DNA from: a virus
Direction: 5' to 3' (one strand)
Length of the DNA: 64,000 nucleotides
Virus record (IMG/VR): IMGVR_UViG_3300025410_000010
Coordinates: 1-64,000 of that record
How positions within the stretch are numbered: the stretch's first letter is position 1; every line of letters starts with the position of its first letter. The position numbers and the translations under genes are program-made. Shown here in pieces: positions 1-64,000 of this stretch. The notes under the pieces are model-generated. The model was not told the DNA's origin and ran no database searches. It saw nothing but the letters and a program-made list of their open reading frames with translations.

Positions 1-608
1 GCAACTTTTTGTTGTTCTTCACCAAAGGAATAATTCCAATAAAGTCCACCCCAAAGGCAGCGGACTTTATCTACTTGAGTTTGAGTTGATAAGTTTTTAG
101 TAATGATCTCAATGATTGTATCGAGAGCACTTTTACCATTGTACAAGTTGAACACAATGTTTGAAGAAAATGGATTCTTCGCGTTCATATCTTTCATATG
201 TTCTAGAGACCAAGTCTTACGATCAATAGATAATCTATTAAAGTAAGATTCAAACTCTTTAGCAGAATATTCAACATTCTGCCAAAATCCATCTTCAAAC
301 TCCTCTACTCTCTTACGATCTTCGGCACTCATGAAAGGTTTAGCGTCATCGATTGATTCGCTAATAAGCATTTCGATAACATTCTTTTCCTGACTGAGCG
401 AGTCCTTAACTTTATGGAGGCGGAGGTAATCTGCTGCTTTAGTTTTTACGCGGTATCCGGAAGGCCACGCAATAACAAATCCTTCAGCATCCTTAAGGTC
501 GCGGACATAATCCATAAAAGCCTTTGGATCAACAACAGGGTCGTGTGTTGCCACAACAGGGATGTCCAAAGTTTTAATGCGTTCCAAAAGTTGATTGATT
601 AAGTCCAT
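1..608 (-). CDS. RNA ligase (T4 Rnl1-like), C-terminal half, partial
   Basis: This is the C-terminal half of a T4 Rnl1-type RNA ligase and it runs off the left edge. Residues about 42-65 hold nucleotidyltransferase motif IV (EGFVI) and motif V (RVKTKAADYLRLHK), followed by the helical Rnl1-specific C-terminal domain. Motifs I and III are absent here but present in the gene ending at 1434. The ATG at 608 has an AGGAG ribosome site and its own promoter, so this is a separately expressed gene, not an exon. The two halves join without obvious residue loss when compared with T4 Rnl1. Its role would be sealing tRNA breaks made by host nucleases. Confidence 0.85.
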   Translation of the reverse strand, partial: MDLINQLLERIKTLDIPVVATHDPVVDPKAFMDYVRDLKDAEGFVIAWPSGYRVKTKAADYLRLHKVKDSLSQEKNVIEMLISESIDDAKPFMSAEDRKRVEEFEDGFWQNVEYSAKEFESYFNRLSIDRKTWSLEHMKDMNAKNPFSSNIVFNLYNGKSALDTIIEIITKNLSTQTQVDKVRCLWGGLYWNYSFGEEQQKV

Positions 609-626
609 GACAATCTCCTATAATGT

Positions 627-654
627 ATAATAGCATCATATCTAAAGCAGTCAA
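627..654 (-). promoter_or_regulatory. sigma70-like promoter of the ligase C-half
   Basis: On the minus strand: TTGACT, 16 nt, TATTAT, then AGGAG and the ATG at 608. It follows the same -35/N16/-10 pattern seen across this genome. Confidence 0.75.
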
Positions 655-678
655 CCTGTTAGGAGAATAAATAAGAGT

Positions 679-708
679 GTAGTTCACGGAATTGGCGTTC
701 CCAACTAC
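679..708 (+). promoter_or_regulatory. hairpin ahead of the HNH gene
   Basis: GTAGTT (679-684) pairs with AACTAC (703-708), and inside it GGAA (688-691) pairs with TTCC (698-701). It ends about 14 nt before the AGGAG of the HNH gene. T4 homing-endonuclease genes often have hairpins limiting translation; a similar role here is an inference. Confidence 0.45.
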
Positions 709-733
709 TCTATCGCTTTATAGGAGCAACAGC

Positions 734-1492
734 ATGAATATTTATAGCACATATTTTCTCACAAACAAATATACAAATTGGTATCTTGCCATTATTGAGA
801 AAGCCAAATCCGAAAATAGATCCAAAAAGTTCGATGGCACTTTAGAATCTCATCATATTTTTCCAAAATCTTTAGGAGGAAGTAATTCTAAAGATAATCT
901 CGTTCTTCTTACTTGTAGAGAACATTATATTTGTCATCTATTATTAACAAGAATGGTTATCGGTGATCCGAAATATAGAATGTTATGTGCGTATAAAAGA
1001 ATGTCAACGAGTAATAGATGGCCTACAAAACTTAATTCAAAATTATATACAGCAATTAAAGAAGAACATGCGAGTATGGCTAAAGATCGTTATAAGGGAA
1101 AACCTCGACCTGAGCATGTCCGTGAAGCACTAATAATAAGAAATACAGGTAGAATTGTTTCCGAAGAAACTCGTTCTAAATTGCGGTCCTTATGGAAAGG
1201 ATCTAAAAGAACAGAGGAAGATCGCCGCAAAATTTCATTAGGTCAAACAGGTATAAAGTTTAATGAGGACCGAAAGAAAAATCTTATAAAAGGTAGATGT
1301 ATTAAGTTCTTACAAAAGTTTTATATACATTATGATAAACTTACTGAAGAAACATTTAATGATGCTAAAAACAAAGAGTTAATCAAAAGAAGAACCTGTT
1401 TGTCTTTAGCATCAATAGAGAAGTATTTAGGATCTATACCTTCAAAGGAAGATATTCTCCCGTCTCCATATGCCGAACAGCAAGAAGAATAA
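734..1492 (+). CDS. HNH homing endonuclease inserted in the RNA ligase
   Basis: 252 residues. The N-terminus has an HNH-type core (ESHHIFPKSLGGSNSKDNLV, then CREHYICH), and the middle has NUMOD3-like basic repeats (GKPRPEHVREA, KGSKRTEEDRRKIS, GIKFNEDRKK) typical of DNA-binding segments of phage homing endonucleases. The ATG at 734 is chosen because AGGAG lies 7 nt upstream; the reading frame opens at an upstream TTG with no ribosome site. It lies antisense between the two halves of the RNA ligase, and its last 59 nt overlap the 3' end of the N-half gene. It probably spread by homing into the ligase gene. Confidence 0.85.
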   Translation: MNIYSTYFLTNKYTNWYLAIIEKAKSENRSKKFDGTLESHHIFPKSLGGSNSKDNLVLLTCREHYICHLLLTRMVIGDPKYRMLCAYKRMSTSNRWPTKLNSKLYTAIKEEHASMAKDRYKGKPRPEHVREALIIRNTGRIVSEETRSKLRSLWKGSKRTEEDRRKISLGQTGIKFNEDRKKNLIKGRCIKFLQKFYIHYDKLTEETFNDAKNKELIKRRTCLSLASIEKYLGSIPSKEDILPSPYAEQQEE

Positions 1493-2063
1493 GATTATCC
1501 TCGGGATAGTCGAGAACAATTCTATTCTTGCGGCTTACCCATTCAAATATAGGAGTTAGCCGATTGGCAATACACCATTTGGCAAACTCTTGATACTTTG
1601 GATTTTCTGCCACAAACACTTCTGCGTTCAGAGCCACATCCGATAATCCCATCTTTGTCGCCCAACGGATTACACCGGAACCAAAACCAACTTCAAATGG
1701 AGTTACCATAGAACCGTCTTCCTTGGTAAAGACCTCGTGCGAACCAGTGAAGTCTAACAAATGAAGTTGGGTTTCGTCTCGCTCTCCAATATTAAAGAAT
1801 TTGGAAAACGGTCTCCGAAGTATCTTACCGGTAGTCTTACAGAAGATAAGTCCGCGGCATTCACGACGGATAGCGTTACGCTTTGCGATCAGATCATATT
1901 CTAATTCGGGAGATTCGTCCACTTCGGGAAAGGTCTCCGGATGTGAAACCAAATAGTTAATCACAGTGAAGTATTCACGCTCCGCCACAATAAATTCGGG
2001 AGAGTCCTGAATAGCGGGTAGCACATCGTTAATATGCTCAATCTTTGGAAACTGATATCTCAT
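1434..2063 (-). CDS. RNA ligase (T4 Rnl1-like), N-terminal half
   Basis: 209 residues of the Rnl1 nucleotidyltransferase domain. The adenylated lysine motif I is KEDGSM (about residue 114), preceded by the RECRG and FSKFFN segments of the family; motif III is FEWVS near residue 173, and NRIVLDYPED follows as in T4. The reading frame stops just after ETGEY, exactly where T4 Rnl1 continues towards motifs IV and V, which are encoded by the gene at 1-608. Either the halves assemble into a working split ligase or the enzyme is broken. No Shine-Dalgarno precedes the ATG, which sits 6 nt from the -10 box. Confidence 0.85.
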   Translation of the reverse strand: MRYQFPKIEHINDVLPAIQDSPEFIVAEREYFTVINYLVSHPETFPEVDESPELEYDLIAKRNAIRRECRGLIFCKTTGKILRRPFSKFFNIGERDETQLHLLDFTGSHEVFTKEDGSMVTPFEVGFGSGVIRWATKMGLSDVALNAEVFVAENPKYQEFAKWCIANRLTPIFEWVSRKNRIVLDYPEDNLILLAVRHMETGEYLPLKV

Positions 2064-2069
2064 AGTGTT

Positions 2070-2097
2070 ATAATAACACCTTTAAGAACTATGTCAA
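2070..2097 (-). promoter_or_regulatory. promoter, leaderless geometry, RNA ligase N-half
   Basis: TTGACA, 16 nt, TATTAT, then only 6 nt (AACACT) before the ATG at 2063. Transcription would start at or within 1-2 nt of the ATG. Confidence 0.75.
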
Positions 2098-3101
2098 GAC
2101 TTAACTAGATTGTCAACAAATTGATCTGTTGCTGCGTCCCAGGAAAACTTTTGGGCACGAGCGATAGCATCTTCTTTCTTCAAGCATTGAAAAGATGCTA
2201 ATATACCTTCTTCAAGATCAAATTTCATTAATGATCCAGAAATACCATCTTCAATAAGGTAACGATTAACTTCATTATCGAATCCAGCAACAGGTAATCC
2301 ACAAGCCATAGCCTCCAATACAACAAGTCCAAATGTATCCGTTAGCGAAGGCCAAGCAAAGACATCCATTGTTTGTAATAATTTAGCAATTTCTTCATGT
2401 GTCTTCTTACCAAGAAAAAAAGCATCAGGATATAATACTTTATAGGAATCTAATTGTGGTCCGTCACCAATGACATATTTTATGATATTAGGATTTTCTA
2501 TTTTGAGAAATGCTTCTAGATTCTTTTCGGCACTAACTCTACCAACGTAGACAGCACGAATAGCAGATCCTTGTCTCTTAAAATTAGGATCTGGTTTGAA
2601 TAGATTTGTATCAACACCCCTTGACCAGATTGTTAGGTGTTTGATGCCCAGTTTAGAACAATAGTTAACCATGGCGGCGTTTGTAACGAGAACAGAACTG
2701 CTGTTTCGATGAAACCAACGAAAATACCGACCAGTAACTCTGGGTGGAATATAAGCATGTTCATAAAGGTAGTCTGGAAATTTAGTATGAAAACTTGTAG
2801 TATATTTCTTTTTTTGTTTTTTACAGGCGTATCTGGCAGCAAGTCCAATTGATCCCTCCGTCGCTATATGAATATAATCTGCGTCCTCGAGTGCATCTTC
2901 AACAAGACCAAGAGGAAATATTGGCATATAGATACCAGTTGAAGGTTGAAGAGGAACTGTAACCTTATAGTCATCTGGTCCAATTATTGTAACAGTATAA
3001 CCTCTTAATTCAAGACATTTTTTAGTTTGTTCAATTGTATATTTTACGCCATTTATTTGATTCTTACTCGAAGCATCTGAAAAAATAACAATTTTCATCA
3101 T
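2094..3101 (-). CDS. agt: GT4 glycosyltransferase, Agt-like (glycolipid synthesis)
   Basis: 335 residues, GT-B fold. It carries signatures I associate with the Agt family that transfers glucose or glucuronate to diacylglycerol during phosphate starvation: NGVKYT near the start, HIATEGSIG, TTSFHTKFPDY, WSRGVDTNLFKP, YVGRVSAEKNLEAFL, GDGPQ, and the nucleotide-sugar site DTFGLVVLEAMACGLPVAGF. Length fits Agt. It lies downstream of a PlcP-like phosphoesterase (3811-4554), the usual partner, with an HNH gene between them. Expected site is the cytoplasmic face of the inner membrane. Alternative: another GT4 enzyme such as a mannosyltransferase. Confidence 0.8.
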   Translation of the reverse strand: MMKIVIFSDASSKNQINGVKYTIEQTKKCLELRGYTVTIIGPDDYKVTVPLQPSTGIYMPIFPLGLVEDALEDADYIHIATEGSIGLAARYACKKQKKKYTTSFHTKFPDYLYEHAYIPPRVTGRYFRWFHRNSSSVLVTNAAMVNYCSKLGIKHLTIWSRGVDTNLFKPDPNFKRQGSAIRAVYVGRVSAEKNLEAFLKIENPNIIKYVIGDGPQLDSYKVLYPDAFFLGKKTHEEIAKLLQTMDVFAWPSLTDTFGLVVLEAMACGLPVAGFDNEVNRYLIEDGISGSLMKFDLEEGILASFQCLKKEDAIARAQKFSWDAATDQFVDNLVKS

Positions 3102-3814
3102 TTATCCTCTTTTATTCTTCCTGATACCCAGTCATTGCCTGGGAAAGTTTTTGTAAAAACATTATTAATTCCATTATTCCACCATTTGAATCCTTTAGAG
3201 CCACTAACCTCTAACCTCCCAATGGTCCAACCATTGCCTGGACATTCCTTTGATTGTTTATTTTTCTGTCCATTATTCCACCAGTTAGTTCCAGTTGCTC
3301 GTCTTTTATTAGATTCGCTAACTATTTTAGAAAGTTTTTCACGATGTTCCTTTTTTTGGAAAACGTGTTTTCCTTTTTTAGATAAGTCGCTTTGTGTTTT
3401 TGAATTTCTTTCGGATAACTTTTTTCTATTTTTTTCTAATTGTGCCGGATGTTTACCTTCTTTTGCTAATTCTTGTAATCTTTTGCTATTTATTTCGGCA
3501 ACCATAGCAACAAATTCTGGATTAAGAAAAATATGTTCTTTATCTTCTACTTTTTTCTTTTCGCGGCGACTAGCAATATCTGATCTCTGCTCTGGAGTTA
3601 ATGTCATATGCCCTGTTTTGAATAAAGCATAACAAGCACCCCAGTCTCCTTGAGAGAAATGAATATTAAAATGATCTTGTACTGATACGCATTGTAAGTT
3701 ATCTATATGATTGTTTAGATGATTTCCATCCTTGTGATGAATATGATAGCCTTTTGGGATAGAACCATGATGATTTTCATAAATCTTGCGATAATTTTTT
3801 TCTAAATTACTCAT
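3098..3814 (-). CDS. HNH endonuclease between plcP and agt
   Basis: 238 residues. The N-terminus is an HNH_3-type core (KGYHIHHKDGNHLNNHIDNL, then DHFNIHF). The middle is basic and helical. The C-terminus carries two copies of a WWNNG...PGN.W..GR repeat (about residues 178-200 and 212-233), probably DNA-recognition units. Both ends overlap the neighbours by ATGA: its start overlaps the plcP stop and its stop overlaps the agt start. It is therefore co-translated within the lipid operon, although homing endonucleases have no known part in lipid metabolism. Confidence 0.85.
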   Translation of the reverse strand: MSNLEKNYRKIYENHHGSIPKGYHIHHKDGNHLNNHIDNLQCVSVQDHFNIHFSQGDWGACYALFKTGHMTLTPEQRSDIASRREKKKVEDKEHIFLNPEFVAMVAEINSKRLQELAKEGKHPAQLEKNRKKLSERNSKTQSDLSKKGKHVFQKKEHREKLSKIVSESNKRRATGTNWWNNGQKNKQSKECPGNGWTIGRLEVSGSKGFKWWNNGINNVFTKTFPGNDWVSGRIKEDK

Positions 3815-4554
3815 AAGAACCTCAACAACTCAAACTTTCCATTGTGATGTTCAACTATAGCAGTACATGATTCTACCCAGTCACCTGTATTCATATATTG
3901 TATGCCGTTCATCTCTTTGATATTACAAAAATGTATGTGACCACATATAACTCCGTCAACACATTTTTTAGCAGCATAGTCTGAAACAACATCTTCGTAA
4001 TCACCAATAAAGTTTACTGCTTCTTTAACACTATGCTTTGCCCAAGCACTTAATGAGAAACCTTTAATATCCAAAGTTCTATAAAGCCATTGTAATTTTG
4101 TATTAAGTTCAATCATACAATCATATGCCCAACTGCCGATATGAACTAACCATTTAGCGTTAGTGGTAACAAGATCAAATTGGTCACCATGGATAACTAG
4201 ATATCTTTTTCCATTCTCACCGTGATGGATACATTCATTTACAAGATGAATATTTCCCATTGTGGTTCCACCGTATTCTCTTAAGAACTCATCGTGATTA
4301 CCTGTTATGTAAAAAACCTTGTGATCGTTTTTGGATAGTTTTAGAAAGTATTGTACTATGTTATTATGTGCTTGTGGCCAGTACACTTTCTTCTTCATAG
4401 ACCAACCATCAATAATATCACCGATTAGATAGTATCTTTCGGCTCTTGTATCTTTTAGAAATTCTAGGAGTAATTCGGCGTTGGCGTATTTTGTACCTAA
4501 ATGTACATCTGAGATAAAGATTGATCTATATTCTTTTCTGTTTCTCTGTGTCAT
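3811..4554 (-). CDS. plcP: PlcP-like metallophosphoesterase (phospholipase C)
   Basis: 247 residues with the complete calcineurin-type metal site: DVHLG, GDIID, GNHDE, VIHGDQFD and GHIH, plus DWVESCTAIVEH near the end. The extended segments (YYLIGDIIDGW, YWPQAHNNIVQ, WLVHIGSWAYD, SVKEAVNFIGDYE) match the LpxH-related PlcP family, which hydrolyses phosphatidylglycerol or phosphatidylethanolamine to diacylglycerol under phosphate limitation, rather than true LpxH. The agt-like gene downstream would consume the diacylglycerol. An AATAAATA late-like box lies 7 nt upstream of the ATG. Alternative: a UDP-diacylglucosamine hydrolase. Confidence 0.8.
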   Translation of the reverse strand: MTQRNRKEYRSIFISDVHLGTKYANAELLLEFLKDTRAERYYLIGDIIDGWSMKKKVYWPQAHNNIVQYFLKLSKNDHKVFYITGNHDEFLREYGGTTMGNIHLVNECIHHGENGKRYLVIHGDQFDLVTTNAKWLVHIGSWAYDCMIELNTKLQWLYRTLDIKGFSLSAWAKHSVKEAVNFIGDYEDVVSDYAAKKCVDGVICGHIHFCNIKEMNGIQYMNTGDWVESCTAIVEHHNGKFELLRFL

Positions 4555-4561
4555 GTTCTTC

Positions 4562-4569
4562 TATTTATT
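4562..4569 (-). promoter_or_regulatory. T4-late-like box upstream of plcP
   Basis: AATAAATA on the minus strand, 7 nt before the plcP ATG, one base from the T4 late consensus TATAAATA. No sigma70-like -35 is evident. Confidence 0.4.
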
Positions 4570-4627
4570 AACTGGTATTTTAAGATATAGCGGGTTATTT
4601 CTTGTTAAATATACGTGGAGAATCGAA

Positions 4628-4912
4628 ATGAAGCAAGAACATATTCAGTCAACAGTTACTTCGGTAGCAGTAATAGCAGTTGGAGCAGCCGTTGTAGAAG
4701 CAGCACTTCTTCCAGGCATAGTTGTAGGTGTTGCTTCAGTAGTAGCACCAACTGTAGCAAAACCACTATTTGAATCAGTAGTGCGTGGATTTTGTAGATT
4801 AAAGAAAAAGAGTAAAAAACTTATTAAAGAAGTTGAAGCAGAGTTAGAGAAAGAAGGCGTCGAGATCGCAGAAGAAGTAGTTAAGGACGTAATCATAGAC
4901 GTAATCCTGTAA
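4628..4912 (+). CDS. small membrane protein, unknown
   Basis: 94 residues. Start chosen at the ATG preceded by GTGGAG. Residues about 10-48 are a long Ala/Val-rich hydrophobic stretch (one or two membrane segments), followed by a basic KKKSKK patch and an acidic helical tail. No family recognised. It reads toward the next gene, 8 nt away. Confidence 0.7.
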   Translation: MKQEHIQSTVTSVAVIAVGAAVVEAALLPGIVVGVASVVAPTVAKPLFESVVRGFCRLKKKSKKLIKEVEAELEKEGVEIAEEVVKDVIIDVIL

Positions 4913-4915
4913 ATA
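4908..4915 (+). promoter_or_regulatory. late-like box at the 4921 start
   Basis: TGTAAATA overlaps the stop codon of the preceding gene and ends 5 nt before the next ATG. If active it would give a nearly leaderless message. Confidence 0.4.
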
Positions 4916-4920
4916 ATAGT

Positions 4921-5424
4921 ATGAAGATTTCAGAACTCGTCGAAGCCGTTGGAGCCAACCTCTTATACCACAGTGTATACAGTTTTTCTATATTAGAAAA
5001 GATCTTACAAAGTGGTAAGATCCTCCCTCGTGTAGCCACACATGGTTCTGAGATGGGTAGAACTAATCCTGTTATTAGTCTAACTCGCGATCAATTCTAT
5101 CGCTTCCCAAATTATGAAGGTGCTGCTCAATTTGCTATAGATCGTGATGCCCTAAGAAGAGCAGGTATAAAAGTACAACTATTTGGTTGGTCCCCTTATT
5201 ATAAAGGCACTCCTAAAGGTAAGGATCCAGAAAAGGAAGAAGAAGTTCTAGTTCCGATTCCTCTCAAACAACCTTTCATAAGTCATATTGAAATTAATCC
5301 AGATATTCCACAAGATAAGATACCACCAAGCATTATTGAACTTGCTGGTAAATTGAATATACCTATTAAAGGAATGAAGGCATACAAAGGTCAGCGTAAA
5401 GTTTCTAAAGGTTACAACGACTAA
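4921..5424 (+). CDS. phage protein of possible ADP-ribosyltransferase-like fold
   Basis: 167 residues. The N-terminal pattern LYHSVYSFSILEKILQSGKI followed by VISLTRDQFYRF resembles the His-then-SLTRD layout of small phage and toxin proteins related to ART folds; this is a weak resemblance and no catalytic Glu can be assigned with confidence. The C-terminus is basic. It ends 1 nt before a convergent gene. Confidence 0.6.
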   Translation: MKISELVEAVGANLLYHSVYSFSILEKILQSGKILPRVATHGSEMGRTNPVISLTRDQFYRFPNYEGAAQFAIDRDALRRAGIKVQLFGWSPYYKGTPKGKDPEKEEEVLVPIPLKQPFISHIEINPDIPQDKIPPSIIELAGKLNIPIKGMKAYKGQRKVSKGYND

Positions 5425-5643
5425 TCACGACCACCTCAACAAAAATAGAGCAGCATCGCTATCTAATTCAAACATGCCAAAGCCCATGCCAATCCAGTAA
5501 TCACCATTACAATGTTGCTTACACCACGCAAAGATTTTGTCTCGTGAATCATTTCTCAAGACGCGACCGCCGTCAACGGGATCTTTAATGTAATATCTTT
5601 TAGCACCATCGTGCCAGAGATACTTAGTCTGCGGAGAATTCAT
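5425..5643 (-). CDS. small protein, LRWS-tail family
   Basis: 72 residues ending ALFLLRWS. Start taken at the ATG overlapping the upstream stop (ATGA), with GAGG of the upstream MRFS codons as ribosome site. It shares the C-terminal pattern (hydrophobic run, then R/K-F/W) with many small genes at 23.4-29.9 kb. Function unknown. Confidence 0.65.
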   Translation of the reverse strand: MNSPQTKYLWHDGAKRYYIKDPVDGGRVLRNDSRDKIFAWCKQHCNGDYWIGMGFGMFELDSDAALFLLRWS

Positions 5644-5888
5644 GAGAACCTCATCAACCATAATAAGAATTTATTTTCATTTTCAAATTCTAATTTATAC
5701 CAAACACGAGCCTCGCCATCTAACCAATGAACTTTAATATCCATTTCCTGTTCCATCTGTGAGATTAATTTATCATAATATGATAAACCTGATATTGCTG
5801 GTTGTGGATTCTTTCCATTTAGTCGTAGATAGTTAAGACATTTACCAAGTTGTTTATCGTAATGTTCTACTTCAACAGAGTATGTCAT
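5640..5888 (-). CDS. small protein, LRFS-tail family
   Basis: 82 residues ending FLLWLMRFS. The last codons ATG AGG TTC TCA TGA hold both the Shine-Dalgarno and the start overlap for the next gene. Start at 5888 overlaps the upstream gene by 17 nt and has an AAGGA ribosome site. Paralogue of 5425-5643. Confidence 0.65.
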   Translation of the reverse strand: MTYSVEVEHYDKQLGKCLNYLRLNGKNPQPAISGLSYYDKLISQMEQEMDIKVHWLDGEARVWYKLEFENENKFLLWLMRFS

Positions 5889-6198
5889 CTTTTCCTTTAA
5901 TGATTTTAACCAAATGCTTATTGCGATAGTCTAACTTTGACCGTTCGATCCTCTTTTCATTAATAGCACCTAGAATATTGAGATACAGATGTGCCTGCTC
6001 CCAACCTTTAAGGAAGTTAATCATATCTTCTACATTACCACGATAGAGACTTATGTGTTTAGCATAGACAACTAACTCATCGGTAGCATTAAGCAAGATA
6101 TGACTGGTGCCATACCCATCGGGTTGATATGTGAAGCCCAACTTCTCACAAAGTTCATCTAAGCAGCGAACTCTTTCAATATCATTCCAAGTGGTCAT
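5872..6198 (-). CDS. hypothetical phage protein
   Basis: 108 residues starting MTTWNDIERVRCLDEL. The ATG at 6198 is preferred to the upstream ATG at 6279 because of an AGGAG-type site upstream. Tail is basic (KHLVKIIKGKD). No family recognised. Confidence 0.6.
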   Translation of the reverse strand: MTTWNDIERVRCLDELCEKLGFTYQPDGYGTSHILLNATDELVVYAKHISLYRGNVEDMINFLKGWEQAHLYLNILGAINEKRIERSKLDYRNKHLVKIIKGKDDILC

Positions 6199-6327
6199 CT
6201 CTTCGGTCTCCTGCTGTTTACTCGCTTGATCAAATAAGAATAATTTGGATAGATAATAAAGGCTGTATAATGTCGACACAACAGTGGTGCTGGTCTCTTA
6301 ATTGGATGATATGGATGTGTTCGCCAT

Positions 6328-6657
6328 TTAATTGAGTATAGATTCATGACCACCTTCATTCACTTCTATCCAGACCTCATCTTCAGGCTCGATTACGCTT
6401 TCGTTGCCATCATATTCTTGTATTCTATAACGATTACCTCGAATTTCTGTAATGCGAACGTCTGTATTGTTTAAGTTCTTTTCTTCAGCAAGATACTCTT
6501 CAAAGGCTTGAACAAGCAAAGGATCGTGACGAGGAATCTCGTCCGAAAAGGTAAGGAGAACATCATGATCAATTCCAGTAAGTTCATTATATCTTTTTAG
6601 AACTTCAAGTGGAATGCTGTATATACCCCAGTGAGTATTATAAAGAACTTTAGTCAT
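6328..6657 (-). CDS. conserved small phage protein
   Basis: 109 residues, MTKVLYNTHWGIYSIP..., with RYRIQEYDGNESVIEP near the C-terminus. This layout is common in small conserved proteins of large phages; function unknown. Start overlaps the upstream stop by ATGA, so it is co-translated with 6654-6926. Confidence 0.75.
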   Translation of the reverse strand: MTKVLYNTHWGIYSIPLEVLKRYNELTGIDHDVLLTFSDEIPRHDPLLVQAFEEYLAEEKNLNNTDVRITEIRGNRYRIQEYDGNESVIEPEDEVWIEVNEGGHESILN

Positions 6658-6926
6658 TCTTTCTCTCCTATTACCTTACGGGCATGGCGTATGCTTTCCA
6701 TCACTTCGCTATCAGAGAAGTTATCGCCTAGTTCAGCAAACGGCTGTAACGCCGCCTCTAGTTCCGCAATACGGGTGTCAGTTTTCTCAATGAACCACTT
6801 TGCCCATTCGTCGTTTTTATCAATAGAAGCCTCTAGTTCCTCAATCCTGTCAGCAGCAGCATAGATATCCGCATCCTTACAAGTGGAAGATGGATATGAT
6901 CGTAATTTCTTTACAAGATCACTCAT
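6654..6926 (-). CDS. Ead/Ea22-like small phage protein
   Basis: 90 residues, acidic, with a helical repeat of AADRIEELEA and TRIAELEAALQPFAEL. This resembles Ead/Ea22-type early proteins of other phages. Overlaps the upstream gene by 8 nt. Confidence 0.7.
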   Translation of the reverse strand: MSDLVKKLRSYPSSTCKDADIYAAADRIEELEASIDKNDEWAKWFIEKTDTRIAELEAALQPFAELGDNFSDSEVMESIRHARKVIGEKE

Positions 6927-7107
6927 AACTTATTTCTTTCTTTGAGGCATTCCAATCTGCCCATTCGCCTGGAGCCATATAATATTCCAACACGACTTGT
7001 ATGGCATTACGCACCTCATCCTCATCACAAAGGTCGTAATCATTCTTGAGACTTTCAATAACCAAACCGGTTATAATCTCATCATTGAAGTCAACACTAA
7101 TCTTCAT
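6919..7107 (-). CDS. small acidic phage protein
   Basis: 62 residues, ending PGEWADWNASKKEISYE. Overlaps both neighbours by 8-11 nt and belongs to the 7908-to-6328 co-directional run. No family recognised. Confidence 0.65.
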   Translation of the reverse strand: MKISVDFNDEIITGLVIESLKNDYDLCDEDEVRNAIQVVLEYYMAPGEWADWNASKKEISYE

Positions 7108-7495
7108 CTTTCACATCCTTTACTATTTCTTCATATTCAGTTGGTAATCGTATCAGGTCTACGCTTTCGCTATAGTAGCCATTTGAAGTACCTAACCAAC
7201 GAACGGTTACAGAACCCTTAATGGTGCGGAAGTTATAGAAAGTCCAAGTGGAACTTTCAAAATAACCGACTACGCCTTCCTGCGTATCCTCGCGAGCCTC
7301 GAGAATTGGCACTCCTACAAGATCCTCAAGGTCACCGTGGATCTCTGCAATGCTTACATTCTCGCAGCAATCCTGCTTGTGGTAGAACTTAAAGGTAGGA
7401 ACATCGCCTACTCCAACGAACAGCAATTCGTCATCCTCAACCTTACCCTCAATGTGGTGAAAGGTTAGTCCAACCATTTCATTGATATCAGCCAT
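7097..7495 (-). CDS. DUF7448-like phage protein
   Basis: 132 residues; MADINEMVGLTFHHIEG with a central DCCENVSIAEIHGDLEDLVG and TWTFYNFRTIKGSVTVRWLG. I recognise this as the small phage family often annotated DUF7448. Its stop overlaps the next start and its start overlaps the upstream stop. Confidence 0.75.
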   Translation of the reverse strand: MADINEMVGLTFHHIEGKVEDDELLFVGVGDVPTFKFYHKQDCCENVSIAEIHGDLEDLVGVPILEAREDTQEGVVGYFESSTWTFYNFRTIKGSVTVRWLGTSNGYYSESVDLIRLPTEYEEIVKDVKDED

Positions 7496-7908
7496 TACAA
7501 CGATTCCTGTATCTGTTTAATATGCTTACACTCTACCTTCTTACCTTTGCGGAAGGAGAACGCAGGACAATCACATGTCCACTTACCGCTATCGTTGATT
7601 ACATTATATACAGATCCCTTACTGCCGTCAACTTGATAGCAGTGGAAATTAGAATTCTCTTTTACCTCTACAGAACTTTCTGCTAATCGCAGTTCTAATA
7701 CTCTGTCCTTGTCTAGTACACGAACAGGTGATTCTCTATTGTCTGTTGACAAACAGAACATGTCACCTGTCATCCAATTTAATGACTTTAGGATCTTGCC
7801 GCGGTACCAATTACGATCTGGCATACCTGGATAGCGAGCAGAAATTGGAAGTGGATTGGCAATACAAACTTCAATATCTGTTCCAACTGCGGGAATTGCG
7901 TATGTCAT
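7495..7908 (-). CDS. SWIM zinc-finger protein
   Basis: 137 residues. The C-terminus carries a SWIM finger: CDCPAF (residues about 115-120) and CKHI (about 129-132), a CxC...CxH zinc site. The N-terminus (RNWYRGKILKSLNWMTGDMF) looks like a small beta domain. Phage SWIM proteins usually bind DNA or protein partners. Coupled by ATGA to the upstream 49-residue gene. Confidence 0.75.
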   Translation of the reverse strand: MTYAIPAVGTDIEVCIANPLPISARYPGMPDRNWYRGKILKSLNWMTGDMFCLSTDNRESPVRVLDKDRVLELRLAESSVEVKENSNFHCYQVDGSKGSVYNVINDSGKWTCDCPAFSFRKGKKVECKHIKQIQESL

Positions 7909-8054
7909 CGTTTGACCTCTTTGATAATGAGTTCAGCGTGAACGTGTTGGCTATTAAGTTTATTAAGATGACTAATAGCGGCAGATTCATTTACGAATAC
8001 TTCGTCCACTTTGCCATTCTTAAGAACAATCCAAACTTTCACCTTATTGTCCAT
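7905..8054 (-). CDS. 49-residue protein from a leaderless-type message
   Basis: MDNKVKVWIVLKNGKVDEVF..., 49 residues, ending by ATGA overlap with the SWIM gene. The ATG lies 6 nt from a -10 box and has no Shine-Dalgarno. Function unknown; short beta-strand-like N-terminus. Confidence 0.65.
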   Translation of the reverse strand: MDNKVKVWIVLKNGKVDEVFVNESAAISHLNKLNSQHVHAELIIKEVKR

Positions 8055-8060
8055 AATGTT

Positions 8061-8088
8061 ATAATAACATATATAGAAATGTTGTCAA
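8061..8088 (-). promoter_or_regulatory. promoter, leaderless geometry, for 8054
   Basis: TTGACA, 16 nt, TATTAT, then AACATT and the ATG at 8054. Its layout is the same as the RNA ligase promoter at 2070-2097. Confidence 0.75.
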
Positions 8089-8254
8089 GTGTAGGACATT
8101 TCCGATTCGAAGCAGTGACTAGTATGCTCATCCGTGGCGTCCTACGGTCCAGACTCCAAATTCACCCCTGTTTTTATAGAGGTATCGGGACCCTCTACTG
8201 GTAAGCACATGAGCAGATCTAGAAACCGCTCAATAGTAATCCAGCAACTCTTAA

Positions 8255-8380
8255 TGTTGCTACATCTACACACCTGCTGTATGGGCATCGAACCCACATT
8301 TCCTACGCGAAGGCGTCCTATCCATTAGACCAACAGCCAACATATCGCGAATCTGTTGTTGATGTGTAGATGTAGCAACA
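8255..8380. repeat. 18-bp perfect inverted repeat around the tRNA-like element
   Basis: Arms at 8255-8272 and 8363-8380 are perfectly complementary (TGTTGCTACATCTACACA and its reverse complement). In RNA they would close a long stem enclosing the tRNA-like fold. Confidence 0.85.
8274..8339 (-). tRNA. degenerate tRNA-like sequence, shortened anticodon arm
   Basis: D-arm (GTCT, loop AATGGATA, GGAC) and T-arm (GTGGG, TTCGATG, CCCAT) are intact and resemble a bacterial tRNA-Arg. The acceptor stem TGGCTGT/ACAGCAG has one G-A mismatch and one wobble. The segment between D- and T-stems is about 17 nt rather than the usual 22 or more, leaving an anticodon arm of about 3 bp with a 6-nt loop. No CCA is encoded, unlike the four intact tRNAs. 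It is unlikely to decode; it may be a fossil or a structural mimic. Confidence 0.6.
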
Positions 8381-8392
8381 CTTTATATACTT

Positions 8393-8420
8393 ACTATAGT
8401 ACCTATTTACTTTATGTCAA
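8393..8420 (-). promoter_or_regulatory. promoter of the structured RNA
   Basis: TTGACA, 16 nt, TATAGT on the minus strand. It overlaps the 3' end of the gene ending at 8407. Confidence 0.75.
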
Positions 8421-8628
8421 CCTCACTAGTCGTTTCAATCCAAACTCTTGCTCCACAACTCAAAGGCTTGTCCGGACTATAAACAACACGGCTTGGTCCT
8501 AGTATCTCAACTTCGTGGGCATAGGTATTCTTCTTACCTTGCTTAACGGTTATGACTGGCTCGCGAGAACCAGTCTTATGATTGGAACGAATTACATGTT
8601 GGTTAACATGTATTATGGACTTTACCAT
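8407..8628 (-). CDS. small basic phage protein
   Basis: 73 residues, MVKSIIHVNQHVIRSNHKTG..., ending VWIETTSEVDIK; the layout fits small conserved phage proteins. The C-terminal Val-Asp is encoded by GTTGAC, the -35 of the following RNA promoter. 1 nt downstream of the next gene's stop. Confidence 0.7.
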   Translation of the reverse strand: MVKSIIHVNQHVIRSNHKTGSREPVITVKQGKKNTYAHEVEILGPSRVVYSPDKPLSCGARVWIETTSEVDIK

Positions 8629-8629
8629 T

Positions 8630-8815
8630 TTATTGTGTAAGTCCGTCTGTCAATCCTAATGCTGTACATTCATTAGGAAAACGCTTCCACACTTCCTTAA
8701 TTAACAAGCCACGCTTATCACTGATACCTGGAATTTCGAGTATCTCACTTAAATCAATAATCTCCTCAATAAAGTCTGCGAAAGTCCAGTGATCAGTTTT
8801 GCGAACATCAAACAT
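8630..8815 (-). CDS. small hypothetical protein
   Basis: 61 residues, MFDVRKTDHWTFADFIEE..., acidic and helical. AAAGGAG lies upstream of the ATG, and the gene has its own promoter at 8841-8868. No family recognised. Confidence 0.7.
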   Translation of the reverse strand: MFDVRKTDHWTFADFIEEIIDLSEILEIPGISDKRGLLIKEVWKRFPNECTALGLTDGLTQ

Positions 8816-8840
8816 AGCCTGCTCCTTTATCTACAATTAT

Positions 8841-8868
8841 ATATTAGCACCTTTGCGAAGTATGTCAA
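8841..8868 (-). promoter_or_regulatory. promoter for 8815
   Basis: TTGACA, 16 nt, TAATAT, then GGAG upstream of the ATG. Confidence 0.75.
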
Positions 8869-8870
8869 CC

Positions 8871-9134
8871 TTACATGGACCAGTACCTTTCGGTGGACGG
8901 ATCACAAACACCACCAACATCTTGCTGGTTAATGTAAACATCTTTACCATTCATTAAGTTCTTAACAGCAACCTTTTGATTGTATACAGTGTTGAAAGCA
9001 TTTTCTTCCATAACACCGTATGCCTCATGTCCGGCCTTACGATTCATAGCAGCCTTACCAATTTTGGCTCCACGTTCTGTAAGATACCATTTAACGGATT
9101 GTTTACGTTTAATGTGATAAACTAAGTAAACCAT
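8871..9134 (-). CDS. small basic hypothetical protein
   Basis: 87 residues, MVYLVYHIKRKQSVKWYLTERGAKIGKAAMNRK..., strongly basic in the first half. Own promoter at 9162-9189 and AAGGAG site. Possibly nucleic-acid binding; this is inferred from charge alone. Confidence 0.7.
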   Translation of the reverse strand: MVYLVYHIKRKQSVKWYLTERGAKIGKAAMNRKAGHEAYGVMEENAFNTVYNQKVAVKNLMNGKDVYINQQDVGGVCDPSTERYWSM

Positions 9135-9161
9135 CTGCTTGCTCCTTATTGCCTATAATAC

Positions 9162-9189
9162 ATAATAGCACAGGAGTGGATGCTGTCAA
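9162..9189 (-). promoter_or_regulatory. promoter for 9134
   Basis: TTGACA, 16 nt, TATTAT on the minus strand, then AAGGAG. Confidence 0.75.
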
Positions 9190-9190
9190 C

Positions 9191-9583
9191 CTATCGATGA
9201 AGTATAACTTTTAATCCATTACTTAATCTGATTGTTTCTGTAGCGTGATTTCCACCAATTTCTTGCCAATTATCTTCTAGCAGTTTGCCTTTCCAAACAA
9301 TCTTCCAATGGTCTTTACTTTCTTCGAGTGATATAGTTGGTTGCTCTTGATCGCTAATTGTAAACACTTCTGGTCGGTTACTAATTCGGAAGGAAGTAGT
9401 AGTTTCTCCCATCTGAGTACCTTGTGCTATAATATGGCATATTCCCTTGCCACTATCTGTTTCAGACTCCCATTCACAAGGAACTTCTTCTTTATTAGAT
9501 TCTAAATAAGTTTGTGCATAGAGAGGATTAGAACATAAGATTAATCCAACGACGATTGTTTTTGTGAAGGTTTTCATTTTCAT
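9191..9583 (-). CDS. secreted or periplasmic protein, unknown
   Basis: 130 residues. Residues 1-23 are a classical signal peptide (MKMKTFTKTIVVGLILC..., cleavage after YAQ). The mature part has two cysteines (CEWES and GICH) that could form a disulphide, and beta-rich segments. It would act in the periplasm; function unknown. Confidence 0.75.
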   Translation of the reverse strand: MKMKTFTKTIVVGLILCSNPLYAQTYLESNKEEVPCEWESETDSGKGICHIIAQGTQMGETTTSFRISNRPEVFTISDQEQPTISLEESKDHWKIVWKGKLLEDNWQEIGGNHATETIRLSNGLKVILHR

Positions 9584-9604
9584 TACTCCATTATGTAGAT
9601 TATA

Positions 9605-10066
9605 CTACACTGTAATCACATCGTCAAATCCTTCGTCCTTGGATGGTTTTTCGATAGTTTTAATCATACTATTCATAACATAGTCTGGAATGTTTTTACC
9701 TGGACGACTTGCTAAACGTTTCTTAAGAACGTCCATATGTGGAATGGAAAAGAAGACAGCAATCTTTTTATAATCTTTTGGAACCATCTTTAATTTATTA
9801 CGACGACCGTTTTTTGTGAGATTTGTCTGATCCCAAATTAAATCCATTTTATCACTAAAGGCTTTGCGGGCAGTTTCAATAGCATGAGTATTTCCTGCCT
9901 TAACATAGTCATTGAAGACATCATTATACGTAGAACCCAGTCTCTCGGCTTGTTTCTCTATAAAATCATCCGAACTTGCTACAAGAGTATTGCTGTTCTG
10001 ATGCTTCTTTACCCAAGTACTCTTTCCAGAAGCAGGAACACCAACTAACATATACAATACGGGCAT
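9605..10066 (-). CDS. P-loop kinase, polynucleotide-kinase-like
   Basis: 153 residues. Walker A GVPASGKSTW at residues 8-17, SSDDF (about 31-35, phosphoacceptor-binding region) and IWDQTNLTKNGR (about 77-88), with FSIPHMDVLKKRLASRPGKNIPDYVM as lid. This is the arrangement of T4 Pnkp 5'-kinase-domain homologues in phages. With an Rnl1-type ligase in the same window, a role in RNA end repair is plausible. No phosphatase domain is present. Alternative: zeta-toxin-like kinase. Confidence 0.75.
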   Translation of the reverse strand: MPVLYMLVGVPASGKSTWVKKHQNSNTLVASSDDFIEKQAERLGSTYNDVFNDYVKAGNTHAIETARKAFSDKMDLIWDQTNLTKNGRRNKLKMVPKDYKKIAVFFSIPHMDVLKKRLASRPGKNIPDYVMNSMIKTIEKPSKDEGFDDVITV

Positions 10067-10171
10067 AATATTCTCCTAGCAACTATTAAAGCATATTATT
10101 TAATTTATTACAATATCTATCGAGCCAATAATAACGTTGTAAATTATCAAAAACACTTATATAGTAATGTC

Positions 10172-11122
10172 ATGAAACATTCTTATATTCTATTAGATCA
10201 TCAAAATCCTTTAAATAAAAACTGGTTTGTAGTTAACTGGTGTTTAGGTAATACCTGTAATTTTTCTTGTAGTTACTGTCCAGAAGGGTTACACGATGGT
10301 TCTAAAAAATGGCCAGACATTGGAGCAGTTAAAAACTTTGTTACTAAAGTTGTAAATCAAGTTGCTCCAAAAAAAGTTTATTTTGAATTTACTGGTGGTG
10401 AAGTTACATTGTATAAACACTTTACAGAACTTTGCCAACATGTAACATCGTTAGGAGCAAGGGTTGGACTTATTAGTAACAGTTCAAGAACTATTAAATG
10501 GTGGGAAAGTCATAAACAATATTTTGATCATGTATGTTTAAGTTTTCATCCAGAATATGGTAATCCAGAACATTTTTTAAATGTAATTAAACTTTTGCAT
10601 AATGATTTAAGAACACATGTTAATATTATGATGGCACCAGATAAATTTGATTTCTGTTTAGAAATTGCCAATAGAGCCGTTGAATTAGGAAATATATCAT
10701 TTGCTATCCAACCCCTAATACATGACTTTGGATCTGTTCTTTATGATTATACCCCTGAACAAAAAAATATCATTGACAAACAATGGGATTTGATAGGGAA
10801 AAAAATAAAACATACAAAACATTTTGATATCTATCGAGGAGCAATGAGCGAAGTTTATATGAGTGGTAGAAAAATTTCACTCGGTGCTCATGTCTTTATT
10901 AATGAAAAAACTAATGATTGGTCTGGTTGGAAATGTTGGGCAGGCGTAGAGCAAATAATTGTTGACATGGATGGTTTTGTTTATAGAGGTTGGTGTAAGG
11001 TTGGTGGTATTGTTGGAAGAATAGATGATCCTTACGTTCAAATACCTAAAGATCCTATCATATGTAATAAAACAATGTGTCATTGTAATTTCGATATTAT
11101 GTCTACTAAAGAGAGATTCTAA
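10172..11122 (+). CDS. radical SAM enzyme 1
   Basis: 316 residues. The [4Fe-4S] motif is CNFSCSYC (about residues 30-37), followed by the SAM-binding FTGGEVTLY (about 75-83). The C-terminus has further cysteines (CWAG, WCKVGG, CNKTMCHC) suggesting a second, twitch/SPASM-like cluster. First of four radical-SAM genes in a row; its stop overlaps the next start. Substrate unknown; the class modifies peptides, sugars or lipids. Confidence 0.85.
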   Translation: MKHSYILLDHQNPLNKNWFVVNWCLGNTCNFSCSYCPEGLHDGSKKWPDIGAVKNFVTKVVNQVAPKKVYFEFTGGEVTLYKHFTELCQHVTSLGARVGLISNSSRTIKWWESHKQYFDHVCLSFHPEYGNPEHFLNVIKLLHNDLRTHVNIMMAPDKFDFCLEIANRAVELGNISFAIQPLIHDFGSVLYDYTPEQKNIIDKQWDLIGKKIKHTKHFDIYRGAMSEVYMSGRKISLGAHVFINEKTNDWSGWKCWAGVEQIIVDMDGFVYRGWCKVGGIVGRIDDPYVQIPKDPIICNKTMCHCNFDIMSTKERF

Positions 11123-12426
11123 TGGATAGAGAAGAACGAAAGAAAACTATTTGCACTATTCCTTGGACTCATAGTGCTGTTTATCAAAATGGTGATTATG
11201 GTATTTGCTGTATGTGTGTTTACAATTCAGGTGGTAGATTATTTACAGAAGAAAAGGCTTCTAATATTGCAGAAACCGATATCGATGTTGTACGTAATCA
11301 TCCAACATATGTTGAACTCAGAAAGAGTATGTTAGCCGGAGAAAAACATCCTATCTGCAAATTGTGTTGGGACGAAGAAGACCTCGGAGGAAGACATTCA
11401 AAAAGACAAGGACAACAATTTTTCTATAAAGATACTTTAGAAAAAATATTAGACGAGGCAGATCCAACAGGACATATAGATAACGAAAAATTTCCTGTTC
11501 AATATTTAGATTTAAGACTTGGAAATCTTTGCAATCTTGCATGTCGCAGTTGTGGTCCAGATAATAGTAGTCTTTGGGTAGATTATCAATACGGTCGTCA
11601 ATTTACAATTAATGGCAGACCCGGAACTTATGAGATTATAGAAGAAAATAAGATTCTTAAAATTAAACAAGATGATTTCAATTACTGGAAAAAACCAGAA
11701 CTTGATGATTTCTTACATAAGGTTTTACCTACAGTTAATAGAATATATTTCACCGGTGGCGAGCCTTTGATTAATAAGAAACATTATGAAATTTTAGATT
11801 ATTGTATTGAAAACGACTTTGCTAAAAATATCGAGATAGAATATAATACAAACGGAACTACACTTAATAAAAATCTATTAGAACAATGGAGACAATTTAA
11901 ATTAGTTGATGTTTGCTGGTCCATCGATGCTATGGGAGATCTTGCACATTATGTTAGATATCCTAGTGATTGGAATGTCATTGAACGTAATTTAAGAATG
12001 TTTGATGAGATTGATATTCCGCATTTATATGGTAGCACTAATGCTACTATTAGTATTTTTAATATTATGCATCTACCTGAATTTGCTACTTGGTTTTATG
12101 AACAAAAATTTAAGAAATTTAGACCAAATCTTAACTGGCATCGTTTAGTATTTCCACGTTCTTATTGTGTGCAAACTATTCCACCATATGCTAAAAAAAT
12201 GATCACTGAGTATTATGATTCATACATTGCAAACAGTGATATACCGGATTTAGAATATAATATATATAATATTATTAAATTCATGAACCAACAGGATAAT
12301 TCAATATTCATGCCTGAGTTTAGAACACTACTCGATCGTCAAGATGAACTTCGAAATCACAATGTAAGGGATTATATTCCCTGGTTAGGAAAGGTATTAG
12401 ATAATCCGTCGTCATGGCTAAGTTAG
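11122..12426 (+). CDS. radical SAM enzyme 2 (twitch/SPASM type)
   Basis: 434 residues. The N-terminus has a cysteine cluster CTIPW...NGDYGICCMC, the SPASM/twitch element placed first, then CKLCWDEE. The core radical-SAM motif is CNLACRSC (about residue 136), with FTGGEPLI (about 213). This layout matches a radical-SAM clade I associate with marine T4-like phages. Overlaps the next gene by 13 nt. Confidence 0.85.
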   Translation: MDREERKKTICTIPWTHSAVYQNGDYGICCMCVYNSGGRLFTEEKASNIAETDIDVVRNHPTYVELRKSMLAGEKHPICKLCWDEEDLGGRHSKRQGQQFFYKDTLEKILDEADPTGHIDNEKFPVQYLDLRLGNLCNLACRSCGPDNSSLWVDYQYGRQFTINGRPGTYEIIEENKILKIKQDDFNYWKKPELDDFLHKVLPTVNRIYFTGGEPLINKKHYEILDYCIENDFAKNIEIEYNTNGTTLNKNLLEQWRQFKLVDVCWSIDAMGDLAHYVRYPSDWNVIERNLRMFDEIDIPHLYGSTNATISIFNIMHLPEFATWFYEQKFKKFRPNLNWHRLVFPRSYCVQTIPPYAKKMITEYYDSYIANSDIPDLEYNIYNIIKFMNQQDNSIFMPEFRTLLDRQDELRNHNVRDYIPWLGKVLDNPSSWLS

Positions 12427-14417
12427 ATCCAGATCTACTAAAACAAATCGAAGAGGCTAAAAGATTATTAACAGGTGATAGAGATCAAATTCTTAAAGAT
12501 CAAATTCTTAAAGATGAGATTTCTAAAAAACCCAATCATGCCAATTCTCATCTCGGTTCTCCTCTAACAAAAAATAATAAAGTTTCTTTTAAAAATCCCA
12601 AAGTCAAATGGTCAAAAACTAATCTATATAGAATATCTATGGTAATTGCTCCTTCTTGGGGAGTACTATTTCCTCCATATAATGTAGCAAAATTAACTTC
12701 ATTATTAAGAAAAGAAGGTTATAGTGTTAAGGCATATGATGTTAATATTGAATGTTATCATCTATTAACAGAATTAACAGGTGAAGACTATTGGAGAGGT
12801 GAAAGATTCTTTTATTGGGTTTTCAAAGATAATTTTGAAAAATACATATTTGATAAAATTAAACCGGTATTAGATAAAACAGTTAATGATATATTAAAAA
12901 GTAATGTTAAGGTTGTAGGCTTTAGTGTCTATAATACTAATGTTCATGCTACTATATACATGGCAAATAAAATAAGAGAACATAATAAAGATATTTGTAT
13001 TATTGTAGGTGGACCAGAAACTATTACAGGACTACATGCAATTTTAAAAAAAGATAAAGAATGTATCAATTATTTCTTTATAGGTGAAAGTGAAGAAAAT
13101 TTATTAAATCTTTTATCTAATCTTCCAAAAAAACTTCCTTCTAATGAAATAGTTGGATCTACTAAAAGTAGACTTTCTTTAGAGAAATATCCATATCCAG
13201 ATTATTCAGATTATAACCTAGAAAATTATTTGGTTTACGGAATTAGTATGGAAACTTCTCGTGGATGTGTTGCCCAATGTTCTTTCTGTGCTGAAACTTA
13301 TTTTTGGGATTTCAGGAGTTTAAAAGCAGAACGTGTGGTAGATGAAATAGAATATCAAGTTAATAAACATAATGTTTTGAGAGTATGGTTTGTAGATAGC
13401 CTTATCAATGGTAATATTAAAAACTTTGAGAGAATAGTTGATCTTATTATTGAAAGAAAATTGCATATAAATTGGAATAGTTATGCTAGATGTGATGGAA
13501 GAATGGATAAAGAATTCTTCAAGAAAATTAGACAAAGCGGAGGAGTTGGTCTTAGTTTTGGGGTCGAATCAGGAAGTCAAAAAATACTAGACGATATGAG
13601 AAAGAAAATAAAAATCTGGGAAATAGAAAATAATTTTAAAGACAGTTATGAATCTGGAATTCATACCCATGCTAATTGGATGATAGGATTTGCCACAGAA
13701 GAACCTATCGATCATTTTCATAGTATGCAACTTTTATTTAATATTAGAAAATATATGAAAGCAATTAGTCCTGGAGCTACTGCTGGAATTGCTGCTCAAA
13801 GTCATTCAGTTACTAATTATGAAGAATATAATATTATTGGAAATGGAACAAGTCCTTCTTATAACTCATTTTTAAAATCTTGGTCTACTAAAGATTTCAA
13901 AAATACAATAGTTCATAGATTTCTTAGACTTAAAATGTTTCATATTTGGTTACAAATAATAGATCAATATAGTGGTAGTATTATATCTAATTCTCATGGA
14001 TATAATATTAAAGATCATTATGAGTTTTCTTTTATAGAAAATTTAGAAATAGAAACTCAAGAACAAGATTTTAAAGTAAACTTTTTTCAATTCGACAATA
14101 ATCTTGAAGGATCTATTGCAAATGAATATGTTGCTTTTTGTTATATGTTGACAAAATACTTTAAAGGCGTAAAATTTCAGTTTAGGTGTGATCCTGACAA
14201 AGATATTTTATTGTTTGGAGATTTACTCGCAAGAAGATATACTACTAACGTATTATTTGAAATAGACGAAGATGATAATTTTCAATTAACTATCGATCAC
14301 GAATTAGAAGAATTCTTTAAAGAAAAGATAGTTAGAAAAGGTCATATAAGTGATTGGAAAACAGATAAAGAAGTTGTAAGAGAGACAATACATGAGCAAT
14401 ACAGAAAAAAACTTTAG
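12414..14417 (+). CDS. B12-binding-type radical SAM enzyme 3
   Basis: 667 residues. The N-terminal 240 residues form a B12-binding-like Rossmann domain (SVYNTNVHATIYMANKIREH, IIVGGPETI). The radical-SAM motif is CVAQCSFC (about residue 284), then VRVW-like strands and SFGVESGSQKILD. The last 200 residues are phage-specific. Such enzymes methylate or rearrange unactivated carbons; substrate unknown. It overlaps the next gene by 26 nt. Confidence 0.85.
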   Translation: MAKLDPDLLKQIEEAKRLLTGDRDQILKDQILKDEISKKPNHANSHLGSPLTKNNKVSFKNPKVKWSKTNLYRISMVIAPSWGVLFPPYNVAKLTSLLRKEGYSVKAYDVNIECYHLLTELTGEDYWRGERFFYWVFKDNFEKYIFDKIKPVLDKTVNDILKSNVKVVGFSVYNTNVHATIYMANKIREHNKDICIIVGGPETITGLHAILKKDKECINYFFIGESEENLLNLLSNLPKKLPSNEIVGSTKSRLSLEKYPYPDYSDYNLENYLVYGISMETSRGCVAQCSFCAETYFWDFRSLKAERVVDEIEYQVNKHNVLRVWFVDSLINGNIKNFERIVDLIIERKLHINWNSYARCDGRMDKEFFKKIRQSGGVGLSFGVESGSQKILDDMRKKIKIWEIENNFKDSYESGIHTHANWMIGFATEEPIDHFHSMQLLFNIRKYMKAISPGATAGIAAQSHSVTNYEEYNIIGNGTSPSYNSFLKSWSTKDFKNTIVHRFLRLKMFHIWLQIIDQYSGSIISNSHGYNIKDHYEFSFIENLEIETQEQDFKVNFFQFDNNLEGSIANEYVAFCYMLTKYFKGVKFQFRCDPDKDILLFGDLLARRYTTNVLFEIDEDDNFQLTIDHELEEFFKEKIVRKGHISDWKTDKEVVRETIHEQYRKKL

Positions 14418-15699
14418 ACTAAACAAGAGTAAAGTATTTTGTATGGCACCTTGGGTTAGTATTAATAATAACCCAAACGGTGATATACTTCCATGTTGTG
14501 TTGCTCGAGATGGAGTCTTTGGAAATCTTTATAAAGATAGTATCGAAGATATTTGGAACAACGAGAAATATAAAGAATTTAGAAAAAATATATTAGAAGA
14601 AAAAGAATGTCCCCAATGTGAAAGATGTTATAAAGAAGAAGAATGGGGAAGTATGTCTAGTTATAGGAAACACTGGAATCAACTATATTACAACAAATAC
14701 GATGAATTGATTCCTAACACCGAACCCGACGGACATTTAGATTCAATGAATCTCTATAGATGGGATTTTCGTTTTAATAATCTCTGCAATCTTGCTTGTG
14801 TTGGTTGTGGACCCGATTATAGTAGTAGTTGGGTTGAACTAAAAAAAAGAATGTGGCCAAATGATGCAGATGACTTTAAAATCTACAGTAGTAAAGAAAA
14901 TAAAGAAAATTTTATTAATACAATTAAAACACAGGCAAAAGTTGTAGATAATATCTATTTTGCAGGTGGGGAGCCATTATTACATCCCGAACATTATGAA
15001 ATACTTTCTGAATTAAATAGGTTAGAAAAATTAGATAAAGTAGAATTTATGTATAGCACTAACTTAACTAATCTTTATTACAAAGATCATTATATCGTTG
15101 ATTATTGGAATAAAATGAAAAGATGTAAAGTAATCGTTAGTATTGATGAGGTTGACCCAGAAAGATTACATTATATAAGATACCCCTCAGATAGAGATGC
15201 AATTGTTAATAACATTAAAATAATAAATCAATCATTAAATAGCGTTGATAAACATTGGTCTATTACTCCGACTTGGAATATTCTAAATGCACATAGAATG
15301 AAAGATATTATAGAATTTTTCTATTTGAACGATTTATTTCCTTATGCTTTCTACAATTCAGTTGCATGGGACGTTGATATAGCTACAATCATATTAATGC
15401 ATCCTAAACATTTATCGATATCTATTGCAACCCCAGAATGGAAAGAATATCTAAATCAAAAATTCAACGAATTTGAAGAATGGTATATTGATACTTTAAT
15501 TCCTTTGAAAAATTCTAATGTGAGAGTATTTGCTACAAAAATTATTAAAGGAAATATGGAAAAATTTAGAAACGCTCTAAAAGAATCTAATGAGAATAAA
15601 AATTTTAAATTCTGGTATCAAAGAATGGACGATGTTAGAGGTACAGACTTTTGTAAGACTTTTCCAGAACTTACTTGGCACATAGACCAATTATTCTAA
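14392..15699 (+). CDS. radical SAM enzyme 4 (twitch/SPASM type)
   Basis: 435 residues, clear paralogue of enzyme 2: FCMAPW...NPNGDILPCC at the N-terminus, CPQCERC, CNLACVGC (about residue 131), FAGGEPLLHP (about 195), and a shared RYPSD segment. It ends against a convergent gene (overlap 9 nt), closing the radical-SAM operon. Confidence 0.85.
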   Translation: MSNTEKNFRLNKSKVFCMAPWVSINNNPNGDILPCCVARDGVFGNLYKDSIEDIWNNEKYKEFRKNILEEKECPQCERCYKEEEWGSMSSYRKHWNQLYYNKYDELIPNTEPDGHLDSMNLYRWDFRFNNLCNLACVGCGPDYSSSWVELKKRMWPNDADDFKIYSSKENKENFINTIKTQAKVVDNIYFAGGEPLLHPEHYEILSELNRLEKLDKVEFMYSTNLTNLYYKDHYIVDYWNKMKRCKVIVSIDEVDPERLHYIRYPSDRDAIVNNIKIINQSLNSVDKHWSITPTWNILNAHRMKDIIEFFYLNDLFPYAFYNSVAWDVDIATIILMHPKHLSISIATPEWKEYLNQKFNEFEEWYIDTLIPLKNSNVRVFATKIIKGNMEKFRNALKESNENKNFKFWYQRMDDVRGTDFCKTFPELTWHIDQLF

Positions 15700-16038
15700 A
15701 ACAGATAAAACTTTAATTAATTTGTGATTGGATCCGTAACGATATTTCCAATGCTTTCTATTGTCGAATATTTTTCCACTGAGAACCATTACAGATTCAA
15801 ATTCATTCATAGCATCGATTAGTTGATCCATATCTTCATATGTAACATGAAACTCAACTGTTCTTAATTTAGGTCTTATAGAGTCATCTCTAAAAAGTTT
15901 TATCCAAAGATCATAATCAACTCCAGATAGACTTACCTTATCTCTAGTCTTTGACTTTTCGATAATAACTCCATGCCTCTTCATTGCCGCAGTAAAGATA
16001 CGACGTGCTTGTTTAGTTGTTGGAAGAGAAACAGTCAT
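15691..16038 (-). CDS. hypothetical phage protein
   Basis: 115 residues, MTVSLPTTKQARRIFTAAMK..., ending KLIKVLSVLE. The ATG at 16038 is preferred to 16068, because a GTGGAG site lies upstream and the overlap with the TilS-like gene disappears. AGTAAATA lies 4 nt before the ATG. Function unknown. Confidence 0.6.
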   Translation of the reverse strand: MTVSLPTTKQARRIFTAAMKRHGVIIEKSKTRDKVSLSGVDYDLWIKLFRDDSIRPKLRTVEFHVTYEDMDQLIDAMNEFESVMVLSGKIFDNRKHWKYRYGSNHKLIKVLSVLE

Positions 16039-16045
16039 TATGTAT

Positions 16046-16657
16046 TTACTCCACTTCTTCGGCAGCAAGACGTTTAGCGATTATCTTATAGAATCCTGGA
16101 TTGACTTTTAATACAGAAGGAAGGACACTACATCTGATGTGGTTACGTCTAAAAGAATAATCGTTGTTACTTGGATCTTCTATCCAAATAATTAAATTAT
16201 TCAATGCCCACTCTGCTAATGTATCTTTTTTGTTTAATCTAAATGGACGAATACAATTAGCATGTCTATATGGAATAGTATAGTCTTTACCATTACACAT
16301 ATTAAACACATAAGATTCTAAACAATCATCTAGGTGATGTCCAAGAACAATAGTTTGGTCTTGTTCTGTTAGCCAAGCATATCTTTCATTACGCCAATGT
16401 TCTTCTTTACTTACACCCTTAGGTCTATAATTCTTAATATGTCCTAATTTATAGGGAATGTTAGCCTGTTTACAATATGAGATTACAAAGTCAGCAGCCT
16501 TCCCACCAAACTTAGTTCCGTGATCAAAATTATAAGCAGTGACATTGTGATTGCGACGAAGGAAGTTTAAGATAACCATACTATCGATGCCGCCACTTAC
16601 AGCAACACCAACATCTCGTGGAATCTTTCCTTGTACCTTAATCACCCTTTGCTCCAT
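16046..16657 (-). CDS. TilS-like PP-loop ATPase
   Basis: 203 residues. PP-loop SGGIDS at about residues 20-25, GHHLDDCLES (about 106) and DPSNNDYSFRRNHIR (about 159) are the N-terminal catalytic signatures of tRNA(Ile)-lysidine synthetase. The C-terminal tRNA-binding domains of cellular TilS are missing, giving about half its length. It may modify a phage or host tRNA; the tRNA(CAT) gene at 40222 is a conceivable substrate. Confidence 0.8.
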   Translation of the reverse strand: MEQRVIKVQGKIPRDVGVAVSGGIDSMVILNFLRRNHNVTAYNFDHGTKFGGKAADFVISYCKQANIPYKLGHIKNYRPKGVSKEEHWRNERYAWLTEQDQTIVLGHHLDDCLESYVFNMCNGKDYTIPYRHANCIRPFRLNKKDTLAEWALNNLIIWIEDPSNNDYSFRRNHIRCSVLPSVLKVNPGFYKIIAKRLAAEEVE

Positions 16658-17012
16658 ATAGACTTGCTAATACTATAAACTTATCCCAAGCATCTTGTGC
16701 GGGTTTAGGCATATCTTTTTGATCAAGTATAACTCGCATCCATATCTTACTTCTTGGCATAGAAGGAGGTTGTACTCCAAATCTTCTAGGTTGATGTATT
16801 TTACCCGACTTCCATAATGTTGTTAATATATTTTTCAATTTATCCTTATCATAGTCGTACCAAGGCCCCATATGTTGATACTCGGTGATAAGTTGATCTA
16901 TACTATCAAGATCAAAGTAAGTTCTTCCTATGATAAGAAGTATATCATCAGGATCAACTTTATCTTCCATTATATCAGATATACATCTCGATATACTAAA
17001 TCCTATTAACAT
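16638..17012 (-). CDS. conserved T4-like phage protein
   Basis: 124 residues beginning MLIGFSISRCISDIMEDKV, with IIGRTYFDLDS; resembles a small protein seen in T4-like marine phages. ATG 17012 is chosen over 17069 because AGAGG lies just upstream. Overlaps both neighbours by about 20 nt. Confidence 0.65.
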   Translation of the reverse strand: MLIGFSISRCISDIMEDKVDPDDILLIIGRTYFDLDSIDQLITEYQHMGPWYDYDKDKLKNILTTLWKSGKIHQPRRFGVQPPSMPRSKIWMRVILDQKDMPKPAQDAWDKFIVLASLYGAKGD

Positions 17013-17742
17013 TGAGCCTCTCTTTAGATATTTTTCTAATTTGATTGTACAGTCTAGAAGCAAATTCAATATTCGATCTAGGACCCGGGTGCATGTTATC
17101 TCTAGCTACATCTAATTTAGTGTCATGATACATGATATCGGCATTAAAGTCTATCTGTTGTATGTTCAATAAATTCATATATGATATATCTATATCATTA
17201 ACAGCAGGGTGGAATATCATATAACTGTCTAATTTTTCTAACAACAAATTTAACATTACAAAATCTTTTTCAGTTTGATAAGATATAAATTCTTCTTTTA
17301 AAAATGTTTTATTAAGCTTATCATACATCGGAGTTGGAGTATTAGCAGTAAAATAATCTCCAACCCATCTTTCTCTTCTTTCAATATTAGGAAGATAACA
17401 AATTACAATTTGTGGATGTAACATATCCCCATAATGATAAAGATATTTGACAATATGATCTAATCCACTTGCTGCGGCAGATAGATTCCAGAAAGGCATA
17501 AGTCCAAAATCATCACAAAGGTTTTTATGAATAATCTTAGGCCATGTATTTTCTAATGATAAACCAACTCCTTCCGAATAACTACATCCAGTGAATACTA
17601 CCCTTAACGGATGTTTCTCCCAGTGATCAAAGTCGTCACATCTAAAACCATAATTGTTGAATTTATATTTTATATGTTTTCCTTTGCTTGGATCATATTG
17701 ATCCGTTGCAAGAACAATGTCTTGAGTATTTGCTCGATACAT
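16996..17742 (-). CDS. SGNH-hydrolase-like protein, GCS type (A1)
   Basis: 248 residues. Putative nucleophile block VFTGCSYSEGVGL (about residues 49-61) and C-terminal Asp-His block ARDNMHPGPRSN, as in SGNH/GDSL esterases. KFNNYGFRCDDF precedes the nucleophile, shared with 20419-21195 and 21185-21976. No signal peptide. Likely an esterase or acyltransferase acting on a glycan or lipid; substrate unknown. Confidence 0.75.
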   Translation of the reverse strand: MYRANTQDIVLATDQYDPSKGKHIKYKFNNYGFRCDDFDHWEKHPLRVVFTGCSYSEGVGLSLENTWPKIIHKNLCDDFGLMPFWNLSAAASGLDHIVKYLYHYGDMLHPQIVICYLPNIERRERWVGDYFTANTPTPMYDKLNKTFLKEEFISYQTEKDFVMLNLLLEKLDSYMIFHPAVNDIDISYMNLLNIQQIDFNADIMYHDTKLDVARDNMHPGPRSNIEFASRLYNQIRKISKERLNVNRI

Positions 17743-17768
17743 AAAAGGTTCTTTTAAGAACTGAGTAA

Positions 17769-19067
17769 CTATAGTTTCTCTCCAGACTCGAATCCACGGA
17801 ACCTTAAGAAACGAGGGAATCGCAAACTATAAGTTCCATCTTGATTTTGAGTAATAGCATCTGCTCTTACTTCCACAACGCTGCCCAGTAAAAGGCTGCG
17901 AGAGGACCAATAACTACTACGATTATCATCAGTAAATCCGCTACCCACATTAACCCTGATAAATTTCCCATCATCTTCTCCTTCACAAACTAATGCACCA
18001 AGTCGTCCTTCATTGCGACCTGTGCCTTCTTCAACATCCTTAACAGCAAGACTAACTTCAATAAAAGGTTTCTGTTTGAGCCAAGCAGTTGACCTTTTAC
18101 ATTCATAAGGAGCATCAACGTCTTTAATCATAATACCTTCATAACCATTTTCAATAGCATAAGCATTAATCTCGGCAAAACGTTTCTTACCTTCCTCGTT
18201 GTCAAGATTTACAAATTCAAATCCAAGTTGCTCAATGGAATCGAAATTGTATGCTTTGAGGAATTGACTAAGTAGGTTGCTGCGATTAATTTGAGCAACG
18301 TTGCTCCTACCTTCTTCAAATTCTTTAAGAGTTAACCAATCAAAAAGATATAATGTAGCATCTTGTGCTTGAACATTATCTTTTCGATGTACTTGTTTCA
18401 TTAAGTCCTGAAATGAACTACTCATAATCTCGCCGTCAAAGACCATAGGTTCATTTATGTCTTTAGCCATTTTTGTAAATTCGTTTCGAATATGTGGGAA
18501 GTTAACAAGTTCTTTTCCGTTGCGGCTAAACTGATCAACACGCCCATTAGGATATACAATAGTAATAATCCTAACGCCATCCAATTTGACTTCAATTTGT
18601 TTGTGTCCTGTAATCTTTGATTCATGGTTTGCTCCATCATGTGCTAGTTGACAAGTGAATACTGGAACCATAAGATGTGGTTTGTCTGCTTTCTTAGCAG
18701 CACTGTTGATACTCTTATCACTAATACCACAACGTAAATCTTTAATGAGGATACGTCGGTACCAACCATTCCATTGATCCTTAGTAGCAGTAGCCATTAA
18801 TTCCGCAAGATACATTCTAGCCATATTACCAGTAATGTTTCTGTGAATGAATTGATCAACTGTTGTTCTAAAATCATTCCAAAGCAATCCGGGTCCGTCT
18901 TCTGTTGATTCTGGAAGTTGCTTAATTCCAAAAGTAATCTTAGCATCATATGCTAGACGACATCCCGCAAAGAATTCCATATTGTTAGCATTTGCTTCAC
19001 GCAATAGAATTGCTTCTTTAGCAAGACGACTATTATCGGATTCGAGTTCTTGGATAATCTGATGCAT
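17769..19067 (-). CDS. ATP-dependent DNA ligase (T4 gp30-like)
   Basis: 432 residues. Adenylation motif I is EVKLDGVRI (Lys about residue 160), motif III VFDGEIMSS, motif IV EGIMIKD, motif V WLKQKPF, and an OB-fold follows (AVKDVEEGTGRNEGRLGAL). Slightly shorter than T4 gp30. It seals nicks in phage DNA replication and recombination. Own promoter at 19086-19113. Confidence 0.9.
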   Translation of the reverse strand: MHQIIQELESDNSRLAKEAILLREANANNMEFFAGCRLAYDAKITFGIKQLPESTEDGPGLLWNDFRTTVDQFIHRNITGNMARMYLAELMATATKDQWNGWYRRILIKDLRCGISDKSINSAAKKADKPHLMVPVFTCQLAHDGANHESKITGHKQIEVKLDGVRIITIVYPNGRVDQFSRNGKELVNFPHIRNEFTKMAKDINEPMVFDGEIMSSSFQDLMKQVHRKDNVQAQDATLYLFDWLTLKEFEEGRSNVAQINRSNLLSQFLKAYNFDSIEQLGFEFVNLDNEEGKKRFAEINAYAIENGYEGIMIKDVDAPYECKRSTAWLKQKPFIEVSLAVKDVEEGTGRNEGRLGALVCEGEDDGKFIRVNVGSGFTDDNRSSYWSSRSLLLGSVVEVRADAITQNQDGTYSLRFPRFLRFRGFESGEKL

Positions 19068-19085
19068 GGTTCCTCACTTTCCTAT

Positions 19086-19113
19086 ATTATATACAATGTA
19101 GGATTTGTGTCAA
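19086..19113 (-). promoter_or_regulatory. promoter of DNA ligase
   Basis: TTGACA, 16 nt, TATAAT on the minus strand, followed by a purine-rich leader. Confidence 0.75.
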
Positions 19114-19114
19114 C

Positions 19115-20035
19115 CTATTCAACCCGAGTTGATTTTAAATATTGGTATGGAGATAATTTGTTTACTATTTCTAAATTGCTTAAACCATAACATAATAAAC
19201 ACTCACGATTTAATTGTGCAACAGGTATCTGTCCTAAAGACATTTTAGGTCCTCTTAATATACCCAAATTATTAAAAAAATCTTCTTTGCTTTCAAACCA
19301 TTTCCAGAAATCTTTTTCCATTTCTGTAACTTTCCATTCTGGTAATGCTGCTCCAAATTTAATCATCCAATCAGCAGACCAGTGATCCTGTGGACGAATA
19401 TTATCATTTCCTATATCTTCATCCTGATTTAAAAATACATCAAGGATTGGCTTACCAACTACACAATAATTAATATAAACTGTTCCAAACGTATACCTAT
19501 ATGTAAACAATTTGTATTCGTCATTAGTTAATTTAAATCTAGGTTTTGGTTCATATGTTCCCACAATCATGGCATTTGGATGTTCTGTAAGTTTTTCTAA
19601 TTCTTTATTAAGTTGCTTATATTCATATTCATGAACTAAAAGATTAAGACGCTCGATTGCTTTTTTAACATCATCTGTAGCATTAAGATACCATTCTAAT
19701 GGACTTTCGATAGGCCCTCGAAGTCTTTCAAAAAAGACATGCATCTCATTCATTGTTTGTTGGTCCATATCTGGACTTGCTTTTAATGTAACTCTTCCGG
19801 GATACGTTTTGTTTATTATATCGATTTGTTCATTTAATTTCTTAGCAAAGTGTTCCTCATCCTTGCCATTATTGGGCCAATATGTAAATCTATCTTGTTC
19901 ATAAAATGGATAATTGTTATTGATTTCTTTTGCCCATGATTGCGATAAATTATCTTTTTGAATATCAAATTCACAAATTACTGAATCTATATCATCTTTA
20001 TGTTTAGATAGTTCCACAATAAATTTTTTATACAT
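19115..20035 (-). CDS. conserved hypothetical phage protein
   Basis: 306 residues, starting MYKKFIVELSKHKDDID; ATG 20035 has GGAG upstream and overlaps the previous stop. The middle is helical (ELEKLTEHPNA); YRYTFGTVYINYCVVGKPILDVFLNQDED looks like a beta core. I associate this type with T4-like marine phages but know no function. Confidence 0.7.
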   Translation of the reverse strand: MYKKFIVELSKHKDDIDSVICEFDIQKDNLSQSWAKEINNNYPFYEQDRFTYWPNNGKDEEHFAKKLNEQIDIINKTYPGRVTLKASPDMDQQTMNEMHVFFERLRGPIESPLEWYLNATDDVKKAIERLNLLVHEYEYKQLNKELEKLTEHPNAMIVGTYEPKPRFKLTNDEYKLFTYRYTFGTVYINYCVVGKPILDVFLNQDEDIGNDNIRPQDHWSADWMIKFGAALPEWKVTEMEKDFWKWFESKEDFFNNLGILRGPKMSLGQIPVAQLNRECLLCYGLSNLEIVNKLSPYQYLKSTRVE

Positions 20036-20220
20036 TAATATGTATCTCCGAGGGGTTTCCCTTGTAGATCCATAATCCAATGTTTACCAGTTTTCTGCTC
20101 CATTTCATAAGAATGCTCAATACCTTTTTGGGTAACACTATAAACTTGACCTACCCAATAAGAAAATATTAACAATCCGATAATAACATATCCTTGAATT
20201 TCTTTTTGTCTTGCAGTCAT
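20035..20220 (-). CDS. small single-pass membrane protein
   Basis: 61 residues with a membrane segment at about residues 10-29 (GYVIIGLLIFSYWVGQVY), N-terminus basic. Starts by ATGA overlap with the BFD-like gene. Unknown function. Confidence 0.65.
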   Translation of the reverse strand: MTARQKEIQGYVIIGLLIFSYWVGQVYSVTQKGIEHSYEMEQKTGKHWIMDLQGKPLGDTY

Positions 20221-20393
20221 TGCTTCTGATCCAACATAGAATTAATTTCTTTTACTATACTTTTGGCACAAGTGGCACATTCGGGCGTCCAGTTGAGTTC
20301 TTTTAATATTGTCTTGACAGTTGGATTTGGAAGACGATCCATGCATTCCTTAATCTTTCGGGTGCATACTGTGCGACATGAACATATTATCAT
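20217..20393 (-). CDS. BFD-like [2Fe-2S] mini-protein
   Basis: 58 residues. Cysteines at 4, 6, 39 and 42 give CxC-x32-CxxC, the cluster motif of bacterioferritin-associated ferredoxin domains, with the helical spacing of that fold. Length is the minimal BFD domain. Ends by ATGA overlap with the next gene. The ATG lies 6 nt from the -10 and lacks a Shine-Dalgarno. Possible roles are electron transfer to the radical-SAM enzymes or iron mobilisation; both are inference. Confidence 0.75.
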   Translation of the reverse strand: MIICSCRTVCTRKIKECMDRLPNPTVKTILKELNWTPECATCAKSIVKEINSMLDQKQ

Positions 20394-20399
20394 ACTCTT

Positions 20400-20427
20400 A
20401 TTTAAACATCATTTTTTATTATGTCAA
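20400..20427 (-). promoter_or_regulatory. promoter, leaderless geometry, BFD-like gene
   Basis: TTGACA, 16 nt, TTAAAT, then 6 nt and the ATG at 20393. It overlaps the 3' end of the upstream SGNH gene. Confidence 0.6.
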
Positions 20428-21195
20428 GCCTAACTTTTCTGATATATTTGGCCAAAAAATTTCAAAAGCAGTATTGGCAAATAACTCATTTGATTTTGGC
20501 CCGGCATGCATATTGTCCCTAGCAAGATCCAATTGCATTATGAATAATTCTTTATAGATAAAATTCGAAAGATTAAGATTTTCTACTTTATACTCCTCAA
20601 ACTGTCTCGAATATAAAAAATGTGCATCTATTTCTTCACACATTAGATTAATCATAACTAAATTTTTTTCAGTTTGATAATTAACCAATTGCTCATTCGT
20701 TAAAAAATCTGTATCTTTTTCTCTTTCCAGAGACCAAACACTCCAGCGATCTTCATGCCATCGTTCACGTCTAACAGAACTAGGAATGTAACATATTATA
20801 ATTTGTGGACGTAATAGATCCTTTAAATTATAAAGATAACGAGTCATATGATCCAACCCAGTTCCACCTGATGCAATACTCCAATAAGGTATTTCTTGAT
20901 TTAATTCTTTACAAATCATGCTATGTAACTTTTTGGTCCATAGGTCTTCTAGCGGAAGTCCAATGCCTTCAGTCATACTGCATCCTGCAAATAAAATTCG
21001 ATAAAGATACTTTTCCCAACTATCAAAGTCATCACATCGAAATCCATAATTATTGTATTTGTAAGTAATATCGTTTGGCCCATAAGGAACTAAGTCTTTG
21101 ACTTTTGTATAATTCTCTTCAGTATCCATGGGCATCCACTGAAATGTTTTGTTGGCAACAATGTCTCTTCTGATATCTAAAAATTCAGGAATCAT
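20419..21195 (-). CDS. SGNH-hydrolase-like protein, GCS type (A2)
   Basis: 258 residues. KYNNYGFRCDDF, then nucleophile block LFAGCSMTEGIGLPLEDLW, and Asp-His block LARDNMHAGPKSN. Same family as 16996-17742 and 21185-21976. Start overlaps the upstream paralogue stop by 11 nt, so the pair is co-translated. Confidence 0.75.
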   Translation of the reverse strand: MIPEFLDIRRDIVANKTFQWMPMDTEENYTKVKDLVPYGPNDITYKYNNYGFRCDDFDSWEKYLYRILFAGCSMTEGIGLPLEDLWTKKLHSMICKELNQEIPYWSIASGGTGLDHMTRYLYNLKDLLRPQIIICYIPSSVRRERWHEDRWSVWSLEREKDTDFLTNEQLVNYQTEKNLVMINLMCEEIDAHFLYSRQFEEYKVENLNLSNFIYKELFIMQLDLARDNMHAGPKSNELFANTAFEIFWPNISEKLGLT

Positions 21196-21976
21196 TTAAT
21201 TTTTCTCTTATGTAAGGATAAAAATCATTAAACATTCTTTCAGCAAATAATTTATTTGATTCCGGACCAGCATGCCACCCATCTCTCCCAAGATCAATAA
21301 ATTCCAATCGATGATCGACATTCTTAAATTTTGAAAATGTTATGTTACTAAGATCATAATCGGAATCGATTTTTGAATAGAGAAATAAACTATCCCATCT
21401 ATTCATAAGGAGATCAATAAATGATAAATTCTTTTCGGTTTGATATCTAATATATTCTTCTTTGAGAAATATCTTAGCAGTATTCTTATCTTCCTTTGTA
21501 TAAGTTAACCAAGGTCCCCAATGGTCTTCACTCCATCGCTCTCTTCTCTCAAATCTAGGTAATAAAGATATTACTATCTGTGGACGTAATTCATTGCCTT
21601 CCAAATATAAATGTTTTACTAAATGATCCATACTGGCACCACTATGTGCAATGCTCCAAAAAGGTATTGGACCCAATTGATCACAAAGCATGTTGTGAAA
21701 TAGTTTTGCCCAGGTTTTCTCTAGAGGAATACCCACTCCTTCGGTTTCACTGCATCCTGCAAATAAAATCCTAATTGGATGATTTTTCCAGTTACTAAAA
21801 TCATCACAACGAAATCCTCTATTATTAAATTTGTAAACAACTTCTCCAGGGTTATATTGAACTTGTGGATTGTCCTTTACTTTATTGTACTGTTCTAAAG
21901 TATCTGTATAAAACCATCCATGAGTCGTATTGTATATTTTGAATCGATCAGAATTTAAAAATTGATGTTTGAGCAT
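21185..21976 (-). CDS. SGNH-hydrolase-like protein, GCS type (A3)
   Basis: 263 residues. KFNNRGFRCDDF, LFAGCSETEGVGIPLEKTW, and LGRDGWHAGPESN give the same three blocks as its paralogues. It is divergent from the porin gene, with about 43 nt between starts. Confidence 0.75.
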   Translation of the reverse strand: MLKHQFLNSDRFKIYNTTHGWFYTDTLEQYNKVKDNPQVQYNPGEVVYKFNNRGFRCDDFSNWKNHPIRILFAGCSETEGVGIPLEKTWAKLFHNMLCDQLGPIPFWSIAHSGASMDHLVKHLYLEGNELRPQIVISLLPRFERRERWSEDHWGPWLTYTKEDKNTAKIFLKEEYIRYQTEKNLSFIDLLMNRWDSLFLYSKIDSDYDLSNITFSKFKNVDHRLEFIDLGRDGWHAGPESNKLFAERMFNDFYPYIREKLNDS

Positions 21977-22007
21977 GATAAAACTACTTATTTTTTAAGC
22001 AATATGC

Positions 22008-22013
22008 TATTAT
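22008..22013 (+). promoter_or_regulatory. -10 box of the porin gene, leaderless geometry
   Basis: TATTAT preceded by TGC (extended -10) and followed by 6 nt and the ATG at 22020. No good -35 is present at 16-17 nt. Confidence 0.5.
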
Positions 22014-22019
22014 CCTATT

Positions 22020-23399
22020 ATGGTTAAATCCAAGACTCTAGGGTTAATATTCCTTTTGGCTGCTACTCCTGCTTGGGCTGATCACAGTCCTAAATTTGAT
22101 TGGCCTTGGAAACTAGACGACTCTAATCCACTTAGCACATTAACCATCAACGGACTTGTGCTTGATACTGTGCAAGGTTATCCAACTTATAAAAATAACG
22201 TTGATCCAAATAATCCTTTCAATAAAGGTCAAGTTGACAATATGGTTAAGAGCAGTTTCTATCTTGGTATGAAACTTTGGAAAGGTGCTAGTGTTTATAG
22301 CAATACAGAAATATACCAAGGTTATAACATTTCAAACAATATAGACTTTGCTAACAATGTTAATTCCACAGTTCCAAATGTAAACACTAATAATCCTTAT
22401 ATGCAATTACAAAGATTATTCTTTAGACAAGTAATTGACATAGAAGGCGAAGATACTATTATGCCAGACTTTAGCGGCACACGAAGTGATGCACTTGCTT
22501 CAGTTGAACAGAAACTTGCTGATAAAGTTTCTGAAAATACCCTAACATTTACATTTGGTAAGTTTGCTGTTGGCGATATATTTGATGGTAACATATATGC
22601 TCACGACCCAACTAGAAAGTTTATGAATCAATCCTTTTCTGGATTTGACTCTGTTGACTATGTTGGTAATTCTTGGGGTACTACTGTTGGTGCTATGTTT
22701 GATTGGCATTATTATAATTGGTCTTGGAGAACAGGTATATTCCAGGGATCACTACCACCACCTAGTAATAATATAGATCCAGTTCCCTTAAGACAATATA
22801 TGTTAATATCAGAACTAGAAAGAAGATATCATTTATTCGATAATCCCGGTAGTCTTAAACTAATTGGTTATAGAGATTACGGATATCTAGATCAGAATGG
22901 AGGATACCAAGGTCTTAACAGTCTTATTGATTATGTAAATGGAATTAATAGAACTGAACTTAACGATCTAATGCGAAGAACTGTATTTGGTATTGGTGTT
23001 AATCTACAACAACAATTAGCAGACGGCATTGGATATTTTATGAGAGCAGGTATGGATAATAAGTCTGTATCAATATCTGATATTACTCATACATTCAGTA
23101 ATGGTCTTGTGTTTGACGGGAAGTTATGGAATAGACCCGGAGATGAGATTGGTGCTGCATTTGGTATACAACATATTAAAGGAAATAACATCTTCAATAA
23201 TAATGATCTCAGTTTTACCCCATATGGAGCAGGATCAGCAGGATATGCTGCTCAGAAAACTATAGAAACTTATTACAAATGGACTATTAACGATAGACTT
23301 GCTATAACTGCTGATTATCAACGTGTTATTAATCCTAACTTTAATAGTCAAAGTCATTCTGCTCATGTTTTTGGAATACGTTTGAGGGCTAATTTTTGA
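22020..23399 (+). CDS. OprB-like outer-membrane porin
   Basis: 459 residues. Signal peptide of about 20 residues ending AWA. The mature part is rich in alternating aromatic strands. The C-terminal third (ETYYKWTINDRLAITADYQR, NPNF, then GIRLRANF ending in Phe) matches carbohydrate-selective OprB porins, including the terminal beta-signal. It would be inserted in the host outer membrane. Length fits OprB. Possible purposes: superinfection exclusion or altered uptake; both inferred. Confidence 0.75.
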   Translation: MVKSKTLGLIFLLAATPAWADHSPKFDWPWKLDDSNPLSTLTINGLVLDTVQGYPTYKNNVDPNNPFNKGQVDNMVKSSFYLGMKLWKGASVYSNTEIYQGYNISNNIDFANNVNSTVPNVNTNNPYMQLQRLFFRQVIDIEGEDTIMPDFSGTRSDALASVEQKLADKVSENTLTFTFGKFAVGDIFDGNIYAHDPTRKFMNQSFSGFDSVDYVGNSWGTTVGAMFDWHYYNWSWRTGIFQGSLPPPSNNIDPVPLRQYMLISELERRYHLFDNPGSLKLIGYRDYGYLDQNGGYQGLNSLIDYVNGINRTELNDLMRRTVFGIGVNLQQQLADGIGYFMRAGMDNKSVSISDITHTFSNGLVFDGKLWNRPGDEIGAAFGIQHIKGNNIFNNNDLSFTPYGAGSAGYAAQKTIETYYKWTINDRLAITADYQRVINPNFNSQSHSAHVFGIRLRANF

Positions 23400-23410
23400 T
23401 AAGTAAAGTC

Positions 23411-23632
23411 ATGCGTACTAAGTACTTTGAAACATGCGAAGACTTAGAAGTCCCACAACTCATCTATATTAGAGATGTTCAGTGGGCAGTAAAGAATTGG
23501 GAAGCTATAAAAACATTTCCCGGGGTCGTAGTCACACAAGAGCCACACTTTTTAATAATAGAAGACCCTAACGACAGACTATTATTCTTTATGAGGTGGG
23601 GCTGTGACAATAATAACACAAGCAGAGTTTGA
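23411..23632 (+). CDS. small protein, LRFS-tail family
   Basis: 73 residues, with DRLLFFMRWG near the end. The ATG 23411 is preferred to the TTG at 23396. Its ATG AGG TGG codons provide the ribosome site for the next gene, which starts inside this one (29-nt overlap). Confidence 0.65.
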   Translation: MRTKYFETCEDLEVPQLIYIRDVQWAVKNWEAIKTFPGVVVTQEPHFLIIEDPNDRLLFFMRWGCDNNNTSRV

Positions 23633-23810
23633 AGTGCAATACATAGAATGGGTCAGAAAACAAACTCCACCAAATGATGAACAAGAACGAATATATTGGT
23701 ATGTGGAAAAAAGATTTGAATTTGATAAAAAATTAAGAGACGAAGGCATAAATCGTAAGCCAGGATTCTGGGTAGACAATTTGGGCAAGGCCCATTACGA
23801 TGATAAGTAA
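23604..23810 (+). CDS. small charged protein, GTG start
   Basis: 68 residues, (V)TIITQAEFEVQYIEWVRKQ..., helical and charged. GTG start with GAGGTGG upstream. Function unknown. Confidence 0.6.
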   Translation: MTIITQAEFEVQYIEWVRKQTPPNDEQERIYWYVEKRFEFDKKLRDEGINRKPGFWVDNLGKAHYDDK

Positions 23811-23814
23811 AATT

Positions 23815-23949
23815 ATGGCTAGACCAAAGAAACTAATAGTAGCAGAGAAACTTTATATAGGATGCAGCTTATGTGCTACAGTCTTTATAATGCTTACACT
23901 AACTATCATTATATTCCCGGAGATAACTAATTTACTATTACGAAATTGA
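23815..23949 (+). CDS. 44-residue membrane protein
   Basis: MARPKKLIVAEKLYIGC..., with a hydrophobic helix at about residues 18-38 and basic N-terminus. Small single-pass protein; function unknown. Confidence 0.55.
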   Translation: MARPKKLIVAEKLYIGCSLCATVFIMLTLTIIIFPEITNLLLRN

Positions 23950-24184
23950 AGAGAATTTTCAGAAGAACGGTAATCCACCATACATTCACGAAAACTACTT
24001 TGATCCTTTCCTTGCCAGTATAAGCACTAGAGTATTCCAGATGCAAGACAATGGTCTACAATGCATTGCTGGATACGGTACAACTTATTACTACCTAGAT
24101 CCCCAGGAAACTACTTTTATACTATTAGCAGCAAAACCTCATCCTACCAAAATGTCAAATTACTTTGATCCTGGACATGCTTGA
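23930..24184 (+). CDS. YYY-family small protein, probable ATT start
   Basis: 84 residues if read from ATT at 23930: YYYEIEENFQKNG... to TFILLAAKPHP. It is a paralogue of 24461, 24721 and 24957 (Tyr-rich start, [W/F]..ILL.[A/S] near the end). No ATG, GTG or TTG lies near the conserved start, but CGGAG sits 7 nt before the ATT. So either a rare ATT start or a gene that has lost its start codon. Confidence 0.5.
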   Translation: MYYYEIEENFQKNGNPPYIHENYFDPFLASISTRVFQMQDNGLQCIAGYGTTYYYLDPQETTFILLAAKPHPTKMSNYFDPGHA

Positions 24185-24192
24185 TTGTATAC

Positions 24193-24200
24193 TATAAATA
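24193..24200 (+). promoter_or_regulatory. T4-type late promoter
   Basis: Exact TATAAATA, 16 nt upstream of the ATG at 24217, with TTGGAG as ribosome site. Confidence 0.7.
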
Positions 24201-24216
24201 GATTTGGAGAAAGTCT

Positions 24217-24459
24217 ATGAGCGATAAAAGAATTAAGATTGCAAAAATGCTTCAAGAAATAAATGAGACTCATTACGAAACTCTTAATGCTTTAGCAGAA
24301 AGCGAACGCAGAGAAAAAGAATTCCTTTTATCAATGGCTGAAATTGTTTGGTTACAAGTAAAAGGTTACCCAATACCAGATTGTTACTCCGAAGAAGATA
24401 GATTAGATATATTTGCTAGATATTATCATAGAGCAGTCTCTCAATCACAAGGTGAATAA
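24217..24459 (+). CDS. helical hypothetical protein, late promoter
   Basis: 80 residues, strongly helical, charged (NALAESERREKEFLLSMAE). Downstream of an exact late box, so probably expressed late. No family recognised. Confidence 0.7.
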   Translation: MSDKRIKIAKMLQEINETHYETLNALAESERREKEFLLSMAEIVWLQVKGYPIPDCYSEEDRLDIFARYYHRAVSQSQGE

Positions 24460-24460
24460 C

Positions 24461-24724
24461 GTGGAAGATAGTTATATAGATCGACATTATCATAATTGGC
24501 CCGATACTCACTACTATTACGAAATGACCGATGGATCCTTTGTTAAAAGTCATATGTTCTATACTTACGATTATGGTATAAGAATATACAAATATGAACA
24601 CGGACATATTACTTGCATTATGGAAGATAAATGGGTCTTAGATGAACCGAGATATGTATCTCCTAAAGATTGGATGCTGATCCTAATTAAGAGTGGCGGC
24701 GTTAAAGATCCACCACATACATGA
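24461..24724 (+). CDS. YYY-family small protein, GTG start
   Basis: 87 residues; THYYYEMTDGSFVKS at the N-terminus and SPKDWMLILIKSGG at the end. GTG start with AAGGTG upstream. Ends by ATGA overlap with the next paralogue. Confidence 0.65.
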   Translation: MEDSYIDRHYHNWPDTHYYYEMTDGSFVKSHMFYTYDYGIRIYKYEHGHITCIMEDKWVLDEPRYVSPKDWMLILIKSGGVKDPPHT

Positions 24725-24927
24725 TCTATTATTATCTCTTAGACGATGGGACATATATATCAACGAATGATACGCTTCATTGGGGTGGTTATGGTAATCA
24801 TATCGAAGAGATATACTGTAACCAAATGGTTATTGATAGTTACAAACCACATAGACTAGATGAACGTATAAGTGACCAAGAATGGGCATGGATACTGCTA
24901 AAAGCAAAGCCAATCAAGATAAATTAG
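24721..24927 (+). CDS. YYY-family small protein
   Basis: 68 residues, MIYYYLLDDGTYIS... and SDQEWAWILLKAKP. Tandem paralogue of its neighbours, translationally coupled upstream. Confidence 0.7.
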   Translation: MIYYYLLDDGTYISTNDTLHWGGYGNHIEEIYCNQMVIDSYKPHRLDERISDQEWAWILLKAKPIKIN

Positions 24928-24956
24928 TATATGCGAGACCGCAATATTTGAGACAC

Positions 24957-25187
24957 ATGATCACATACTATTACGATATGGGCGAAGGAATCGTCTATAA
25001 GAGCGATACACAGGTAGATTATCGTATGCTAACAAAATGTGAGCGATGTCTCCGTATTGAATTTGGCAATGTCCAAGTACTTAAAGATCAGTGTAACGAA
25101 TGGCGAGAATATCCTATAGACGATAAAGAACTTAGTTGGATTATGCTTAAATCCAGAAACATTCCAAGGTCTTGGGATATCAAATAA
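24957..25187 (+). CDS. YYY-family small protein
   Basis: 76 residues, MITYYYDMGEGIVYKS..., DDKELSWIMLKSRN near the end. The start is set by alignment with paralogues; the frame is open further upstream without a good start. Confidence 0.65.
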   Translation: MITYYYDMGEGIVYKSDTQVDYRMLTKCERCLRIEFGNVQVLKDQCNEWREYPIDDKELSWIMLKSRNIPRSWDIK

Positions 25188-25194
25188 TTAATAG

Positions 25195-25368
25195 ATGAGT
25201 AATTGGACCTTATGGGAACGTAAATTTCTTTGGTGGCCACTAAAAATAAACGGACGATGGTACTGGCTGCGATATGTATATGAACGCGAAAGACTATTGC
25301 TTTGGTGGAGTCAGAAATATGAATATGACTATGCGCTCAATTCATTTGACTTACTGAAGAAGAACTAA
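25195..25368 (+). CDS. 57-residue Trp-rich protein
   Basis: MSNWTLWERKFLWWPLKING..., with eight Trp in 57 residues and alternating basic residues. May associate with membranes; not recognised. Confidence 0.6.
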   Translation: MSNWTLWERKFLWWPLKINGRWYWLRYVYERERLLLWWSQKYEYDYALNSFDLLKKN

Positions 25369-25391
25369 TATAGTTTATAAAAGGATTACTA

Positions 25392-25568
25392 ATGCCCACA
25401 TATCAATTTCAAGATAAACATACCGGTGAAGTATTCGAACAATTTATGAAGATTTCAGAACTAGATGATTTTCTGAAGAATCATCCCGATCTTAATCAAA
25501 TTGTTACTGCTCCTGCTGTAACTGGTACAATGGGTAAGAATACTCCACAACCGAAGAAAAAAGGATAG
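25392..25568 (+). CDS. FmdB-like small protein without zinc cysteines
   Basis: 58 residues. MPTYQFQDKHTGEVFEQFMK and the PDLNQIVTAPAV segment resemble the FmdB/zinc-ribbon family found in T4-like cyanophages, but the CxxC pairs are missing. Function unknown. Confidence 0.65.
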   Translation: MPTYQFQDKHTGEVFEQFMKISELDDFLKNHPDLNQIVTAPAVTGTMGKNTPQPKKKG

Positions 25569-25571
25569 TAT

Positions 25572-25874
25572 ATGCCAACTGATTTTGATTGGAAGAAATA
25601 TAGAAAACAACAAGCAGAACCCGAACCACCAGAAGAATCAACTCCACCAAAAGGAATGGTTTGGATCTTTAATGTATTCTTCTATGTTATGGTAGGATTT
25701 TCTATTCTTAGTCTATGGAACTACACAACAGAATCTTCTAATATATTAAAGATATTAGATAACTGTGCTGAACAAAAAGGTATAGCAGTTAGAACATTAA
25801 GAGGGGATGCCGTTTGTATTAGAGAGGATGTCCTTACACAGGTTCTTAAAAACTCCGATAAAATCAAACAATAG
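25572..25874 (+). CDS. single-pass membrane protein
   Basis: 100 residues: Pro/Glu-rich N-terminus, membrane helix about residues 28-50 (GMVWIFNVFFYVMVGFSILS), then a region with two cysteines (DNCAEQKG, DAVCIRED) that would be periplasmic if the N-terminus is inside. Unknown function. Confidence 0.7.
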   Translation: MPTDFDWKKYRKQQAEPEPPEESTPPKGMVWIFNVFFYVMVGFSILSLWNYTTESSNILKILDNCAEQKGIAVRTLRGDAVCIREDVLTQVLKNSDKIKQ

Positions 25875-25903
25875 TCCTGTCTAAATACACAGGGAGAACT
25901 TCC

Positions 25904-26065
25904 ATGGCTGACACAGATAGAATTAAAGAACTCGAGAAAACACTCGAAACATATAAAGAAGCACTAACAAAGATTAGTAAATTTACTCCATTTACTGGAT
26001 CTGTAGATGCTAAAGCAGTATTTGATGCTGCTAATCTTGCTAAAGAAGCACTCGGAATAAAGTAA
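25904..26065 (+). CDS. 53-residue helical protein
   Basis: MADTDRIKELEKTLETYKEA..., coiled-coil-like then Ala-rich helix. CTAAATA lies at about 25881 and GGGAG upstream of the ATG. Function unknown. Confidence 0.6.
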   Translation: MADTDRIKELEKTLETYKEALTKISKFTPFTGSVDAKAVFDAANLAKEALGIK

Positions 26066-26113
26066 TCTATTTTATGCCTCTGCTATATATTCGTATATGC
26101 AAGGGGCATAACA

Positions 26114-26317
26114 ATGAGCAAATATTTCGACTTCGATACTCTAAATCAAAAAGCCGCCGAATTCATGGCCGGTAATCCAAATACTTACGGAAAATACTTT
26201 GACTTCAAACATCTTGTTGAACGAGAAGAATATCTCAACTCTTGGTTACTATTTTTTATTATTAGTTTGCTTGTTTATCTTTGGATAAGATTATTTGCTG
26301 CATACGACAGAACATGA
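26114..26317 (+). CDS. small membrane protein
   Basis: 67 residues; a repeated KYFDF motif at residues 3-7 and 27-31, then a membrane helix about 43-60. GGGGC leader; ends by ATGA overlap with the next gene. Confidence 0.65.
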   Translation: MSKYFDFDTLNQKAAEFMAGNPNTYGKYFDFKHLVEREEYLNSWLLFFIISLLVYLWIRLFAAYDRT

Positions 26318-26676
26318 GTGAAGGACAAGTGATGGCATGGCTGGCATTTGTTTGTGTGGCCATGCTATCTGGATTTATGAGTGGATACTTTATCGGTTAT
26401 GATAAGGCTATGGATAAGAAGAAGAAAAATCGTTTACTGGAAAATTGGTATCAGTGGCCTTGTGCTAAAGTTCTAATACTTGATCCAAAAGCAAACGAAG
26501 ACTTTAAAGTAGCGAAAGAAGTCCACGATTGGCTCGCCCAAAATGTGGACGAAAAGGACTACCATCCACATATTGACAGTAACCTAAATAACATGTATGC
26601 TTACTTCTATGTTAGAGATAAGCACATCGTAATAATGCTTTCTCTAAAATTTGGAACAGAAATCTGGAGAATCTAA
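26314..26676 (+). CDS. membrane-anchored LRFS-tail family member
   Basis: 120 residues: an N-terminal membrane helix (about 9-28) fused to a soluble domain ending IVIMLSLKFGTEIWRI, the tail typical of the small family here. Start by ATGA overlap with the previous gene. Confidence 0.65.
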   Translation: MSEGQVMAWLAFVCVAMLSGFMSGYFIGYDKAMDKKKKNRLLENWYQWPCAKVLILDPKANEDFKVAKEVHDWLAQNVDEKDYHPHIDSNLNNMYAYFYVRDKHIVIMLSLKFGTEIWRI

Positions 26677-26868
26677 ATGAACTTGTCATTCAAAGATTAC
26701 GAACTTACTCAAATGAGCGAAGAAGAACTATTGGATAAGGCTGTGCGTCTCTATTCTTTTATGAGCGACCTAAAGCCTAATGTAACTATTCAGATGTGTT
26801 TGGATCAGGTTATCCGAGCCTACGCATCATATAACCCGGACGAAGAGAAAGTTGGAACTTATGCCTAA
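26677..26868 (+). CDS. small acidic protein
   Basis: 63 residues, MNLSFKDYELTQMSEEELLDK..., helical. Abuts the upstream stop and overlaps the next gene by 8 nt. Not recognised. Confidence 0.6.
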   Translation: MNLSFKDYELTQMSEEELLDKAVRLYSFMSDLKPNVTIQMCLDQVIRAYASYNPDEEKVGTYA

Positions 26869-27064
26869 GGTCACTATGATTGATCCTCCATCTGGTTGGC
26901 AATATGGATTTCCAAAAATCCTCCCAGATGACATAACCGATAAAATGAAATGGCTAATTGAAAATGGATATCCACAGCACGAAATAGATAGTTGTGGAGA
27001 TCACTTCTATTGTCGCTATTGGGAAGAGGACGTCCCTGAGGATGAGATTCAAACTAATAGATAA
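26861..27064 (+). CDS. small hypothetical protein
   Basis: 67 residues, MPKVTMIDPPSGWQYGFPKI..., overlapping both neighbours. DDITDKMKWLIENGYPQHEI resembles the central helix of the LRFS-tail family. Function unknown. Confidence 0.55.
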   Translation: MPKVTMIDPPSGWQYGFPKILPDDITDKMKWLIENGYPQHEIDSCGDHFYCRYWEEDVPEDEIQTNR

Positions 27065-27251
27065 TCCACATCACTTTATCTTTAAGCCAGGATATAGTCT
27101 CCACTTTCTCGACGAACCCGAAATGCTACAAGAAATGAAGATGATAGACTGGCTTGAAGATAAACCCATAAGACATATCTGGTACAGTCCCGATATTATC
27201 ACATTCGAACAAGAACAAGATCGAACTCTATTTGTGTTGAGGTTCTCATGA
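27042..27251 (+). CDS. small protein, LRFS-tail family
   Basis: 69 residues ending DRTLFVLRFS. The terminal TTG AGG TTC TCA TGA supplies ribosome site and ATGA start for the next gene, the same layout as 5640-5888. Confidence 0.65.
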   Translation: MRFKLIDNPHHFIFKPGYSLHFLDEPEMLQEMKMIDWLEDKPIRHIWYSPDIITFEQEQDRTLFVLRFS

Positions 27252-27475
27252 AAATGGAAATTCCAAACAAGGTCATCCTAAAAGCACATCACGATTGGGG
27301 TAATTGGTATCGAGAAGCAGAATACGGTTTAATTGACTTTGATCCATGGCTTAAAGAAAGGTGGGGAGTTAAACTACAGAAACACTACAATCGTCGTAAA
27401 CCAAACGGTTTCTATTCCGGGGAAATGGTAGACAAAGGGAAGGCAGCATTGTTTATGCTGAAATACTATGACTAA
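27248..27475 (+). CDS. small protein, LRFS-tail family
   Basis: 75 residues, ending KAALFMLKYYD. DFDPWLKERWGVKLQKHY forms the central helix region. Coupled by ATGA upstream and overlapping the next gene by 8 nt. Confidence 0.65.
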   Translation: MKMEIPNKVILKAHHDWGNWYREAEYGLIDFDPWLKERWGVKLQKHYNRRKPNGFYSGEMVDKGKAALFMLKYYD

Positions 27476-27629
27476 GATCAAATTCGATTCAGGAATAAAA
27501 TACTACGAAGCAATGGGTTGGTGTATGACTAATGTTAAGATGAAACAATGGAAACCAGACCCATTAACGCATATAATATACTTTACACATAGTAAGGATG
27601 CCCTCATTGTGGCTATGAAGTTTACATGA
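27468..27629 (+). CDS. 53-residue LRFS-tail family member
   Basis: MTKIKFDSGIKYYEAMGWCM..., ending DALIVAMKFT. Smallest member of the family; overlaps both neighbours (8 nt; ATGA). Confidence 0.6.
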   Translation: MTKIKFDSGIKYYEAMGWCMTNVKMKQWKPDPLTHIIYFTHSKDALIVAMKFT

Positions 27630-27859
27630 TCATAACTTCTAGAATTCTTACACATGAAGAATGGTACGAATGTATAGCATGGATTAGAGAACACAACATA
27701 GAGTGGACATGCTATTCCTGGAATAGTCCATATCAATTTACTTTAATTACCGACGATGCTAAACTTATAACTTACGCAATCCTTAAATGGGAAGCCAAAC
27801 CAGAAAAAGGAATTAGAGCATGGACTATAGAAGATGATCATAATCCCCAGGCAGGATGA
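27626..27859 (+). CDS. small protein, LRFS-tail family
   Basis: 77 residues. HEEWYECIAWIREHNIEWTCYSW then KLITYAILKWEAKPEKG, the family hydrophobic-K-W signature followed by an extra acidic tail. ATGA-coupled upstream. Confidence 0.65.
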   Translation: MIITSRILTHEEWYECIAWIREHNIEWTCYSWNSPYQFTLITDDAKLITYAILKWEAKPEKGIRAWTIEDDHNPQAG

Positions 27860-28085
27860 CAACTATAGAGATATTATAGATTGGCTTACTGCTCACGTGG
27901 CTCCCAGTTCCAGACAAGGATATGAACCCCATTGGGGCAGTCAACACTCAAAAAAGGTAGAATGGCAGGCCCAAAATCATACTTGGAGAATATTACTAGA
28001 TGATCGAGCACGAGAAATTTCCATCTCTGTCATGGACGCAGAAAAAGAAAATGCCCTCAGAGAATTCCTCAAAGAAAAGAGTTAA
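27834..28085 (+). CDS. small hypothetical protein
   Basis: 83 residues starting MIIIPRQDDNYRDIIDWLTAH, overlapping the previous gene by 26 nt. Central Trp-rich strands; basic tail. Related in layout to the LRFS-tail family but lacks its final motif. Confidence 0.55.
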   Translation: MIIIPRQDDNYRDIIDWLTAHVAPSSRQGYEPHWGSQHSKKVEWQAQNHTWRILLDDRAREISISVMDAEKENALREFLKEKS

Positions 28086-28101
28086 TCTACTTACTTGGTC
28101 C

Positions 28102-28353
28102 ATGAACTCTTGGTACTATAATAGATTTAACGATAGCGAAATATCCAGCACAGACTCACGTCTAGCAAATTTAATAATCAAGCAACCTTGGTTCAATTGG
28201 ACACAAGAAGAAAAGATGAAGATAGAAGCAGATAGTCATTATTCTCCTATGGAAGATATGAATACCTATATCGCCTATACTACAATGCTACCACAGCAAG
28301 AAACATATTGGTTACTCAAATGGGGACCTAGTCACATAAGAGATCCAAATTGA
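28102..28353 (+). CDS. small protein, LRFS-tail family
   Basis: 83 residues from ATG 28102; ETYWLLKWGPSHIRDPN at the end. The frame is open upstream and the start is uncertain. Its TGA overlaps the next start. Confidence 0.5.
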   Translation: MNSWYYNRFNDSEISSTDSRLANLIIKQPWFNWTQEEKMKIEADSHYSPMEDMNTYIAYTTMLPQQETYWLLKWGPSHIRDPN

Positions 28354-28745
28354 CTAACGAATGGAGATCTTGGCCTCAGGTACAAATAGATATTACGTAC
28401 CGCTACGAGGCTGTGGAATGGCTGACAAAGAACTGTCCAAAAGATGAATTTGTTCCAGTCTATCACGGCTCCATAGCTTCGAAGATTGCCATTAAGAGTG
28501 ACAAGTATATTACATATATGCTAATAAAGTATACTGCTGAATTACTTCTTTGTGAAGATGATCAAGAACGAGATCGCAAAGAAAAAAATGCAGCAATGGA
28601 CGCAGAAATTAAAAGGCTTCTCAAAGAAATAACAGAGAAGATTAAAGATACAAATGTAACTGATAATATTTTTAGGGAGAATATAAAAGAGCGTTTGCTC
28701 TATAGTAAAGGTAAAATAATTGGAGAAAAGAATGTTAAAAAGTGA
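28350..28745 (+). CDS. small protein, TTG start, LRFS-tail family plus helical tail
   Basis: 131 residues. TTG start at a TTGA overlap. First 70 residues match the family (YEAVEWLTKNCPKDEF, YITYMLIKYTAEL), followed by a charged coiled-coil-like tail. Overlaps the next gene by 14 nt. Confidence 0.6.
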   Translation: MTNEWRSWPQVQIDITYRYEAVEWLTKNCPKDEFVPVYHGSIASKIAIKSDKYITYMLIKYTAELLLCEDDQERDRKEKNAAMDAEIKRLLKEITEKIKDTNVTDNIFRENIKERLLYSKGKIIGEKNVKK

Positions 28746-29559
28746 AAAGATTCTGCTGAGTGCGACAGCAATGACCACGCTACTGGCAATTGGATGCTTC
28801 ATCCTTGCTGAGCCAAAGAAAAGCGAAGAGATTGCTAAAGAAATGCCCAAAGCAGCAGATGTTGCTATTTCACGTAATCCATTTGGACCAGTCTTAGTTA
28901 ATCTAAAAGGTGATAAACCTAAGACTGAAGAACTAGTCCCCGAGAAACATACTGCTCGTGAGGTTATTAAAAATGTAGTGGCACACATTCCAACACCCCC
29001 ACATAAGCCTAAATTCAAACAGGCCTATCAAGCTATTGCTGCTCACTTCAAGACTACTAAAGATGTAGAGCCACAACAAGAGCAACCACAAGAAGCCTTG
29101 GCATACGCACCCCAAGAGAACTTAGCAGAAAAACTATTTGGAGTGGTACGTAGACTTACACAACCCGCAAGTGATATACAGGCCCAACCAGGTATGGCTG
29201 TTTATAAGATTACAGATCATAAAGTATATCTCCCAGACGGTACCCAGATAGAAGCACATAGTGGCCTAGGACAGATGCGTGATAATCCACGCTACACCCA
29301 TGTTAGGATGCGTGGACCTACACCACCACACATATACGATCTATCATGGCGTGAACGACCCTTCCATGGCGTGAAGGCCATTAGGCTCAACCCTGTTGGG
29401 GGCTCGAAAGAAATACATAATAGAGATGGCTTACTGGCCCATACATATATGCTGAACCCCGAGGGTGCTAGTAATGGGTGCGTATCCTTTAGAGACTATA
29501 CCCCATTCCAAAGAGCATTTGAGAAGGGTCTGATTAAACGATTGGCGGTAATACCATAA
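28732..29559 (+). CDS. DUF2778/Tlde1-like peptidoglycan enzyme, membrane-anchored
   Basis: 275 residues. N-terminal signal-anchor (about 5-24), a Pro/Gln-rich linker (to about 155), then a DUF2778-like L,D-transpeptidase fold: VYLPDGTQIEAHSGLG, HTYMLNPEG and the catalytic ASNGCVSF (Cys about residue 248). The family includes Tlde1 effectors and phage lysins that act on peptidoglycan stems in the periplasm. Start chosen at 28732 for GGAG. Possibly the lysis enzyme, or a cell-wall modifier. Confidence 0.75.
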   Translation: MLKSEKILLSATAMTTLLAIGCFILAEPKKSEEIAKEMPKAADVAISRNPFGPVLVNLKGDKPKTEELVPEKHTAREVIKNVVAHIPTPPHKPKFKQAYQAIAAHFKTTKDVEPQQEQPQEALAYAPQENLAEKLFGVVRRLTQPASDIQAQPGMAVYKITDHKVYLPDGTQIEAHSGLGQMRDNPRYTHVRMRGPTPPHIYDLSWRERPFHGVKAIRLNPVGGSKEIHNRDGLLAHTYMLNPEGASNGCVSFRDYTPFQRAFEKGLIKRLAVIP

Positions 29560-29939
29560 TGACTCAACCTATTGGATGGGAAAACTGGCCCGTGGCTTAC
29601 ATTCTCTGTAATCAACATTGCGAATTGGAGATTAGAGACTGGATGAATTCTCAAACTATCAGCGATAAATTCTACGAGATTCATTCACCACGTTGGACTA
29701 CTAATCCCGGTAGACGCGGTGTTGCTAGTAGTCGTATATTCTATAGAGTAGGTGATAGTAAATTACTAAACTTCATAGTGCTTAAATGGGAAGCCACTAT
29801 CGAACCCTCCCATAACGAATATAAACAAGCCACACATAGGATAGATATAAACACAACAAACAAATTCTATCACGAAGACAATTACGTCAGTTGGGATGAT
29901 ATTATGGAAGAAGATCACAGAAAGGAACGGGGCACATGA
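29559..29939 (+). CDS. LRFS-tail family member with extension
   Basis: 126 residues. Core ends LLNFIVLKWEAT (about residue 84), then an acidic extension. Starts on the last base of the DUF2778 stop (TAATG) and ends by ATGA with the next gene. Confidence 0.65.
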   Translation: MTQPIGWENWPVAYILCNQHCELEIRDWMNSQTISDKFYEIHSPRWTTNPGRRGVASSRIFYRVGDSKLLNFIVLKWEATIEPSHNEYKQATHRIDINTTNKFYHEDNYVSWDDIMEEDHRKERGT

Positions 29940-30109
29940 TTAAGATTATTGCTGTTATATTACTAGCCATGATGTGTTTTCTAATAACAGAGAATCTCAC
30001 AATGATATACAGCAAACCACAAGAATTCTTTATGTGGGGCTGGATTTCCAGTATTGCTACAGGGTTTCTAACTAATTGGTTCATAAGGTCTCTTGACAGT
30101 GATAGTTGA
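29936..30109 (+). CDS. 57-residue protein with two membrane segments
   Basis: Hydrophobic helices at about residues 2-20 and 31-50, short linker, acidic tail. Position two genes after a peptidoglycan enzyme makes a holin possible, but this is inferred from topology alone. Confidence 0.55.
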   Translation: MIKIIAVILLAMMCFLITENLTMIYSKPQEFFMWGWISSIATGFLTNWFIRSLDSDS

Positions 30110-30380
30110 TAAATTCCTCTTTAACTATAGCACCACCCATATTGAGATGCCCCGTGGTGCTAAGATACTTAAAGCCATTGCTTGCGGATCCAATAGATTC
30201 GCACTGTGGGCCCTAGTAGACCCAAAAGCACCCCTAAGAAAACGAGCCATTAAACTATATAGTACTGGACAAGAGATCAACGACGAACTAGCCCTCACTG
30301 GATACTACATAGATACACTAGAAGATGGACCATACATATTACACATATTCGATCACGGCGAGATGATGGAGGTAAAATGA
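30099..30380 (+). CDS. DUF7352-like phage protein
   Basis: 93 residues with IEMPRGAKILKAIA, RFALWALVDPKAPLRKRAIKLYSTGQEI and GPYILHIF. This matches the small phage family DUF7352. GTG 30099 is preferred to TTG 30093 because AAGGT lies at proper distance. Confidence 0.75.
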   Translation: MIVDKFLFNYSTTHIEMPRGAKILKAIACGSNRFALWALVDPKAPLRKRAIKLYSTGQEINDELALTGYYIDTLEDGPYILHIFDHGEMMEVK

Positions 30381-30577
30381 ATGCCCGAAGACCAATTCGA
30401 TCACCATATAGCCGAGAGGCCAGAACGGTTAGAAGACCCCGAGATAATCGCAGACCCCACAAAAGAAAAGCAAAAACAATGTACCTAAACGATAAACAAC
30501 TATTCCTATTAATATTCTTCCTAGCGGGCATATGGATGTTGGCAATAGCATATATGGCTTGGTTGGCCCTTCAATGA
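30377..30577 (+). CDS. basic membrane protein
   Basis: 66 residues: Arg-rich N-terminal third, membrane helix about 43-64 (LFLLIFFLAGIWMLAIAYMA). ATGA overlaps at both ends. Function unknown. Confidence 0.6.
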   Translation: MNARRPIRSPYSREARTVRRPRDNRRPHKRKAKTMYLNDKQLFLLIFFLAGIWMLAIAYMAWLALQ

Positions 30578-30963
30578 AACTACGCCACCCCATCTCCCTC
30601 AAAAGTCAAATAGTCTATATACAGGGCAGGAAACCCAAATTCCTATATGTAGAGTTTGAAGGTGACTTTGCTTACATATGGGCCGACATCAAGGTTAAGA
30701 AACCACACCACCCACGTAGAATCGGAGTATATAAAAGTCCCCAAGAATACGGTACACAAATACCCTGCACTAATAATACAGAATGGTACTTCTATGATGA
30801 AGGTAGAGGATCCACAAGAGAGTTCAATAGAGTAAGATGGCCCAACAAGGCTCCTATGCCGCTAAATACCGAACACAAGGAGACACACATATGGCACCTC
30901 ATCAAATCACTCTACACGAAGTTCTCACGAATCCTCAAGCATTGGAAGGACTTGCTATATTAG
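30574..30963 (+). CDS. hypothetical protein
   Basis: 129 residues, basic, Trp/Tyr-rich strands (FLYVEFEGDFAYIWADIKVK, EWYFYDEGRG). ATGA-coupled upstream; the next gene lies inside its 3' end. Confidence 0.6.
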   Translation: MKLRHPISLKSQIVYIQGRKPKFLYVEFEGDFAYIWADIKVKKPHHPRRIGVYKSPQEYGTQIPCTNNTEWYFYDEGRGSTREFNRVRWPNKAPMPLNTEHKETHIWHLIKSLYTKFSRILKHWKDLLY

Positions 30964-31034
30964 CAGGCTATTTCGCTTGCTCTACCCTACTGTTTACTGT
31001 TATACTAACACGTAAGATAAAGGATCCCGAATGA
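30891..31034 (+). CDS. 47-residue membrane protein nested in 30574-30963
   Basis: MAPHQITLHEVLTNPQALEG..., membrane helix about 22-39. ATG 30891 has AAGGAG 8 nt upstream, better than ATG 30837. The first 73 nt overlap the previous gene in another frame. Confidence 0.55.
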   Translation: MAPHQITLHEVLTNPQALEGLAILAGYFACSTLLFTVILTRKIKDPE

Positions 31035-31261
31035 AAACTTGTAAAGAATATCTAGAACAACATATCAAATTTGGCGTAATAGATACAGATAATGCCGTAC
31101 AATACGGACGTCATCTCTACTTTAAATTCAAACCAGAATGGGATAATAATATACCCTATTGGGGACCACTTATACTAAAAGTAATGCAGAAGAATCTAGA
31201 AGCAGAATGGCGACTATACGGAAATAAATCAACTACAAGTTCTCATAGACTTATTGACTAA
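31031..31261 (+). CDS. small hypothetical protein
   Basis: 76 residues, MKTCKEYLEQHIKFGVID..., ATGA-coupled to the previous gene. YWGPLILKVMQK is amphipathic. Not recognised. Confidence 0.6.
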   Translation: MKTCKEYLEQHIKFGVIDTDNAVQYGRHLYFKFKPEWDNNIPYWGPLILKVMQKNLEAEWRLYGNKSTTSSHRLID

Positions 31262-31331
31262 AAATATCTAGACACACATGGCAAATCCATATATAGTGTT
31301 AACACAATTCAAACACATTTAAGGAATTGCC

Positions 31332-31568
31332 ATGTCGAACATATTGCCATTTAAACAAAAGAATTCTCCTATACAAGATACAACCCTAGAACCAATCAAA
31401 CTACCTACTTATAAAGAATTAACAAAACCCGTACATATACTAAGACACGCTGCCACATTCTTCTCCATAGTGGTTATAACTTCTACTGCTATTGCTGTAG
31501 GTGGCCCAATAGCCTTCTTTACAATAGCACTGTCTCTAGCCTTCTACTCACTTTGGAAGATGACATAG
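31332..31568 (+). CDS. membrane protein with two helices
   Basis: 78 residues, soluble N-terminus, two hydrophobic helices at about 40-57 and 59-76. AAGGA ribosome site. Unknown function. Confidence 0.65.
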   Translation: MSNILPFKQKNSPIQDTTLEPIKLPTYKELTKPVHILRHAATFFSIVVITSTAIAVGGPIAFFTIALSLAFYSLWKMT

Positions 31569-31606
31569 CCCCGAACAATACGAAGTACACGGCACGCAAA
31601 TTTTTA

Positions 31607-31614
31607 TAAATACC
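31607..31614 (+). promoter_or_regulatory. T4-type late promoter
   Basis: TATAAATA about 22 nt upstream of the ATG at 31636, with AAGGGAG between. Confidence 0.65.
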
Positions 31615-31635
31615 CCTAATAAAGGGAGATTACCC

Positions 31636-31890
31636 ATGCCTAGAGAACTGGTCCATAAACTACACAAATATGCAGATATTATCGAAGCTAACGAATCAGT
31701 ACAATGCGCTTCAACTTGCAGACAGGCTGCTTATACTATACAGGCGCAACAACAAGAAATAAATCTACTCAAATTAAAACTTAATAAGGCAGATCCCACA
31801 CTCAAAGAAAAAGTCAACCTGTTCATAGGTAAATTGAAATTTAAGGCATTCCTCCTAAAAAAACAATGGAAGAAGAATGTCAAAAGATAA
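31636..31890 (+). CDS. Ead-like helical protein
   Basis: 84 residues. YADIIEANESVQCASTCRQAAYTIQAQQQEI is the helical pattern of Ead-like proteins. Paralogue of 31877-32167, with which it overlaps 14 nt. Confidence 0.6.
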   Translation: MPRELVHKLHKYADIIEANESVQCASTCRQAAYTIQAQQQEINLLKLKLNKADPTLKEKVNLFIGKLKFKAFLLKKQWKKNVKR

Positions 31891-32167
31891 AGAACTACTC
31901 GACGATCTATACATTATGGCTATTGCTCTGGAAAAATGTAACGAATCTAGAGCAAACAAGATCACACGACGAGCCCTCACAAGAATTAAAGAACTAAAAC
32001 AGGAAAATACCCTTATTAGACGTGAAAGTCTTGCTATACACGCCCTAGACTTCGTTATGCCCCCAATATCACATGCTGCTTTTAAAATCATATATAAAGC
32101 ACTATCTAAACATAAAAATAAGAAACTGTTGATGAAATATGTCAGAACAATCCTCACACAACGTTGA
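31877..32167 (+). CDS. Ead-like helical protein
   Basis: 96 residues; AIALEKCNESRANKITRRALTRIKELKQEN mirrors the upstream paralogue; basic C-terminus. Overlaps both neighbours. Confidence 0.6.
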   Translation: MSKDKELLDDLYIMAIALEKCNESRANKITRRALTRIKELKQENTLIRRESLAIHALDFVMPPISHAAFKIIYKALSKHKNKKLLMKYVRTILTQR

Positions 32168-32348
32168 TATTGACGATCTTAAAAACGGTATATTACCTTG
32201 GCACATGATGTTGCAAAACAGTATTGAGGCTGCTAAACTACTGAATAAAGCACGTAATAACATGCCTGGAGGTATACAAAATGAACACGAAGAAACTGAA
32301 ACAACTACTCAAAAATCACAATTCCCAGATGAGCCTTGCTGCTCTTGA
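32139..32348 (+). CDS. small hypothetical protein
   Basis: 69 residues, MSEQSSHNVDIDDLKNGILP..., ending in a Thr/Glu-rich tail with two Cys. Overlaps 29 nt upstream and 68 nt downstream. Confidence 0.5.
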   Translation: MSEQSSHNVDIDDLKNGILPWHMMLQNSIEAAKLLNKARNNMPGGIQNEHEETETTTQKSQFPDEPCCS

Positions 32349-32583
32349 CTATATACAGCGTCTAGAAGATAGAGTTACTGTATACGAACATAACATTGAT
32401 CTAAATGCTATTAATAACGAAATTAACACACTTAAAGAACAACTTAAAATAGCACAAGATGTAGTGAAATTGACTCCTATACAGCAACCATACGTTATAC
32501 AACGTGTAAAAGACTTGGTGAATGAGAACAAATATGATGCAAATTACAGAATTAAAAAATCAACTGAAAAATCAAAATACTGA
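32281..32583 (+). CDS. coiled-coil protein
   Basis: 100 residues. MNTKKLKQLLKNHNSQMSLA...DYIQRLED is shared with the next gene (paralogues). Coiled-coil through the middle. Confidence 0.55.
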   Translation: MNTKKLKQLLKNHNSQMSLAALDYIQRLEDRVTVYEHNIDLNAINNEINTLKEQLKIAQDVVKLTPIQQPYVIQRVKDLVNENKYDANYRIKKSTEKSKY

Positions 32584-32746
32584 ACTTAGTCTAGATGCTC
32601 TTGCTTATATTAATCACTTAGAAGAAGAACTACTTACTTACGAACATATGGATATACAAAATATAGTAGGATACTCAAAAAACTTAGAAAAAGATCTAAA
32701 TGAAATAATGCACATAGATAAAATAGTAGAATTTGGTGATGACTGA
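32522..32746 (+). CDS. coiled-coil protein, paralogue of 32281
   Basis: 74 residues with LKNQLKNQNTELSLDALAYI, matching the preceding gene. Start chosen at the first ATG after GGTG. Overlaps the next gene by 8 nt. Confidence 0.55.
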   Translation: MRTNMMQITELKNQLKNQNTELSLDALAYINHLEEELLTYEHMDIQNIVGYSKNLEKDLNEIMHIDKIVEFGDD

Positions 32747-32879
32747 ACAGTCTAAATCATTGATGCTGATGCTGGTCATACTGGCCTTTATTACTACTAT
32801 TGCTAACATCATTATAGGGGACCCAAATGGAAGATCTAATAACAATGACTATAGAACAACTAGAAATAACTTCAAATAA
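32739..32879 (+). CDS. 46-residue membrane protein
   Basis: MTEQSKSLMLMLVILAFITT..., helix about 8-26, polar Asn-rich tail. The tail codons overlap the next gene by 53 nt. Confidence 0.5.
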   Translation: MTEQSKSLMLMLVILAFITTIANIIIGDPNGRSNNNDYRTTRNNFK

Positions 32880-33048
32880 TACACTAGATGAACGTAGTAA
32901 TATTATAGATAGACTTAACATACTAAACAGTAAAGAACGCTATAGATTGAGTAATGAATATAGCGAACTTATTGATAGTCTTAACATACTAAACGAACGC
33001 TATCATAGAACACTTGCTATACTAAAGAAAAGAGTAAATCCACAATGA
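32827..33048 (+). CDS. helical protein with internal repeat
   Basis: 73 residues. DRLNILNSKERYRL and DSLNILNERYHRTL are an internal duplication, also visible in DNA (CTTAACATACTAAAC twice). Ends at an ATGA overlap. Confidence 0.6.
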   Translation: MEDLITMTIEQLEITSNNTLDERSNIIDRLNILNSKERYRLSNEYSELIDSLNILNERYHRTLAILKKRVNPQ

Positions 33049-33236
33049 TGAGCATAGAAGAAATAGCACTATACAATCTTATACTAGTACCAAAGAAAGA
33101 CAGACTAGTAGAACTTTATAGGGAAACTAGAGCACTAGAAGCAGAAGTTGAACAACTAGAACAGACACTACTAGATCGTATAGAAGGCACAAATACATAT
33201 ACTGATACTCTACATACAGGCCCCGCTGTAACATAA
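33045..33236 (+). CDS. coiled-coil protein, CTAG-rich gene
   Basis: 63 residues, LYRETRALEAEVEQLEQTLL is coiled coil; ends TGPAVT, encoded by the first GGCCCCGCTGT repeat. Six CTAG tetramers in 192 nt. Confidence 0.6.
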   Translation: MMSIEEIALYNLILVPKKDRLVELYRETRALEAEVEQLEQTLLDRIEGTNTYTDTLHTGPAVT

Positions 33237-33472
33237 TGAACGATCTTAAAGACTTCTTTAAAAAGGCTAATCGTAAACGTAGTAGAGGTCCCGTTAAAAC
33301 ATATGCTGTATTTAAAGGCCCCGCTGTAACAACTGGTACTTACTTTATAAAAAGAACAATCCCATTGGTGGTACTAGCAGGAACTAAATGGAATACTACT
33401 GGCCCCGCTGTGCCGCCTTTGGATATACATGCAAACGACGATAGAGATCCTAATGCATAGTGGCCCCGCTGT
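33219..33472 (+). repeat. four copies of GGCCCCGCTGT
   Basis: Copies start at 33219, 33317, 33401 and 33462; the first two extend to GGCCCCGCTGTAACA. They stand out as GC-rich blocks in AT-rich DNA, and cross from the end of one gene through another into non-coding DNA. Confidence 0.8.
33236..33460 (+). CDS. small basic protein carrying repeat-encoded GPAV
   Basis: 74 residues. Basic N-terminus, then two GPAV motifs made by the GGCCCCGCTGT repeat (33317, 33401) and a degenerate RGPVKTY. The repeats may be a DNA or RNA element passing through a tolerant gene. Confidence 0.5.
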   Translation: MNDLKDFFKKANRKRSRGPVKTYAVFKGPAVTTGTYFIKRTIPLVVLAGTKWNTTGPAVPPLDIHANDDRDPNA

Positions 33473-33718
33473 GCATCTTAGGAAAGCTGTGGGCGCTGCT
33501 ATAAGCACACGAGATCCACAGTAGTCGCTGGCTTGAACGCGGCGATTAGACAGGCGAACTACTATAGAGATAGATTGTCGATATAGTGGTGAATAGGAAG
33601 AACTTGGACAAAATCGGAAAGATACCATTTGAACTAAGCCTGTCGTCACCACGGTCAACCACTATATCTAGTGTATAGATCTACTATATCTAGCATTCAA
33701 AACACGCCAAGACCATGG
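33461..33718. other. non-coding, GC-richer, stem-rich region
   Basis: No convincing gene. Plus-strand stems include CTGTGG...CCACAG, AGTAGTCGC...GCGAACTACT (one bulge) enclosing TCGCTG...CGGCGA, and ACTATA...TATAGT. It begins with the fourth GGCCCCGCTGT copy and ends in two ACTATATCTAG repeats (33661, 33683). May be a structured RNA, 3' UTR or origin-like region; unresolved. Confidence 0.4.
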
Positions 33719-33747
33719 TTGACAGGTACTATATATCGTCGTATAGT
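33719..33747 (+). promoter_or_regulatory. promoter for 33770
   Basis: TTGACA, 17 nt, TATAGT, followed by AGGGAG and the ATG at 33770. Confidence 0.7.
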
Positions 33748-33769
33748 CTTATTATAGGGAGTCTAAAGC

Positions 33770-34201
33770 ATGAAACGTATTGTGATTGCCACTATATCTA
33801 GTGTACTAATAGCGGGAAGTGCTCACGCCCAATATTATCCCGGAGCGGGACCGGGATATCCATATGCTGCGCCACAAACAGCATTACCGCCACCGGGATA
33901 TAATCCATATGTGGATTCTATGGAAACCTTATATCCACAGCAAGTAATAGTGAGGAGACGAGTAGTAGTTCCTCAGCCACCTGTTGTAATAGAGACTCCG
34001 CCTGCTGTAATAGTTCAGCAGCCACCTGCTGTTGTATACAGAGATCGCATTATAGTAAGAGATCGCGTAGTCGTCAAGCGTCGTGTTGTATACAAAAAAG
34101 TCCCTGTTCCGGTTCCGGTAGCAGCGCCCACCACAGTTAATGTAAACGTATGCACTCAGTCTGTAAACACTGGTGAAGTATGTAAACAGCAGAAGAAGTA
34201 G
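33770..34201 (+). CDS. secreted Pro/Val-rich protein
   Basis: 143 residues. Signal peptide to about residue 20 (SAHAQ). The mature part is low-complexity: YYPGAGPGYPYAAP, then alternating Val/Arg and Pro blocks (VVVPQPPVV, PPAVIVQQPPAVV), ending with two Cys. An envelope or extracellular protein is likely; function unknown. A 13-bp inverted repeat follows the stop. Confidence 0.7.
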   Translation: MKRIVIATISSVLIAGSAHAQYYPGAGPGYPYAAPQTALPPPGYNPYVDSMETLYPQQVIVRRRVVVPQPPVVIETPPAVIVQQPPAVVYRDRIIVRDRVVVKRRVVYKKVPVPVPVAAPTTVNVNVCTQSVNTGEVCKQQKK

Positions 34202-34203
34202 TT

Positions 34204-34238
34204 AATGTATACTATAGTGAATTGGTATAGTATACATT
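34204..34238. repeat. 13-bp perfect inverted repeat after 34201
   Basis: AATGTATACTATA (34204-34216), 9-nt loop, TATAGTATACATT (34226-34238). AT-only except at the outer parts; no U-tract. It lies just downstream of the stop and may protect or end the transcript, or bind a protein. Confidence 0.7.
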
Positions 34239-34261
34239 CGCCTGGGGTGATCTTCTAGGTC

Positions 34262-34348
34262 GCGATTTTGTTTATGTAAACGACCTGGAGGTCAGAGTTC
34301 GGCGGAACTTGAACCCATCACGCGATCCCTATTGGGTGTGCGCTTTAT
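34262..34348 (-). ncRNA. candidate small RNA, copy 1
   Basis: Promoter at 34355-34382 and about 80 nt of non-coding sequence, homologous to 34904-34990. Shared: AAGCG at the start, an AATA-loop hairpin (CCC-AATA-GGG here), and at the 3' side GACC-TCCA-GGTC followed by GTTT-ACAT-AAAC, two adjacent tetraloop hairpins. AGTTC-CGCC-GAACT is a further stem. No ORF of use. Confidence 0.55.
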
Positions 34349-34354
34349 ATTGTT

Positions 34355-34382
34355 ATATTAACATCACTAGCGGGTGCGTCAA
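34355..34382 (-). promoter_or_regulatory. promoter of small RNA copy 1
   Basis: TTGACG, 16 nt, TAATAT on the minus strand, overlapping the 34379 stop. Confidence 0.65.
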
Positions 34383-34600
34383 CCTGGCAAAACTGTGATT
34401 TGAGAGATTGGCCATGAACGAGTAAATGACTCACCTTTATAAAGTCTAAAAGCCACATAACCTCTTTTGGCACATTCCTGCCTTGCGGTATGTTCCTGCT
34501 TCCACTGTGATTCTCTACCATCTAGTATAATAACAGCGCGATCACCACAAGCTTCGAGGAGACCTTTGGCTGTTTGATTATAGAATTGAGCATAGTGCAT
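34379..34600 (-). CDS. small hypothetical protein
   Basis: 73 residues, MHYAQFYNQTAKGLLEACGDRAVIILDGRE..., with a GGAGG site overlapping the upstream stop. Looks like a small alpha/beta protein; not recognised. Its last codons form the -35 of the small-RNA promoter. Confidence 0.65.
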   Translation of the reverse strand: MHYAQFYNQTAKGLLEACGDRAVIILDGRESQWKQEHTARQECAKRGYVAFRLYKGESFTRSWPISQITVLPG

Positions 34601-34601
34601 A

Positions 34602-34841
34602 TCACATATCCTCCGGGTTGTATTCGTAAAAGGGGACTTGATTGCGCCAAAACTGTTCGTCGTTATCCCACATGAAGTGATCCGAAAACCAATTGAGGAG
34701 TTCCTCTTTGGTATAGTTATATAGATAGCGACCCTTGTAGCCATAGAAGTCCTTGTGGGAGTCATAGAGCATTGTATACAATTCTGTCCAGGATGTGGAT
34801 TCAATACGAGCAAAGGCTTCTGAGTAGGACAGTTTGCGCAT
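34602..34841 (-). CDS. small hypothetical protein
   Basis: 79 residues, MRKLSYSEAFARIESTSWTE..., Tyr/Trp-rich, acidic end. Driven by the promoter at 34868-34895 with AGGAG. Unknown function. Confidence 0.65.
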   Translation of the reverse strand: MRKLSYSEAFARIESTSWTELYTMLYDSHKDFYGYKGRYLYNYTKEELLNWFSDHFMWDNDEQFWRNQVPFYEYNPEDM

Positions 34842-34867
34842 TGGGATCTCCTATTGCTTATAGTATG

Positions 34868-34895
34868 ATAATAAGGTCACAATTTTATATGTCAA
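34868..34895 (-). promoter_or_regulatory. promoter for 34841
   Basis: TTGACA, 16 nt, TATTAT, then AGGAG. It lies immediately downstream of small RNA copy 2. Confidence 0.75.
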
Positions 34896-34903
34896 CCAGG
34901 GAC

Positions 34904-34990
34904 TATATGTTGTTTATGTAAACGACCTTGAGGTCAGGGTTCCCCGAAGTATACTCCCTAGCGAGTCTGCTATTGCTGGTTCGCTTTCAT
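34904..34990 (-). ncRNA. candidate small RNA, copy 2
   Basis: Homologue of 34262-34348: AAGCG start, GC-AATA-GC hairpin (second base pair swapped relative to copy 1, a possible covariation), then GACC-TCAA-GGTC and GTTT-ACAT-AAAC. The distance from AAGCG to GTTTAC is nearly the same in both copies (63 versus 64 nt). Own promoter at 34997-35024. Confidence 0.6.
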
Positions 34991-34996
34991 AATTCT

Positions 34997-35024
34997 ATAA
35001 TAGCGTCTATAGATATAGTGTCAA
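34997..35024 (-). promoter_or_regulatory. promoter of small RNA copy 2
   Basis: TTGACA, 16 nt, TATTAT on the minus strand. The spacer includes an AGATATAG block related to the adjacent iterons. Confidence 0.75.
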
Positions 35025-35027
35025 CCT

Positions 35028-35097
35028 ACTATATGTAGTCAGTGGGTAACTATATGTAGTCCACTATATCTAGTGTTCTGAGTGACTATATCTAGTG
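35028..35097. repeat. four ACTATATSTAGTS iterons
   Basis: Copies at 35028-35040, 35049-35061 (ACTATATGTAGTC), 35063-35075 and 35085-35097 (ACTATATCTAGTG). The flanked form CACTATATCTAGTG is an imperfect dyad. Further copies at 33661, 33683 and 33791. The array lies between two divergent promoters, so it could be operators; an origin is the alternative. Confidence 0.75.
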
Positions 35098-35098
35098 G

Positions 35099-35126
35099 TT
35101 GACTAGTTTGGAATTGAGTGTATATT
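35099..35126 (+). promoter_or_regulatory. promoter, leaderless geometry, GIY-YIG gene
   Basis: TTGACT, 16 nt, TATATT, then 6 nt and the ATG at 35133. No Shine-Dalgarno. Abuts the iteron array. Confidence 0.7.
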
Positions 35127-35132
35127 GTTATT

Positions 35133-35462
35133 ATGAAAGCAGTAAGAAAAAAGCGAGTGGACCGTAATCATATCGTATATTCAATAACGATAGATGGAGA
35201 CCTATATGTTGGCGTCACGGCGAAAACTGAATCTACTGTTCCAAAAAGCCTCTGGTCGCGTCTTAGTAAGCATTGGTACCGGAGGAATGATCCCGCCCGG
35301 TTACATTGGTCACTTTATAGCGCTCTTCGGTCATTGACAGATCGCCGTGAAGCTGTTATAAAAGCAGAGTATATAGTGCGTGGTAAGGTTGCTGCTCATA
35401 AATTAGAGCGTGAGTTAATTCGTCAATATCGTCCTGTATTGAACACAGACAAGAGGGGTTAA
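35133..35462 (+). CDS. GIY-YIG-type endonuclease-like protein
   Basis: 109 residues. VYSITIDGDLYVGVT is a GIY...YxG strand pair, RLSKHW supplies the following Arg/His region, and LERELIRQYRPVLNTDKRG matches the end of the domain with Glu and Asn-Thr. A minimal one-domain GIY-YIG nuclease without a DNA-binding tail. ATG 35133 is preferred to GTG 35118 by promoter geometry. Confidence 0.7.
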   Translation: MKAVRKKRVDRNHIVYSITIDGDLYVGVTAKTESTVPKSLWSRLSKHWYRRNDPARLHWSLYSALRSLTDRREAVIKAEYIVRGKVAAHKLERELIRQYRPVLNTDKRG

Positions 35463-35463
35463 C

Positions 35464-35769
35464 ATGAGCTTCAAGGACTTTCAACTCAACTTCTTAGATT
35501 ACCTTGATCACATTAGGGCTGATTATGCTAAGACGGGTATGTATACATTAGAAGAAGCTGAACGCAAGGTTGATTTCACTAATGGAAGTAAGTATGTCAA
35601 GGTCATTGTAGACCGTAGTGTTCACTCGTTCATTGTCAAGCAGGATGATGGCAAGTTCAAGCAGGGTGACATTCTAAAGGCTGCTTCTTATGCGTCACCT
35701 GCTAAGAACTTCGCCCGCGGTAATATACTTGCTCGCAATTGGAATAGTGTAAGGTGGTCGGGAGTTTGA
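35464..35769 (+). CDS. hypothetical phage protein
   Basis: 101 residues. TNGSKYVKVIVDRSVHSFIVKQDDGKFKQGDILKAASYASPAKNFARGNIL is typical of a small conserved phage family; function unknown. 1 nt after the GIY-YIG stop. Confidence 0.7.
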   Translation: MSFKDFQLNFLDYLDHIRADYAKTGMYTLEEAERKVDFTNGSKYVKVIVDRSVHSFIVKQDDGKFKQGDILKAASYASPAKNFARGNILARNWNSVRWSGV

Positions 35770-35793
35770 CTTTTGGGTCGTTTGTGTTATTGT
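35766..35793 (+). promoter_or_regulatory. promoter for 35821
   Basis: TTGACT, 16 nt, TATTGT; the -35 overlaps the previous gene's stop. Confidence 0.6.
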
Positions 35794-35820
35794 AAGCTAT
35801 AGCAACACAGAGAGGCTATC

Positions 35821-36114
35821 ATGCGCGACTTTGAACCTAACATGTTTTATCTCAACGTAGCTCAGGACTTAAACATTGTCGACAGCGACGACTTAGGTTA
35901 TATAGCTGCTGACATTGAGAATGTTATAGAGCATCTCCAAACCATTGTTAAGTCGCTTCGTGCTAAGGAATTGGCTCACGCCTACGACTATTATACAGAG
36001 CATCGTTATGACATTGACGGTGTCTGCGATGAGCTTGAGAGCTATTACTTTGAGCTAGACGAGCAGGTAGAGTATGCTATATCTGAAGAAGAATTCGAGC
36101 CTGAGAGCGAATAG
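35821..36114 (+). CDS. acidic phage protein
   Basis: 97 residues, strongly acidic, helical (DIENVIEHLQTIVKSLRAKELA; DELESYYFELDEQVEYAISEEEFE). GAGAGG site. May be a DNA-mimic-like or regulatory protein; inference from charge only. Confidence 0.65.
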   Translation: MRDFEPNMFYLNVAQDLNIVDSDDLGYIAADIENVIEHLQTIVKSLRAKELAHAYDYYTEHRYDIDGVCDELESYYFELDEQVEYAISEEEFEPESE

Positions 36115-36197
36115 AGCCAAACTGCTTGATCTTTGTCATATGCGCTGTTATAGTATAAAGACGCTGTAGACAGCGCATTGACAAAGGAATAGGCAAT

Positions 36198-36443
36198 ATG
36201 GCATTTACTCATTTAACAGTTTCTCAGGTAGAGTTTCTTGAAGACTATCTTCGTGGTACTGGCCGCACATTGACAGAGGCTCAAGCTCGTGCTACATATG
36301 GCATTGGCAACCTCCGTGCTCGCATTAGCGATCTACGTGCTGTTGGTTTACGGATTCGTCGTGAGAAGACTCAAGAGGGACGTGCGAAGTATGCTGTGAG
36401 TGCCCGTGATATCACAGGTAGCCGCGCTAAGATCTTCGCTTAA
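36198..36443 (+). CDS. winged-helix DNA-binding protein
   Basis: 81 residues. LTVSQVEFLEDYLRG, TLTEAQARATYGIGNLRARISDLRAVGLRIRREK and the wing AKYAVS fit a small winged helix found in phage regulators. Could control early genes; targets unknown. Confidence 0.7.
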   Translation: MAFTHLTVSQVEFLEDYLRGTGRTLTEAQARATYGIGNLRARISDLRAVGLRIRREKTQEGRAKYAVSARDITGSRAKIFA

Positions 36444-36498
36444 TAAATAAACAATAGTGGGCGGTTAATCTGCCCACTCTTCATCTAGGGAGGGATAT

Positions 36499-36693
36499 AT
36501 GTCTAGTGGAACAGCATTTCAGCAATTTGTTAATGAGTTGAGAGCAGTCGGATTTCCCATTGACAAGGTCACCGGAGGTGATATATACTCAGCATACCAT
36601 GAGGGACTTAGTGTTCGTGAAGCAGTATATAGACTTCACAGTGTAGCAGAGTTCCGACGTAAGATGAAGCAGCATATAAAAGCGCCCGAATAG
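36499..36693 (+). CDS. small helical protein overlapping tRNA-Thr
   Basis: 64 residues, AFQQFVNELRAVGFPIDKVT..., GGGAGG site. Its last three codons and stop lie inside the tRNA-Thr gene (10-nt overlap), so tRNA processing would cut the message. Confidence 0.65.
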   Translation: MSSGTAFQQFVNELRAVGFPIDKVTGGDIYSAYHEGLSVREAVYRLHSVAEFRRKMKQHIKAPE

Positions 36694-36759
36694 CTCAGCT
36701 GGTAGAGCAACTGATTTGTAATCAGTAGGTCGGCGGTTCGAATCCGTCTTCGGGCACCA
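36684..36759 (+). tRNA. tRNA-Thr (anticodon TGT)
   Basis: Full cloverleaf: acceptor GCCCGAA/TTCGGGC, D-arm, anticodon stem CTGAT-TTGTAAT-type loop with TGT, T-loop TTCGAAT, encoded CCA. Confidence 0.95.
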
Positions 36760-36760
36760 T

Positions 36761-36837
36761 GATTCCGTAGCTCAGCAGGATAGAGCAGCTGACTTCTAAT
36801 CAGCAGGTCGAACGTTCGAATCGTTCCGGAATCGCCA
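36761..36837 (+). tRNA. tRNA-Arg (anticodon TCT)
   Basis: Acceptor GATTCCG/CGGAATC, anticodon stem GCTGA/TCAGC with loop CTTCTAA, T-loop TTCGAAT, encoded CCA. Reads AGA, an abundant codon in this genome. Confidence 0.95.
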
Positions 36838-36879
36838 CCTAGCAGGCTAAATAGTTTACCTTGCAAGGGAGAAGAAACT

Positions 36880-37098
36880 ATGGTAAAACCAACAAATCCA
36901 ACATTAGTACAATTATTTGAAACACCCCTAGTACCTGATGCTTCACATGACATTTACAGTGTCACTTTGAATTTCAGTATACCTAAGGGTTCAGACATTG
37001 AACAATTATTAGCAGACATGATGACTGGCAAGTTCGCTAGTACTCAGCCTCCATTTGTTCCAGGAACTTCTATCACAGACGTAACTAAAATAGGTTAA
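36880..37098 (+). CDS. small phage protein, possible virion component
   Basis: 72 residues, MVKPTNPTLVQLFETPLVPD..., beta-strand segment DIYSVTLNFSIPKG. CTAAATA at about 36847 suggests late expression. Related in layout to the next gene. Confidence 0.6.
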   Translation: MVKPTNPTLVQLFETPLVPDASHDIYSVTLNFSIPKGSDIEQLLADMMTGKFASTQPPFVPGTSITDVTKIG

Positions 37099-37110
37099 TT
37101 GAGGAATAGC

Positions 37111-37473
37111 ATGGCTCAACCAAAGAATCCAGAATTACTCTCAGAGAATCAGTATCTAATGACACAGGTTCCTGCGGGATTAGATGCTACAGTATATGAC
37201 ATCACCATTCGTTATGTATTCAGTAATCAGATCAATCCAGAAGATGCTCTTTTAAATTGGGCTCAGGCTGCTAGTTCTGTTGCTGCGTGGCAGGGAAGAA
37301 TATTAGATATTACCCCAGTTGATAACAACACTCTTCCGGCTTCTGGAGAGGGATGGAATAATTTTTCTCCATTTGTTAGCCCGTTGGTTATGTCAGTAGG
37401 AAAGCCAGTAACTCCACCGCCATCGAATGTGCCTGGTAGCATCCCACAATCAGTTCCACCTTTAAAGTTCTAA
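37111..37473 (+). CDS. small phage protein, related to 36880
   Basis: 120 residues, MAQPKNPELLSENQYLMTQV..., TVYDITIRYVFSNQINPEDALLNW parallels DIYSVTLNFS of the previous gene; Pro-rich tail. Start at the ATG after GAGGA. Confidence 0.65.
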   Translation: MAQPKNPELLSENQYLMTQVPAGLDATVYDITIRYVFSNQINPEDALLNWAQAASSVAAWQGRILDITPVDNNTLPASGEGWNNFSPFVSPLVMSVGKPVTPPPSNVPGSIPQSVPPLKF

Positions 37474-37486
37474 TCAATAGCGTCGG

Positions 37487-37514
37487 TTGACATAATTCAA
37501 TTCGACGCTATTAT
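37487..37514 (+). promoter_or_regulatory. promoter for 37537
   Basis: TTGACA, 16 nt, TATTAT, then AGGAG. First of a series of near-identical promoters up to 44763. Confidence 0.8.
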
Positions 37515-37536
37515 TGTGACTATAGGAGAGCATATC

Positions 37537-37749
37537 ATGCGTGAATGTAAATCAGAGATAGACTTCACTATAGACGGCAATGCTATTTGGGTTGTTAACT
37601 TCTGGGAGGATGACGAGTTTGCATTCGCTGTGGGCTATAAGGATATGTCAACAGCCAATGAAGCCAAGCGTCGTTGGCTCGTGGGAACTGCTATAGATTT
37701 TAGTGACTTAGCCGAGGTTGACAGATTCCGGGATGATGTTATTATATAA
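37537..37749 (+). CDS. small hypothetical protein
   Basis: 70 residues, MRECKSEIDFTIDGNAIWVV..., beta then helix (ANEAKRRWLVGTA). ATG chosen after AGGAG over GTG 37516. Unknown function. Confidence 0.65.
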   Translation: MRECKSEIDFTIDGNAIWVVNFWEDDEFAFAVGYKDMSTANEAKRRWLVGTAIDFSDLAEVDRFRDDVII

Positions 37750-37770
37750 TCATAAGCAAGGGAGACAACG

Positions 37771-37866
37771 ATGTTTATAGTAGGCGTGTTAATTGGTAGT
37801 GTGATTGGTTTGTTCGTCTCCTATGCTTTGATCAACCTATGGGACTTGGTTGACAGAGAAGACTAA
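37771..37866 (+). CDS. 31-residue membrane peptide
   Basis: MFIVGVLIGSVIGLFVSYAL..., one membrane helix, tail INLWDLVDRED; the Leu-Val-Asp is the next promoter's -35. AAGGGAG site. Confidence 0.55.
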   Translation: MFIVGVLIGSVIGLFVSYALINLWDLVDRED

Positions 37867-37877
37867 GGTGCTATAGT
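37850..37877 (+). promoter_or_regulatory. promoter for 37908
   Basis: TTGACA (inside the previous gene), 16 nt, TATAGT, then AAGGAG. Confidence 0.8.
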
Positions 37878-37907
37878 AATATCATAAACGCTAACAAGGA
37901 GCCTACA

Positions 37908-38336
37908 ATGGGCACTCGCAGCTTAATCGGTGTTATGGACGAGAACGGGTTTGTTAAGGGCATCTACTGCCACTGGGACGGTTATCCAGAGCATAATGGT
38001 CGTATCTTGCGGGACCATTATAATACTCCTAGTAAGATCGTTAATCTCATAAAGCTAGGGGACTTATCTGTGCTAGGACCAAAGATTGGTCGTAAGCATG
38101 CCTTTAGCCAGTTTGAAGTTCCTGAAGCAGAGCGTGCCGCATATGAAGCCCGCACCGAGAACTGGTGTAAAGCGTATGGACGCGATCGTGGTGAGACATG
38201 CACAAAGGCTCACAAATATAAAGATATCTATGAGTTCCTCGCAGATGATCGCGGGCAGGATTACTCCTATGTATATGTAAACGGCAAGTGGGAGTGCCGC
38301 AACAGCGATAAGGAGCTGGTTGACATACCCGCGTAA
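37908..38336 (+). CDS. conserved phage protein (MGTRSLIGV family)
   Basis: 142 residues. MGTRSLIGVMDENGFVKGIYCHWDGYPEHNG and LIKLGDLSVLG are signatures of a common small phage family of unknown function. The tail LVDIPA is specified by the next promoter's -35. Confidence 0.8.
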   Translation: MGTRSLIGVMDENGFVKGIYCHWDGYPEHNGRILRDHYNTPSKIVNLIKLGDLSVLGPKIGRKHAFSQFEVPEAERAAYEARTENWCKAYGRDRGETCTKAHKYKDIYEFLADDRGQDYSYVYVNGKWECRNSDKELVDIPA

Positions 38337-38347
38337 GGTGCTATTAT
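38320..38347 (+). promoter_or_regulatory. promoter for 38379
   Basis: TTGACA within the preceding gene, 16 nt, TATTAT with GGTGC before the -10. Confidence 0.8.
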
Positions 38348-38378
38348 ATAATCGTAAACTCTAACAAGAGAGGCTGCT

Positions 38379-38849
38379 ATGCCTAATTGGTGTTCAAATA
38401 CACTTTATCTTAAGCACAAAGACCGAGCCATGCTAGAGAAGGCGGCGGCTGGTTATAATGGTGAGGGCTTGTTCAAAGCCTTCCTCCCTACTCCCCCAGA
38501 GCTATTAGAGGGTGAAGGTTGGTATAATTGGAACCTAGAGAACTGGGGCACCAAGTGGGATGTTGAGCGTGGTTTCGATAGTCCTGCTGCTATAAGGTTT
38601 GATCAATTGAACTTATCATTTGAGACTGCTTGGTCACCTCCACTGGCGTTCTATGAGCATTTGGTAGAGTTAGACTTTGAAGTAGATGCATTCTACTATG
38701 AGCCAGGCATGGACTTCTGTGGTCGTTGGACTGATGGTGAGGACGACTGCTATGAAGGCACTAAGGATATTCCTGAAGACATCGATATGGAGTTTTCTAT
38801 TAGTGAGAATAATGCTATGTGGGAAGAGGAAGAAGAGGAGTCAGAATAA
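38379..38849 (+). CDS. YubB/Api92-like ferredoxin-fold protein
   Basis: 156 residues. MPNWCSNTLYL, NWGTKWDVER, SFETAWSPPLAFYEHL and GRWTDGEDDCYE are hallmarks of the DUF1281/Api92 family on phages and plasmids. Acidic tail. Function unknown. Confidence 0.8.
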   Translation: MPNWCSNTLYLKHKDRAMLEKAAAGYNGEGLFKAFLPTPPELLEGEGWYNWNLENWGTKWDVERGFDSPAAIRFDQLNLSFETAWSPPLAFYEHLVELDFEVDAFYYEPGMDFCGRWTDGEDDCYEGTKDIPEDIDMEFSISENNAMWEEEEEESE

Positions 38850-38998
38850 TGTTTACAGTCAAGATTGGTAAGGTAACTCAAAAGTTCGACAATTGGGAAG
38901 ATGCCAAGGCTTTTGCCGAGAAGGAGTCATGGTTGCAGAATTCTCAGGCTGTGATCTTTAATAAGAGGGGGGATGCGGCTTTTATCAGAGTGCCTTGA
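38849..38998 (+). CDS. 49-residue hypothetical protein
   Basis: MFTVKIGKVTQKFDNWEDAK..., strand-helix-strand; starts on the last base of the upstream TAA. Basic end. Not recognised. Confidence 0.6.
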   Translation: MFTVKIGKVTQKFDNWEDAKAFAEKESWLQNSQAVIFNKRGDAAFIRVP

Positions 38999-39015
38999 TT
39001 GTAAACAAGCAGGGG

Positions 39016-39043
39016 TTGACAATTGGACAGCCCCTGCTATACT
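39016..39043 (+). promoter_or_regulatory. promoter for 39065
   Basis: TTGACA, 16 nt, TATACT, then AGGAGAG. Confidence 0.75.
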
Positions 39044-39064
39044 AAGGGCATAAGGAGAGAGCCA

Positions 39065-39241
39065 ATGTATGCGATCCTACTTGCTGCTGCATTAACTTTG
39101 ATCAACCTTAACGAATATGGGATGGTCATAGCCTCGGTTTGGTTATTCACTGGCTTGATGTGTTTCAAGATTGATTGGGTTCGCAATATGATGTTTGGAT
39201 TCTATATTGTTGCTGGGTTTTGGTATTTCTTAGCTGGTTGA
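39065..39241 (+). CDS. 58-residue membrane protein
   Basis: Two or three hydrophobic segments across MYAILLAAALTLINLNEYGM... to FWYFLAG. Tail overlaps the next -35. Unknown function. Confidence 0.6.
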   Translation: MYAILLAAALTLINLNEYGMVIASVWLFTGLMCFKIDWVRNMMFGFYIVAGFWYFLAG

Positions 39242-39265
39242 CACTATCGAATAAGGTGTTATAGT
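39238..39265 (+). promoter_or_regulatory. promoter for 39297
   Basis: TTGACA, 16 nt, TATAGT with GGTGT before it; the -35 overlaps the previous stop. Confidence 0.75.
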
Positions 39266-39296
39266 AAGGTATAGGATGAGAACTAAGGAGTTGGAT

Positions 39297-39593
39297 ATGT
39301 CTACTGTTGCTGCTCGTAATGCTGCTATCAGCTTCATTCAATTCGAAGCTTCTAATGATGAACTTAATATGCTCATCGATGCTATGAAGTATCGTAGGGC
39401 TCAATTGGCTAAGCGTAATACTTCTATGGTGCGATCTGGCTCTAAGGTATCGTTCACTAACCGTGCTGGTCAGAAGTTATTTGGCACAGTAGAGAAGGTC
39501 ATGCAGAAGAACGTGATTGTGAATACGTCGCGTGGGAATTATCGGGTGCCGGCTAATATGTTAGCACCTGTCATAGATCCGGTTATGGCTTAA
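39297..39593 (+). CDS. hypothetical phage protein
   Basis: 98 residues: N-terminal helix (AARNAAISFIQFEASNDELNMLIDAMKYRR), then a KOW/Tudor-like beta segment (GSKVSFTNRAGQKLFGTVEKVMQKNVIV). Possibly nucleic-acid binding. AAGGAG site at the ATG. Confidence 0.7.
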   Translation: MSTVAARNAAISFIQFEASNDELNMLIDAMKYRRAQLAKRNTSMVRSGSKVSFTNRAGQKLFGTVEKVMQKNVIVNTSRGNYRVPANMLAPVIDPVMA

Positions 39594-39597
39594 CCGG

Positions 39598-39625
39598 TTG
39601 ACAGCACTCATAGAGGTGCTATTAT
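39598..39625 (+). promoter_or_regulatory. promoter for 39673
   Basis: TTGACA, 16 nt, TATTAT with GGTGC. Leader of about 45 nt. Confidence 0.8.
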
Positions 39626-39672
39626 AGGACTATGGGCAATGGTGCCCAACACACACAGAAGAGGAGTTAAGT

Positions 39673-40002
39673 ATGTTTACAGTTGCTGGTCTTTCACGTC
39701 AAAATGGTGCTCTCAAGCTTCGCTTTGCCAATGACTTCGTTACGCGAGTCAAGGTGCTTCAGCGCAATGGTCATAAGGACATTGACCTAGTTGAGTTGCC
39801 TCAGGCTATGTCAAAGGACGCTGCTGTGGCGTATTTGTCCACGCTGGCACTATTTGAGAACACAGAGGCTCAGTCGGTGTTCGCGGATTATGCTGCTAAG
39901 AATGTAAAGCAGACCCCTAAGGTTGCTGCTAAGGCACCTAAGGCTAAGACTAAGGCGAATATCGCTCAACCGACTTTTGTTCCTAAGGCTGAACTCGCTT
40001 AA
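39673..40002 (+). CDS. hypothetical protein with basic tail
   Basis: 109 residues. The last third is Lys/Ala/Pro-rich (AAKAPKAKTKAN), histone-like in composition. Followed by an intrinsic terminator. Function unknown. Confidence 0.65.
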   Translation: MFTVAGLSRQNGALKLRFANDFVTRVKVLQRNGHKDIDLVELPQAMSKDAAVAYLSTLALFENTEAQSVFADYAAKNVKQTPKVAAKAPKAKTKANIAQPTFVPKAELA

Positions 40003-40008
40003 AGAATA

Positions 40009-40030
40009 GGGGGAGAAATCCCCCTTTTTT
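40009..40030 (+). terminator. intrinsic terminator
   Basis: GGGGGA, GAAA loop, TCCCCC and T6: a strong rho-independent terminator just after the 40002 stop. The only clear one in the window. Confidence 0.95.
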
Positions 40031-40031
40031 C

Positions 40032-40060
40032 TTGACGAGTGCCTCTACTCACTATATACT
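40032..40060 (+). promoter_or_regulatory. promoter for 40079 and tRNAs
   Basis: TTGACG, 17 nt, TATACT, directly after the terminator. It probably transcribes the small gene and the tRNA-Met/tRNA-Leu pair. Confidence 0.75.
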
Positions 40061-40078
40061 AGAAAATAGGAGGCAGCT

Positions 40079-40222
40079 ATGGAGAAGCAAGAAGTTTTAG
40101 ATATGCTCAATAATGCTTTCGAGATTATTGAAGGTTTAGAAGGCAACGAAGATGCTTTAACTAAAGCCATGGAACATATCGATCAAGCTATTGCAATCAT
40201 AGAGAAGTATGCTGCTGAATAG
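40079..40222 (+). CDS. 47-residue helical protein
   Basis: MEKQEVLDMLNNAFEIIEGL..., acidic helices. AGGAGGC site. Stop ends on the first base of tRNA-Met. Confidence 0.65.
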   Translation: MEKQEVLDMLNNAFEIIEGLEGNEDALTKAMEHIDQAIAIIEKYAAE

Positions 40223-40298
40223 TCCTCATAGCTCAATCGGTTAGAGCATCGGTCTCATAAACCGCAGGTTCTCAGTTCAAGTCTGAGTGGGGGCACCA
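40222..40298 (+). tRNA. tRNA with CAT anticodon (Met, or Ile2 if modified)
   Basis: Acceptor GTCCTCA/TGGGGGC, anticodon loop CTCATAA, T-arm CTCAG-TTCAAGT-CTGAG, encoded CCA. The TilS-like enzyme in this window leaves open lysidine modification to tRNA-Ile2. Confidence 0.9.
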
Positions 40299-40299
40299 T

Positions 40300-40383
40300 G
40301 TCCGCGTGGTGGAATTGGTAGACACAAGGGACTTAAAATCCCTCGACTTGTTCGTGCCGGTTCGAGTCCGGCCGCGGATACCA
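40300..40383 (+). tRNA. tRNA-Leu (anticodon TAA)
   Basis: Class II tRNA with long variable arm; acceptor GTCCGCG/CGCGGAT, anticodon stem AGGGA/TCCCT with loop CTTAAAA, T-loop TTCGAGT, CCA encoded. Reads TTA. Confidence 0.95.
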
Positions 40384-40387
40384 TTGG

Positions 40388-40415
40388 TTGACACAGTCCA
40401 ATTAGATGCTAATAT
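40388..40415 (+). promoter_or_regulatory. promoter for 40434
   Basis: TTGACA, 16 nt, TAATAT, then AGGAGG. Confidence 0.8.
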
Positions 40416-40433
40416 GTATTATAGGAGGACACG

Positions 40434-40613
40434 ATGGGAATACCAAAAAACGAAGTATGTGCTATTGTAAACGAAGCACTCTGGGAAGTATTCAGGGAAG
40501 CATATCGTGAGAAGTATCATTGCTTACCATCCTCCCATATGTGGACTGAAGAAGATGTAGTCCAATGGTTTGATCGTCAATACTTCTACAATGAGGAACA
40601 AGACTATGCGTAA
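40434..40613 (+). CDS. 59-residue hypothetical protein
   Basis: MGIPKNEVCAIVNEALWEVF..., acidic helical; overlaps the next gene by 8 nt. Not recognised. Confidence 0.65.
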   Translation: MGIPKNEVCAIVNEALWEVFREAYREKYHCLPSSHMWTEEDVVQWFDRQYFYNEEQDYA

Positions 40614-40923
40614 AGTCTTAGCCACAACGGTCGTTGCTGTTGCCCTAGCAGCAACACCTGCTCATGCTCAGTTTTGGGGATCAAGCCCTATGTGGGGCTA
40701 TGGCGGTTATGGCATGGAAATGGGAATGGGGCTCATCGGGGGTATGATCGGAGGCGCTATTGCTTCTCGTGCTATGGCAGCACCTCCCCCTCCACCCCCA
40801 GCAGTCATGGCTCCGCCTGTTGCTATACAAGAACAAGTCGAGGTTGCTCGACCATATCGATGCACTAATAGTCGTGGATGGGACGAACGCTATGGCTGGG
40901 TTCGTAGACAATACTGCCGATAG
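40606..40923 (+). CDS. secreted Gly/Met/Pro-rich protein
   Basis: 105 residues. Signal peptide to about residue 22 (TPAHAQ), then GYGGYGMEMGMGLIGGMIGG and a Pro run, ending with a basic domain containing two Cys (YRCTN, QYCR). Resembles 33770-34201 in layout (signal peptide, low complexity, C-terminal Cys pair). Confidence 0.7.
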   Translation: MRKVLATTVVAVALAATPAHAQFWGSSPMWGYGGYGMEMGMGLIGGMIGGAIASRAMAAPPPPPPAVMAPPVAIQEQVEVARPYRCTNSRGWDERYGWVRRQYCR

Positions 40924-40924
40924 G

Positions 40925-40952
40925 TTGACAAGCCCTAACATTATGCTATTAT
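40925..40952 (+). promoter_or_regulatory. promoter for 40977
   Basis: TTGACA, 16 nt, TATTAT, then AAGGAG. Confidence 0.8.
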
Positions 40953-40976
40953 AAGGTATAAACAAAGGAGCAGAGC

Positions 40977-41210
40977 ATGTCAGAAGTATCCGTTTTTGAG
41001 CGCTTTCAAGACGCTGTTAACCGTCGTTCTAGCCAACTTACCCACACAGGGTTTGACTATCAAGCGGGCTTCTATGAGTCATTCCTTAAGGGATTGATCG
41101 AGACTCATCCTACTGTTGCTGCTCAGGTTAAGTCTGCTACCAAATTGCTCGAGGATTGGGCGGCTGAACAAGAAGTTCGCGATAGACTTCACATGGGGGT
41201 TGACGCATAG
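40977..41210 (+). CDS. hypothetical early protein
   Basis: 77 residues, MSEVSVFERFQDAVNRRSSQ..., helical. Tail MGVDA is read from the next promoter's GTTGACG. Unknown function. Confidence 0.65.
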   Translation: MSEVSVFERFQDAVNRRSSQLTHTGFDYQAGFYESFLKGLIETHPTVAAQVKSATKLLEDWAAEQEVRDRLHMGVDA

Positions 41211-41227
41211 AGTATAGGTGCTATAGT
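41200..41227 (+). promoter_or_regulatory. promoter for 41248
   Basis: TTGACG in the preceding gene, 16 nt, TATAGT with GGTGC. Confidence 0.8.
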
Positions 41228-41247
41228 AGCAGCATAAGGAGAGAGCG

Positions 41248-41367
41248 ATGAGTAAGTATAACCCTTATGCTGCTGCGTTGAGCAACCCGCTCTTTCGCAA
41301 GCGTATTGTTAAATCCAAAAAAGTATACAACCGTAAGAAGGATAAGACGAATGTCCATTCTCATTAA
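41248..41367 (+). CDS. DUF7230-like basic mini-protein
   Basis: 39 residues, MSKYNPYAAALSNPLFRKRI..., highly basic (KSKKVYNRKKDK). I recognise this small phage family (DUF7230). Overlaps the AAA+ gene start by 17 nt. Confidence 0.75.
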   Translation: MSKYNPYAAALSNPLFRKRIVKSKKVYNRKKDKTNVHSH

Positions 41368-42370
41368 GTTCTCTGAGGGCACATATAATATCAAAGGTGA
41401 GCCTCAGAGTGTCGCTGGTATGGTGTTTCCACTCGTAGAGGAGACTAAAGAAGATGACAAGGGCTATTATGTCACGGTTGATGCTCGTGCTGTTCGCGGC
41501 TTCCCTGATCGCAACATTCGCATCCGCGTATCCCAAGCAACCGGTACGTACTCGATATCAAACGGCAACATTAGCGATCATATAGAGAAGCATATAGCAA
41601 CGGAGACTGACAGTGAGATTAAGGAACGACTCCGCAGAAGGTTTAAAATCTTATCCGATATCACACAGGCTGCCAAAGAAGGTAATGTACGGGCTGTTAT
41701 CGTTAGTGGACCACCGGGCGTCGGTAAGTCCTTTGGTGTCGAAGCCCAATTGGCTAAATCAGACCTATTCAACACCATCGGTAACAAGAAGCCTAAGTAC
41801 GAGATTGTTAAAGGTGCGATGAGTGCTTTGGGCTTGTACGCTAAACTATACGAGTACAGTGAAGCAGGTAATGTTATCGTGTTCGACGACTGCGATAGCG
41901 TACTCTTAGATGACTTATCACTAAACATTCTCAAGGCTGCTCTAGACTCCAGCAAGCGTCGTTACATTAGTTGGAATACCGATAGTCGCTTGCTTGAACG
42001 TGAAGGTATTCCAAATCGCTTTGAGTTTAAAGCGAGTGCTATCTTTATCACTAACATCAAATTCGATCATGTCAAATCGAAGAAACTGAAGGATCACCTC
42101 GATGCTCTTGAATCCAGAAGTCATTATGTTGATCTCACTATTGACAGTGAGCGCGATAAGATACTACGTATCAAACAGATTGTCGAAGACGGTATGCTAC
42201 GCGACTATAACTTCGAACAAGAAGAAGTTGACGAGATACTAGAATTCGTCGACTCAAACAAGAAGCAACTCAGAGAGCTCTCATTGCGTACTATACTTAA
42301 ACTAGCGGACTTGAAGAAGTCATTCAAAGACCGTTGGCAAGACTATGCTATTGTTACATGTCTGAAGTAG
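41351..42370 (+). CDS. AAA+ ATPase
   Basis: 339 residues. Walker A VSGPPGVGKSF (about residue 118), Walker B VIVFDDCD (about 176), sensor-1-like AIFITNIKF. The N-terminus is a small beta domain. Similar single-ring AAA+ ATPases occur in large phages; role unknown. ATG 41351 follows AAGGA. Confidence 0.8.
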   Translation: MSILIKFSEGTYNIKGEPQSVAGMVFPLVEETKEDDKGYYVTVDARAVRGFPDRNIRIRVSQATGTYSISNGNISDHIEKHIATETDSEIKERLRRRFKILSDITQAAKEGNVRAVIVSGPPGVGKSFGVEAQLAKSDLFNTIGNKKPKYEIVKGAMSALGLYAKLYEYSEAGNVIVFDDCDSVLLDDLSLNILKAALDSSKRRYISWNTDSRLLEREGIPNRFEFKASAIFITNIKFDHVKSKKLKDHLDALESRSHYVDLTIDSERDKILRIKQIVEDGMLRDYNFEQEEVDEILEFVDSNKKQLRELSLRTILKLADLKKSFKDRWQDYAIVTCLK

Positions 42371-42378
42371 GAGGTATT

Positions 42379-42603
42379 ATGTCAATCAATAATCAAATGC
42401 AAGAAGCACATGAAAGTCTGGAGATGACTTTCTCCAGAGCCGAGAGTGCCGTACATGCTCTCAAACAAGCACTATGGGATCTTTCTAAATTCCCCCACGA
42501 AGATATTAATCATTATGTGGAAGAACACGTGGGCTTAGAGAATATGGCTGCTTGGCGAGATCAAATCTTAGAAGATTGGTTCAAGGTTGACAATATGGAC
42601 TAA
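42379..42603 (+). CDS. small acidic helical protein
   Basis: 74 residues, LEMTFSRAESAVHALKQALW..., AGGAGG site. Tail KVDNMD carries the next -35. Confidence 0.65.
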   Translation: MSINNQMQEAHESLEMTFSRAESAVHALKQALWDLSKFPHEDINHYVEEHVGLENMAAWRDQILEDWFKVDNMD

Positions 42604-42614
42604 GGTGCTATTAT
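42587..42614 (+). promoter_or_regulatory. promoter for 42641
   Basis: TTGACA in the preceding gene, 16 nt, TATTAT with GGTGC. Confidence 0.8.
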
Positions 42615-42640
42615 AGCATCATAAGCAATAGGAGTTGACG

Positions 42641-42856
42641 ATGCTGTACATACTCGTAGGATGTTTACAATACGGTGAATCAGATATGCTGGGCGTTTAT
42701 CGCACACTAGATGAGGCTCGCTTTTGGGCTAGAGAGGTAGCACTAGAACAGGGAGGGTATGACTCCTACGAGATAGTTCAAAAAATGCTCAGTGAGGAAG
42801 CAGGACTTCCCCAAGTGGTTGACACACTGAACAGTGATGCTATATTAGCAGCATAA
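42641..42856 (+). CDS. small protein, paralogue of 43545
   Basis: 71 residues, MLYILVGCLQYGESDMLGVY..., matching 43545 in GVYRTLDEAR versus GLYTTLDRAR. Tail VVDTLNSDAILAA is the next promoter read in frame. Confidence 0.65.
   Translation: MLYILVGCLQYGESDMLGVYRTLDEARFWAREVALEQGGYDSYEIVQKMLSEEAGLPQVVDTLNSDAILAA
42819..42846 (+). promoter_or_regulatory. promoter for 42872, fully inside the coding tail
   Basis: TTGACA, 16 nt, TATATT; both boxes lie inside the upstream gene. Confidence 0.8.
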
Positions 42857-42871
42857 ACAAAGGAACGTCAA

Positions 42872-43057
42872 ATGGCTAAGTTCATCGTAGAAATACAAGA
42901 GATCGTCCGCTACGCTATCGAAGTAGAAGCCAAGAGTGCCAAGAAGGCAGTCCAGAAAGCAGAGAAGCAGTTCTTCGATGCTACCCCTGAAGAACGTTCT
43001 AAGAACTGGAACTATGAAGTAGACATTGAGTTCAGTGATGGGGACTTGATAGATTAA
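42872..43057 (+). CDS. small protein
   Basis: 61 residues, MAKFIVEIQEIVRYAIEVEA..., a strand-helix-strand like a minimal ferredoxin-type fold. Unknown function. Confidence 0.65.
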   Translation: MAKFIVEIQEIVRYAIEVEAKSAKKAVQKAEKQFFDATPEERSKNWNYEVDIEFSDGDLID

Positions 43058-43067
43058 GGAGAATCAA

Positions 43068-43289
43068 ATGGGCTATACTGTTCTTCCCCATATCGATCAC
43101 GGGTTTGGCCCTCGCAAAGGACTAGAGGGCCCGTTTACATACGCCAACGGTAGAATCCTTTACTATGATCCGCGTGAAGGGCAGTATTGGGATCCCCGAA
43201 CTGACATATATGTTGACAATGAGGAATTGTCAACACTACAACAGGGCTTGGTTGACATACTCCGCAAAGGTGCTAAAGTAAGAGCATAA
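43068..43289 (+). CDS. small protein
   Basis: 73 residues, MGYTVLPHIDHGFGPRKGLE..., Gly/Tyr-rich; tail LVDILRKGAKVRA is promoter-encoded. Not recognised. Confidence 0.65.
   Translation: MGYTVLPHIDHGFGPRKGLEGPFTYANGRILYYDPREGQYWDPRTDIYVDNEELSTLQQGLVDILRKGAKVRA
43252..43279 (+). promoter_or_regulatory. promoter for 43304
   Basis: TTGACA, 16 nt, TAAAGT, inside the preceding gene. Confidence 0.7.
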
Positions 43290-43303
43290 CAAAGGAGCAT
43301 ACG

Positions 43304-43495
43304 ATGTCAAAGGCAATGGATAGGTTCTTAGATAGTGCTGCACCCCGATTCACCCAGGTTCTCAAGACCAACGATCCCGCCCAGCGTGATGCTATGATGG
43401 ATGCCCTGCTTGTAGAGTTCCTGAATGTAAACATCAGCAAGCGTAAACCTGCTGCTCCTAAACGCAAAGTCCGCAGAGGTATTGGGTCCTATTGA
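43304..43495 (+). CDS. small basic protein
   Basis: 63 residues, MSKAMDRFLDSAAPRFTQVL..., basic tail KRKPAAPKRKVRRG. Unknown function. Confidence 0.65.
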   Translation: MSKAMDRFLDSAAPRFTQVLKTNDPAQRDAMMDALLVEFLNVNISKRKPAAPKRKVRRGIGSY

Positions 43496-43519
43496 CAACG
43501 CCCGCAGAGGTGCTATAGT
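43492..43519 (+). promoter_or_regulatory. promoter for 43545
   Basis: TTGACA overlapping the previous stop, 16 nt, TATAGT, AAGGAGG. Confidence 0.8.
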
Positions 43520-43544
43520 AAACTCATAAACAAAGGAGGCTACT

Positions 43545-43778
43545 ATGTCAAATGTATACGGAGTGTGGTATCGATGGGGGCACTTTGACGAGTTGATGGG
43601 TTTATATACTACTCTTGATCGTGCCCGTCGTGCTCGTATCCGCTATCTAGAGACTGATGGAGATCCCGACAATCTCTATATCACTCGCATGTCATTAGAC
43701 CAGGCTTGTAAGTTCTCATTTGACATCAAAGGTGAAGTGGTTGACAATGTGGCAAAGTCTGTTAAAGTAACAGCATAA
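43545..43778 (+). CDS. small protein, paralogue of 42641
   Basis: 77 residues, YRWGHFDELMGLYTTLDRAR..., basic. Tail VVDNVAKSVKVTA is promoter-encoded. Confidence 0.65.
   Translation: MSNVYGVWYRWGHFDELMGLYTTLDRARRARIRYLETDGDPDNLYITRMSLDQACKFSFDIKGEVVDNVAKSVKVTA
43741..43768 (+). promoter_or_regulatory. promoter for 43794, inside the coding tail
   Basis: TTGACA, 16 nt, TAAAGT, within the preceding gene. Confidence 0.7.
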
Positions 43779-43793
43779 GCAAAGGAGAGTCAA

Positions 43794-44015
43794 ATGGCTA
43801 ACATGTCTTACTGCCGCTTTCAGAACACTATGATGGACTTCCGTGATTGCTTAGACATCGTAGGGGAAGCCGTAGACGATGGCAAGACTATGGAGCAGTT
43901 CCTCGCAGAACTTAGCAAAGAAGAACAATATGCTTTCCAGCGTATGTTGACATACTGTCAGGACTTTATATATAACGTCGAAGCCCTCGAGGATACGGTT
44001 GACGAAGAGGCATAA
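43794..44015 (+). CDS. conserved early phage protein
   Basis: 73 residues, MANMSYCRFQNTMMDFRDCL..., a small phage family I have seen in several large phages; function unknown. Tail TVDEEA carries the next -35. Confidence 0.75.
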   Translation: MANMSYCRFQNTMMDFRDCLDIVGEAVDDGKTMEQFLAELSKEEQYAFQRMLTYCQDFIYNVEALEDTVDEEA

Positions 44016-44026
44016 GGTGCTATTAT
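43999..44026 (+). promoter_or_regulatory. promoter for 44052
   Basis: TTGACG in the preceding gene, 16 nt, TATTAT with GGTGC. Confidence 0.8.
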
Positions 44027-44051
44027 AAACTCATAAACAGAGGAGCACACT

Positions 44052-44195
44052 ATGGGCAAGGAAACGACCGATCATATGGGACAGGTCTGCGAGAAGTGCG
44101 GCAAGGGTCACTATGAGGAAACATCTATACACGACGATTGGGACGGTGTGCTTCATTGCTCAGAGTGCGGGCACGAAGTGAAACGACATAGTTGA
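44052..44195 (+). CDS. 47-residue zinc ribbon
   Basis: CEKC (residues 13-16) and CSEC (37-40) form a treble-clef-like zinc ribbon. Likely DNA or protein binding in early infection. Ends RHS, just before the next promoter. Confidence 0.75.
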   Translation: MGKETTDHMGQVCEKCGKGHYEETSIHDDWDGVLHCSECGHEVKRHS

Positions 44196-44219
44196 CAGCA
44201 CCCGCAGAGGTGCTATTAT
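44192..44219 (+). promoter_or_regulatory. promoter for 44245
   Basis: TTGACA, 16 nt, TATTAT with GGTGC; leader nearly identical to its neighbours. Confidence 0.85.
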
Positions 44220-44244
44220 AAACTCATAAACAGAGGAGCACAAT

Positions 44245-44541
44245 ATGGCAAAGCCAAAGTCCTTCCAAGCCCAAGTTTCGAACACACTCGCCGCCCTAGC
44301 CGACACTGTTAGTAAACGCAGAGATGGAAGCATTGTCATCCGCAGAGGCTTCTACTATAGACACGGCACAGATGCTGAGACATACAAAATTGCTGTATGT
44401 AAACGACTCAACGAAGCAGGAATGAACTATCACCTCAAGGACTACGGTGAGAAGTGGACTTCATTCCGAGGTGGTGCTAGCCTAGCAAGCCAAAGCCACT
44501 GGTGGGTTGAGATTTGGCCCGGGGTTGACGTACTCGCTTAA
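44245..44541 (+). CDS. basic early protein
   Basis: 98 residues, MAKPKSFQAQVSNTLAALAD..., with RRGFYYRHGTDAETY and LKDYGEKWTSFRGGASL. Tail PGVDVLA is promoter-encoded. Unknown function. Confidence 0.65.
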   Translation: MAKPKSFQAQVSNTLAALADTVSKRRDGSIVIRRGFYYRHGTDAETYKIAVCKRLNEAGMNYHLKDYGEKWTSFRGGASLASQSHWWVEIWPGVDVLA

Positions 44542-44552
44542 GGTGCTATTAT
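44525..44552 (+). promoter_or_regulatory. promoter for 44578
   Basis: TTGACG in the preceding gene, 16 nt, TATTAT with GGTGC. Confidence 0.8.
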
Positions 44553-44577
44553 AAACTCATAAACAAAGGAGCATGAT

Positions 44578-44733
44578 ATGTCCCGCAAGCACTTCAAAGC
44601 AATGGCAGAAGTAATCGCTAAGATGGAAGATCGTAAGAGCGCTCTAGATGCTGCTGAAGCATTCGCTATCATTGCTAAACAAGCAAACCCAAAGTTCAAT
44701 CGTCAGCGCTTCTACGACGCTTGCGGACTGTGA
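44578..44733 (+). CDS. 51-residue conserved phage protein
   Basis: MSRKHFKAMAEVIAKMEDRK..., ending FNRQRFYDACGL, a tail shared by a small phage family. Function unknown. Confidence 0.7.
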   Translation: MSRKHFKAMAEVIAKMEDRKSALDAAEAFAIIAKQANPKFNRQRFYDACGL

Positions 44734-44735
44734 GG

Positions 44736-44763
44736 TTGACGAATACGGACTAGGTGCTATTAT
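44736..44763 (+). promoter_or_regulatory. promoter for 44791
   Basis: TTGACG, 16 nt, TATTAT with GGTGC, then AAGGAG. Confidence 0.8.
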
Positions 44764-44790
44764 AAACTCATAGACACTAAGGAGCATGAT

Positions 44791-45132
44791 ATGAACTATT
44801 CCGTTGCTGAACTCCAAGACATCCTCCAAGAAGCTCAAGCCATTGCTCAAGATGCTGCTCACAAATTCTTTATGGAGAAGCTGGGCGGTGTGGATCAATA
44901 TGCTTGCGGCTTTGCTTGGGTCGACATCTACGGCATCAAGGGTAATACTAAACTAGGTAAGGCTATGAAGGCTGCGGGCTTCCGCAAGAGCTATACTGGC
45001 TCATATCAAATTTGGAACCCTGCTAAGTTCCCCTGTCAGAATATCGACACACTAGAGGAAGGCGCAAGAGCTGCCGCTGAAGTATTCAAACGCTATGGCT
45101 TCACTGCCTACGCTGGCTCGAGACTGGACTGA
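44791..45132 (+). CDS. conserved early phage protein
   Basis: 113 residues. DQYACGFAWVDIYGIKGNTKLGKAMKAAGF and YQIWNPAKFPCQNIDTLEEGA are conserved-looking blocks of a phage family of unknown function. Last of the promoter-per-gene series. Confidence 0.75.
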   Translation: MNYSVAELQDILQEAQAIAQDAAHKFFMEKLGGVDQYACGFAWVDIYGIKGNTKLGKAMKAAGFRKSYTGSYQIWNPAKFPCQNIDTLEEGARAAAEVFKRYGFTAYAGSRLD

Positions 45133-45143
45133 GGAGAAAGCAA

Positions 45144-45362
45144 ATGAATCTTGCTAATTGGACTCACAAAGAGGTAGAGGCATCTCTCGAAGCAAATGGC
45201 TACGAGAGCGAGATAGTTGAAGCAAAGTTCGCGGGCGTTAATGCAAGCGGACAAGGTATGTTCGATATCACATTCTACAACGACGATGCCGAGTATGGTG
45301 TTGACACAGGTAGAGTGTTCGTGGGCTTTAACAAAGATGGCATACTGGTAGGAGACTTCTAG
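45144..45362 (+). CDS. tandem paralogue 1
   Basis: 72 residues, MNLANWTHKEVEASLEANGY..., GRVFVGFNKDGILVGDF at the end; paralogue of the next gene. Confidence 0.7.
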   Translation: MNLANWTHKEVEASLEANGYESEIVEAKFAGVNASGQGMFDITFYNDDAEYGVDTGRVFVGFNKDGILVGDF

Positions 45363-45574
45363 TGGATCTCTCAAAATGGACTCGACAAGAAGTACTAGAA
45401 GCATTAGCCGAGAATGGCTATGTAGATGAATTCCTACAAGTCGAGTTCCAAGGTGTAAACGAACGCGGTCATGCTATATTTAAAATAGCATATGAAGACA
45501 TAGATAACTCTATCGGATACGGTAGAGTCTATGTGTATATCAATCAAGATGGCAAACTAGTAGGGAGCTACTGA
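45362..45574 (+). CDS. tandem paralogue 2, GTG start
   Basis: 70 residues, (V)DLSKWTRQEVLEALAENGY..., GRVYVYINQDGKLVGSY. GTG start overlaps the upstream TAG. A recent duplication. Confidence 0.7.
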   Translation: MDLSKWTRQEVLEALAENGYVDEFLQVEFQGVNERGHAIFKIAYEDIDNSIGYGRVYVYINQDGKLVGSY

Positions 45575-45575
45575 T

Positions 45576-45710
45576 ATGACCTGGTTTAAATTCATACTGG
45601 ATAATGGCGAGGCAGTTAACTGCATAGCTCGCACATGGACACAGGCTGCTTTAGCATTTGATGCATGGGGTATCGACCCACGACACATTATAGCAATAGA
45701 GGAGAGGTAA
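45576..45710 (+). CDS. 44-residue protein
   Basis: MTWFKFILDNGEAVNCIART..., compact strand-helix pattern; follows the paralogue stop by 1 nt. Confidence 0.6.
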   Translation: MTWFKFILDNGEAVNCIARTWTQAALAFDAWGIDPRHIIAIEER

Positions 45711-45711
45711 T

Positions 45712-45996
45712 ATGCCTTTCTTTATCTTATCAATAATAGGTGGCGCTGCCTTTACTTATATACTTAGAGAGACTGATACAGTTATACCAGCCTTTATAGT
45801 GTTTGTGGTATTCACTTGTCTACTCTATATATGGCCCATAGGCGCATTCTACTTTGCTGCTCTCGTTATGGGGCTGCTGGCGCTGTTACTGGCTATTGCT
45901 TACTGGGAATTGGTGGCCGGAATTATACTGTCCTTGATGCTATTCATATTCTTCCTCTTTGGCGCACTACATGCGATAAATGTACTTGCCAAATGA
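45712..45996 (+). CDS. polytopic membrane protein
   Basis: 94 residues, nearly all hydrophobic, three or four membrane helices. Unknown function; might be a holin-like or uptake-related protein. Confidence 0.65.
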   Translation: MPFFILSIIGGAAFTYILRETDTVIPAFIVFVVFTCLLYIWPIGAFYFAALVMGLLALLLAIAYWELVAGIILSLMLFIFFLFGALHAINVLAK

Positions 45997-46100
45997 AATT
46001 CTTTCTAGCCATGCTCACAATCATAACTGCTACTACAGTTATCCCAGATCGGGATAATTGGGCTAATCAAGAATGTCACTACGAGGAAGAATGTGAATGA
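45993..46100 (+). CDS. 35-residue secreted peptide
   Basis: Signal-like N-terminus MKFFLAMLTIITATTV, then acidic stretch with CHYEEEC. ATGA overlaps at both ends. Confidence 0.55.
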   Translation: MKFFLAMLTIITATTVIPDRDNWANQECHYEEECE

Positions 46101-46738
46101 GATATCTTATAACAGGTACTAATAGAGGACTAGGTAGAGCACTAACTGATCAATGTAGACTCACAGGACACGAAGTTTGTGCTATGACCCGCAGAGAATG
46201 GGACGTGAGACAATCATATAGATTTGGCGACGCAGATAGATTCCAACGGCTGATTGTTAATGCTGCTGTAAAAGATGGCGAGAATACTCTATACTCAAAC
46301 CCAGATACTATACTAGATGTAATCAATGTCAATGCTGTGGGCGCACTGAGAACGGTACAGTCAGCAGTCCCACATCTAGAACCCGAGAGTCGTATTGCTG
46401 TTATTAGTTCAGAGATGGGTAGCTCTGTACTAACAGGTGGCGTTACTGTATATGGCCGCTATGGTGAACATCATATCGATCCCACATACAGTCTAGGATA
46501 TAGAATGAGCAAGGCTGCTGTACATAAACTGGTACAATGTTTAGCAGTTGATCTTAAACCCAAACGAATATTTGTCTATGCAATCGATCCAGGTTGGGTC
46601 AAGACAGATATGGGAGGTCAATTCGCTACACTAGAACCCACAAGGTCAGCAGAAGAAGTTTTGAGAACTTTAGAGAATCTCCCTGAAGACTTTAGTGGAC
46701 GGTTCTTCGATTGGAAAGGCAATCCACTCGAGTGGTGA
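46097..46738 (+). CDS. short-chain dehydrogenase/reductase
   Basis: 213 residues. Nucleotide motif TGTNRGLGRAL (residues 6-16), NAA (about 53), SSEMG (about 97) and the YRMSK active site (Tyr about 136, Lys 140). Minimal classical SDR; substrate unknown. It is ATGA-coupled to the small peptide gene. Confidence 0.8.
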   Translation: MRYLITGTNRGLGRALTDQCRLTGHEVCAMTRREWDVRQSYRFGDADRFQRLIVNAAVKDGENTLYSNPDTILDVINVNAVGALRTVQSAVPHLEPESRIAVISSEMGSSVLTGGVTVYGRYGEHHIDPTYSLGYRMSKAAVHKLVQCLAVDLKPKRIFVYAIDPGWVKTDMGGQFATLEPTRSAEEVLRTLENLPEDFSGRFFDWKGNPLEW

Positions 46739-46903
46739 CCGGTATGAACAGAGTGGGGTGGCCGGCTTAGTAAGCAAGTCTATTGTTTACATACAAACAA
46801 GCCTAGTGGGTAAAAATCACCACCCGGCCGATAAACTTTCCGTATATTTAAAAAAATGCGCGACCAATTTTTTTCCTGTGTCTATAGGTCGGGTCCCCTA
46901 CAG
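46739..46903. other. intergenic, convergent ends
   Basis: Between convergent genes. GGCCGG and CCGGCC form a 6-bp stem (about 46763/46825), and CGACC...GGTCG another near 46860-46893 with a T7 run inside. Probably a bidirectional termination region; no gene seen. Confidence 0.4.
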
Positions 46904-47140
46904 TTATAAGTAGTCTACTTCTAGATGTTCCATATAAGCAATAAAGTAATAAGCATCATCTGCGTATTCAAAAGCAATCACGTAATTATTATTACTAGCA
47001 TAAGCAACGTGTGATTCGTCAAAGGGCTGATCTTTAGTTGTCAACCAATCACGTATTTGTTGTGGAATAATAATGTTTTTATTCATCTCCACTGTATAGA
47101 TATAGTGGGAAAAGGGTCTAGTATATGCTTTCATGGTCAC
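46904..47140 (-). CDS. small protein, related to the LRFS-tail family
   Basis: 78 residues; IRDWLTTKDQPFDESHVAYA and DDAYYFIAYMEHLEVDYL parallel the family core. ATGA-coupled to the SGNH gene upstream. Confidence 0.6.
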   Translation of the reverse strand: MTMKAYTRPFSHYIYTVEMNKNIIIPQQIRDWLTTKDQPFDESHVAYASNNNYVIAFEYADDAYYFIAYMEHLEVDYL

Positions 47141-47931
47141 CCAAAATCTGGTGCAGCAGCAAATTCACGTTCTATAAATTTTGGGCTCTGTATTGTTTTA
47201 TGAGTAATAATACCTTCAACAAACTCTGTTTTAAAGTCTAGAGGAATCTTATAAGATATATTATTCACTATTTTGTTAGTTAGTATAGCATGATTAGTCC
47301 AAGTCAAATGATTGTATTTTCCATCCATACCAATTATATCATGTATACGTTCAAAGTACCATTTTTCATATTCATTACTATGTACATTAGTTAAGGGCAT
47401 ATTGGGCCAGTGAAAGTTATTAAATTTATGTCTATAATCTGTATTCAACCATTCGTATTCGTAGTACATAAGTGGTAGCAGTATAGTATGTAAGTTTTTT
47501 TCTTTAGTTAAGTGATCAAGATTGTATAAGAAGTCTATACAGTAAGTTTCGTATAATTCCTCATGATTTAGATGTATCAAGTAGTATTTTACAGCCTTCA
47601 TAAACTCTGCGCTTGTATGTTGTTCTGATATTGATTTTTTATTATTAAGCATAGTATTATTCGGTTTATCTTTAATAAACCATCTTCTAAACAAATTACT
47701 TATACCCACTATCAAAATGTCATTATCTTGTATATTATCGCGTTCTTGTCTAAACATATGATATGTATAATCTGGGCTCGAACCTGGGCATCCATGATTA
47801 ACAACTGATTGATTTAGTTGTTCTCCAATTGCTCTAATCCAAGGTTTAATACCTCGTTTCTTTTGTTCTGATTTATAATTTAAATTTTTAAAATCGCCGA
47901 TAAAGCTATCGCCAAACGCCCATATAGTCAT
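47137..47931 (-). CDS. GDS-type SGNH-like protein (B1)
   Basis: 264 residues. Nucleophile block WAFGDSFIGD, oxyanion Gly region GCPGSSPDYTYHMFRQERDN, IVGISN before RRWF, and C-terminal DGKYNHLTWTNH. All SGNH elements appear present, so it is probably active as an esterase or acyltransferase. No signal peptide. Confidence 0.75.
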   Translation of the reverse strand: MTIWAFGDSFIGDFKNLNYKSEQKKRGIKPWIRAIGEQLNQSVVNHGCPGSSPDYTYHMFRQERDNIQDNDILIVGISNLFRRWFIKDKPNNTMLNNKKSISEQHTSAEFMKAVKYYLIHLNHEELYETYCIDFLYNLDHLTKEKNLHTILLPLMYYEYEWLNTDYRHKFNNFHWPNMPLTNVHSNEYEKWYFERIHDIIGMDGKYNHLTWTNHAILTNKIVNNISYKIPLDFKTEFVEGIITHKTIQSPKFIEREFAAAPDFG

Positions 47932-47935
47932 GTTA

Positions 47936-48709
47936 TTATTTACTAGATCTATCTACAAAAGTATCCCAAGCAAAACCAAAGAATTCATCGGTATAATCTT
48001 GTTCATCTTTAAATCCTATATATTTTTCGACAAATCCTTGTGTTAGATCAATATCAGTACCTTGATTGATATGATTTATAATTTTATCTGCTAATATAAT
48101 ATGATTTGATTTAATCATATGATTAGGTCTTGGGTCTCCACGTTTATCATAAGCAAGACTTTCGTAGTAGTTTTTAAATTCGTCAGTCATTTCTTTTAAG
48201 TATAGATCGTCGTTCAACAGTCCTTTTGCTATATGTACCTTTGGTATTTTATTTTTAAAGTTTTCTAATATTTCTTCAGTATCTATACAAACGCATAGCA
48301 CCATAGTTTTAAGATTCAATTTTTCACTAAGTTCATTAACTGTATAGAGGAAATTAAAGAAGTTAATTCTATGTGGAACATAGTTAGTATCCAAGAATGC
48401 TCTATATCGTTTAATACTTTGAGTTTCGCTATACTCTCTTCCAAGATCGTCAGCAGCAAGATCAGGGTTACATTCAAAGAACCATCTTCTTGCTATCACA
48501 GTAGTTGTTATAATCAGTATATCGCCATTTTGTATATTATCACGTTCTCTGTGGAATTCGTTGTAAGTATATTCTAAATTAGTTCCACAAATTCCAAAAG
48601 TTTTCAAATCTGTATTATAATGATCAGCAATGATTTCCATATATTGTTTTTGATTTTCAGATTTATCAATAAGCGTAGCAAAGCTATCGCCAAACACCCA
48701 AACGGTCAT
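47936..48709 (-). CDS. GDS-type SGNH-like protein (B2)
   Basis: 257 residues from ATG 48709, placed by alignment (MTVWVFGDSFA) and a TTTGGAG site. GICGTNLEYTYNEFHRERDN, RRWFFE, and DPRPNHMIKSNH. Catalytic blocks are intact apart from the Asn block (TTT). Confidence 0.75.
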   Translation of the reverse strand: MTVWVFGDSFATLIDKSENQKQYMEIIADHYNTDLKTFGICGTNLEYTYNEFHRERDNIQNGDILIITTTVIARRWFFECNPDLAADDLGREYSETQSIKRYRAFLDTNYVPHRINFFNFLYTVNELSEKLNLKTMVLCVCIDTEEILENFKNKIPKVHIAKGLLNDDLYLKEMTDEFKNYYESLAYDKRGDPRPNHMIKSNHIILADKIINHINQGTDIDLTQGFVEKYIGFKDEQDYTDEFFGFAWDTFVDRSSK

Positions 48710-48784
48710 TATAAACTCCAAATAATATTGTGTTTTAATTAAATTTGTGTTATATTTATAAGCACTAATATGAGGAGCAATTTT

Positions 48785-49186
48785 ATGGATCAATTGCGGA
48801 ATGTATTCAATACCATGTATAGTTGGGATGGTTCATTAGGTCGATTAGAGTATTTCATGTATGGTTTATTATCGTCGTTAGTCAGTTGTATTTTATTAGC
48901 CTTGATCAATCCAGTATTAGATTCAGAAGGCTCTTTCTTTGTAGTATTAAGTATATCTTTACTGTTATTAGCCTTAAGCAACGCCGCATATACATCAGTA
49001 GTGTTAGTAATCAAGCGTCTACGTTCCATGGGGCTTGACACTGTACATATATGGTGGATAAGTGGATTATGGTTAGTAACGAGTATACATAGTTATGGGG
49101 AGCCCGAGAGTATTGTGACTTATTGTTTAGTTGCGATTGATTTGTTAGTATCTTTGTGGTTACTCTTTACGCCCGCAAAAAAGTAA
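48785..49186 (+). CDS. DUF805 membrane protein
   Basis: 133 residues, four membrane helices, with GSLGRLEYFMYG at the start and VIKRLRSMG in the middle, the two DUF805 signatures. GAGGAG site. Function of the family is unknown; it interrupts the SGNH array on the opposite strand. Confidence 0.8.
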   Translation: MDQLRNVFNTMYSWDGSLGRLEYFMYGLLSSLVSCILLALINPVLDSEGSFFVVLSISLLLLALSNAAYTSVVLVIKRLRSMGLDTVHIWWISGLWLVTSIHSYGEPESIVTYCLVAIDLLVSLWLLFTPAKK

Positions 49187-49282
49187 TTAAATGCATATAT
49201 ATTATGCATAGAAATTTTTGTTTAAAAACCGCGCTACCGCTTCGCGGCTGTGCGGGGGCTTGGGTTCCGAGGAGAGAGACTG
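49187..49282. other. intergenic with inverted repeats
   Basis: ATGCATA/TATGCAT (about 49193-49211) and CCGCG/CGCGG (about 49231-49249) inverted repeats follow the DUF805 stop. Possible termination or attenuation before 49283. Confidence 0.4.
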
Positions 49283-49462
49283 ATGTGGTTATACCATGAG
49301 GATGATGATTGGGTTGAGTGTGAGTTATTGCATGAATTTTTAGAGCACTATCAAATTAAGTATCATGACAGTGATTTTCATCATATAGAAAAAGTAGTAT
49401 CTAGGGATGATATAAAGGAAGTAGTGGATTGTGGGAAGTATCAATTAACAACCAATGGATAG
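49283..49462 (+). CDS. 59-residue acidic protein
   Basis: MWLYHEDDDWVECELLHEFL..., GAGGAG site. WVECELL...IKYHD is repeated as WIECEVL...IVYFD in the next gene. Confidence 0.6.
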   Translation: MWLYHEDDDWVECELLHEFLEHYQIKYHDSDFHHIEKVVSRDDIKEVVDCGKYQLTTNG

Positions 49463-49584
49463 AGTGTGAAGTTCTTTCTGATTTAGGGGAGGATTTTCGT
49501 ATTGTTTATTTTGATCCTATTCTTAATCTTGATCGTGAGCGCATAGTCAAGAAAACACAAGTCAGACATCGTCAACCAAATTGA
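49429..49584 (+). CDS. 51-residue paralogue, TTG start
   Basis: (L)WEVSINNQWIECEVLSDLGE..., TTG start with AAGGAAG 7 nt upstream, overlapping the previous gene by 34 nt and the convergent SGNH gene by 13 nt. Confidence 0.5.
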   Translation: MWEVSINNQWIECEVLSDLGEDFRIVYFDPILNLDRERIVKKTQVRHRQPN

Positions 49585-50336
49585 TGGAAGTTCCAAAGTT
49601 CTTCATTTAAGTGTGCATTATATAATTCATTTATACTGTATTCTTTGTTAGTTAAATTGTGTTCATTCAGCACATATTTGACAAAAGTATCAAACACAAT
49701 GGGTTCTTGATTTTTTATATTATTCACGATCTTATCTGCCAGTATGATATGATTTGATTTAATCATATGATTGGGTCTAAGATCATTTCTAGCATATTTT
49801 AATAATCCGTAACTCTGTATAAATTTTAAATCAAATTCCTTATAGCTTACATCAAAAAGATGTCCGTTGCTGAAGTTTATATATGGATAATCTGCTTTAC
49901 CTTGTTTAATTATATTATCTATAACTTCAAAGCAAGGAATTACAATAATATGACAGTTTAATTTTTTTCTTAAGTATTCTAAATTTTCCACAAAGTTAAT
50001 AAGATATGTAGGTATTATCTCGTTATTATTTGCGAGATATAGTGCGTAATATTTGTAAGCATCATTAGTATTTTGATAGATATCGACAGCATTAGCAGGT
50101 TTATCTTTAAAGAACCAACGACGATTAGTATCAGTTAGTGCCACGATTACAACATCGTTATTTTTAATATATTCTCTATTAACATTAAATTGATAATATG
50201 TATATTCTATAGCTGATCCACCTTGGCCAAAGCAATTCAAATTTTGATTTAATTTTTGTGCAATCAAGAGGGGCCAAACGTTTCCCCTATTAGGTTGTAT
50301 ATCTACAAAGCTATCACCAAACACCCAAACAGTCAT
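49572..50336 (-). CDS. GDS-type SGNH-like protein (B3)
   Basis: 254 residues. VWVFGDSFVD, GQGGSAIEYTYYQFNV, RRWFFKDKPAN, and DLRPNHMIKSNH. Catalytic Ser, Gly and Asp/His positions are kept. Confidence 0.75.
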   Translation of the reverse strand: MTVWVFGDSFVDIQPNRGNVWPLLIAQKLNQNLNCFGQGGSAIEYTYYQFNVNREYIKNNDVVIVALTDTNRRWFFKDKPANAVDIYQNTNDAYKYYALYLANNNEIIPTYLINFVENLEYLRKKLNCHIIVIPCFEVIDNIIKQGKADYPYINFSNGHLFDVSYKEFDLKFIQSYGLLKYARNDLRPNHMIKSNHIILADKIVNNIKNQEPIVFDTFVKYVLNEHNLTNKEYSINELYNAHLNEELWNFHQFG

Positions 50337-50347
50337 GTGTTATTTAA

Positions 50348-50355
50348 AATAAATA
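50348..50355 (+). promoter_or_regulatory. late-like box 4 nt from the 50360 ATG
   Basis: AATAAATA then CATT and the ATG: candidate leaderless late transcript. Confidence 0.5.
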
Positions 50356-50359
50356 CATT

Positions 50360-50707
50360 ATGGATAAAGTTATTAATGAATTTGTAAAGTTTGTTGCCAA
50401 GAAGTTACGTATGGATAAGATACCAGAAGTACGTATAGACAACGACCCTAATTTTGCCACAAGTAATAAAACTTTTGGGATATATTATCCAGATAAAAAC
50501 TCAACAACTGTTGAAGTGTATGGTCGTAACATAGTTGATATTTTGAGGACCATTGCTCATGAGTTAACCCATCACCGTCAGAATGAAGTAGGGTCAACAA
50601 AGAGTCATGTTGACCTAGAAATTGAAGCCACGTATGCTGCGGGTATATTAGTCAAGTTATATTGTGCTAATCATCCAGAGTTATACGGCTCTAGTGAAAT
50701 AGAATAA
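50360..50707 (+). CDS. HExxH zinc metallopeptidase-like protein
   Basis: 115 residues. HELTHHRQ (about residues 69-76) is a zinc-protease motif, followed by DLEIEATYAAG with a possible third ligand Glu. Small phage metallopeptidase; may process a virion or host protein late in infection. Confidence 0.75.
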   Translation: MDKVINEFVKFVAKKLRMDKIPEVRIDNDPNFATSNKTFGIYYPDKNSTTVEVYGRNIVDILRTIAHELTHHRQNEVGSTKSHVDLEIEATYAAGILVKLYCANHPELYGSSEIE

Positions 50708-50710
50708 ATA
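50703..50710 (+). promoter_or_regulatory. late-like box 4 nt from the 50715 ATG
   Basis: AATAAATA then CTAT and the ATG; same geometry as at 50348. Confidence 0.5.
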
Positions 50711-50714
50711 CTAT

Positions 50715-51083
50715 ATGCGAGCACGAGAATTTATAAATGAAACAACCCGTAAGTTGGATTTTACTGATCCATCGTTAACCCGTGCTACATATTTTCCGGG
50801 TATGGATCAATATTATAGATTCTACCGTATGAGTTTAGACATGGCACAAGTAGGTTCTGATGGTAAAGTAGAAGAACCATCATTAAGTCAGCCATTACAA
50901 GACAGTCCTTGTATGACTGCTTATACTAAAGAAGAAGCCAAAATGATTGATGTTGTTACCAAGTTAAGAGGCATCAACCATAAAGAATCTAGTGCAGGTG
51001 ATAGTAAAGAGTTACAAGGCACTAATACCAAGAGTCCAGTAGCAAAGTTTAAGCCTACTAAAAGACCATCACAGCGAGATTAA
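50715..51083 (+). CDS. probable late/virion-associated protein
   Basis: 122 residues. MRAREFINETTRKLD resembles the N-terminal tag on many proteins of marine T4-like phages. Rest is polar, disordered at the end (KSPVAKFKPTKRPS). Role unknown; late expression is suggested by the box. Confidence 0.65.
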   Translation: MRAREFINETTRKLDFTDPSLTRATYFPGMDQYYRFYRMSLDMAQVGSDGKVEEPSLSQPLQDSPCMTAYTKEEAKMIDVVTKLRGINHKESSAGDSKELQGTNTKSPVAKFKPTKRPSQRD

Positions 51084-51840
51084 AAGTTTCGTTTTTTATC
51101 CAGTTTTGATCTTTAATTTTATCAACAGTAATGACATTTTTTATAAAGCCATTTGTTAAATCGATTGATATATTATTATTGATATTATCAATTATTTTCT
51201 TTGCCAGTATGATATGATTTGATTTTATAAAGTGATTAACTCTAATATCTTTAATACCTGCTGAAAAGTCGTAATTATAAAAGAAATCTTTAGAGTATTC
51301 ATCAAAACTAGGAGTAACCAATTTATCAATACTAAACTGTATATTGGGCCACAGAGATTTTTTATTTTTAATCCAATTATCTGTATCGTAAAAATTAATA
51401 AGAACGATAGTGTGGAGATATTTTTTTTGTGTTAAGTAATCTAAGTGATATAGAAAATTAGTAACATATTCTAAGTAAGCATCTTCGTTATAAAGATATT
51501 TTGTAAAGTATTCTAATGCTTCGTTTTCTTTTAGATTATTAGTGGGGCTAGTTTGTGTACAAGTGTAACCTTTAGTATCTGTATCCGGAGTAGCAGTATG
51601 TTCGGGATATGATTTAAAAAACCATCTTCTGCTATGTGTAGTAAGTGTTATTATAACGATATCTTTATAATTGATATTTTGTTCGTATTCGTAAAATTTT
51701 GTATAAGTGTATTCAGCACTAGATCCAACCAGTCCAAAGCATTTAATATCTTGATCGAGTTCTCTTGCTATTCTATTCATCCATTGGTCTTGAAGACCGG
51801 GATATTGATGAGCATAACTATCGCCAAACACCCATATCAT
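51058..51840 (-). CDS. GDS-type SGNH-like protein (B4)
   Basis: 260 residues. IWVFGDSYAH, GLVGSSAEYTYTKF, RRWFFKSYPEHT, DIRVNHFIKSNH. Catalytic positions kept. ATGA-coupled to B5; the 3' end overlaps the plus-strand gene by 26 nt. Confidence 0.75.
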   Translation of the reverse strand: MIWVFGDSYAHQYPGLQDQWMNRIARELDQDIKCFGLVGSSAEYTYTKFYEYEQNINYKDIVIITLTTHSRRWFFKSYPEHTATPDTDTKGYTCTQTSPTNNLKENEALEYFTKYLYNEDAYLEYVTNFLYHLDYLTQKKYLHTIVLINFYDTDNWIKNKKSLWPNIQFSIDKLVTPSFDEYSKDFFYNYDFSAGIKDIRVNHFIKSNHIILAKKIIDNINNNISIDLTNGFIKNVITVDKIKDQNWIKNETFNLAVMVF

Positions 51841-52577
51841 TGAAACAGTTCGTTTTTAGAAAAGGTTGGATCATTAACTGCATCTTCAGACATTAAGTGT
51901 TTTTCAAATTCAGTTGTAAGATCGATAGTAGTTTTATTTTTAACATTTTCAACAATTTTTTTAGCAAGTATCAAATGATTAGTTTTCAATAAGTGATTTA
52001 ATCTACGATCGTTATCACCGTAAGTTTTTCCTTGATTATCTTTATCAAAAAATTCGTAAGTATATTCGTACATACTAACATCGAGAAGTATACCGTTAGC
52101 AAAGTTGAATAACGGGAATCTATTTCTTTTATCTAAAAGGAAGTCATATACGTCTAAAAAGTTTGCTATTATAATAGTATGAAGATTTAATTTTTCAGTT
52201 AGTGCATGTACATTAAAAAGAAAATCGATTAGATAAACTTTATGTACATCGGGATTAAAGTCTAAGTGTTCTCTGTATAGTTCTATTGCCTTAGTTTCTT
52301 TCTTATCACCTCTAGGGCTAGTATTACTATTATGTCCAGGAAAATCTTTAAAGAACCAACGACGATCTAGTCCAGTAAGTACAAGCACTACAACGTCATT
52401 TCCTTCAATCTTTTTTCTAGCAATATTAAACCTATGATAAGTGAATTCCAAACTAGATCCATTAAGTCCCATCGACCAAGGTGTAGTTCCTAGATCTGTT
52501 GCTGCTTTCTGCATCCATTGTTCTGGAGTATTATCTTTCATCTGTGCAAAGCTATCACCGAATACCCATAGTGTCAT
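51837..52577 (-). CDS. GDS-type SGNH-like protein (B5)
   Basis: 246 residues from ATG 52577, chosen by alignment and GAGGAG, which overlaps the upstream stop. LWVFGDSFAQ, GLNGSSLEFTYHRF, RRWFFKDFPGH, DRRLNHLLKTNH. Catalytic positions kept. Confidence 0.75.
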   Translation of the reverse strand: MTLWVFGDSFAQMKDNTPEQWMQKAATDLGTTPWSMGLNGSSLEFTYHRFNIARKKIEGNDVVVLVLTGLDRRWFFKDFPGHNSNTSPRGDKKETKAIELYREHLDFNPDVHKVYLIDFLFNVHALTEKLNLHTIIIANFLDVYDFLLDKRNRFPLFNFANGILLDVSMYEYTYEFFDKDNQGKTYGDNDRRLNHLLKTNHLILAKKIVENVKNKTTIDLTTEFEKHLMSEDAVNDPTFSKNELFQ

Positions 52578-52578
52578 T

Positions 52579-53334
52579 TTATTCTCCTCGAGCTTTTGCC
52601 ATAAAGCCATCAAATAGTTCATTTTTAATAAAGTCAGGATCTTGTATAACTTTATCATCTAATATATTAATAATAAATCCTTGTGTAAGATCTATAGGTT
52701 TTTTATATAGTATATTATCAATTACTTTATCTTTCATAATGATATGATTTGATTTAATTGCATGATTAACTCTCACATCATTTTTAGCAAACCATCCTGG
52801 GCCATATTTGTTTAGGAATTCTGTTTTCCATTCTTCCTTTGACAAATCCCCAAATTTACCAATTGGAAAGTGTAAATTTTTTAATTCTTTTTGATATTTT
52901 CTCACTATATTGTCAGCATCGATAAAATTTGGAAGTACTATAATATGTACATTTTTTTTTAAAGCAAAGTAATCTAAGTGATATAAAAAGTTTGTAAAAT
53001 ATACTTCAGTTATTTCTTCTAAGAACCACAAGTATCTATAATAGTTTTTAATTGCTTTTGTCTTTTTCTCTGTTCCCGGTTCGCCTGGATCTAAGATAGG
53101 ATCTTCAAAAAACCATCTTTTCTCAAGGGTATTAAGAGACATTATGATAATATCATTTTCTTTTATATCTGATTCTTTTTGATTAAACCTATAGTAAGTA
53201 TATTCTAAACTTGATCTAGTTTTAACGCAACTAATTACTTTTTGATTTAAAGTAGTAGCAACATTCTGTATCCAACTATCGGGCAAGTATTTAAAATATC
53301 TAGCGGGACAATCACCAAAGATCCACATAGTCAC
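52579..53334 (-). CDS. SGNH-like protein with Ser-to-Cys change (B6)
   Basis: 251 residues. The nucleophile block reads WIFGDCPARYF: Cys replaces the catalytic Ser. The oxyanion region reads KTRSSLEYTYYRF, without the Gly found in B1-B5. The C-terminal DVRVNHAIKSNH is kept. Probably inactive or altered in chemistry. Confidence 0.75.
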   Translation of the reverse strand: MTMWIFGDCPARYFKYLPDSWIQNVATTLNQKVISCVKTRSSLEYTYYRFNQKESDIKENDIIIMSLNTLEKRWFFEDPILDPGEPGTEKKTKAIKNYYRYLWFLEEITEVYFTNFLYHLDYFALKKNVHIIVLPNFIDADNIVRKYQKELKNLHFPIGKFGDLSKEEWKTEFLNKYGPGWFAKNDVRVNHAIKSNHIIMKDKVIDNILYKKPIDLTQGFIINILDDKVIQDPDFIKNELFDGFMAKARGE

Positions 53335-54074
53335 TTTATTGCTCCTTCGAACAATTCGTCTTTGAATACTATGGGGTCTGTTAGTAATCTATTATCAAGT
53401 ACACCCTGTATCATTTGATTGTTTAGATCAATGGGAGTTTTATTTTTAATATTATCAATAATCTTATCTGATAGAATTTTATGATTTGATTTAATTAAAT
53501 GATTAAATCTAATATCACTTTTCATAAACCAATCAACACCACTCATGGCTACTATATCTGATTTAAATTCATAATCGCTAATAATTCCTATTCTTCCTCT
53601 TGCTATATGTAATGCTGGAATTTCATTATTTCTATATAGATCGGCAAGCAGTGAATCAAAATCAAAAAAGTTTGGTAAGATGATAGTATGAAGATTTTTC
53701 TTTTCTGTAAAATGATTTAAGTTGTATAAAAAATTGATTAGAAATGTTTTATGCATTTCGTCAAAATGACTTAGATATTTCATATAATTTTGAAATGCAT
53801 TAATTTGATCTTCAGTGAGATCTAAAACTCTAAATGGATAATCTTTAAAGAACCACCTTCTTATTAAAGTAGTGACTGTAATTATAACAATATCGTTATC
53901 TTGTATATTGTCTCTTTCCTCGTTAAATTTGTAAAACATATATTCAAGAGTTGACAGTGGTTTAGAATAAGATTTTACATCTTGTTTTAATAATTTAGAT
54001 GTTCGTTCAACCCAACTATCGGGTAAATGTTCAAAATGTTTTGAAAAGCTATCGCCAAAGGTCCAAATAGTCAT
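53331..54074 (-). CDS. GDS-type SGNH-like protein (B7)
   Basis: 247 residues. WTFGDSFSKHF keeps Ser, but the oxyanion block is SKPLSTLEYMFYKF, lacking the Gly. RRWFFKDYPF and DIRFNHLIKSNH are kept. ATGA-coupled on both sides. Confidence 0.75.
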   Translation of the reverse strand: MTIWTFGDSFSKHFEHLPDSWVERTSKLLKQDVKSYSKPLSTLEYMFYKFNEERDNIQDNDIVIITVTTLIRRWFFKDYPFRVLDLTEDQINAFQNYMKYLSHFDEMHKTFLINFLYNLNHFTEKKNLHTIILPNFFDFDSLLADLYRNNEIPALHIARGRIGIISDYEFKSDIVAMSGVDWFMKSDIRFNHLIKSNHKILSDKIIDNIKNKTPIDLNNQMIQGVLDNRLLTDPIVFKDELFEGAIK

Positions 54075-54733
54075 TTTGATTGTATTCCAACTGCTCTTGT
54101 AACAAATCCATTAAACAGTTCATCTTTTTGAAATTCTTCATTATTAAGTAGATCTATATCTATAATTTCTTTTTTAAATCCATCAGTAAGATCAATAGGA
54201 GTGTTATTATTAATAAAGTTCATAATTTTTTTGAATAATATTTTATGATTTGATTTAATCATATGATTAACTCTAATGTCGTGAAATATTAACCATTCGT
54301 AACCTTGTTGTTCGAGATGTTCTGATTTCCATTCATTTCTTGCAACATCACTATATTTTCCATGAGCGAAGTGTATATAGGGATATTGATCTTTAATTGG
54401 ATCTAAAAAATTATTAACAGTATCGAAAAGGGTAAAGACTATTGTCTTTAAGTTTTTTTCTTTCGAAAGATTATTTAGATCTATTATAAAGCGAAGTAAT
54501 TCTGATTCGTCTAATGTATTTTCAATAACTGACAAGCATATAATAACTACATCATTATCTTTAATATTATTTTTTTGATGATAGTATGCAGCGTATAATA
54601 TATTCAGATCTCCAATTACTTTTCCGTAGATAAAAAGATCTTGACCTAATTTTTTTGACAGTTTTTCAATCCAACTGTCTTTAAGCATTCTAAAATGTCT
54701 TGTAGCACTATCGCCAAAGATTTGTATAGTCAT
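54071..54733 (-). CDS. shortened SGNH-like protein (B8)
   Basis: 220 residues, the shortest member. IQIFGDSATRHF keeps Ser; the RRWFF block is deleted (SVIENTLDESELL instead) and the following region shortened; DIRVNHMIKSNH is kept. First gene of this run, under an exact late box. Confidence 0.75.
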   Translation of the reverse strand: MTIQIFGDSATRHFRMLKDSWIEKLSKKLGQDLFIYGKVIGDLNILYAAYYHQKNNIKDNDVVIICLSVIENTLDESELLRFIIDLNNLSKEKNLKTIVFTLFDTVNNFLDPIKDQYPYIHFAHGKYSDVARNEWKSEHLEQQGYEWLIFHDIRVNHMIKSNHKILFKKIMNFINNNTPIDLTDGFKKEIIDIDLLNNEEFQKDELFNGFVTRAVGIQSK

Positions 54734-54738
54734 GGGAA

Positions 54739-54746
54739 TATTTATA
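54739..54746 (-). promoter_or_regulatory. T4-type late promoter of the SGNH run
   Basis: TATAAATA on the minus strand, 5 nt before the ATG at 54733. It would start a leaderless or nearly leaderless message covering the coupled genes B8 to B4. Confidence 0.6.
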
Positions 54747-56157
54747 GATCGTCTTCGTTATTATTCAAATTTCCTAATAGTTCTCTTAATTTGCTACTAC
54801 CTGTTGTTGCTCTAATTTTAGCCATATCCTTAATTGGATCATTTGCCGGAGTATTTGGTGTTACCGTAGTTCTACTTTTAATACTATCAGCAATCTTGCT
54901 ACGACCACCTGACTGATTCATATCGTCATCGTCATCGTCGCAATCACTAATTCTCAGTGTATCTGGATCAAAAGCTAGATCAACTTTCTGTCCAACACCA
55001 CTAGAGGATCTTGTCTTCATAAATTGAATTTGATAACGTCCACGTTCTCTCATTGCTCTACTTGTAAAGATACCAATAACATTATCTGCTGTCTGTATCT
55101 TACTAAGTCCGCCACTAATATGACTGTGATCAAATTCAACTTCTTCAACTGCTGCTCTGTTTAACTGACTTGCTGTTACGAGTACTGCCTTAATCTCCAT
55201 GCCAAAGTTTCTAAGTTCTTCTGATACATATTTGTCTTTAATAAACAAGTTTTCAGCACTAACTTTAACGCCCATTGGCATTAATAGATCTAAGTAATCG
55301 ATTAAGATAGCATCGGGCATGAAGCCTTTTCTAATTGAATATTCTTTTACATATGCTCTTAAGTCATTAACATTCTTACCACTGGGCATATACTTAACTT
55401 GTATTGCTCCGCCCTTTTTACCTGCGACTTTAACTTTAATTTCAACGTCATCAATCTGTTTAAAAATTTCTCTAGTAGTAACACCGGTAATCATACTATC
55501 AATACGCATAGATGTAAGTTCTTCACTAAGTTCTAATGAGACATAAAGAACATTAAGTCCAACTGAAGAAAAGTTAACAGCAAGATTCTGTAGGAACAAA
55601 CTCTTACCAGCACCAGAACCACCTGCAAAGATATTCAGTTCTCCTCGATTAAAGCCGCCATAGAGTTTTTGATCTATAGCCTTCCATCCAGTAGATACCT
55701 GTCCATTATTATCTTTAAGTTTCAGAAGTCTACTTCTCGGATCAAAGAAATAATCAGTGCCCATATCTTTAGCAAGACTAATTTGTACCGCAGCCTTAAT
55801 CTTTGCTTCTACAGGACCATAATCGCCTTTTCCAAGCAAGTCTGCGCATTCGAGGATTGCACGTTCTAAGGCTTTATGTCTAGCAAACTTCTCAAACTCA
55901 TCAAGCAGCCATTCATAATTTTCCTTAGGAACATCTGTAGCATCTTGTAAGTCAAGTCCAGTATCTGCCTTAATAATTTTTAGTTCAGGCATTACCTTAT
56001 ATTTGTCTACATATACTTTAAGTTTTTCTGCAACTGGTTGTAGTTTACGATCAAATGACTGTGGATCAAAGATGTTTTGTACTCTCACAAACGATTCTGC
56101 GTCTGCTAAGAACATCTCCAAATAAAGTTTCTGTATGTCGTAAGAGTACTCTGCCAT
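54742..56157 (-). CDS. replicative DNA helicase (T4 gp41/DnaB-like)
   Basis: 471 residues. N-terminal helical domain, then a RecA-like core with Walker A AGGSGAGKS (about residue 178), LYVSLELSEE and ILIDYLDLL (Walker B). Acidic DDDDDD near residue 410 and a disordered tail. 5'-3' helicase of the replisome, partner of the primase at 57801. Confidence 0.9.
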   Translation of the reverse strand: MAEYSYDIQKLYLEMFLADAESFVRVQNIFDPQSFDRKLQPVAEKLKVYVDKYKVMPELKIIKADTGLDLQDATDVPKENYEWLLDEFEKFARHKALERAILECADLLGKGDYGPVEAKIKAAVQISLAKDMGTDYFFDPRSRLLKLKDNNGQVSTGWKAIDQKLYGGFNRGELNIFAGGSGAGKSLFLQNLAVNFSSVGLNVLYVSLELSEELTSMRIDSMITGVTTREIFKQIDDVEIKVKVAGKKGGAIQVKYMPSGKNVNDLRAYVKEYSIRKGFMPDAILIDYLDLLMPMGVKVSAENLFIKDKYVSEELRNFGMEIKAVLVTASQLNRAAVEEVEFDHSHISGGLSKIQTADNVIGIFTSRAMRERGRYQIQFMKTRSSSGVGQKVDLAFDPDTLRISDCDDDDDDMNQSGGRSKIADSIKSRTTVTPNTPANDPIKDMAKIRATTGSSKLRELLGNLNNNEDDL

Positions 56158-56194
56158 ATTGTATTATAGTACCTTGATTGGTTTAAGTAAAAGA

Positions 56195-57694
56195 TTATCT
56201 TTTCAAAGTGTTTGCATGAGTAAGAACTGGTACGTTATAGTGTTTTCTAAATGCCTCAGCATCAAGACTATCATTAACCATCGGTTTACCTTTAATGTTT
56301 AAACTAGTATTGAGTAGCATTGGACAACCTGTTTCTTCATACCATGCTTCGAGAAGTTTACGAAATCCAGTTCCGTTATCGGGAACGGTTTGAACACGAC
56401 TAGTATGATCAACATGTATAATAGCAGGAAACTCATTTGAGCGTAAGCAAGGTACAGCATATTGCATAAACCTAGATGTGTGTCCGTTTAATTGGAAGTA
56501 ATCCTTAGCATGTTCTTCTAGGATAGCAGGAGCAAACGGTCTAAACTTCTGTCGTCTCTTAATTTCATTTACTTTGTCTTTAATTGTATTTGATCTTGGA
56601 TCAGCAAGTAAACTTCTATTACCTAATGCTCTAGGGCCAAACTCTGCTTGTCCATTTGCTACACCAACTGGTAGACCTTTTAAGAGAACTTCTAATGTTT
56701 CTTTAATGGGATAGTGACCTGGAATATCGTAACCCCAATAGCAATGTTCCCAATCAATTTTTTGTTTACGATATGCTAGTACTGTACCTACACTTGATCC
56801 AGCATCACCTGGGTTGGGATAAATCCAAACATTAGTGAATACTTCTAGTGCTAGATCGTTAGCAACACAATTAAGAGCACAACCTCCTGCGAGTGCTATT
56901 TTATTAGCACCTGTTAATACCATTGTCTTAAGTAGCAAGTCTCCAAATTTTCTTTCGTAGATTGCTTGTGTTGCTGCGGCAATATTAAATATATCTTGTT
57001 CGCTTGTTAATTCAGGTGCCCACCATTTACAACCACGATGTAAATTATGTTTTAATCTAAAGTCATCATTCCAATCGCCTGGTTCAAAGAAGTCTTCTAG
57101 TATACGACCGTATAGTTTATTTGGATCACCAAAAGCAGCCATACCCATAAGGATATATTCTTCTTCGTTAGGTTTAAGACCTATACGTTGAGTCATAGCA
57201 GAGTACCAAAGTCCTATACTATGAGGATATACTTGTTTCCAAATTTGTTTAAGACCTTTATCTTTATTTGCTGTCCAGATAGAAGTAGTAATCCATTCAC
57301 CTATAGAATCAATGCATAGAACAGCGCAAGAATCAAAAGGACTAGTATAAAATGCTCCAGCGGCATGTGCTTCGTGATGGTTGGAATATTTGATAGGAGC
57401 ATGTATACCGTAACTAGCCAAATAATTTTTAATATTTCGATCATTCCAGCACTCTTTTACATTCTGACCGGCATATACTTGTCTAGCAAATTTCCAATTA
57501 GGATTTTCGTACCAACATACTAGATCTGGTTCACCTGCTAGTTGTATAGCATATTTAATCATTTTATAGTCTAAATGACCATCGTTCTTAATTCCACTGA
57601 ATCGTTCGCTATGACTAGCAAAGAGCAATCGATCATCATCAAATACTGCAAGTGCAGCATCATGACTGTTAGCAGATATTCCCCAAGTGATCAT
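56195..57694 (-). CDS. NodU/CmcH-like carbamoyltransferase
   Basis: 499 residues. N-terminal Kae1-like ATPase domain (HDAAL, HSERFSG, HHEAHAAGAF, SFDSCAVLCIDSIGEW) and C-terminal YrdC-like domain (FGPRALGNRSLLADPR, RPFAPAILEE, PMLLNTSLNIKGKP). These enzymes O-carbamoylate sugars or antibiotics. Present in T4-like marine phages. ATGA-coupled to the 37-residue gene upstream. Confidence 0.9.
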   Translation of the reverse strand: MITWGISANSHDAALAVFDDDRLLFASHSERFSGIKNDGHLDYKMIKYAIQLAGEPDLVCWYENPNWKFARQVYAGQNVKECWNDRNIKNYLASYGIHAPIKYSNHHEAHAAGAFYTSPFDSCAVLCIDSIGEWITTSIWTANKDKGLKQIWKQVYPHSIGLWYSAMTQRIGLKPNEEEYILMGMAAFGDPNKLYGRILEDFFEPGDWNDDFRLKHNLHRGCKWWAPELTSEQDIFNIAAATQAIYERKFGDLLLKTMVLTGANKIALAGGCALNCVANDLALEVFTNVWIYPNPGDAGSSVGTVLAYRKQKIDWEHCYWGYDIPGHYPIKETLEVLLKGLPVGVANGQAEFGPRALGNRSLLADPRSNTIKDKVNEIKRRQKFRPFAPAILEEHAKDYFQLNGHTSRFMQYAVPCLRSNEFPAIIHVDHTSRVQTVPDNGTGFRKLLEAWYEETGCPMLLNTSLNIKGKPMVNDSLDAEAFRKHYNVPVLTHANTLKR

Positions 57695-57804
57695 TTGTAA
57701 TTAAATGGATCTTTCTTACGTAGTTCTTTAAGACGTTTTCTAAATTTATATTCGTCTCGGATAGCATGCCAGGGCCATGTAATAATTTCCCATAATTTTT
57801 TCAT
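57691..57804 (-). CDS. 37-residue conserved basic peptide
   Basis: MKKLWEIITWPWHAIRDEYK..., ending RKKDPFNYK. An N-terminal amphipathic or membrane-associating segment and a strongly basic helix. ATGA overlaps both primase stop and carbamoyltransferase start. Similar peptides seem to recur in T4-like marine phages. Confidence 0.7.
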   Translation of the reverse strand: MKKLWEIITWPWHAIRDEYKFRKRLKELRKKDPFNYK

Positions 57805-58766
57805 ATCTTCATCCTTAATTTAATTTTAAGTGGATTACTTTCTATATTCATTATGATACTTATCAATGTAGTTAATCTTCCATATCTTTTCACAGCATCA
57901 GCAGCATCTTTAATATCTTCTTCCCAATTAGGAAAAGATACGCTCCATCCGTATTCTAAAGCATGTTTAATTAGAGTTTCACCTGCGGCATCTTGATCTG
58001 GAACAACGATAACCTGTTTACCTAAGTTATTAATTTGTAATGCTTGTTCTGGACTACATTCATTAGTCATTACACTAACACCGTCTAACAATAAAGCATC
58101 AATATTACCTTCAAACACTAGTACAAACTTTTTATCCCAAGTTTGTTTATCTAAATTGAATACTATAAAGGGGGGATGACTTTTAATATATTTAGGACCA
58201 CCGTCTGTAATCTTACGAGCAACAAATCCCATAAGTTGTCTATTTACAGTAATAGGTATAATCAATTTATCATGCCATCCATTTCCTTCACTCCAATATA
58301 AATCATGATCATAAATGTTTAATCCACGACCATCTAAGTATTGAACAACGGGATGCACTCTCTCGTCATTCATTACTAGTTCTTCTGTAATCTTATATGA
58401 GTTGTTAGGTAGTGGACGTGGAATAAATTCTGGAATAGCAACTATATGTTCTGCCTTTTGTCCACTTTCGGTCTTTAAACATTCAAACGCAATCTTATTA
58501 ATTTGATCGGTACTTGCGCCCATCCATCCTAGCAATTCTTTCATTCGTTTGCTAAGTCCACGTCCTGGTCTCCAACTTGCCTTATATCCACAGTTAAAGC
58601 AATGATATGTAGCACCGCCGTCGTCGGTTCTCTTTATTCCTCCACGTTTCTTTGTATCGCGATTCTCACCTTGATGGACACAACAAGGAGCATTGAAACT
58701 CACCCAACCGTTAGGCGTCTGTTTCTTGTTTGGAGCAAGAGCAAGTAAGTCGTCATAAAGACTCAT
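57801..58766 (-). CDS. DNA primase (gp61/DnaG-like)
   Basis: 321 residues. Zinc-binding N-terminus (APCCVHQGENRD..., CFNCGYKASW), then a TOPRIM core: LVFEGNIDALLLDG and VVPDQDAAGE. Length fits T4 gp61. Works with the helicase at 54742. Confidence 0.9.
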   Translation of the reverse strand: MSLYDDLLALAPNKKQTPNGWVSFNAPCCVHQGENRDTKKRGGIKRTDDGGATYHCFNCGYKASWRPGRGLSKRMKELLGWMGASTDQINKIAFECLKTESGQKAEHIVAIPEFIPRPLPNNSYKITEELVMNDERVHPVVQYLDGRGLNIYDHDLYWSEGNGWHDKLIIPITVNRQLMGFVARKITDGGPKYIKSHPPFIVFNLDKQTWDKKFVLVFEGNIDALLLDGVSVMTNECSPEQALQINNLGKQVIVVPDQDAAGETLIKHALEYGWSVSFPNWEEDIKDAADAVKRYGRLTTLISIIMNIESNPLKIKLRMKI

Positions 58767-58775
58767 ACAAGCATA

Positions 58776-59588
58776 TTAACTTCGATAAAGGATTTTGTCA
58801 ATTGTTCCAGTATTGCTTAGATCAGGTATCATACGGAATCTAACCCAACTATAGATACCATTGAAGTTATCATAAATGATAGTTTGATCTGGAGTTACTG
58901 TAATAGTTTTTAGCACTGAGAATTTTATAATATCGGTATGTCCATTCTCGAGTGTTACTTGAATCTCAACCTGTCCTGAATATCCTGTACAATACAATGC
59001 CGCAGTATGAAGAGCTGTATTACTATTGAGATCAGGATGACCGTTAAGCGAGGAAGTATAGAGTGAATTGTCTTGGACCACATAGTTAACTTGCTCCGCA
59101 GTAATAAATTCTGAATGTAGAACTTCCTGCGAAGGTAGAACATTTGGAAATGCATTTTCTATTATCTCAACAGGAACGCTTGCGCCAAACTGTGAGTCTC
59201 CGTAAAGTATAGTTCTTTTACCTGTAGCATCTTGTAGGTATGTACTATACATATAATGTCCACTATTAAGTGGTTCTAAATCTCCTTCCGATAGAGAAAG
59301 AGTAACAAATGAATTAGGGGCAGTATTACAATCGATAGCCATGCTGGTAATAAATTTAAGTTCTGCTGTATCGCGATCTAATATCTGAAACCAAAGAGTT
59401 TGTCCTTGATTTGACAAGTCTAGGAGTTTCTGATCCCCATTCATTAGTTTCATAGTAAATGAGTTATCAATACCCTTATAGAGTTTCAAAGTTCTTGCGT
59501 ACACCTTCCTATACCCCATCCATTTTGGATCCAGATCAGTATAAAGTTCCTGGACGTTTTTGTATAAATACGCTGGTTGCTTATGCAT
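58776..59588 (-). CDS. conserved T4-like phage protein, possible virion component
   Basis: 270 residues from ATG 59588 (MHKQPAYLYKNVQELYTDLD). Two beta-rich halves: WFQILDRDTAELKF, then GQVEIQVTLENGHTDIIKFSV. This family occurs in marine T4-like phages; I suspect a structural role but cannot show it. A CATAAATA late-like box lies upstream. Confidence 0.7.
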   Translation of the reverse strand: MHKQPAYLYKNVQELYTDLDPKWMGYRKVYARTLKLYKGIDNSFTMKLMNGDQKLLDLSNQGQTLWFQILDRDTAELKFITSMAIDCNTAPNSFVTLSLSEGDLEPLNSGHYMYSTYLQDATGKRTILYGDSQFGASVPVEIIENAFPNVLPSQEVLHSEFITAEQVNYVVQDNSLYTSSLNGHPDLNSNTALHTAALYCTGYSGQVEIQVTLENGHTDIIKFSVLKTITVTPDQTIIYDNFNGIYSWVRFRMIPDLSNTGTIDKILYRS

Positions 59589-59602
59589 GTTAAAAGGATC
59601 CT

Positions 59603-59610
59603 TGTAAATA
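59603..59610 (+). promoter_or_regulatory. late-like box(es) between divergent genes
   Basis: TGTAAATATTTATG reads TGTAAATA plus-strand (3 nt before the ATG at 59614) and CATAAATA minus-strand (toward 59588): a shared bidirectional late element. Confidence 0.5.
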
Positions 59611-59613
59611 TTT

Positions 59614-59988
59614 ATGCTATTAAAAGAACAGATAGAAGACGATTTTCCGTTCATCACAGTAATCACATATGGTAACCACGAGTATGTTGGGATAATAATT
59701 AACCAAGATAACAACATAACGAGCATATATGATTATAATATATTAAAAGGTGATGATCACAAGAAAGCGTTTTTACAATTAGGTGATGTATGGTGGTGGG
59801 AATCAAACAGAATGATTCCCATTAATATATTCTTACGAAAAGAGATGGAAGTCTTTCGATATGCTATAAAAAACCTAACAACTAAAGATGTTCAGATATT
59901 AATAGGTCCAGTAGTAAATTTACACAATATTATGTTAAAAAGAGTAAAACGTCGTTCTGTACAATTAGTTAGGACACCAAAGCGTTAG
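59614..59988 (+). CDS. conserved T4-like phage protein
   Basis: 124 residues. FITVITYGNHEYVGIIINQDNNITSIYDY, WWWESNRMIPINIFLRKEME and DVQILIGPVVNLHNI are blocks of a protein I associate with T4-like marine phages; function unknown. Overlaps the convergent gene by 20 nt. Confidence 0.75.
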   Translation: MLLKEQIEDDFPFITVITYGNHEYVGIIINQDNNITSIYDYNILKGDDHKKAFLQLGDVWWWESNRMIPINIFLRKEMEVFRYAIKNLTTKDVQILIGPVVNLHNIMLKRVKRRSVQLVRTPKR

Positions 59989-60541
59989 ATTGTTCTATTA
60001 ATAAATTCATTTGTACTACAATGGCATGAGCATATGCTATAGCATGTGATTTTTTAAAGAAATATCCTTCTTCAGATTTAGTCCAAACTTCGTTATTAAT
60101 TGTATTCCAATCACTATCTACAAGATATCGTTTAGCAGGGCGTATAATTGCTAATACAGCAGCAAGTTGTTCAATTGATTTAGGTTTTAATTTATTAACA
60201 ATATCAAAGTGACCATTAATATGAAATAGTTGATCTACAATTTCTTTGTATTCGAGAAAGTCCCAATTTGGTTCTTGTGTTAGTAGTTTTATAAGATGTT
60301 CTTCATCCTTTACACCGTCATACATACTAACATTAAGAAAGTCTATTTTAAAATATCCTCTTTCTTCTGCTTGTTCGTAGTCAATAGTTGAAATATTTGT
60401 AAATGGATTGTGAGGAATTTCTGTAAAGTAAACACCTGTATTATGTTTAACTTCTTCTCCTTTTTGATGCCTCATTGCTAAACGATGAGGTAAAACATCT
60501 AGTGCTTTGTTTCTATCAAAGAAGTCAATATCAATATCCAT
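59969..60541 (-). CDS. DnaE-derived protein (Pol III alpha fragment-like)
   Basis: 190 residues. Starts MDIDIDFFDRNKALDVL, matching the PDIDIDF region of DnaE; YFKIDFLNVSMYDGV matches the KMDFLGL block; LKPKSIEQLAAVLAIIRPAKRYL matches LxPxxFEDLIAxxALYRPG; KKSHAIAYAHAIVVQMNLL matches NKSHAAAYA. PHP and tau-binding parts are absent. It is probably not a polymerase alone; possibly a replication factor. Confidence 0.75.
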   Translation of the reverse strand: MDIDIDFFDRNKALDVLPHRLAMRHQKGEEVKHNTGVYFTEIPHNPFTNISTIDYEQAEERGYFKIDFLNVSMYDGVKDEEHLIKLLTQEPNWDFLEYKEIVDQLFHINGHFDIVNKLKPKSIEQLAAVLAIIRPAKRYLVDSDWNTINNEVWTKSEEGYFFKKSHAIAYAHAIVVQMNLLIEQSNALVS

Positions 60542-60753
60542 TAGTGTTTTGTATCGCTATTGAATAATAGTAATGGTAAAGAGAAGTCGATGTATTCAAC
60601 AAAATTATCCATTTGTTTTTGATTATCAAATCCTGTAAATTTTAAGTAGACAGTGTTATCTTTTTCATCGGAAAAGATTTGATATTTAAGGTCAACGGCT
60701 TGATAATTTCCATTGTCTTCATTGTCGGGGATATCTTCAAATTCTTCACTCAT
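60541..60753 (-). CDS. small acidic phage protein
   Basis: 70 residues, MSEEFEDIPDNEDNGNYQAV..., then a strand-rich core. TAATG overlap downstream, ATGA overlap upstream. Unknown. Confidence 0.7.
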   Translation of the reverse strand: MSEEFEDIPDNEDNGNYQAVDLKYQIFSDEKDNTVYLKFTGFDNQKQMDNFVEYIDFSLPLLLFNSDTKH

Positions 60754-61490
60754 ATCTTTGCCTCCCTTATTAATTTTTTAGCAAATTCTGTATCTGCTTT
60801 ATGTTTTTTAAAATGATCGGACCAGAATTCAATGTCTACCATGGGAGCAATGATTTGTAATTGTTCGTCGTTCATATTCTGTAATGATCTAATACCATTA
60901 TCACTATTAAGCATAATCCACGGCGATATTTTACCATCTCTTACATCGTACACAATCTTATTTACATTAGCATAACTAAAATAGTGATTCCAACCTGCGC
61001 TATGTTTTTCTCCCCATTGTACCATAGTTTGAATAGATCTTTCTGCCGCAGTCTCAACATGTTCTGTTCTAATAAGATCAATAACATATTTGTCATATAT
61101 TTCTTCTCTGCACCATTTGTCTAGTGCAATGCCACTTTTAATAATCCAATCAATATATTTGTCTGGGTATAATGGATTAACATTACTCATAAAGGATCCA
61201 AACTTTACAAATGCATTGTAATAGGGACTCTTTATAAATTCTTCATATTTCTTTTCTTTCTTAGCATTTTGTGTGATTTTATAAAATTTATTATAAACAT
61301 AAAATCCATTCTGTACTCTACGTTCATCACGTTGCATATAACGACGCTTTGGTTCACACATATGAACCATTAAGGTCTTTTCTTTAACAAAACTCTTGCC
61401 GCAATGCTCACAAACGTAGTTAGAGATTTTTAATCTCCTTTTCGGAATATCCCATCTGTCTCGCAAGGTCTTTAATGCCAGCGGTTCCAT
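60750..61490 (-). CDS. zinc-finger phage protein
   Basis: 246 residues. CEHC...HMCEP (about residues 27-46) is a C2H2-like or C2HC finger. YEEFIKSPYYNAFVKFGSF, LDKWCREEIYDKYVID and WGEKHSAGWNHYFSYAN follow. ATG 61490 overlaps gp62-like by 71 nt; an ATC at 61427 with AAGGAG is an alternative start. Known in T4-like marine phages, role unknown. Confidence 0.7.
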   Translation of the reverse strand: MEPLALKTLRDRWDIPKRRLKISNYVCEHCGKSFVKEKTLMVHMCEPKRRYMQRDERRVQNGFYVYNKFYKITQNAKKEKKYEEFIKSPYYNAFVKFGSFMSNVNPLYPDKYIDWIIKSGIALDKWCREEIYDKYVIDLIRTEHVETAAERSIQTMVQWGEKHSAGWNHYFSYANVNKIVYDVRDGKISPWIMLNSDNGIRSLQNMNDEQLQIIAPMVDIEFWSDHFKKHKADTEFAKKLIREAKI

Positions 61491-61896
61491 TTATTTCTGC
61501 CAATACTTCTAGTTCGTCGTCTTTTAGATGAGGATATGCTTCTGCTAATATTTTAACACGTTTATTGGAAGATTTCTTTCCTAGAGGTATCCATTCATGA
61601 AAGAATGTTTTCTCTTTATCCCAACTACACATACAAAGTAAAATCCAAAGTAGTTTAGGATGTTTCTGTAATTCAAACCAATGTTTATTATAAAGTTCAT
61701 TTACCATAGTAACAAAGTATTCTTGTTGCTCTCTATTATTAGTTTTAACTGAACTTATGTACCTGTTTAAGTTCCAAAGATCACCTTTAATTTCTTTTCG
61801 ACCTTCGTCCGTAGCAGCATCCCACAGGTCTTTAATACCCATGTCTACACTAGGAATCATTTCCTTAAAGAGGTCTATATGTTTATTCTGTCCCAT
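61420..61896 (-). CDS. probable clamp-loader small subunit (gp62-like)
   Basis: 158 residues. Helical protein; NRYISS, then MVNELYNKHWFELQKHPKLLW and a HEWIPLGKK basic segment, resembling gp62 of T4-like marine phages in layout. Neighbouring replication genes agree. Not certain without a profile search. Confidence 0.5.
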   Translation of the reverse strand: MGQNKHIDLFKEMIPSVDMGIKDLWDAATDEGRKEIKGDLWNLNRYISSVKTNNREQQEYFVTMVNELYNKHWFELQKHPKLLWILLCMCSWDKEKTFFHEWIPLGKKSSNKRVKILAEAYPHLKDDELEVLAEINGTAGIKDLARQMGYSEKEIKNL

Positions 61897-62125
61897 CTCT
61901 TACAGTATAGTATATTAATAGAAGATTATCAAGAGCCTTCTTCACCGCAGGGTTTTTATAAGATAGGTCTATTATTTTAACAAATTCAGCATAATGGAAT
62001 AAATCATTAGGTTCTGAAGATATTAACAATTCTCTTGTGATACCACCTATCTCTCTACGATAAACAGATTTACCTCCATCTGGACTTTCATATATGTATG
62101 TGTCATCTTCATATTGTTTTACCAT
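61883..62125 (-). CDS. small conserved phage protein
   Basis: 80 residues, MVKQYEDDTYIYESPDGGKS..., beta hairpin then helix (KNPAVKKALDNLLLIYYTV). Overlaps the next gene by 14 nt. Confidence 0.7.
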   Translation of the reverse strand: MVKQYEDDTYIYESPDGGKSVYRREIGGITRELLISSEPNDLFHYAEFVKIIDLSYKNPAVKKALDNLLLIYYTVRDGTE

Positions 62126-62791
62126 TTAATCTCTCGTAGAATAATCTTTAATCTTTTTAGCTGAATCAAAAAAACTATGTAATCTAACACAAGTATAAGA
62201 AGTTTGTGTTAAGAATACTGCTCTTTCGCAGATAGATCTGTCAGCAGTAAAACATCCTTTTTCTCTAACAAAGTTAATTAGTTTAGTTGCTCCGTAAGGA
62301 GTCAAAATATATCCATATGCTCCTCTAAAATATCCACCGGTTATTCTTTTTTGTTTTAATTCGGCTCTTTGATAATATTCAACCTTTAAGTCTTTAACTT
62401 TTGAAACAGATTCATCATAATTAAAACTATAAGGATCGTTTGGATCTAGATGACAAACATCTTGTATTTGATTAATAATAGTTTTAAAGTCGTTAATAAT
62501 AACCCCATCGTGTTCTAAAATTATTATTGGTTTATCTTGTTTTGAAGCTATTTTCCATAAACTATAATGACTACAAAAGCATCCTATAGTTCCTAAAGAT
62601 GCTTTCATTTTTTTATCTTTAGCTAGGATTAAATTTTCCGAACTTATAAAATCTAATGCTTTACTTTTATCAATAGCATCAAAATATATTGGATTAAAAT
62701 TAAATTTTAGAGATGATTGAAATACATCTTTAGCTAACTGTTCTGAAAGTTGATTTCCTTTTAATCTAATAATATATGTATTAAACGTCAT
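62126..62791 (-). CDS. GT25 family glycosyltransferase
   Basis: 221 residues. IIRLKG at the N-terminus, GCFCSHYSLWK (about residues 70-80), IIILEHDGVI with the DxD-like metal site EHD, and GAYGYILTPYGATKLI fit GT25 (LPS galactosyltransferase-like, LpsA/Lex1). Likely decorates LPS or a glycan. ATGA-coupled to the cupin. Confidence 0.8.
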   Translation of the reverse strand: MTFNTYIIRLKGNQLSEQLAKDVFQSSLKFNFNPIYFDAIDKSKALDFISSENLILAKDKKMKASLGTIGCFCSHYSLWKIASKQDKPIIILEHDGVIINDFKTIINQIQDVCHLDPNDPYSFNYDESVSKVKDLKVEYYQRAELKQKRITGGYFRGAYGYILTPYGATKLINFVREKGCFTADRSICERAVFLTQTSYTCVRLHSFFDSAKKIKDYSTRD

Positions 62792-63156
62792 TTTTTGCCT
62801 TTGGCAAAACCATGAGTTTCTCTAACAATGTCATCAGGGTGTTCATCAATAAGCAACATAGGCCAATATAATTCAAATGCTATAGTATCTTCTACTGCTT
62901 CAAATTGATGGAATTCGCCGGGCTTTGCTACGTGCCAATCGCCTGCTTCTAATATAGTTTCATCAATAAGATCGTAATCATTTTTCCAAGTACGGATTAG
63001 AAGTTTACCACTTTCAACAAAGAAGCCATTCCATTTATGTTTGTGTTTATGTTTACTACAAACACCACCTTTTTTAGTATCGATACGATGAAACTCTAAT
63101 ATTCCGTTGGCATGGATGAGTTCTGTTACTCCCCAAACTTTTCCCGATTTCATCAA
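62788..63156 (-). CDS. cupin protein
   Basis: 122 residues. KHKHKHKWNGFFVESGKLLI (cupin motif 1: HxH...E) and PGEFHQFEAVEDTIAFELYWP (motif 2 His). Single small cupin; sugar-isomerase or sensor roles are possible. In operon with GT25. Confidence 0.8.
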   Translation of the reverse strand: MMKSGKVWGVTELIHANGILEFHRIDTKKGGVCSKHKHKHKWNGFFVESGKLLIRTWKNDYDLIDETILEAGDWHVAKPGEFHQFEAVEDTIAFELYWPMLLIDEHPDDIVRETHGFAKGKK

Positions 63157-63162
63157 AATCTC

Positions 63163-63669
63163 CTAGAGCAATTTAGAATATTGTATTATTTCGCTCTGTC
63201 TACTTATCTCTTTAACAAAGTAAGCACAAAGAGGATCATCTCCAGTTGATAAAGGAACTGTTAATATTTGTCCATTACGCATCTTTGGAAAATACCATTT
63301 AATATCCATATAGATATTTGTAATTTCAACATCTAGAAAACTAAATTTAAATCCACTGAGAGGATTAAAAATAAAACAATCAAATCCTCTATCTGTTAAA
63401 CTGGTAAGAGGAATAACTTCTAAGTCATTTCCGCTTTCTCTACAACCAACTACTATGCTCCAATCTAATGGCATTTCTAATTCATATTGTCCTATTTTTA
63501 GTACAACTGCTGGAGCATTAAAACTTTCTAAAAATATAAGTGGTTGAAAAAAGAAATCAGGTTCGTTAGGATTAGAATTATCTAAAACAGAGAACCTCAT
63601 ACTATCGTCTACTTCTTCTGGTAAATTGTTTAAATCAAATGCTTGATTATCTAATGTTAATATTTTCAT
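63163..63669 (-). CDS. conserved phage protein downstream of uvsW
   Basis: 168 residues, beta-rich: MKILTLDNQAFDLNNLPEEV, PLDWSIVVGCRESGNDLEVIPLTSLTDRGF, PLCAYFVKE. Start overlaps the uvsW stop by 1 nt. Position after uvsW resembles marine T4-like phages; function unknown. Confidence 0.7.
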   Translation of the reverse strand: MKILTLDNQAFDLNNLPEEVDDSMRFSVLDNSNPNEPDFFFQPLIFLESFNAPAVVLKIGQYELEMPLDWSIVVGCRESGNDLEVIPLTSLTDRGFDCFIFNPLSGFKFSFLDVEITNIYMDIKWYFPKMRNGQILTVPLSTGDDPLCAYFVKEISRQSEIIQYSKLL

Positions 63670-64000
63670 TATATGTCTACCTTAGTTAATGTAAAGGGAT
63701 ATTTGGCCTCCTTATAATATCTTTTACGTTCCGTGAGGTGACGTTTGGCATACTTACAAGTTGATGTTATGTCCCATATTTGTACAAAGTCCTTATCTTC
63801 GGCTTTACGAATTCCTCTACCAATACTTTGAATTACTCTTACAAACGATTTTCCAGGCTCAAGTAAAACAAGATTAAAGATCCTAGGAATATTAATGCCC
63901 ACGGCTGCCACTCCATATGTGGCCACAATGATTTTGTCCGTTGCCGTTTTAACCTCATCATATTCCTCTTTGCGATCCTTATTCTTAACTTCGCCGCTGA
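63669..64000 (-). CDS. uvsW: UvsW helicase, C-terminal part (runs off the edge)
   Basis: The frame is open to the right edge. IIVATYGVAAVGINIPR and SFVRVIQSIGRGIRK are superfamily-2 motifs V and VI as in T4 UvsW, which unwinds branched DNA and R-loops and switches replication mode. Ends with the YYKEAKYPF tail. The GTG at 63926 is internal, not the start. Confidence 0.9.
   Translation of the reverse strand, partial: SGEVKNKDRKEEYDEVKTATDKIIVATYGVAAVGINIPRIFNLVLLEPGKSFVRVIQSIGRGIRKAEDKDFVQIWDITSTCKYAKRHLTERKRYYKEAKYPFTLTKVDI

Follow-up and report, generated by a model that had tools for sequence, protein, structure and literature searches.

A predicted plcP-agt lipid-remodelling gene pair, interrupted by an HNH endonuclease gene, in a T4-like phage of a probable type II methanotroph

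The DNA analysed here (the window) covers positions 1 to 64,000 of a 95,384-base IMG/VR virus record, itself probably partial, that encodes the terminase, tail sheath, tail tube, UvsX, DNA ligase, and DnaB-like and other helicases of a T4-like myophage. Near its start a metallophosphoesterase gene (gene 1) and a GT4 glycosyltransferase gene (gene 2) flank an HNH endonuclease ORF, with an ATGA overlap at both junctions (Table 1). The original prediction held that genes 1 and 2 match, over their whole length, the plcP-agt pair of bacteria. Both genes are intact, their homology to the adjacent genes of methanotroph plcP-agt loci is full-length (50–53% identity for gene 1, 35–37% for gene 2), and the motifs to which that prediction appealed were all found, namely DVH, GDIID, GNHD and GHIH of metallophosphoesterases in gene 1 and the Agt signatures HIATEG, HTKFPDY and WSRGVD in gene 2. 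Both genes had been correctly recognised, but the ORF that separates them had been overlooked.

Table 1. Features of the plcP-agt locus in the window.
Feature	Position	Strand	Size or spacing	Basis
T4-type late promoter motif ATAAATA	4562..4568	-	7 nt 5′ of plcP start codon	read from sequence
PlcP-type metallophosphoesterase, gene 1	4554..3811	-	247 aa, intact	PF00149, PlcP side of tree, GDxxD/GNHD
HNH endonuclease ORF between genes 1 and 2	3814..3098	-	238 aa	PF13392 4e-14; phrog_12324 intron-like DNA endonuclease
Agt-type GT4 glycosyltransferase, gene 2	3101..2094	-	335 aa, intact	PF00534/PF13439, Agt clade

Several other genes of the window were noted. A second HNH-like endonuclease, recognised by eye (HHIFPKSLGG), is encoded on the opposite strand at 734–1492 (+), and its end overlaps an RNA ligase gene at 1434–2063. 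Four consecutive large ORFs occupy 10172–15699 (+), the first belonging to the radical SAM superfamily (Pfam) and the other three being radical SAM/SPASM-like by eye; related genes are scattered in a 128.8-kb relative (G002), which also has, by eye, FtsH-, DnaK- and FadB/FadA-like (beta-oxidation) genes at 45719–47536, 69705–71594 and 125421–128772. The product of 28732–29559 (+) ends in a Tlde1 domain (PF10908, 1e-28) of the sort that occurs in effectors directed at peptidoglycan, and is possibly cell-wall modifying or lysis related, while a carbamoyltransferase gene (PF02543/PF16861) at 56195–57694 (-) is possibly involved in nucleotide or sugar modification. An array at 47137–54733 (-) consists of some seven or eight diverged paralogues whose common start, M[TI]xWxFGDS, looks SGNH/GDSL-like by eye; the single member tested had no Pfam match, and similar longer genes occur at 16996–17742 and 20419–21976.

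Judged by its sequence, gene 1 is PlcP-type, a predicted phospholipase C that gives diacylglycerol, and is separate from LpxH. It scored 43.8 and 50.5 bits on two LpxH models with curated cut-offs of 190 and 134 (84–147 bits short), and its closest cellular relatives in six bacteria, among the matches listed in a genome scan biased to Pseudomonas, scored in the same range (37–56 bits). In two of these six, Pseudomonas and Azotobacter, the protein that did exceed the LpxH cut-off was encoded by a gene separate from the PlcP-type relative. A maximum-likelihood tree of 80 proteins with an LpxH outgroup placed the window phosphoesterase and 17 phage relatives in one clade (support 100/100) on the PlcP side, with PlcP-type neighbours from Alpha- and Gammaproteobacteria including Phaeobacter, Pelagibacteraceae, Pseudomonas and Bosea, and with LpxH set apart by very long branches. 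GDxxD and GNH occur in all 77 PlcP-type rows checked, whereas the two rows from LpxH show GDxxE and GNR; gene 1 carries D49 and H87 at these diagnostic positions, where LpxH has E and R (GDxxE/GNRD). An LpxH assignment of gene 1 was rejected on the cut-off scores, the separate LpxH genes, the tree and D49/H87. A wider form of that reading, in which an LpxH-type UDP-diacylglucosamine pyrophosphatase and an LPS or EPS transferase would make up a surface-sugar or lipid A module, could appeal to the closest solved folds to the phosphoesterase model, which belong to LpxH and in several cases contain lipid X, to the LpxH-like annotation of relatives in cultured phages, and to the UDP-sugar dehydrogenase and epimerase genes upstream of the pair in one relative (L002). 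Since the model is of low confidence (44–67) over residues about 121–190, a helical would-be lid, the lid is unusable as evidence for a lipid site. With the missed cut-offs, the long branches to LpxH, the lack of its specific E and R, and a glycosyltransferase that falls inside the Agt clade and apart from other GT4s, we give the surface-sugar or lipid A module a very small probability.

Gene 2 is an Agt-type GT4, predicted to be a diacylglycerol glycosyltransferase. In a tree of 81 GT4s, the viral and plcP-adjacent cellular glycosyltransferases formed a single clade (100/98), separate from the 16 other GT4s included. The best match was the gene directly downstream of plcP in eight of the nine bacterial genomes with a match, and where a second match existed the plcP-adjacent agt led it by 66 to 164 bits (214 versus 50 in G255); the exception, P. 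protegens, had no glycosyltransferase match beside plcP. The functional residues of the Pelagibacter enzyme GTcp have been probed by mutation (PMC8231724), and 14 of the 14 checked are kept in the window glycosyltransferase (T162 conservatively as S), including the catalytic His-Asp dyad and H104, R163 and W320, which GTcp needs for diacylglycerol (DAG). The model of the window protein is a confident GT-B fold (pLDDT 92); MshA and BshA are the closest structures, and PimA also ranks high. Calcineurin-like enzymes accept many phosphoester substrates and phage glycosyltransferases often modify DNA, and the locus might resemble plcP-agt in gene order only, the phosphoesterase acting on a nucleotide or signalling substrate in counter-defence and the glycosyltransferase on DNA or protein. 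None of the present results favours this reading, and we regard it as highly unlikely, given that both proteins lie inside lipid-enzyme families, that the partners are co-inherited (see below) and that the GTcp residues for DAG are kept. The grouping of the phosphoesterase with LpxH, or of the GT4 with LPS or EPS transferases, against which the original prediction had set itself, appeared neither in the trees nor in the residues or profile scores, and its PlcP-Agt interpretation is supported at the level of sequence. The stem of the phage clade is long in both trees (0.69 for PlcP, 1.05 for the glycosyltransferase), so substrate specificity may have drifted.

Alignment-based scans of IMG/VR gave at least 557 phosphoesterase relatives (80 kept) and 61 glycosyltransferase relatives; single-sequence scans gave one locus each, and alignments were needed for more. 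A phosphoesterase gene lies upstream in 33 of the 35 distinct viral glycosyltransferase loci with enough sequence, within 250 nt in 31 and with an insert in two. None of the 28 distinct window-clade loci lacks either gene, whereas flanking genes vary and the next commonest neighbour recurs in 11; this retention excludes chance occurrence. Outside the clade, an Agt-type glycosyltransferase gene is directly downstream of 17 of the 55 viral phosphoesterases with room for one; several separate viral lineages carry genes assigned by homology to plcP-agt. One candidate, L006 (a faecal ‘Bacteriophage sp.’), was left out as phage evidence because it is apparently a piece of a bacterial chromosome, with a polyphosphate-kinase-like ORF by eye. 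Across the clade, identity in one protein is correlated with identity in the other (Mantel r 0.43, 0 of 5000 permutations), and dN/dS is 0.03–0.16 for both genes in close pairs, indicating purifying selection. The presence of the same operon in host lineages could suggest that these are recently captured host genes carried as functionless passengers; however, the phage clade is deep and not nested among hosts, selection is purifying, and the pair has its own late promoter motif and is kept in 28 of 28 contexts, which leaves the passenger reading almost no probability. The depth of the phage clade in both trees rules out recent capture from the present host. Just 5′ of the pair in L002 (237–4183) are a UDP-glucose/GDP-mannose dehydrogenase family gene and two epimerase-family genes, which could supply UDP-glucuronate for Agt; the same contig has pmoC.

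In relatives agt directly follows plcP on the same strand, and it is into this junction that the HNH gene of the window is inserted. The HNH gene is absent from L002 and L003, in which plcP and agt are directly adjacent, and the only other carrier found, L031, has a homologue at the same position. A near-identical relative of L031, L146, lacks it. Between these two contigs plcP agrees at about 80–100% but falls to 70–77% over its final ~180 nt, and the glycosyltransferase gene agrees at about 60% over its first ~540 nt and then mostly at 91–100%. The replacement tract (L031:6560–7980 versus L146) has sharp edges and spans the end of plcP, the HNH gene and the first ~540 nt of agt. This pattern, together with presence and absence between close relatives, is as expected from gene conversion around a homing event, and we take the HNH gene to be a free-standing homing-type insertion with putative cleavage activity. 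As read from the tract, such conversion exchanges between phages the greater part of the N-terminal half of Agt, on the acceptor side, and yields a predicted chimeric glycosyltransferase; in both HNH carriers the glycosyltransferase start is altered, with SDASSxxQINGVK instead of TDAWxPQINGVV. As the Agt catalytic residues survive conversion, the operon is probably still active, while the inserted gene could lower glycosyltransferase expression in the window phage.

The sequences upstream of plcP differ between bacteria and phages. A Pho-box-like direct repeat, TGTCATCnnnnTGTGA, lies 108–161 nt 5′ of the plcP match in 12 of 12 methanotroph genomes (0.05 expected from shuffling), but such sites are at chance level in the phage clade (1 of 31, versus 0.4 expected), and there is none within 200 nt upstream of the window plcP. 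Instead, ATAAATA, the core of the T4 late promoter, occurs within 60 nt 5′ of plcP in 19 of 27 distinct loci, about 1% being expected per locus (these loci share ancestry and do not count as 27 independent observations). In the window phage this motif also stands in front of virion genes, among them those for terminase and tail tube. Because the clade lacks the Pho-box-like site and has a late promoter motif, the phage pair seems to be expressed late and to be uncoupled from phosphate sensing. The simple picture of an operon that answers to phosphate starvation therefore fails to transfer to the phage, whose pair has a T4-type late promoter motif and not the Pho-box-like site of its bacterial counterparts.

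A type II methanotroph is the probable host. Many clade contigs carry a pmoC of the type found in the Bosea family (whose GTDB group we take to be Beijerinckiaceae), up to ~91% identical, and several have it within 2–3 kb of the plcP-agt pair. It is found in 9 of 17 long clade contigs versus 1 of 16 other viral contigs (p = 0.007). No pmoC was found in the window record (95 kb, probably partial), and no pmoC phage was matched among deposited phage genomes. The window phage also encodes an OprB-family porin at 22020–23399 (+), with a signal-peptide-like start, whose closest homologues (36–42%) are from pmoC-positive Bosea-family bacteria: the 34 best-matching genomes of 298 all fall within the 42 that are pmoC-positive. 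A porin gene is unusual in such a phage. The pmoC in relatives and these porin matches point to the host group named above rather than to the marine setting in which the pair had been expected. In type II methanotrophs agt follows plcP immediately; the plcP-agt pair of M. trichosporium OB3b makes glucuronosyl-DAG when phosphate is limiting, a plcP-agt mutant at low phosphate showing less methane oxidation and badly packed intracytoplasmic membranes (PMC9239053).

The phage operon shares its two families and their order with plcP-agt of type II methanotrophs such as Methylosinus trichosporium OB3b (PMC9239053), the group to which the host likely belongs as well, but at the identities given above it forms its own deep clade, lacks the Pho-box-like site, has a T4-type late promoter motif and, in the window, an inserted HNH gene; in the phage clade the genes overlap or nearly do so, whereas the methanotroph genes are roughly 60–90 nt apart. 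The window glycosyltransferase shares GRVxxEKN, PSxTDTFG and the 14 residues with GTcp of Pelagibacter HTCC7211 and Agt (atu2297) of Agrobacterium (PMC8231724), but is phage-encoded and has an altered N-terminus (DASSKNQINGVK). The phosphoesterases of Pelagibacter phage Mosig EXVC030M and Synechococcus phage S-SRM01 are PlcP-type relatives (44% and 36%) annotated as LpxH-like; in these two cultured phages no Agt-type glycosyltransferase was found, the phosphoesterase standing alone. That of Mosig has ATAAATA upstream like that of the window, but adjoins a phosphate-binding gene. LpxH shares the metallophosphoesterase fold and a lipid-like substrate, but its motifs differ and it lies far outside in the tree; given the LpxH-like labels of relatives in phage databases, annotation has probably hidden the theme from view. 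Going by their published description, the pmoC phages of methanotrophs (PMC7674155) are large phages with a gene for a pMMO subunit, and pmoC is likewise present in many relatives of the window phage; the main text of that paper makes no mention of lipid, glycosyl or phosphoesterase genes, and nor does that of a second main paper on viral methane genes. Among the 5.4 million open-access papers searched, none dealt with plcP-agt carried as a pair by a phage, with plcP together with viral auxiliary genes, or with a Methylocystis phage and lipid remodelling. The enzymes and the operon are known in bacteria; the conserved phage pair and its changed control appear to be new.

Building on gene identity, pair conservation, catalytic residues, purifying selection, the upstream-site change and the homing tract, all of them sequence-based, we infer the enzyme activity, substrates, host, expression timing and benefit of the pair as follows. 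The operon, split by the homing endonuclease gene, would be translatable through the ATGA overlaps. Late in infection, phage-made PlcP would take the phosphorylated head group off membrane phospholipids to give diacylglycerol, to which Agt would add a sugar from UDP-glucose or UDP-glucuronate, so that the inner and intracytoplasmic membranes of the host would pass from phospholipid to glycolipid. The host would have its own Pho-regulated plcP-agt, and the phage copy would be freed from that control. The likeliest benefits, which present data do not separate, would be phosphorus for virion DNA and the keeping of pMMO-bearing membranes in working order as phosphorus is withdrawn. We consider it quite probable that the locus is a phage-borne lipid-remodelling operon of this kind, HNH-interrupted, late, uncoupled from host control and serving one or both of these ends.

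A 150-kb genome contains 3×10^5 phosphates and a bacterium, to an order of magnitude, ~10^7 phospholipids, so membrane phosphorus would be enough to matter for the burst. Counting against scavenging, the product of PlcP in the predicted reaction is phospho-head-groups, not free phosphate. The phosphate-binding protein PstS was found neither in the window record nor in its clade, but only in Mosig and two distant records; a phosphate-scavenging gene set was rejected on this ground, and a purely phosphorus-scavenging reading is weakened by it without being refuted. The pmoC association and the mutant phenotype suggest the second benefit, preservation of pMMO membranes. The same lack of PstS, the late promoter motif that groups the pair with virion genes, and a host that already owns plcP-agt would also suit a lipid-remodelling pair that blocks superinfection or aids lysis through membrane change, with phosphorus and methane oxidation irrelevant. 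We think this unlikely: both the link with pmoC and the disturbed membranes of the plcP-agt mutant speak for a membrane role in methane oxidation, and we know of no exclusion system of a lipid-remodelling kind.

To our knowledge, phage effects on host glycerolipids have hardly been studied. The remodelling operon proposed here is a two-gene, assayable pathway with which one could test directly whether phages draw phosphorus from membranes or safeguard a membrane that makes energy, with a bearing on methane oxidation if the host assignment is right. More tentatively, and with somewhat more doubt than confidence, we suggest that methanotroph phages may force a late conversion of methane-oxidising intracytoplasmic membranes from phospholipid to glycolipid irrespective of host phosphate sensing, coupling virion phosphorus to continued methane oxidation, many relatives having a phage pmoC. 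If true, this would represent a widespread and undescribed class of viral lipid metabolism, given that several distinct viral lineages have the pair.

What the first reader, a model, noticed from the sequence alone, without database searches (positions are those of the whole stretch)
8250..8420. Promoter-driven RNA with a tRNA-like fold clamped by an 18-bp perfect inverted repeat
The D- and T-arms are intact but the anticodon arm is about 5 nt short and CCA is missing, so it should not decode. A strong promoter and perfect flanking arms imply that the structure is kept on purpose. It could mimic a tRNA (decoy for an anticodon nuclease, RNase P or a synthetase), a notable idea since this phage also carries an RNA ligase and a kinase.
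Basis: partly seen in the sequence, partly recalled or inferred. Interest (0 to 1): 0.82.

Follow-up and report, generated by a model that had tools for sequence, protein, structure and literature searches.

The report
Clamped phage RNA that imitates tRNA
A phage from a metagenome carries a gene for a small RNA that copies the elbow of a transfer RNA but has its decoding arm shortened and probably locked by a second hairpin; the same design, with different sequences kept in matching pairs, recurs in other phages, usually beside their tRNA gene clusters, so it is a real and apparently undescribed RNA family whose job is still unknown.

Summary
On the minus strand (8382-8253, promoter 8420-8393) lies a ~130-nt RNA: a 22-bp terminal helix (18 bp perfect) encloses a leader hairpin and a tRNA-like domain with canonical D- and T-arms, a 5-bp acceptor, no CCA and a 12-nt anticodon arm (17 in tRNA). 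Scans of IMG/VR found the same architecture in at least five further sequence groups. A covariance model built from five relatives (window and its nearest relative left out) recovers the window element at 97 bits, E 8e-21; other window matches score at most 10 bits, bacterial tRNAs about 30. In the alignment 20 of 38 pairs show changes on both sides (12 of 16 in the clamp). One isolate, Synechococcus phage BUCT-ZZ01, carries a divergent, unannotated form. No non-tRNA Rfam family matches. Relatives sit inside or at the head of phage tRNA arrays. Closest known kind by topology: bacterial Y RNA (YrlA), but no Ro60 gene was found. Most likely a tRNA-mimic decoy acting in trans; function unproven.

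The parts
8393..8420 (-). sigma70-type promoter, -35 TTGACA 8420-8415, 16-nt spacer, -10 TATAGT 8398-8393; predicted start about 8386
   Evidence: 11 of 12 matches; similar TTGACA-16-TATNAT sites precede the small genes at 8054 and 9134; not tested experimentally
8361..8382 (-). 5' arm of the terminal clamp (inner 18 bp perfect at 8363-8380)
   Evidence: covariation
8338..8360 (-). leader hairpin, stem CAACA 8358-8354 / UGUUG 8342-8338, loop with CGCGA 8349-8345 predicted to kiss the anticodon loop
   Evidence: sequence; identical hairpin in L111
8275..8337 (-). tRNA-like domain, 63 nt: acceptor GCUGU/ACAGC, U8-type UG, D-arm 8330-8315, T-arm 8297-8281, unpaired A 8275 in the discriminator position
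   Evidence: (Rfam tRNA 28.4 bits at 8275-8337), model R2
8302..8313 (-). shortened 12-nt anticodon arm CCU-UCGCGU-AGG; UCGCG 8310-8306 complementary to leader loop
   Evidence: 12-nt arm in all six core groups; pairing
8253..8274 (-). 3' arm of the clamp, begins with the conserved GGU next to the unpaired A
8090..8252 (-). non-coding tail of the same insert, weakly structured, no clear terminator; not part of the conserved RNA
   Evidence: z -1.93; absent with the element from L002

Best explanation
It is a member of a conserved, apparently undescribed family of phage non-coding RNAs that mimic the body of tRNA. Shown by comparison: a long terminal helix, a leader hairpin, a 5-bp acceptor, canonical D- and T-arms, and an anticodon arm of exactly 12 nt. 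Strongly indicated: the anticodon loop kisses the leader loop, so the decoding arm is locked. Inferred: the RNA starts at the clamp, so its 5' end is buried in double strand; the tRNA elbow forms; the free-standing, non-chargeable RNA acts in trans by occupying a protein that recognises tRNA through elbow, T-arm and acceptor (a tRNA-attacking defence nuclease, tRNA decay or tRNA end-processing), sparing phage and host tRNAs during infection. The clamp would serve as stabiliser or second docking site, as the basal stem of bacterial Y RNA does.
For: Homologues with the same architecture in independent viral contigs. A model without the window and L111 finds them at 97.0 and 108.9 bits, E 8e-21 and 1.1e-23; next match in the window 10.2 bits; best hits in 4.7 Mb of two bacterial genomes about 30 bits. 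20 of 38 pairs with changes on both sides against 10.7 in shuffles and 3-6 in slid controls; clamp 12 of 16; G-U pairs in the clamp mark it as RNA rather than a DNA palindrome. Kissing helix paired in 100% of cells, two pairs with changes on both sides, 9-55% paired in slid controls; chance of such complementarity between random loops 0.03 (window type), 0.003 (L143), 0.0012 (L088), 0.00015 (L087). Elbow nucleotides (D-loop GG, T-loop UUCRA) invariant or nearly so. Own promoter match and 28 kb from the nearest tRNA in the window, so it need not act in cis on tRNAs. Many tRNA enzymes recognise the elbow (PMC4810234), and defence systems attack tRNAs (PMC12851939; Cas12a3 contacts T-arm, acceptor stem and CCA).
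Against: No transcript, binding partner or phenotype is known. Only six core groups; the kissing covariation rests mainly on one compensatory lineage (L088/L093). The closest relative of this phage lacks the element, so it is dispensable in some settings. The tight association with tRNA arrays in relatives would also suit a processing role. No nuclease or Ro60 partner gene was identified near it.
Confidence: 0.45

Rival explanations
1. Cis-acting maturation element of phage tRNA operons: the clamp is an RNase III site and the tRNA-like body an RNase P/RNase Z site, so the RNA trims or insulates the primary transcript of the tRNA array.
For: Relatives sit at the head of or inside tRNA arrays; the clamp of about 20 bp is long enough for RNase III (established knowledge); L087, L091, L092, L094 have a promoter-like site just upstream and are the first unit of the array.
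Against: In the window there is no tRNA within 28 kb. A processing signal does not need a kissing-locked anticodon arm of fixed 12-nt length.
Confidence: 0.22
2. Ro60-dependent bacterial Y RNA (YrlA type) acting with a host Rsr protein and PNPase.
For: Same general topology: basal stem from the two ends plus a tRNA-like domain with D, T and acceptor arms, 90-150 nt (PMC8394870).
Against: No TROVE/Ro60 gene in 27 member or related records including a complete 156-kb genome, most of the others being fragments; no Y RNA family among Rfam matches up to E 10.
Confidence: 0.12
3. Decaying tRNA gene or mobile inverted-repeat (MITE-like) DNA without RNA function.
For: Insert absent from the sister phage; Rfam tRNA score is borderline.
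Against: Compensatory changes throughout the clamp, G-U pairs, constant 12-nt arm in six groups, clamp sequences different between groups.
Confidence: 0.03
4. Attenuator or switch: alternative pairing of a clamp arm (upstream hairpin in L087, L091, L092, L094, L143; downstream hairpin 8262-8242 in the window) couples folding of the tRNA-like domain to expression of downstream genes.
For: Competing hairpins are visible in the sequences; no strong terminator follows, so read-through into the 49-aa and 137-aa genes is possible.
Against: The alternative partner is on different sides in different members and not evident in L111 and L088; what lies downstream differs between members (tRNAs in relatives, protein genes in the window).
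Confidence: 0.1

Closest known systems
Bacterial Y RNA / YrlA (Rsr-Ro60 RNP)
   Same: Long basal stem formed by the RNA ends; tRNA-like domain with D, T and acceptor arms; size; no decoding; mimicry hypothesis (PMC8394870, PMC7790460)
   Different: No Ro60 gene found; extra leader hairpin in the junction predicted to kiss the anticodon loop; located with tRNA arrays; no match to a Y RNA model
tmRNA
   Same: tRNA-like domain on a larger structured RNA
   Different: No reading frame or tag, D-arm complete, no CCA or open acceptor end; not called as tmRNA by ARAGORN or Rfam
Canonical phage tRNA (Glu-type D-arm)
   Same: D-arm, T-arm and elbow nucleotides; weak overall closeness to phage tRNA-Glu; L111 passes the Rfam tRNA cut-off (35.7 bits)
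   Different: 12-nt instead of 17-nt anticodon arm, 5-bp acceptor, no CCA, ends closed in a 22-bp helix
Viral tRNA-like structures of plant viruses and T-box/tRNA anticodon pairing
   Same: tRNA mimicry; anticodon pairing to another RNA element in T-boxes (from established knowledge)
   Different: Here the pairing partner is in the same small RNA and the RNA is a separate phage transcript
GOLLD/ROOL phage RNAs
   Same: Structured phage RNAs reported near tRNA genes (from my own knowledge; not checked here)
   Different: Hundreds of nucleotides and other folds; no Rfam match here

Membership tests
Bacterial Y RNA (YrlA) | 5' and 3' ends form a long basal stem | tested here: met
   22-bp clamp with covariation
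Bacterial Y RNA (YrlA) | tRNA-like domain resembling D, T and acceptor arms | tested here: met
Bacterial Y RNA (YrlA) | encoded near a Ro60/rsr gene | tested here: not met
   PF05731 absent from 18 + 9 records, including complete BUCT-ZZ01; most others are fragments
Bacterial Y RNA (YrlA) | match to a Y RNA covariance model | tested here: not met
   none among Rfam matches up to E 10; whether Rfam 15 holds a YrlA model was not verified
Bacterial Y RNA (YrlA) | binds Ro60 by the basal stem and PNPase by the tRNA-like part | not testable with these tools
   needs biochemistry
tRNA | D- and T-arm with elbow nucleotides | tested here: met
tRNA | 17-nt anticodon arm with 7-nt loop | tested here: not met
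   12 nt (3 bp + 6-nt loop) in all six core groups
tRNA | 7-bp acceptor ending in encoded or added CCA | tested here: not met
   5 bp, followed by A and the clamp; no CCA
tRNA | reaches Rfam cut-off / called by ARAGORN | tested here: not met
   28.4 of 29 bits, no ARAGORN call; L111 does reach 35.7 bits
tmRNA | tmRNA model match with tag reading frame | tested here: not met
   no match
New family described here (clamp + leader hairpin + tRNA-like + kissing) | recovered by a model built without it | tested here: met
   97.0 bits, E 8e-21
New family described here (clamp + leader hairpin + tRNA-like + kissing) | covarying kissing loops | tested here: met
   window itself has 5 bp CGCGA/UCGCG

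The most novel reading that the evidence does not exclude
A new class of phage-encoded, kissing-locked tRNA mimics that shields phage translation by titrating a tRNA-attacking host defence, made from the tRNA operon itself or from its own promoter.
Probability: 0.3. Interest if true: 0.88.

Novelty: new variant of a known kind. Interest (0 to 1): 0.72.

Why it matters
Phage tRNA arrays are thought to counter host attack on tRNAs; a conserved non-decoding tRNA mimic in the same arrays would be a separate tool for that conflict and gives a testable handle, with one cultivated phage that carries a divergent form (Synechococcus phage BUCT-ZZ01, host S. elongatus PCC 7942). It also adds a compact RNA architecture in which a tRNA body appears to be closed by a hairpin that kisses its anticodon loop. 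tRNA finders miss it or miscall it, so it may be common and overlooked.

Tried and rejected
BLAST of the element and of 25 kb of the window against phage records gave nothing useful. Search by flanking proteins found one syntenic sister, without the element, and many distant loci without it. The 49-aa neighbour ORF has no relatives. A strict D-arm + CCUUCG pattern in viral contigs found nothing. Two genome-contig scans gave 0 and 2 hits, both scoring like tRNAs. Ro60 searched and absent. Decayed tRNA and DNA palindrome rejected on covariation. Looser clamped tRNA-likes (L108, L112, L118-L121, L104/L159/L166, L136) show no convincing kissing pair and were kept out of the family. A shuffle test over the whole leader and arm regions gave weak support for kissing in single sequences (P 0.02-0.2); the case rests on loop-restricted tests and covariation. 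Literature: no description found in the open-access library; the primary Y RNA papers are not held.

Full report
What is there. The window is the first 64 kb of a 95,384-bp IMG/VR virus record. The element lies on the minus strand between a 73-aa gene (8628-8407) and a 49-aa ORF (8054-7905). It starts just below a TTGACA-16-TATAGT promoter match (8420-8393). Read 5' to 3' it consists of a 5' clamp arm 8382-8361, a leader hairpin 8360-8338, a tRNA-like domain 8337-8275, and a 3' clamp arm 8274-8253. The 18-bp perfect core of the clamp exceeds the longest comparable repeat in 40 simulated windows, 15 bp. The RNA folds far below shuffled controls (z -6.6). The tRNA-like domain has D-arm GUCU-AAUGGAUA-GGAC, T-arm GUGGG-UUCGAUG-CCCAU, acceptor GCUGU/ACAGC and an anticodon arm CCU-UCGCGU-AGG of only 12 nt. 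The Rfam tRNA model scores it 28.4 bits against a cut-off of 29; searches of larger stretches did not list it. A strict D-arm plus T-arm pattern finds only this element and one true tRNA in 2.0 Mb.

A caution on folding. The single-sequence minimum-energy fold pairs CAACAG with CUGUUG and does not form the acceptor; the tRNA-like fold with the CAACA/UGUUG leader hairpin is 0.3 kcal/mol higher. The choice between them comes from comparison, not from energy.

Relatives. The sister phage contig L002 (96% identical in the neighbouring 137-aa protein) has only 56 bp where the window has the element, its tail and the 49-aa ORF, so the element is an accessory insert. Pattern scans of viral contigs for tRNA-like sequences with a short D-to-T spacing brought up loci with the same anatomy: L111; L091 and L094; L143; L087 and L092; L088, L093, L095 and L100. 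All have a long clamp of different sequence, a leader hairpin, a 5-bp acceptor, the same D- and T-loop motifs and a 12-nt anticodon arm. A covariance model from L088, L093, L091, L143 and L087 alone recovers the window element with 97.0 bits (E 8e-21) and L111 with 108.9 bits; the next window match has 10.2 bits. Two bacterial genomes searched as control give at most 30.4 bits, the level of tRNAs.

Covariation. On the seven-sequence alignment 94.6% of cells pair, 20 of 38 pairs show changes on both sides (shuffled 10.7, slid 3-6), and 12 of the 16 clamp pairs do so. G-U pairs occur in clamp, acceptor and T-stem. The clamp is thus conserved as RNA structure, not as sequence. Junction letters next to the acceptor (A, GGU; and CA on the other side) are invariant. 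The leader loop and the anticodon loop are complementary in every member: CGCGA/UCGCG (window, L111, L091), CGCGAA/UUCGCG (L143), CCGCGAA/UUCGCGG (L087), CUGCCA/UGGCAG (L088). On the alignment this helix pairs in 100% of cells with two compensated pairs, against 9-55% in slid versions. Loop-restricted chance values are 0.03 (window type), 0.003 (L143), 0.00015 (L087) and 0.0012 (L088); the leader-wide test is weaker. I take the kissing lock as strongly indicated, not proven.

A named member. Synechococcus phage BUCT-ZZ01 (ON615601.1, Kyanoviridae, host S. elongatus PCC 7942) holds a divergent form at 125406-125588, unannotated, found by BLAST from L087 at E 1e-9 and by the model at 47 bits for the tRNA-like part; it has its own 21-bp clamp but two leader hairpins and a different anticodon arm.

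Context. All core relatives lie in or at the head of tRNA arrays with up to 22 tRNAs on the stretch read, in several cases as the first unit after a promoter-like site. In the window the nearest tRNA is 28 kb away and the element has its own promoter match, which argues that it can act in trans.

Function. A tRNA elbow presented without decoding arm, CCA or free ends is expected to bind factors that read the elbow (list in PMC4810234). Bacterial Y RNA has the same general topology and binds PNPase through its tRNA-like domain (PMC8394870); a competitive inhibitor role against an anticodon nuclease has been proposed for YrlA (PMC7790460). Defence systems that attack tRNAs include one that docks on the T-arm, acceptor and CCA (PMC12851939). 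I therefore favour a trans-acting decoy or scaffold (0.45), with tRNA-operon processing as the main rival (0.22). Membership in Y RNA is not claimed: no Ro60 gene in 27 records and no Y RNA model match.

The anatomy was right; the leader hairpin and the kissing pair were missed, and no strand was named. The RNA ligase and kinase are real, but a link to the RNA is not shown. A substrate decoy for PrrC-like enzymes is unlikely since the anticodon is gone.

Limits. Six core groups; no expression data; no scan of metagenome contigs was available; the library lacks the primary Y RNA papers and preprints.

Noticed in passing
window 22020-23399 (+): A 459-aa OprB-family carbohydrate porin (PF04966, E 9.5e-34) on a phage record; unusual cargo or host DNA.
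   Followed up: no
window 10172-15699 (+): Row of four ORFs; the last is radical SAM/SPASM by Pfam, the others look radical-SAM-like by their CxxxCxxC motifs.
   Followed up: no
window 16046-16657 (-): PP-loop ATPase (PF01171, type of tRNA lysidine synthetase), possibly a tRNA-modifying enzyme.
   Followed up: no
window 1434-2063 (-) and 9605-10066 (-): T4 Rnl1-like RNA ligase (PF09511; the match ends inside the profile) and PNK-like kinase (PF13671), a possible RNA repair pair.
   Followed up: partly
L091 9722-9770, L094, L087, L092, L143: A hairpin just upstream of the clamp uses the 5' clamp arm as its own 3' strand, so the two are mutually exclusive: a possible co-transcriptional switch.
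   Followed up: partly
L104 2852-2910, L159 4321-4379, L166 1520-1578, L118-L121, L108, L112: Other phage tRNA-like RNAs with 5-nt anticodon loops and partly clamped ends, inside tRNA arrays; ARAGORN calls some of them tRNAs. Possibly a second related class.
   Followed up: partly
L053 8226-8301 and L055 5677-5752: tRNA-Thr lies directly downstream of the homologue of the 73-aa gene, the same spot that holds the element in the window.
   Followed up: no
L039 2760-2965: Perfect inverted repeats of 29 and 23 bp in a related contig.
   Followed up: no
L097 11010-11354 and L159 7099-7470: Phage contigs with tmRNA calls, the second marked tmRNA* by ARAGORN (possibly permuted), near tRNA arrays.
   Followed up: no
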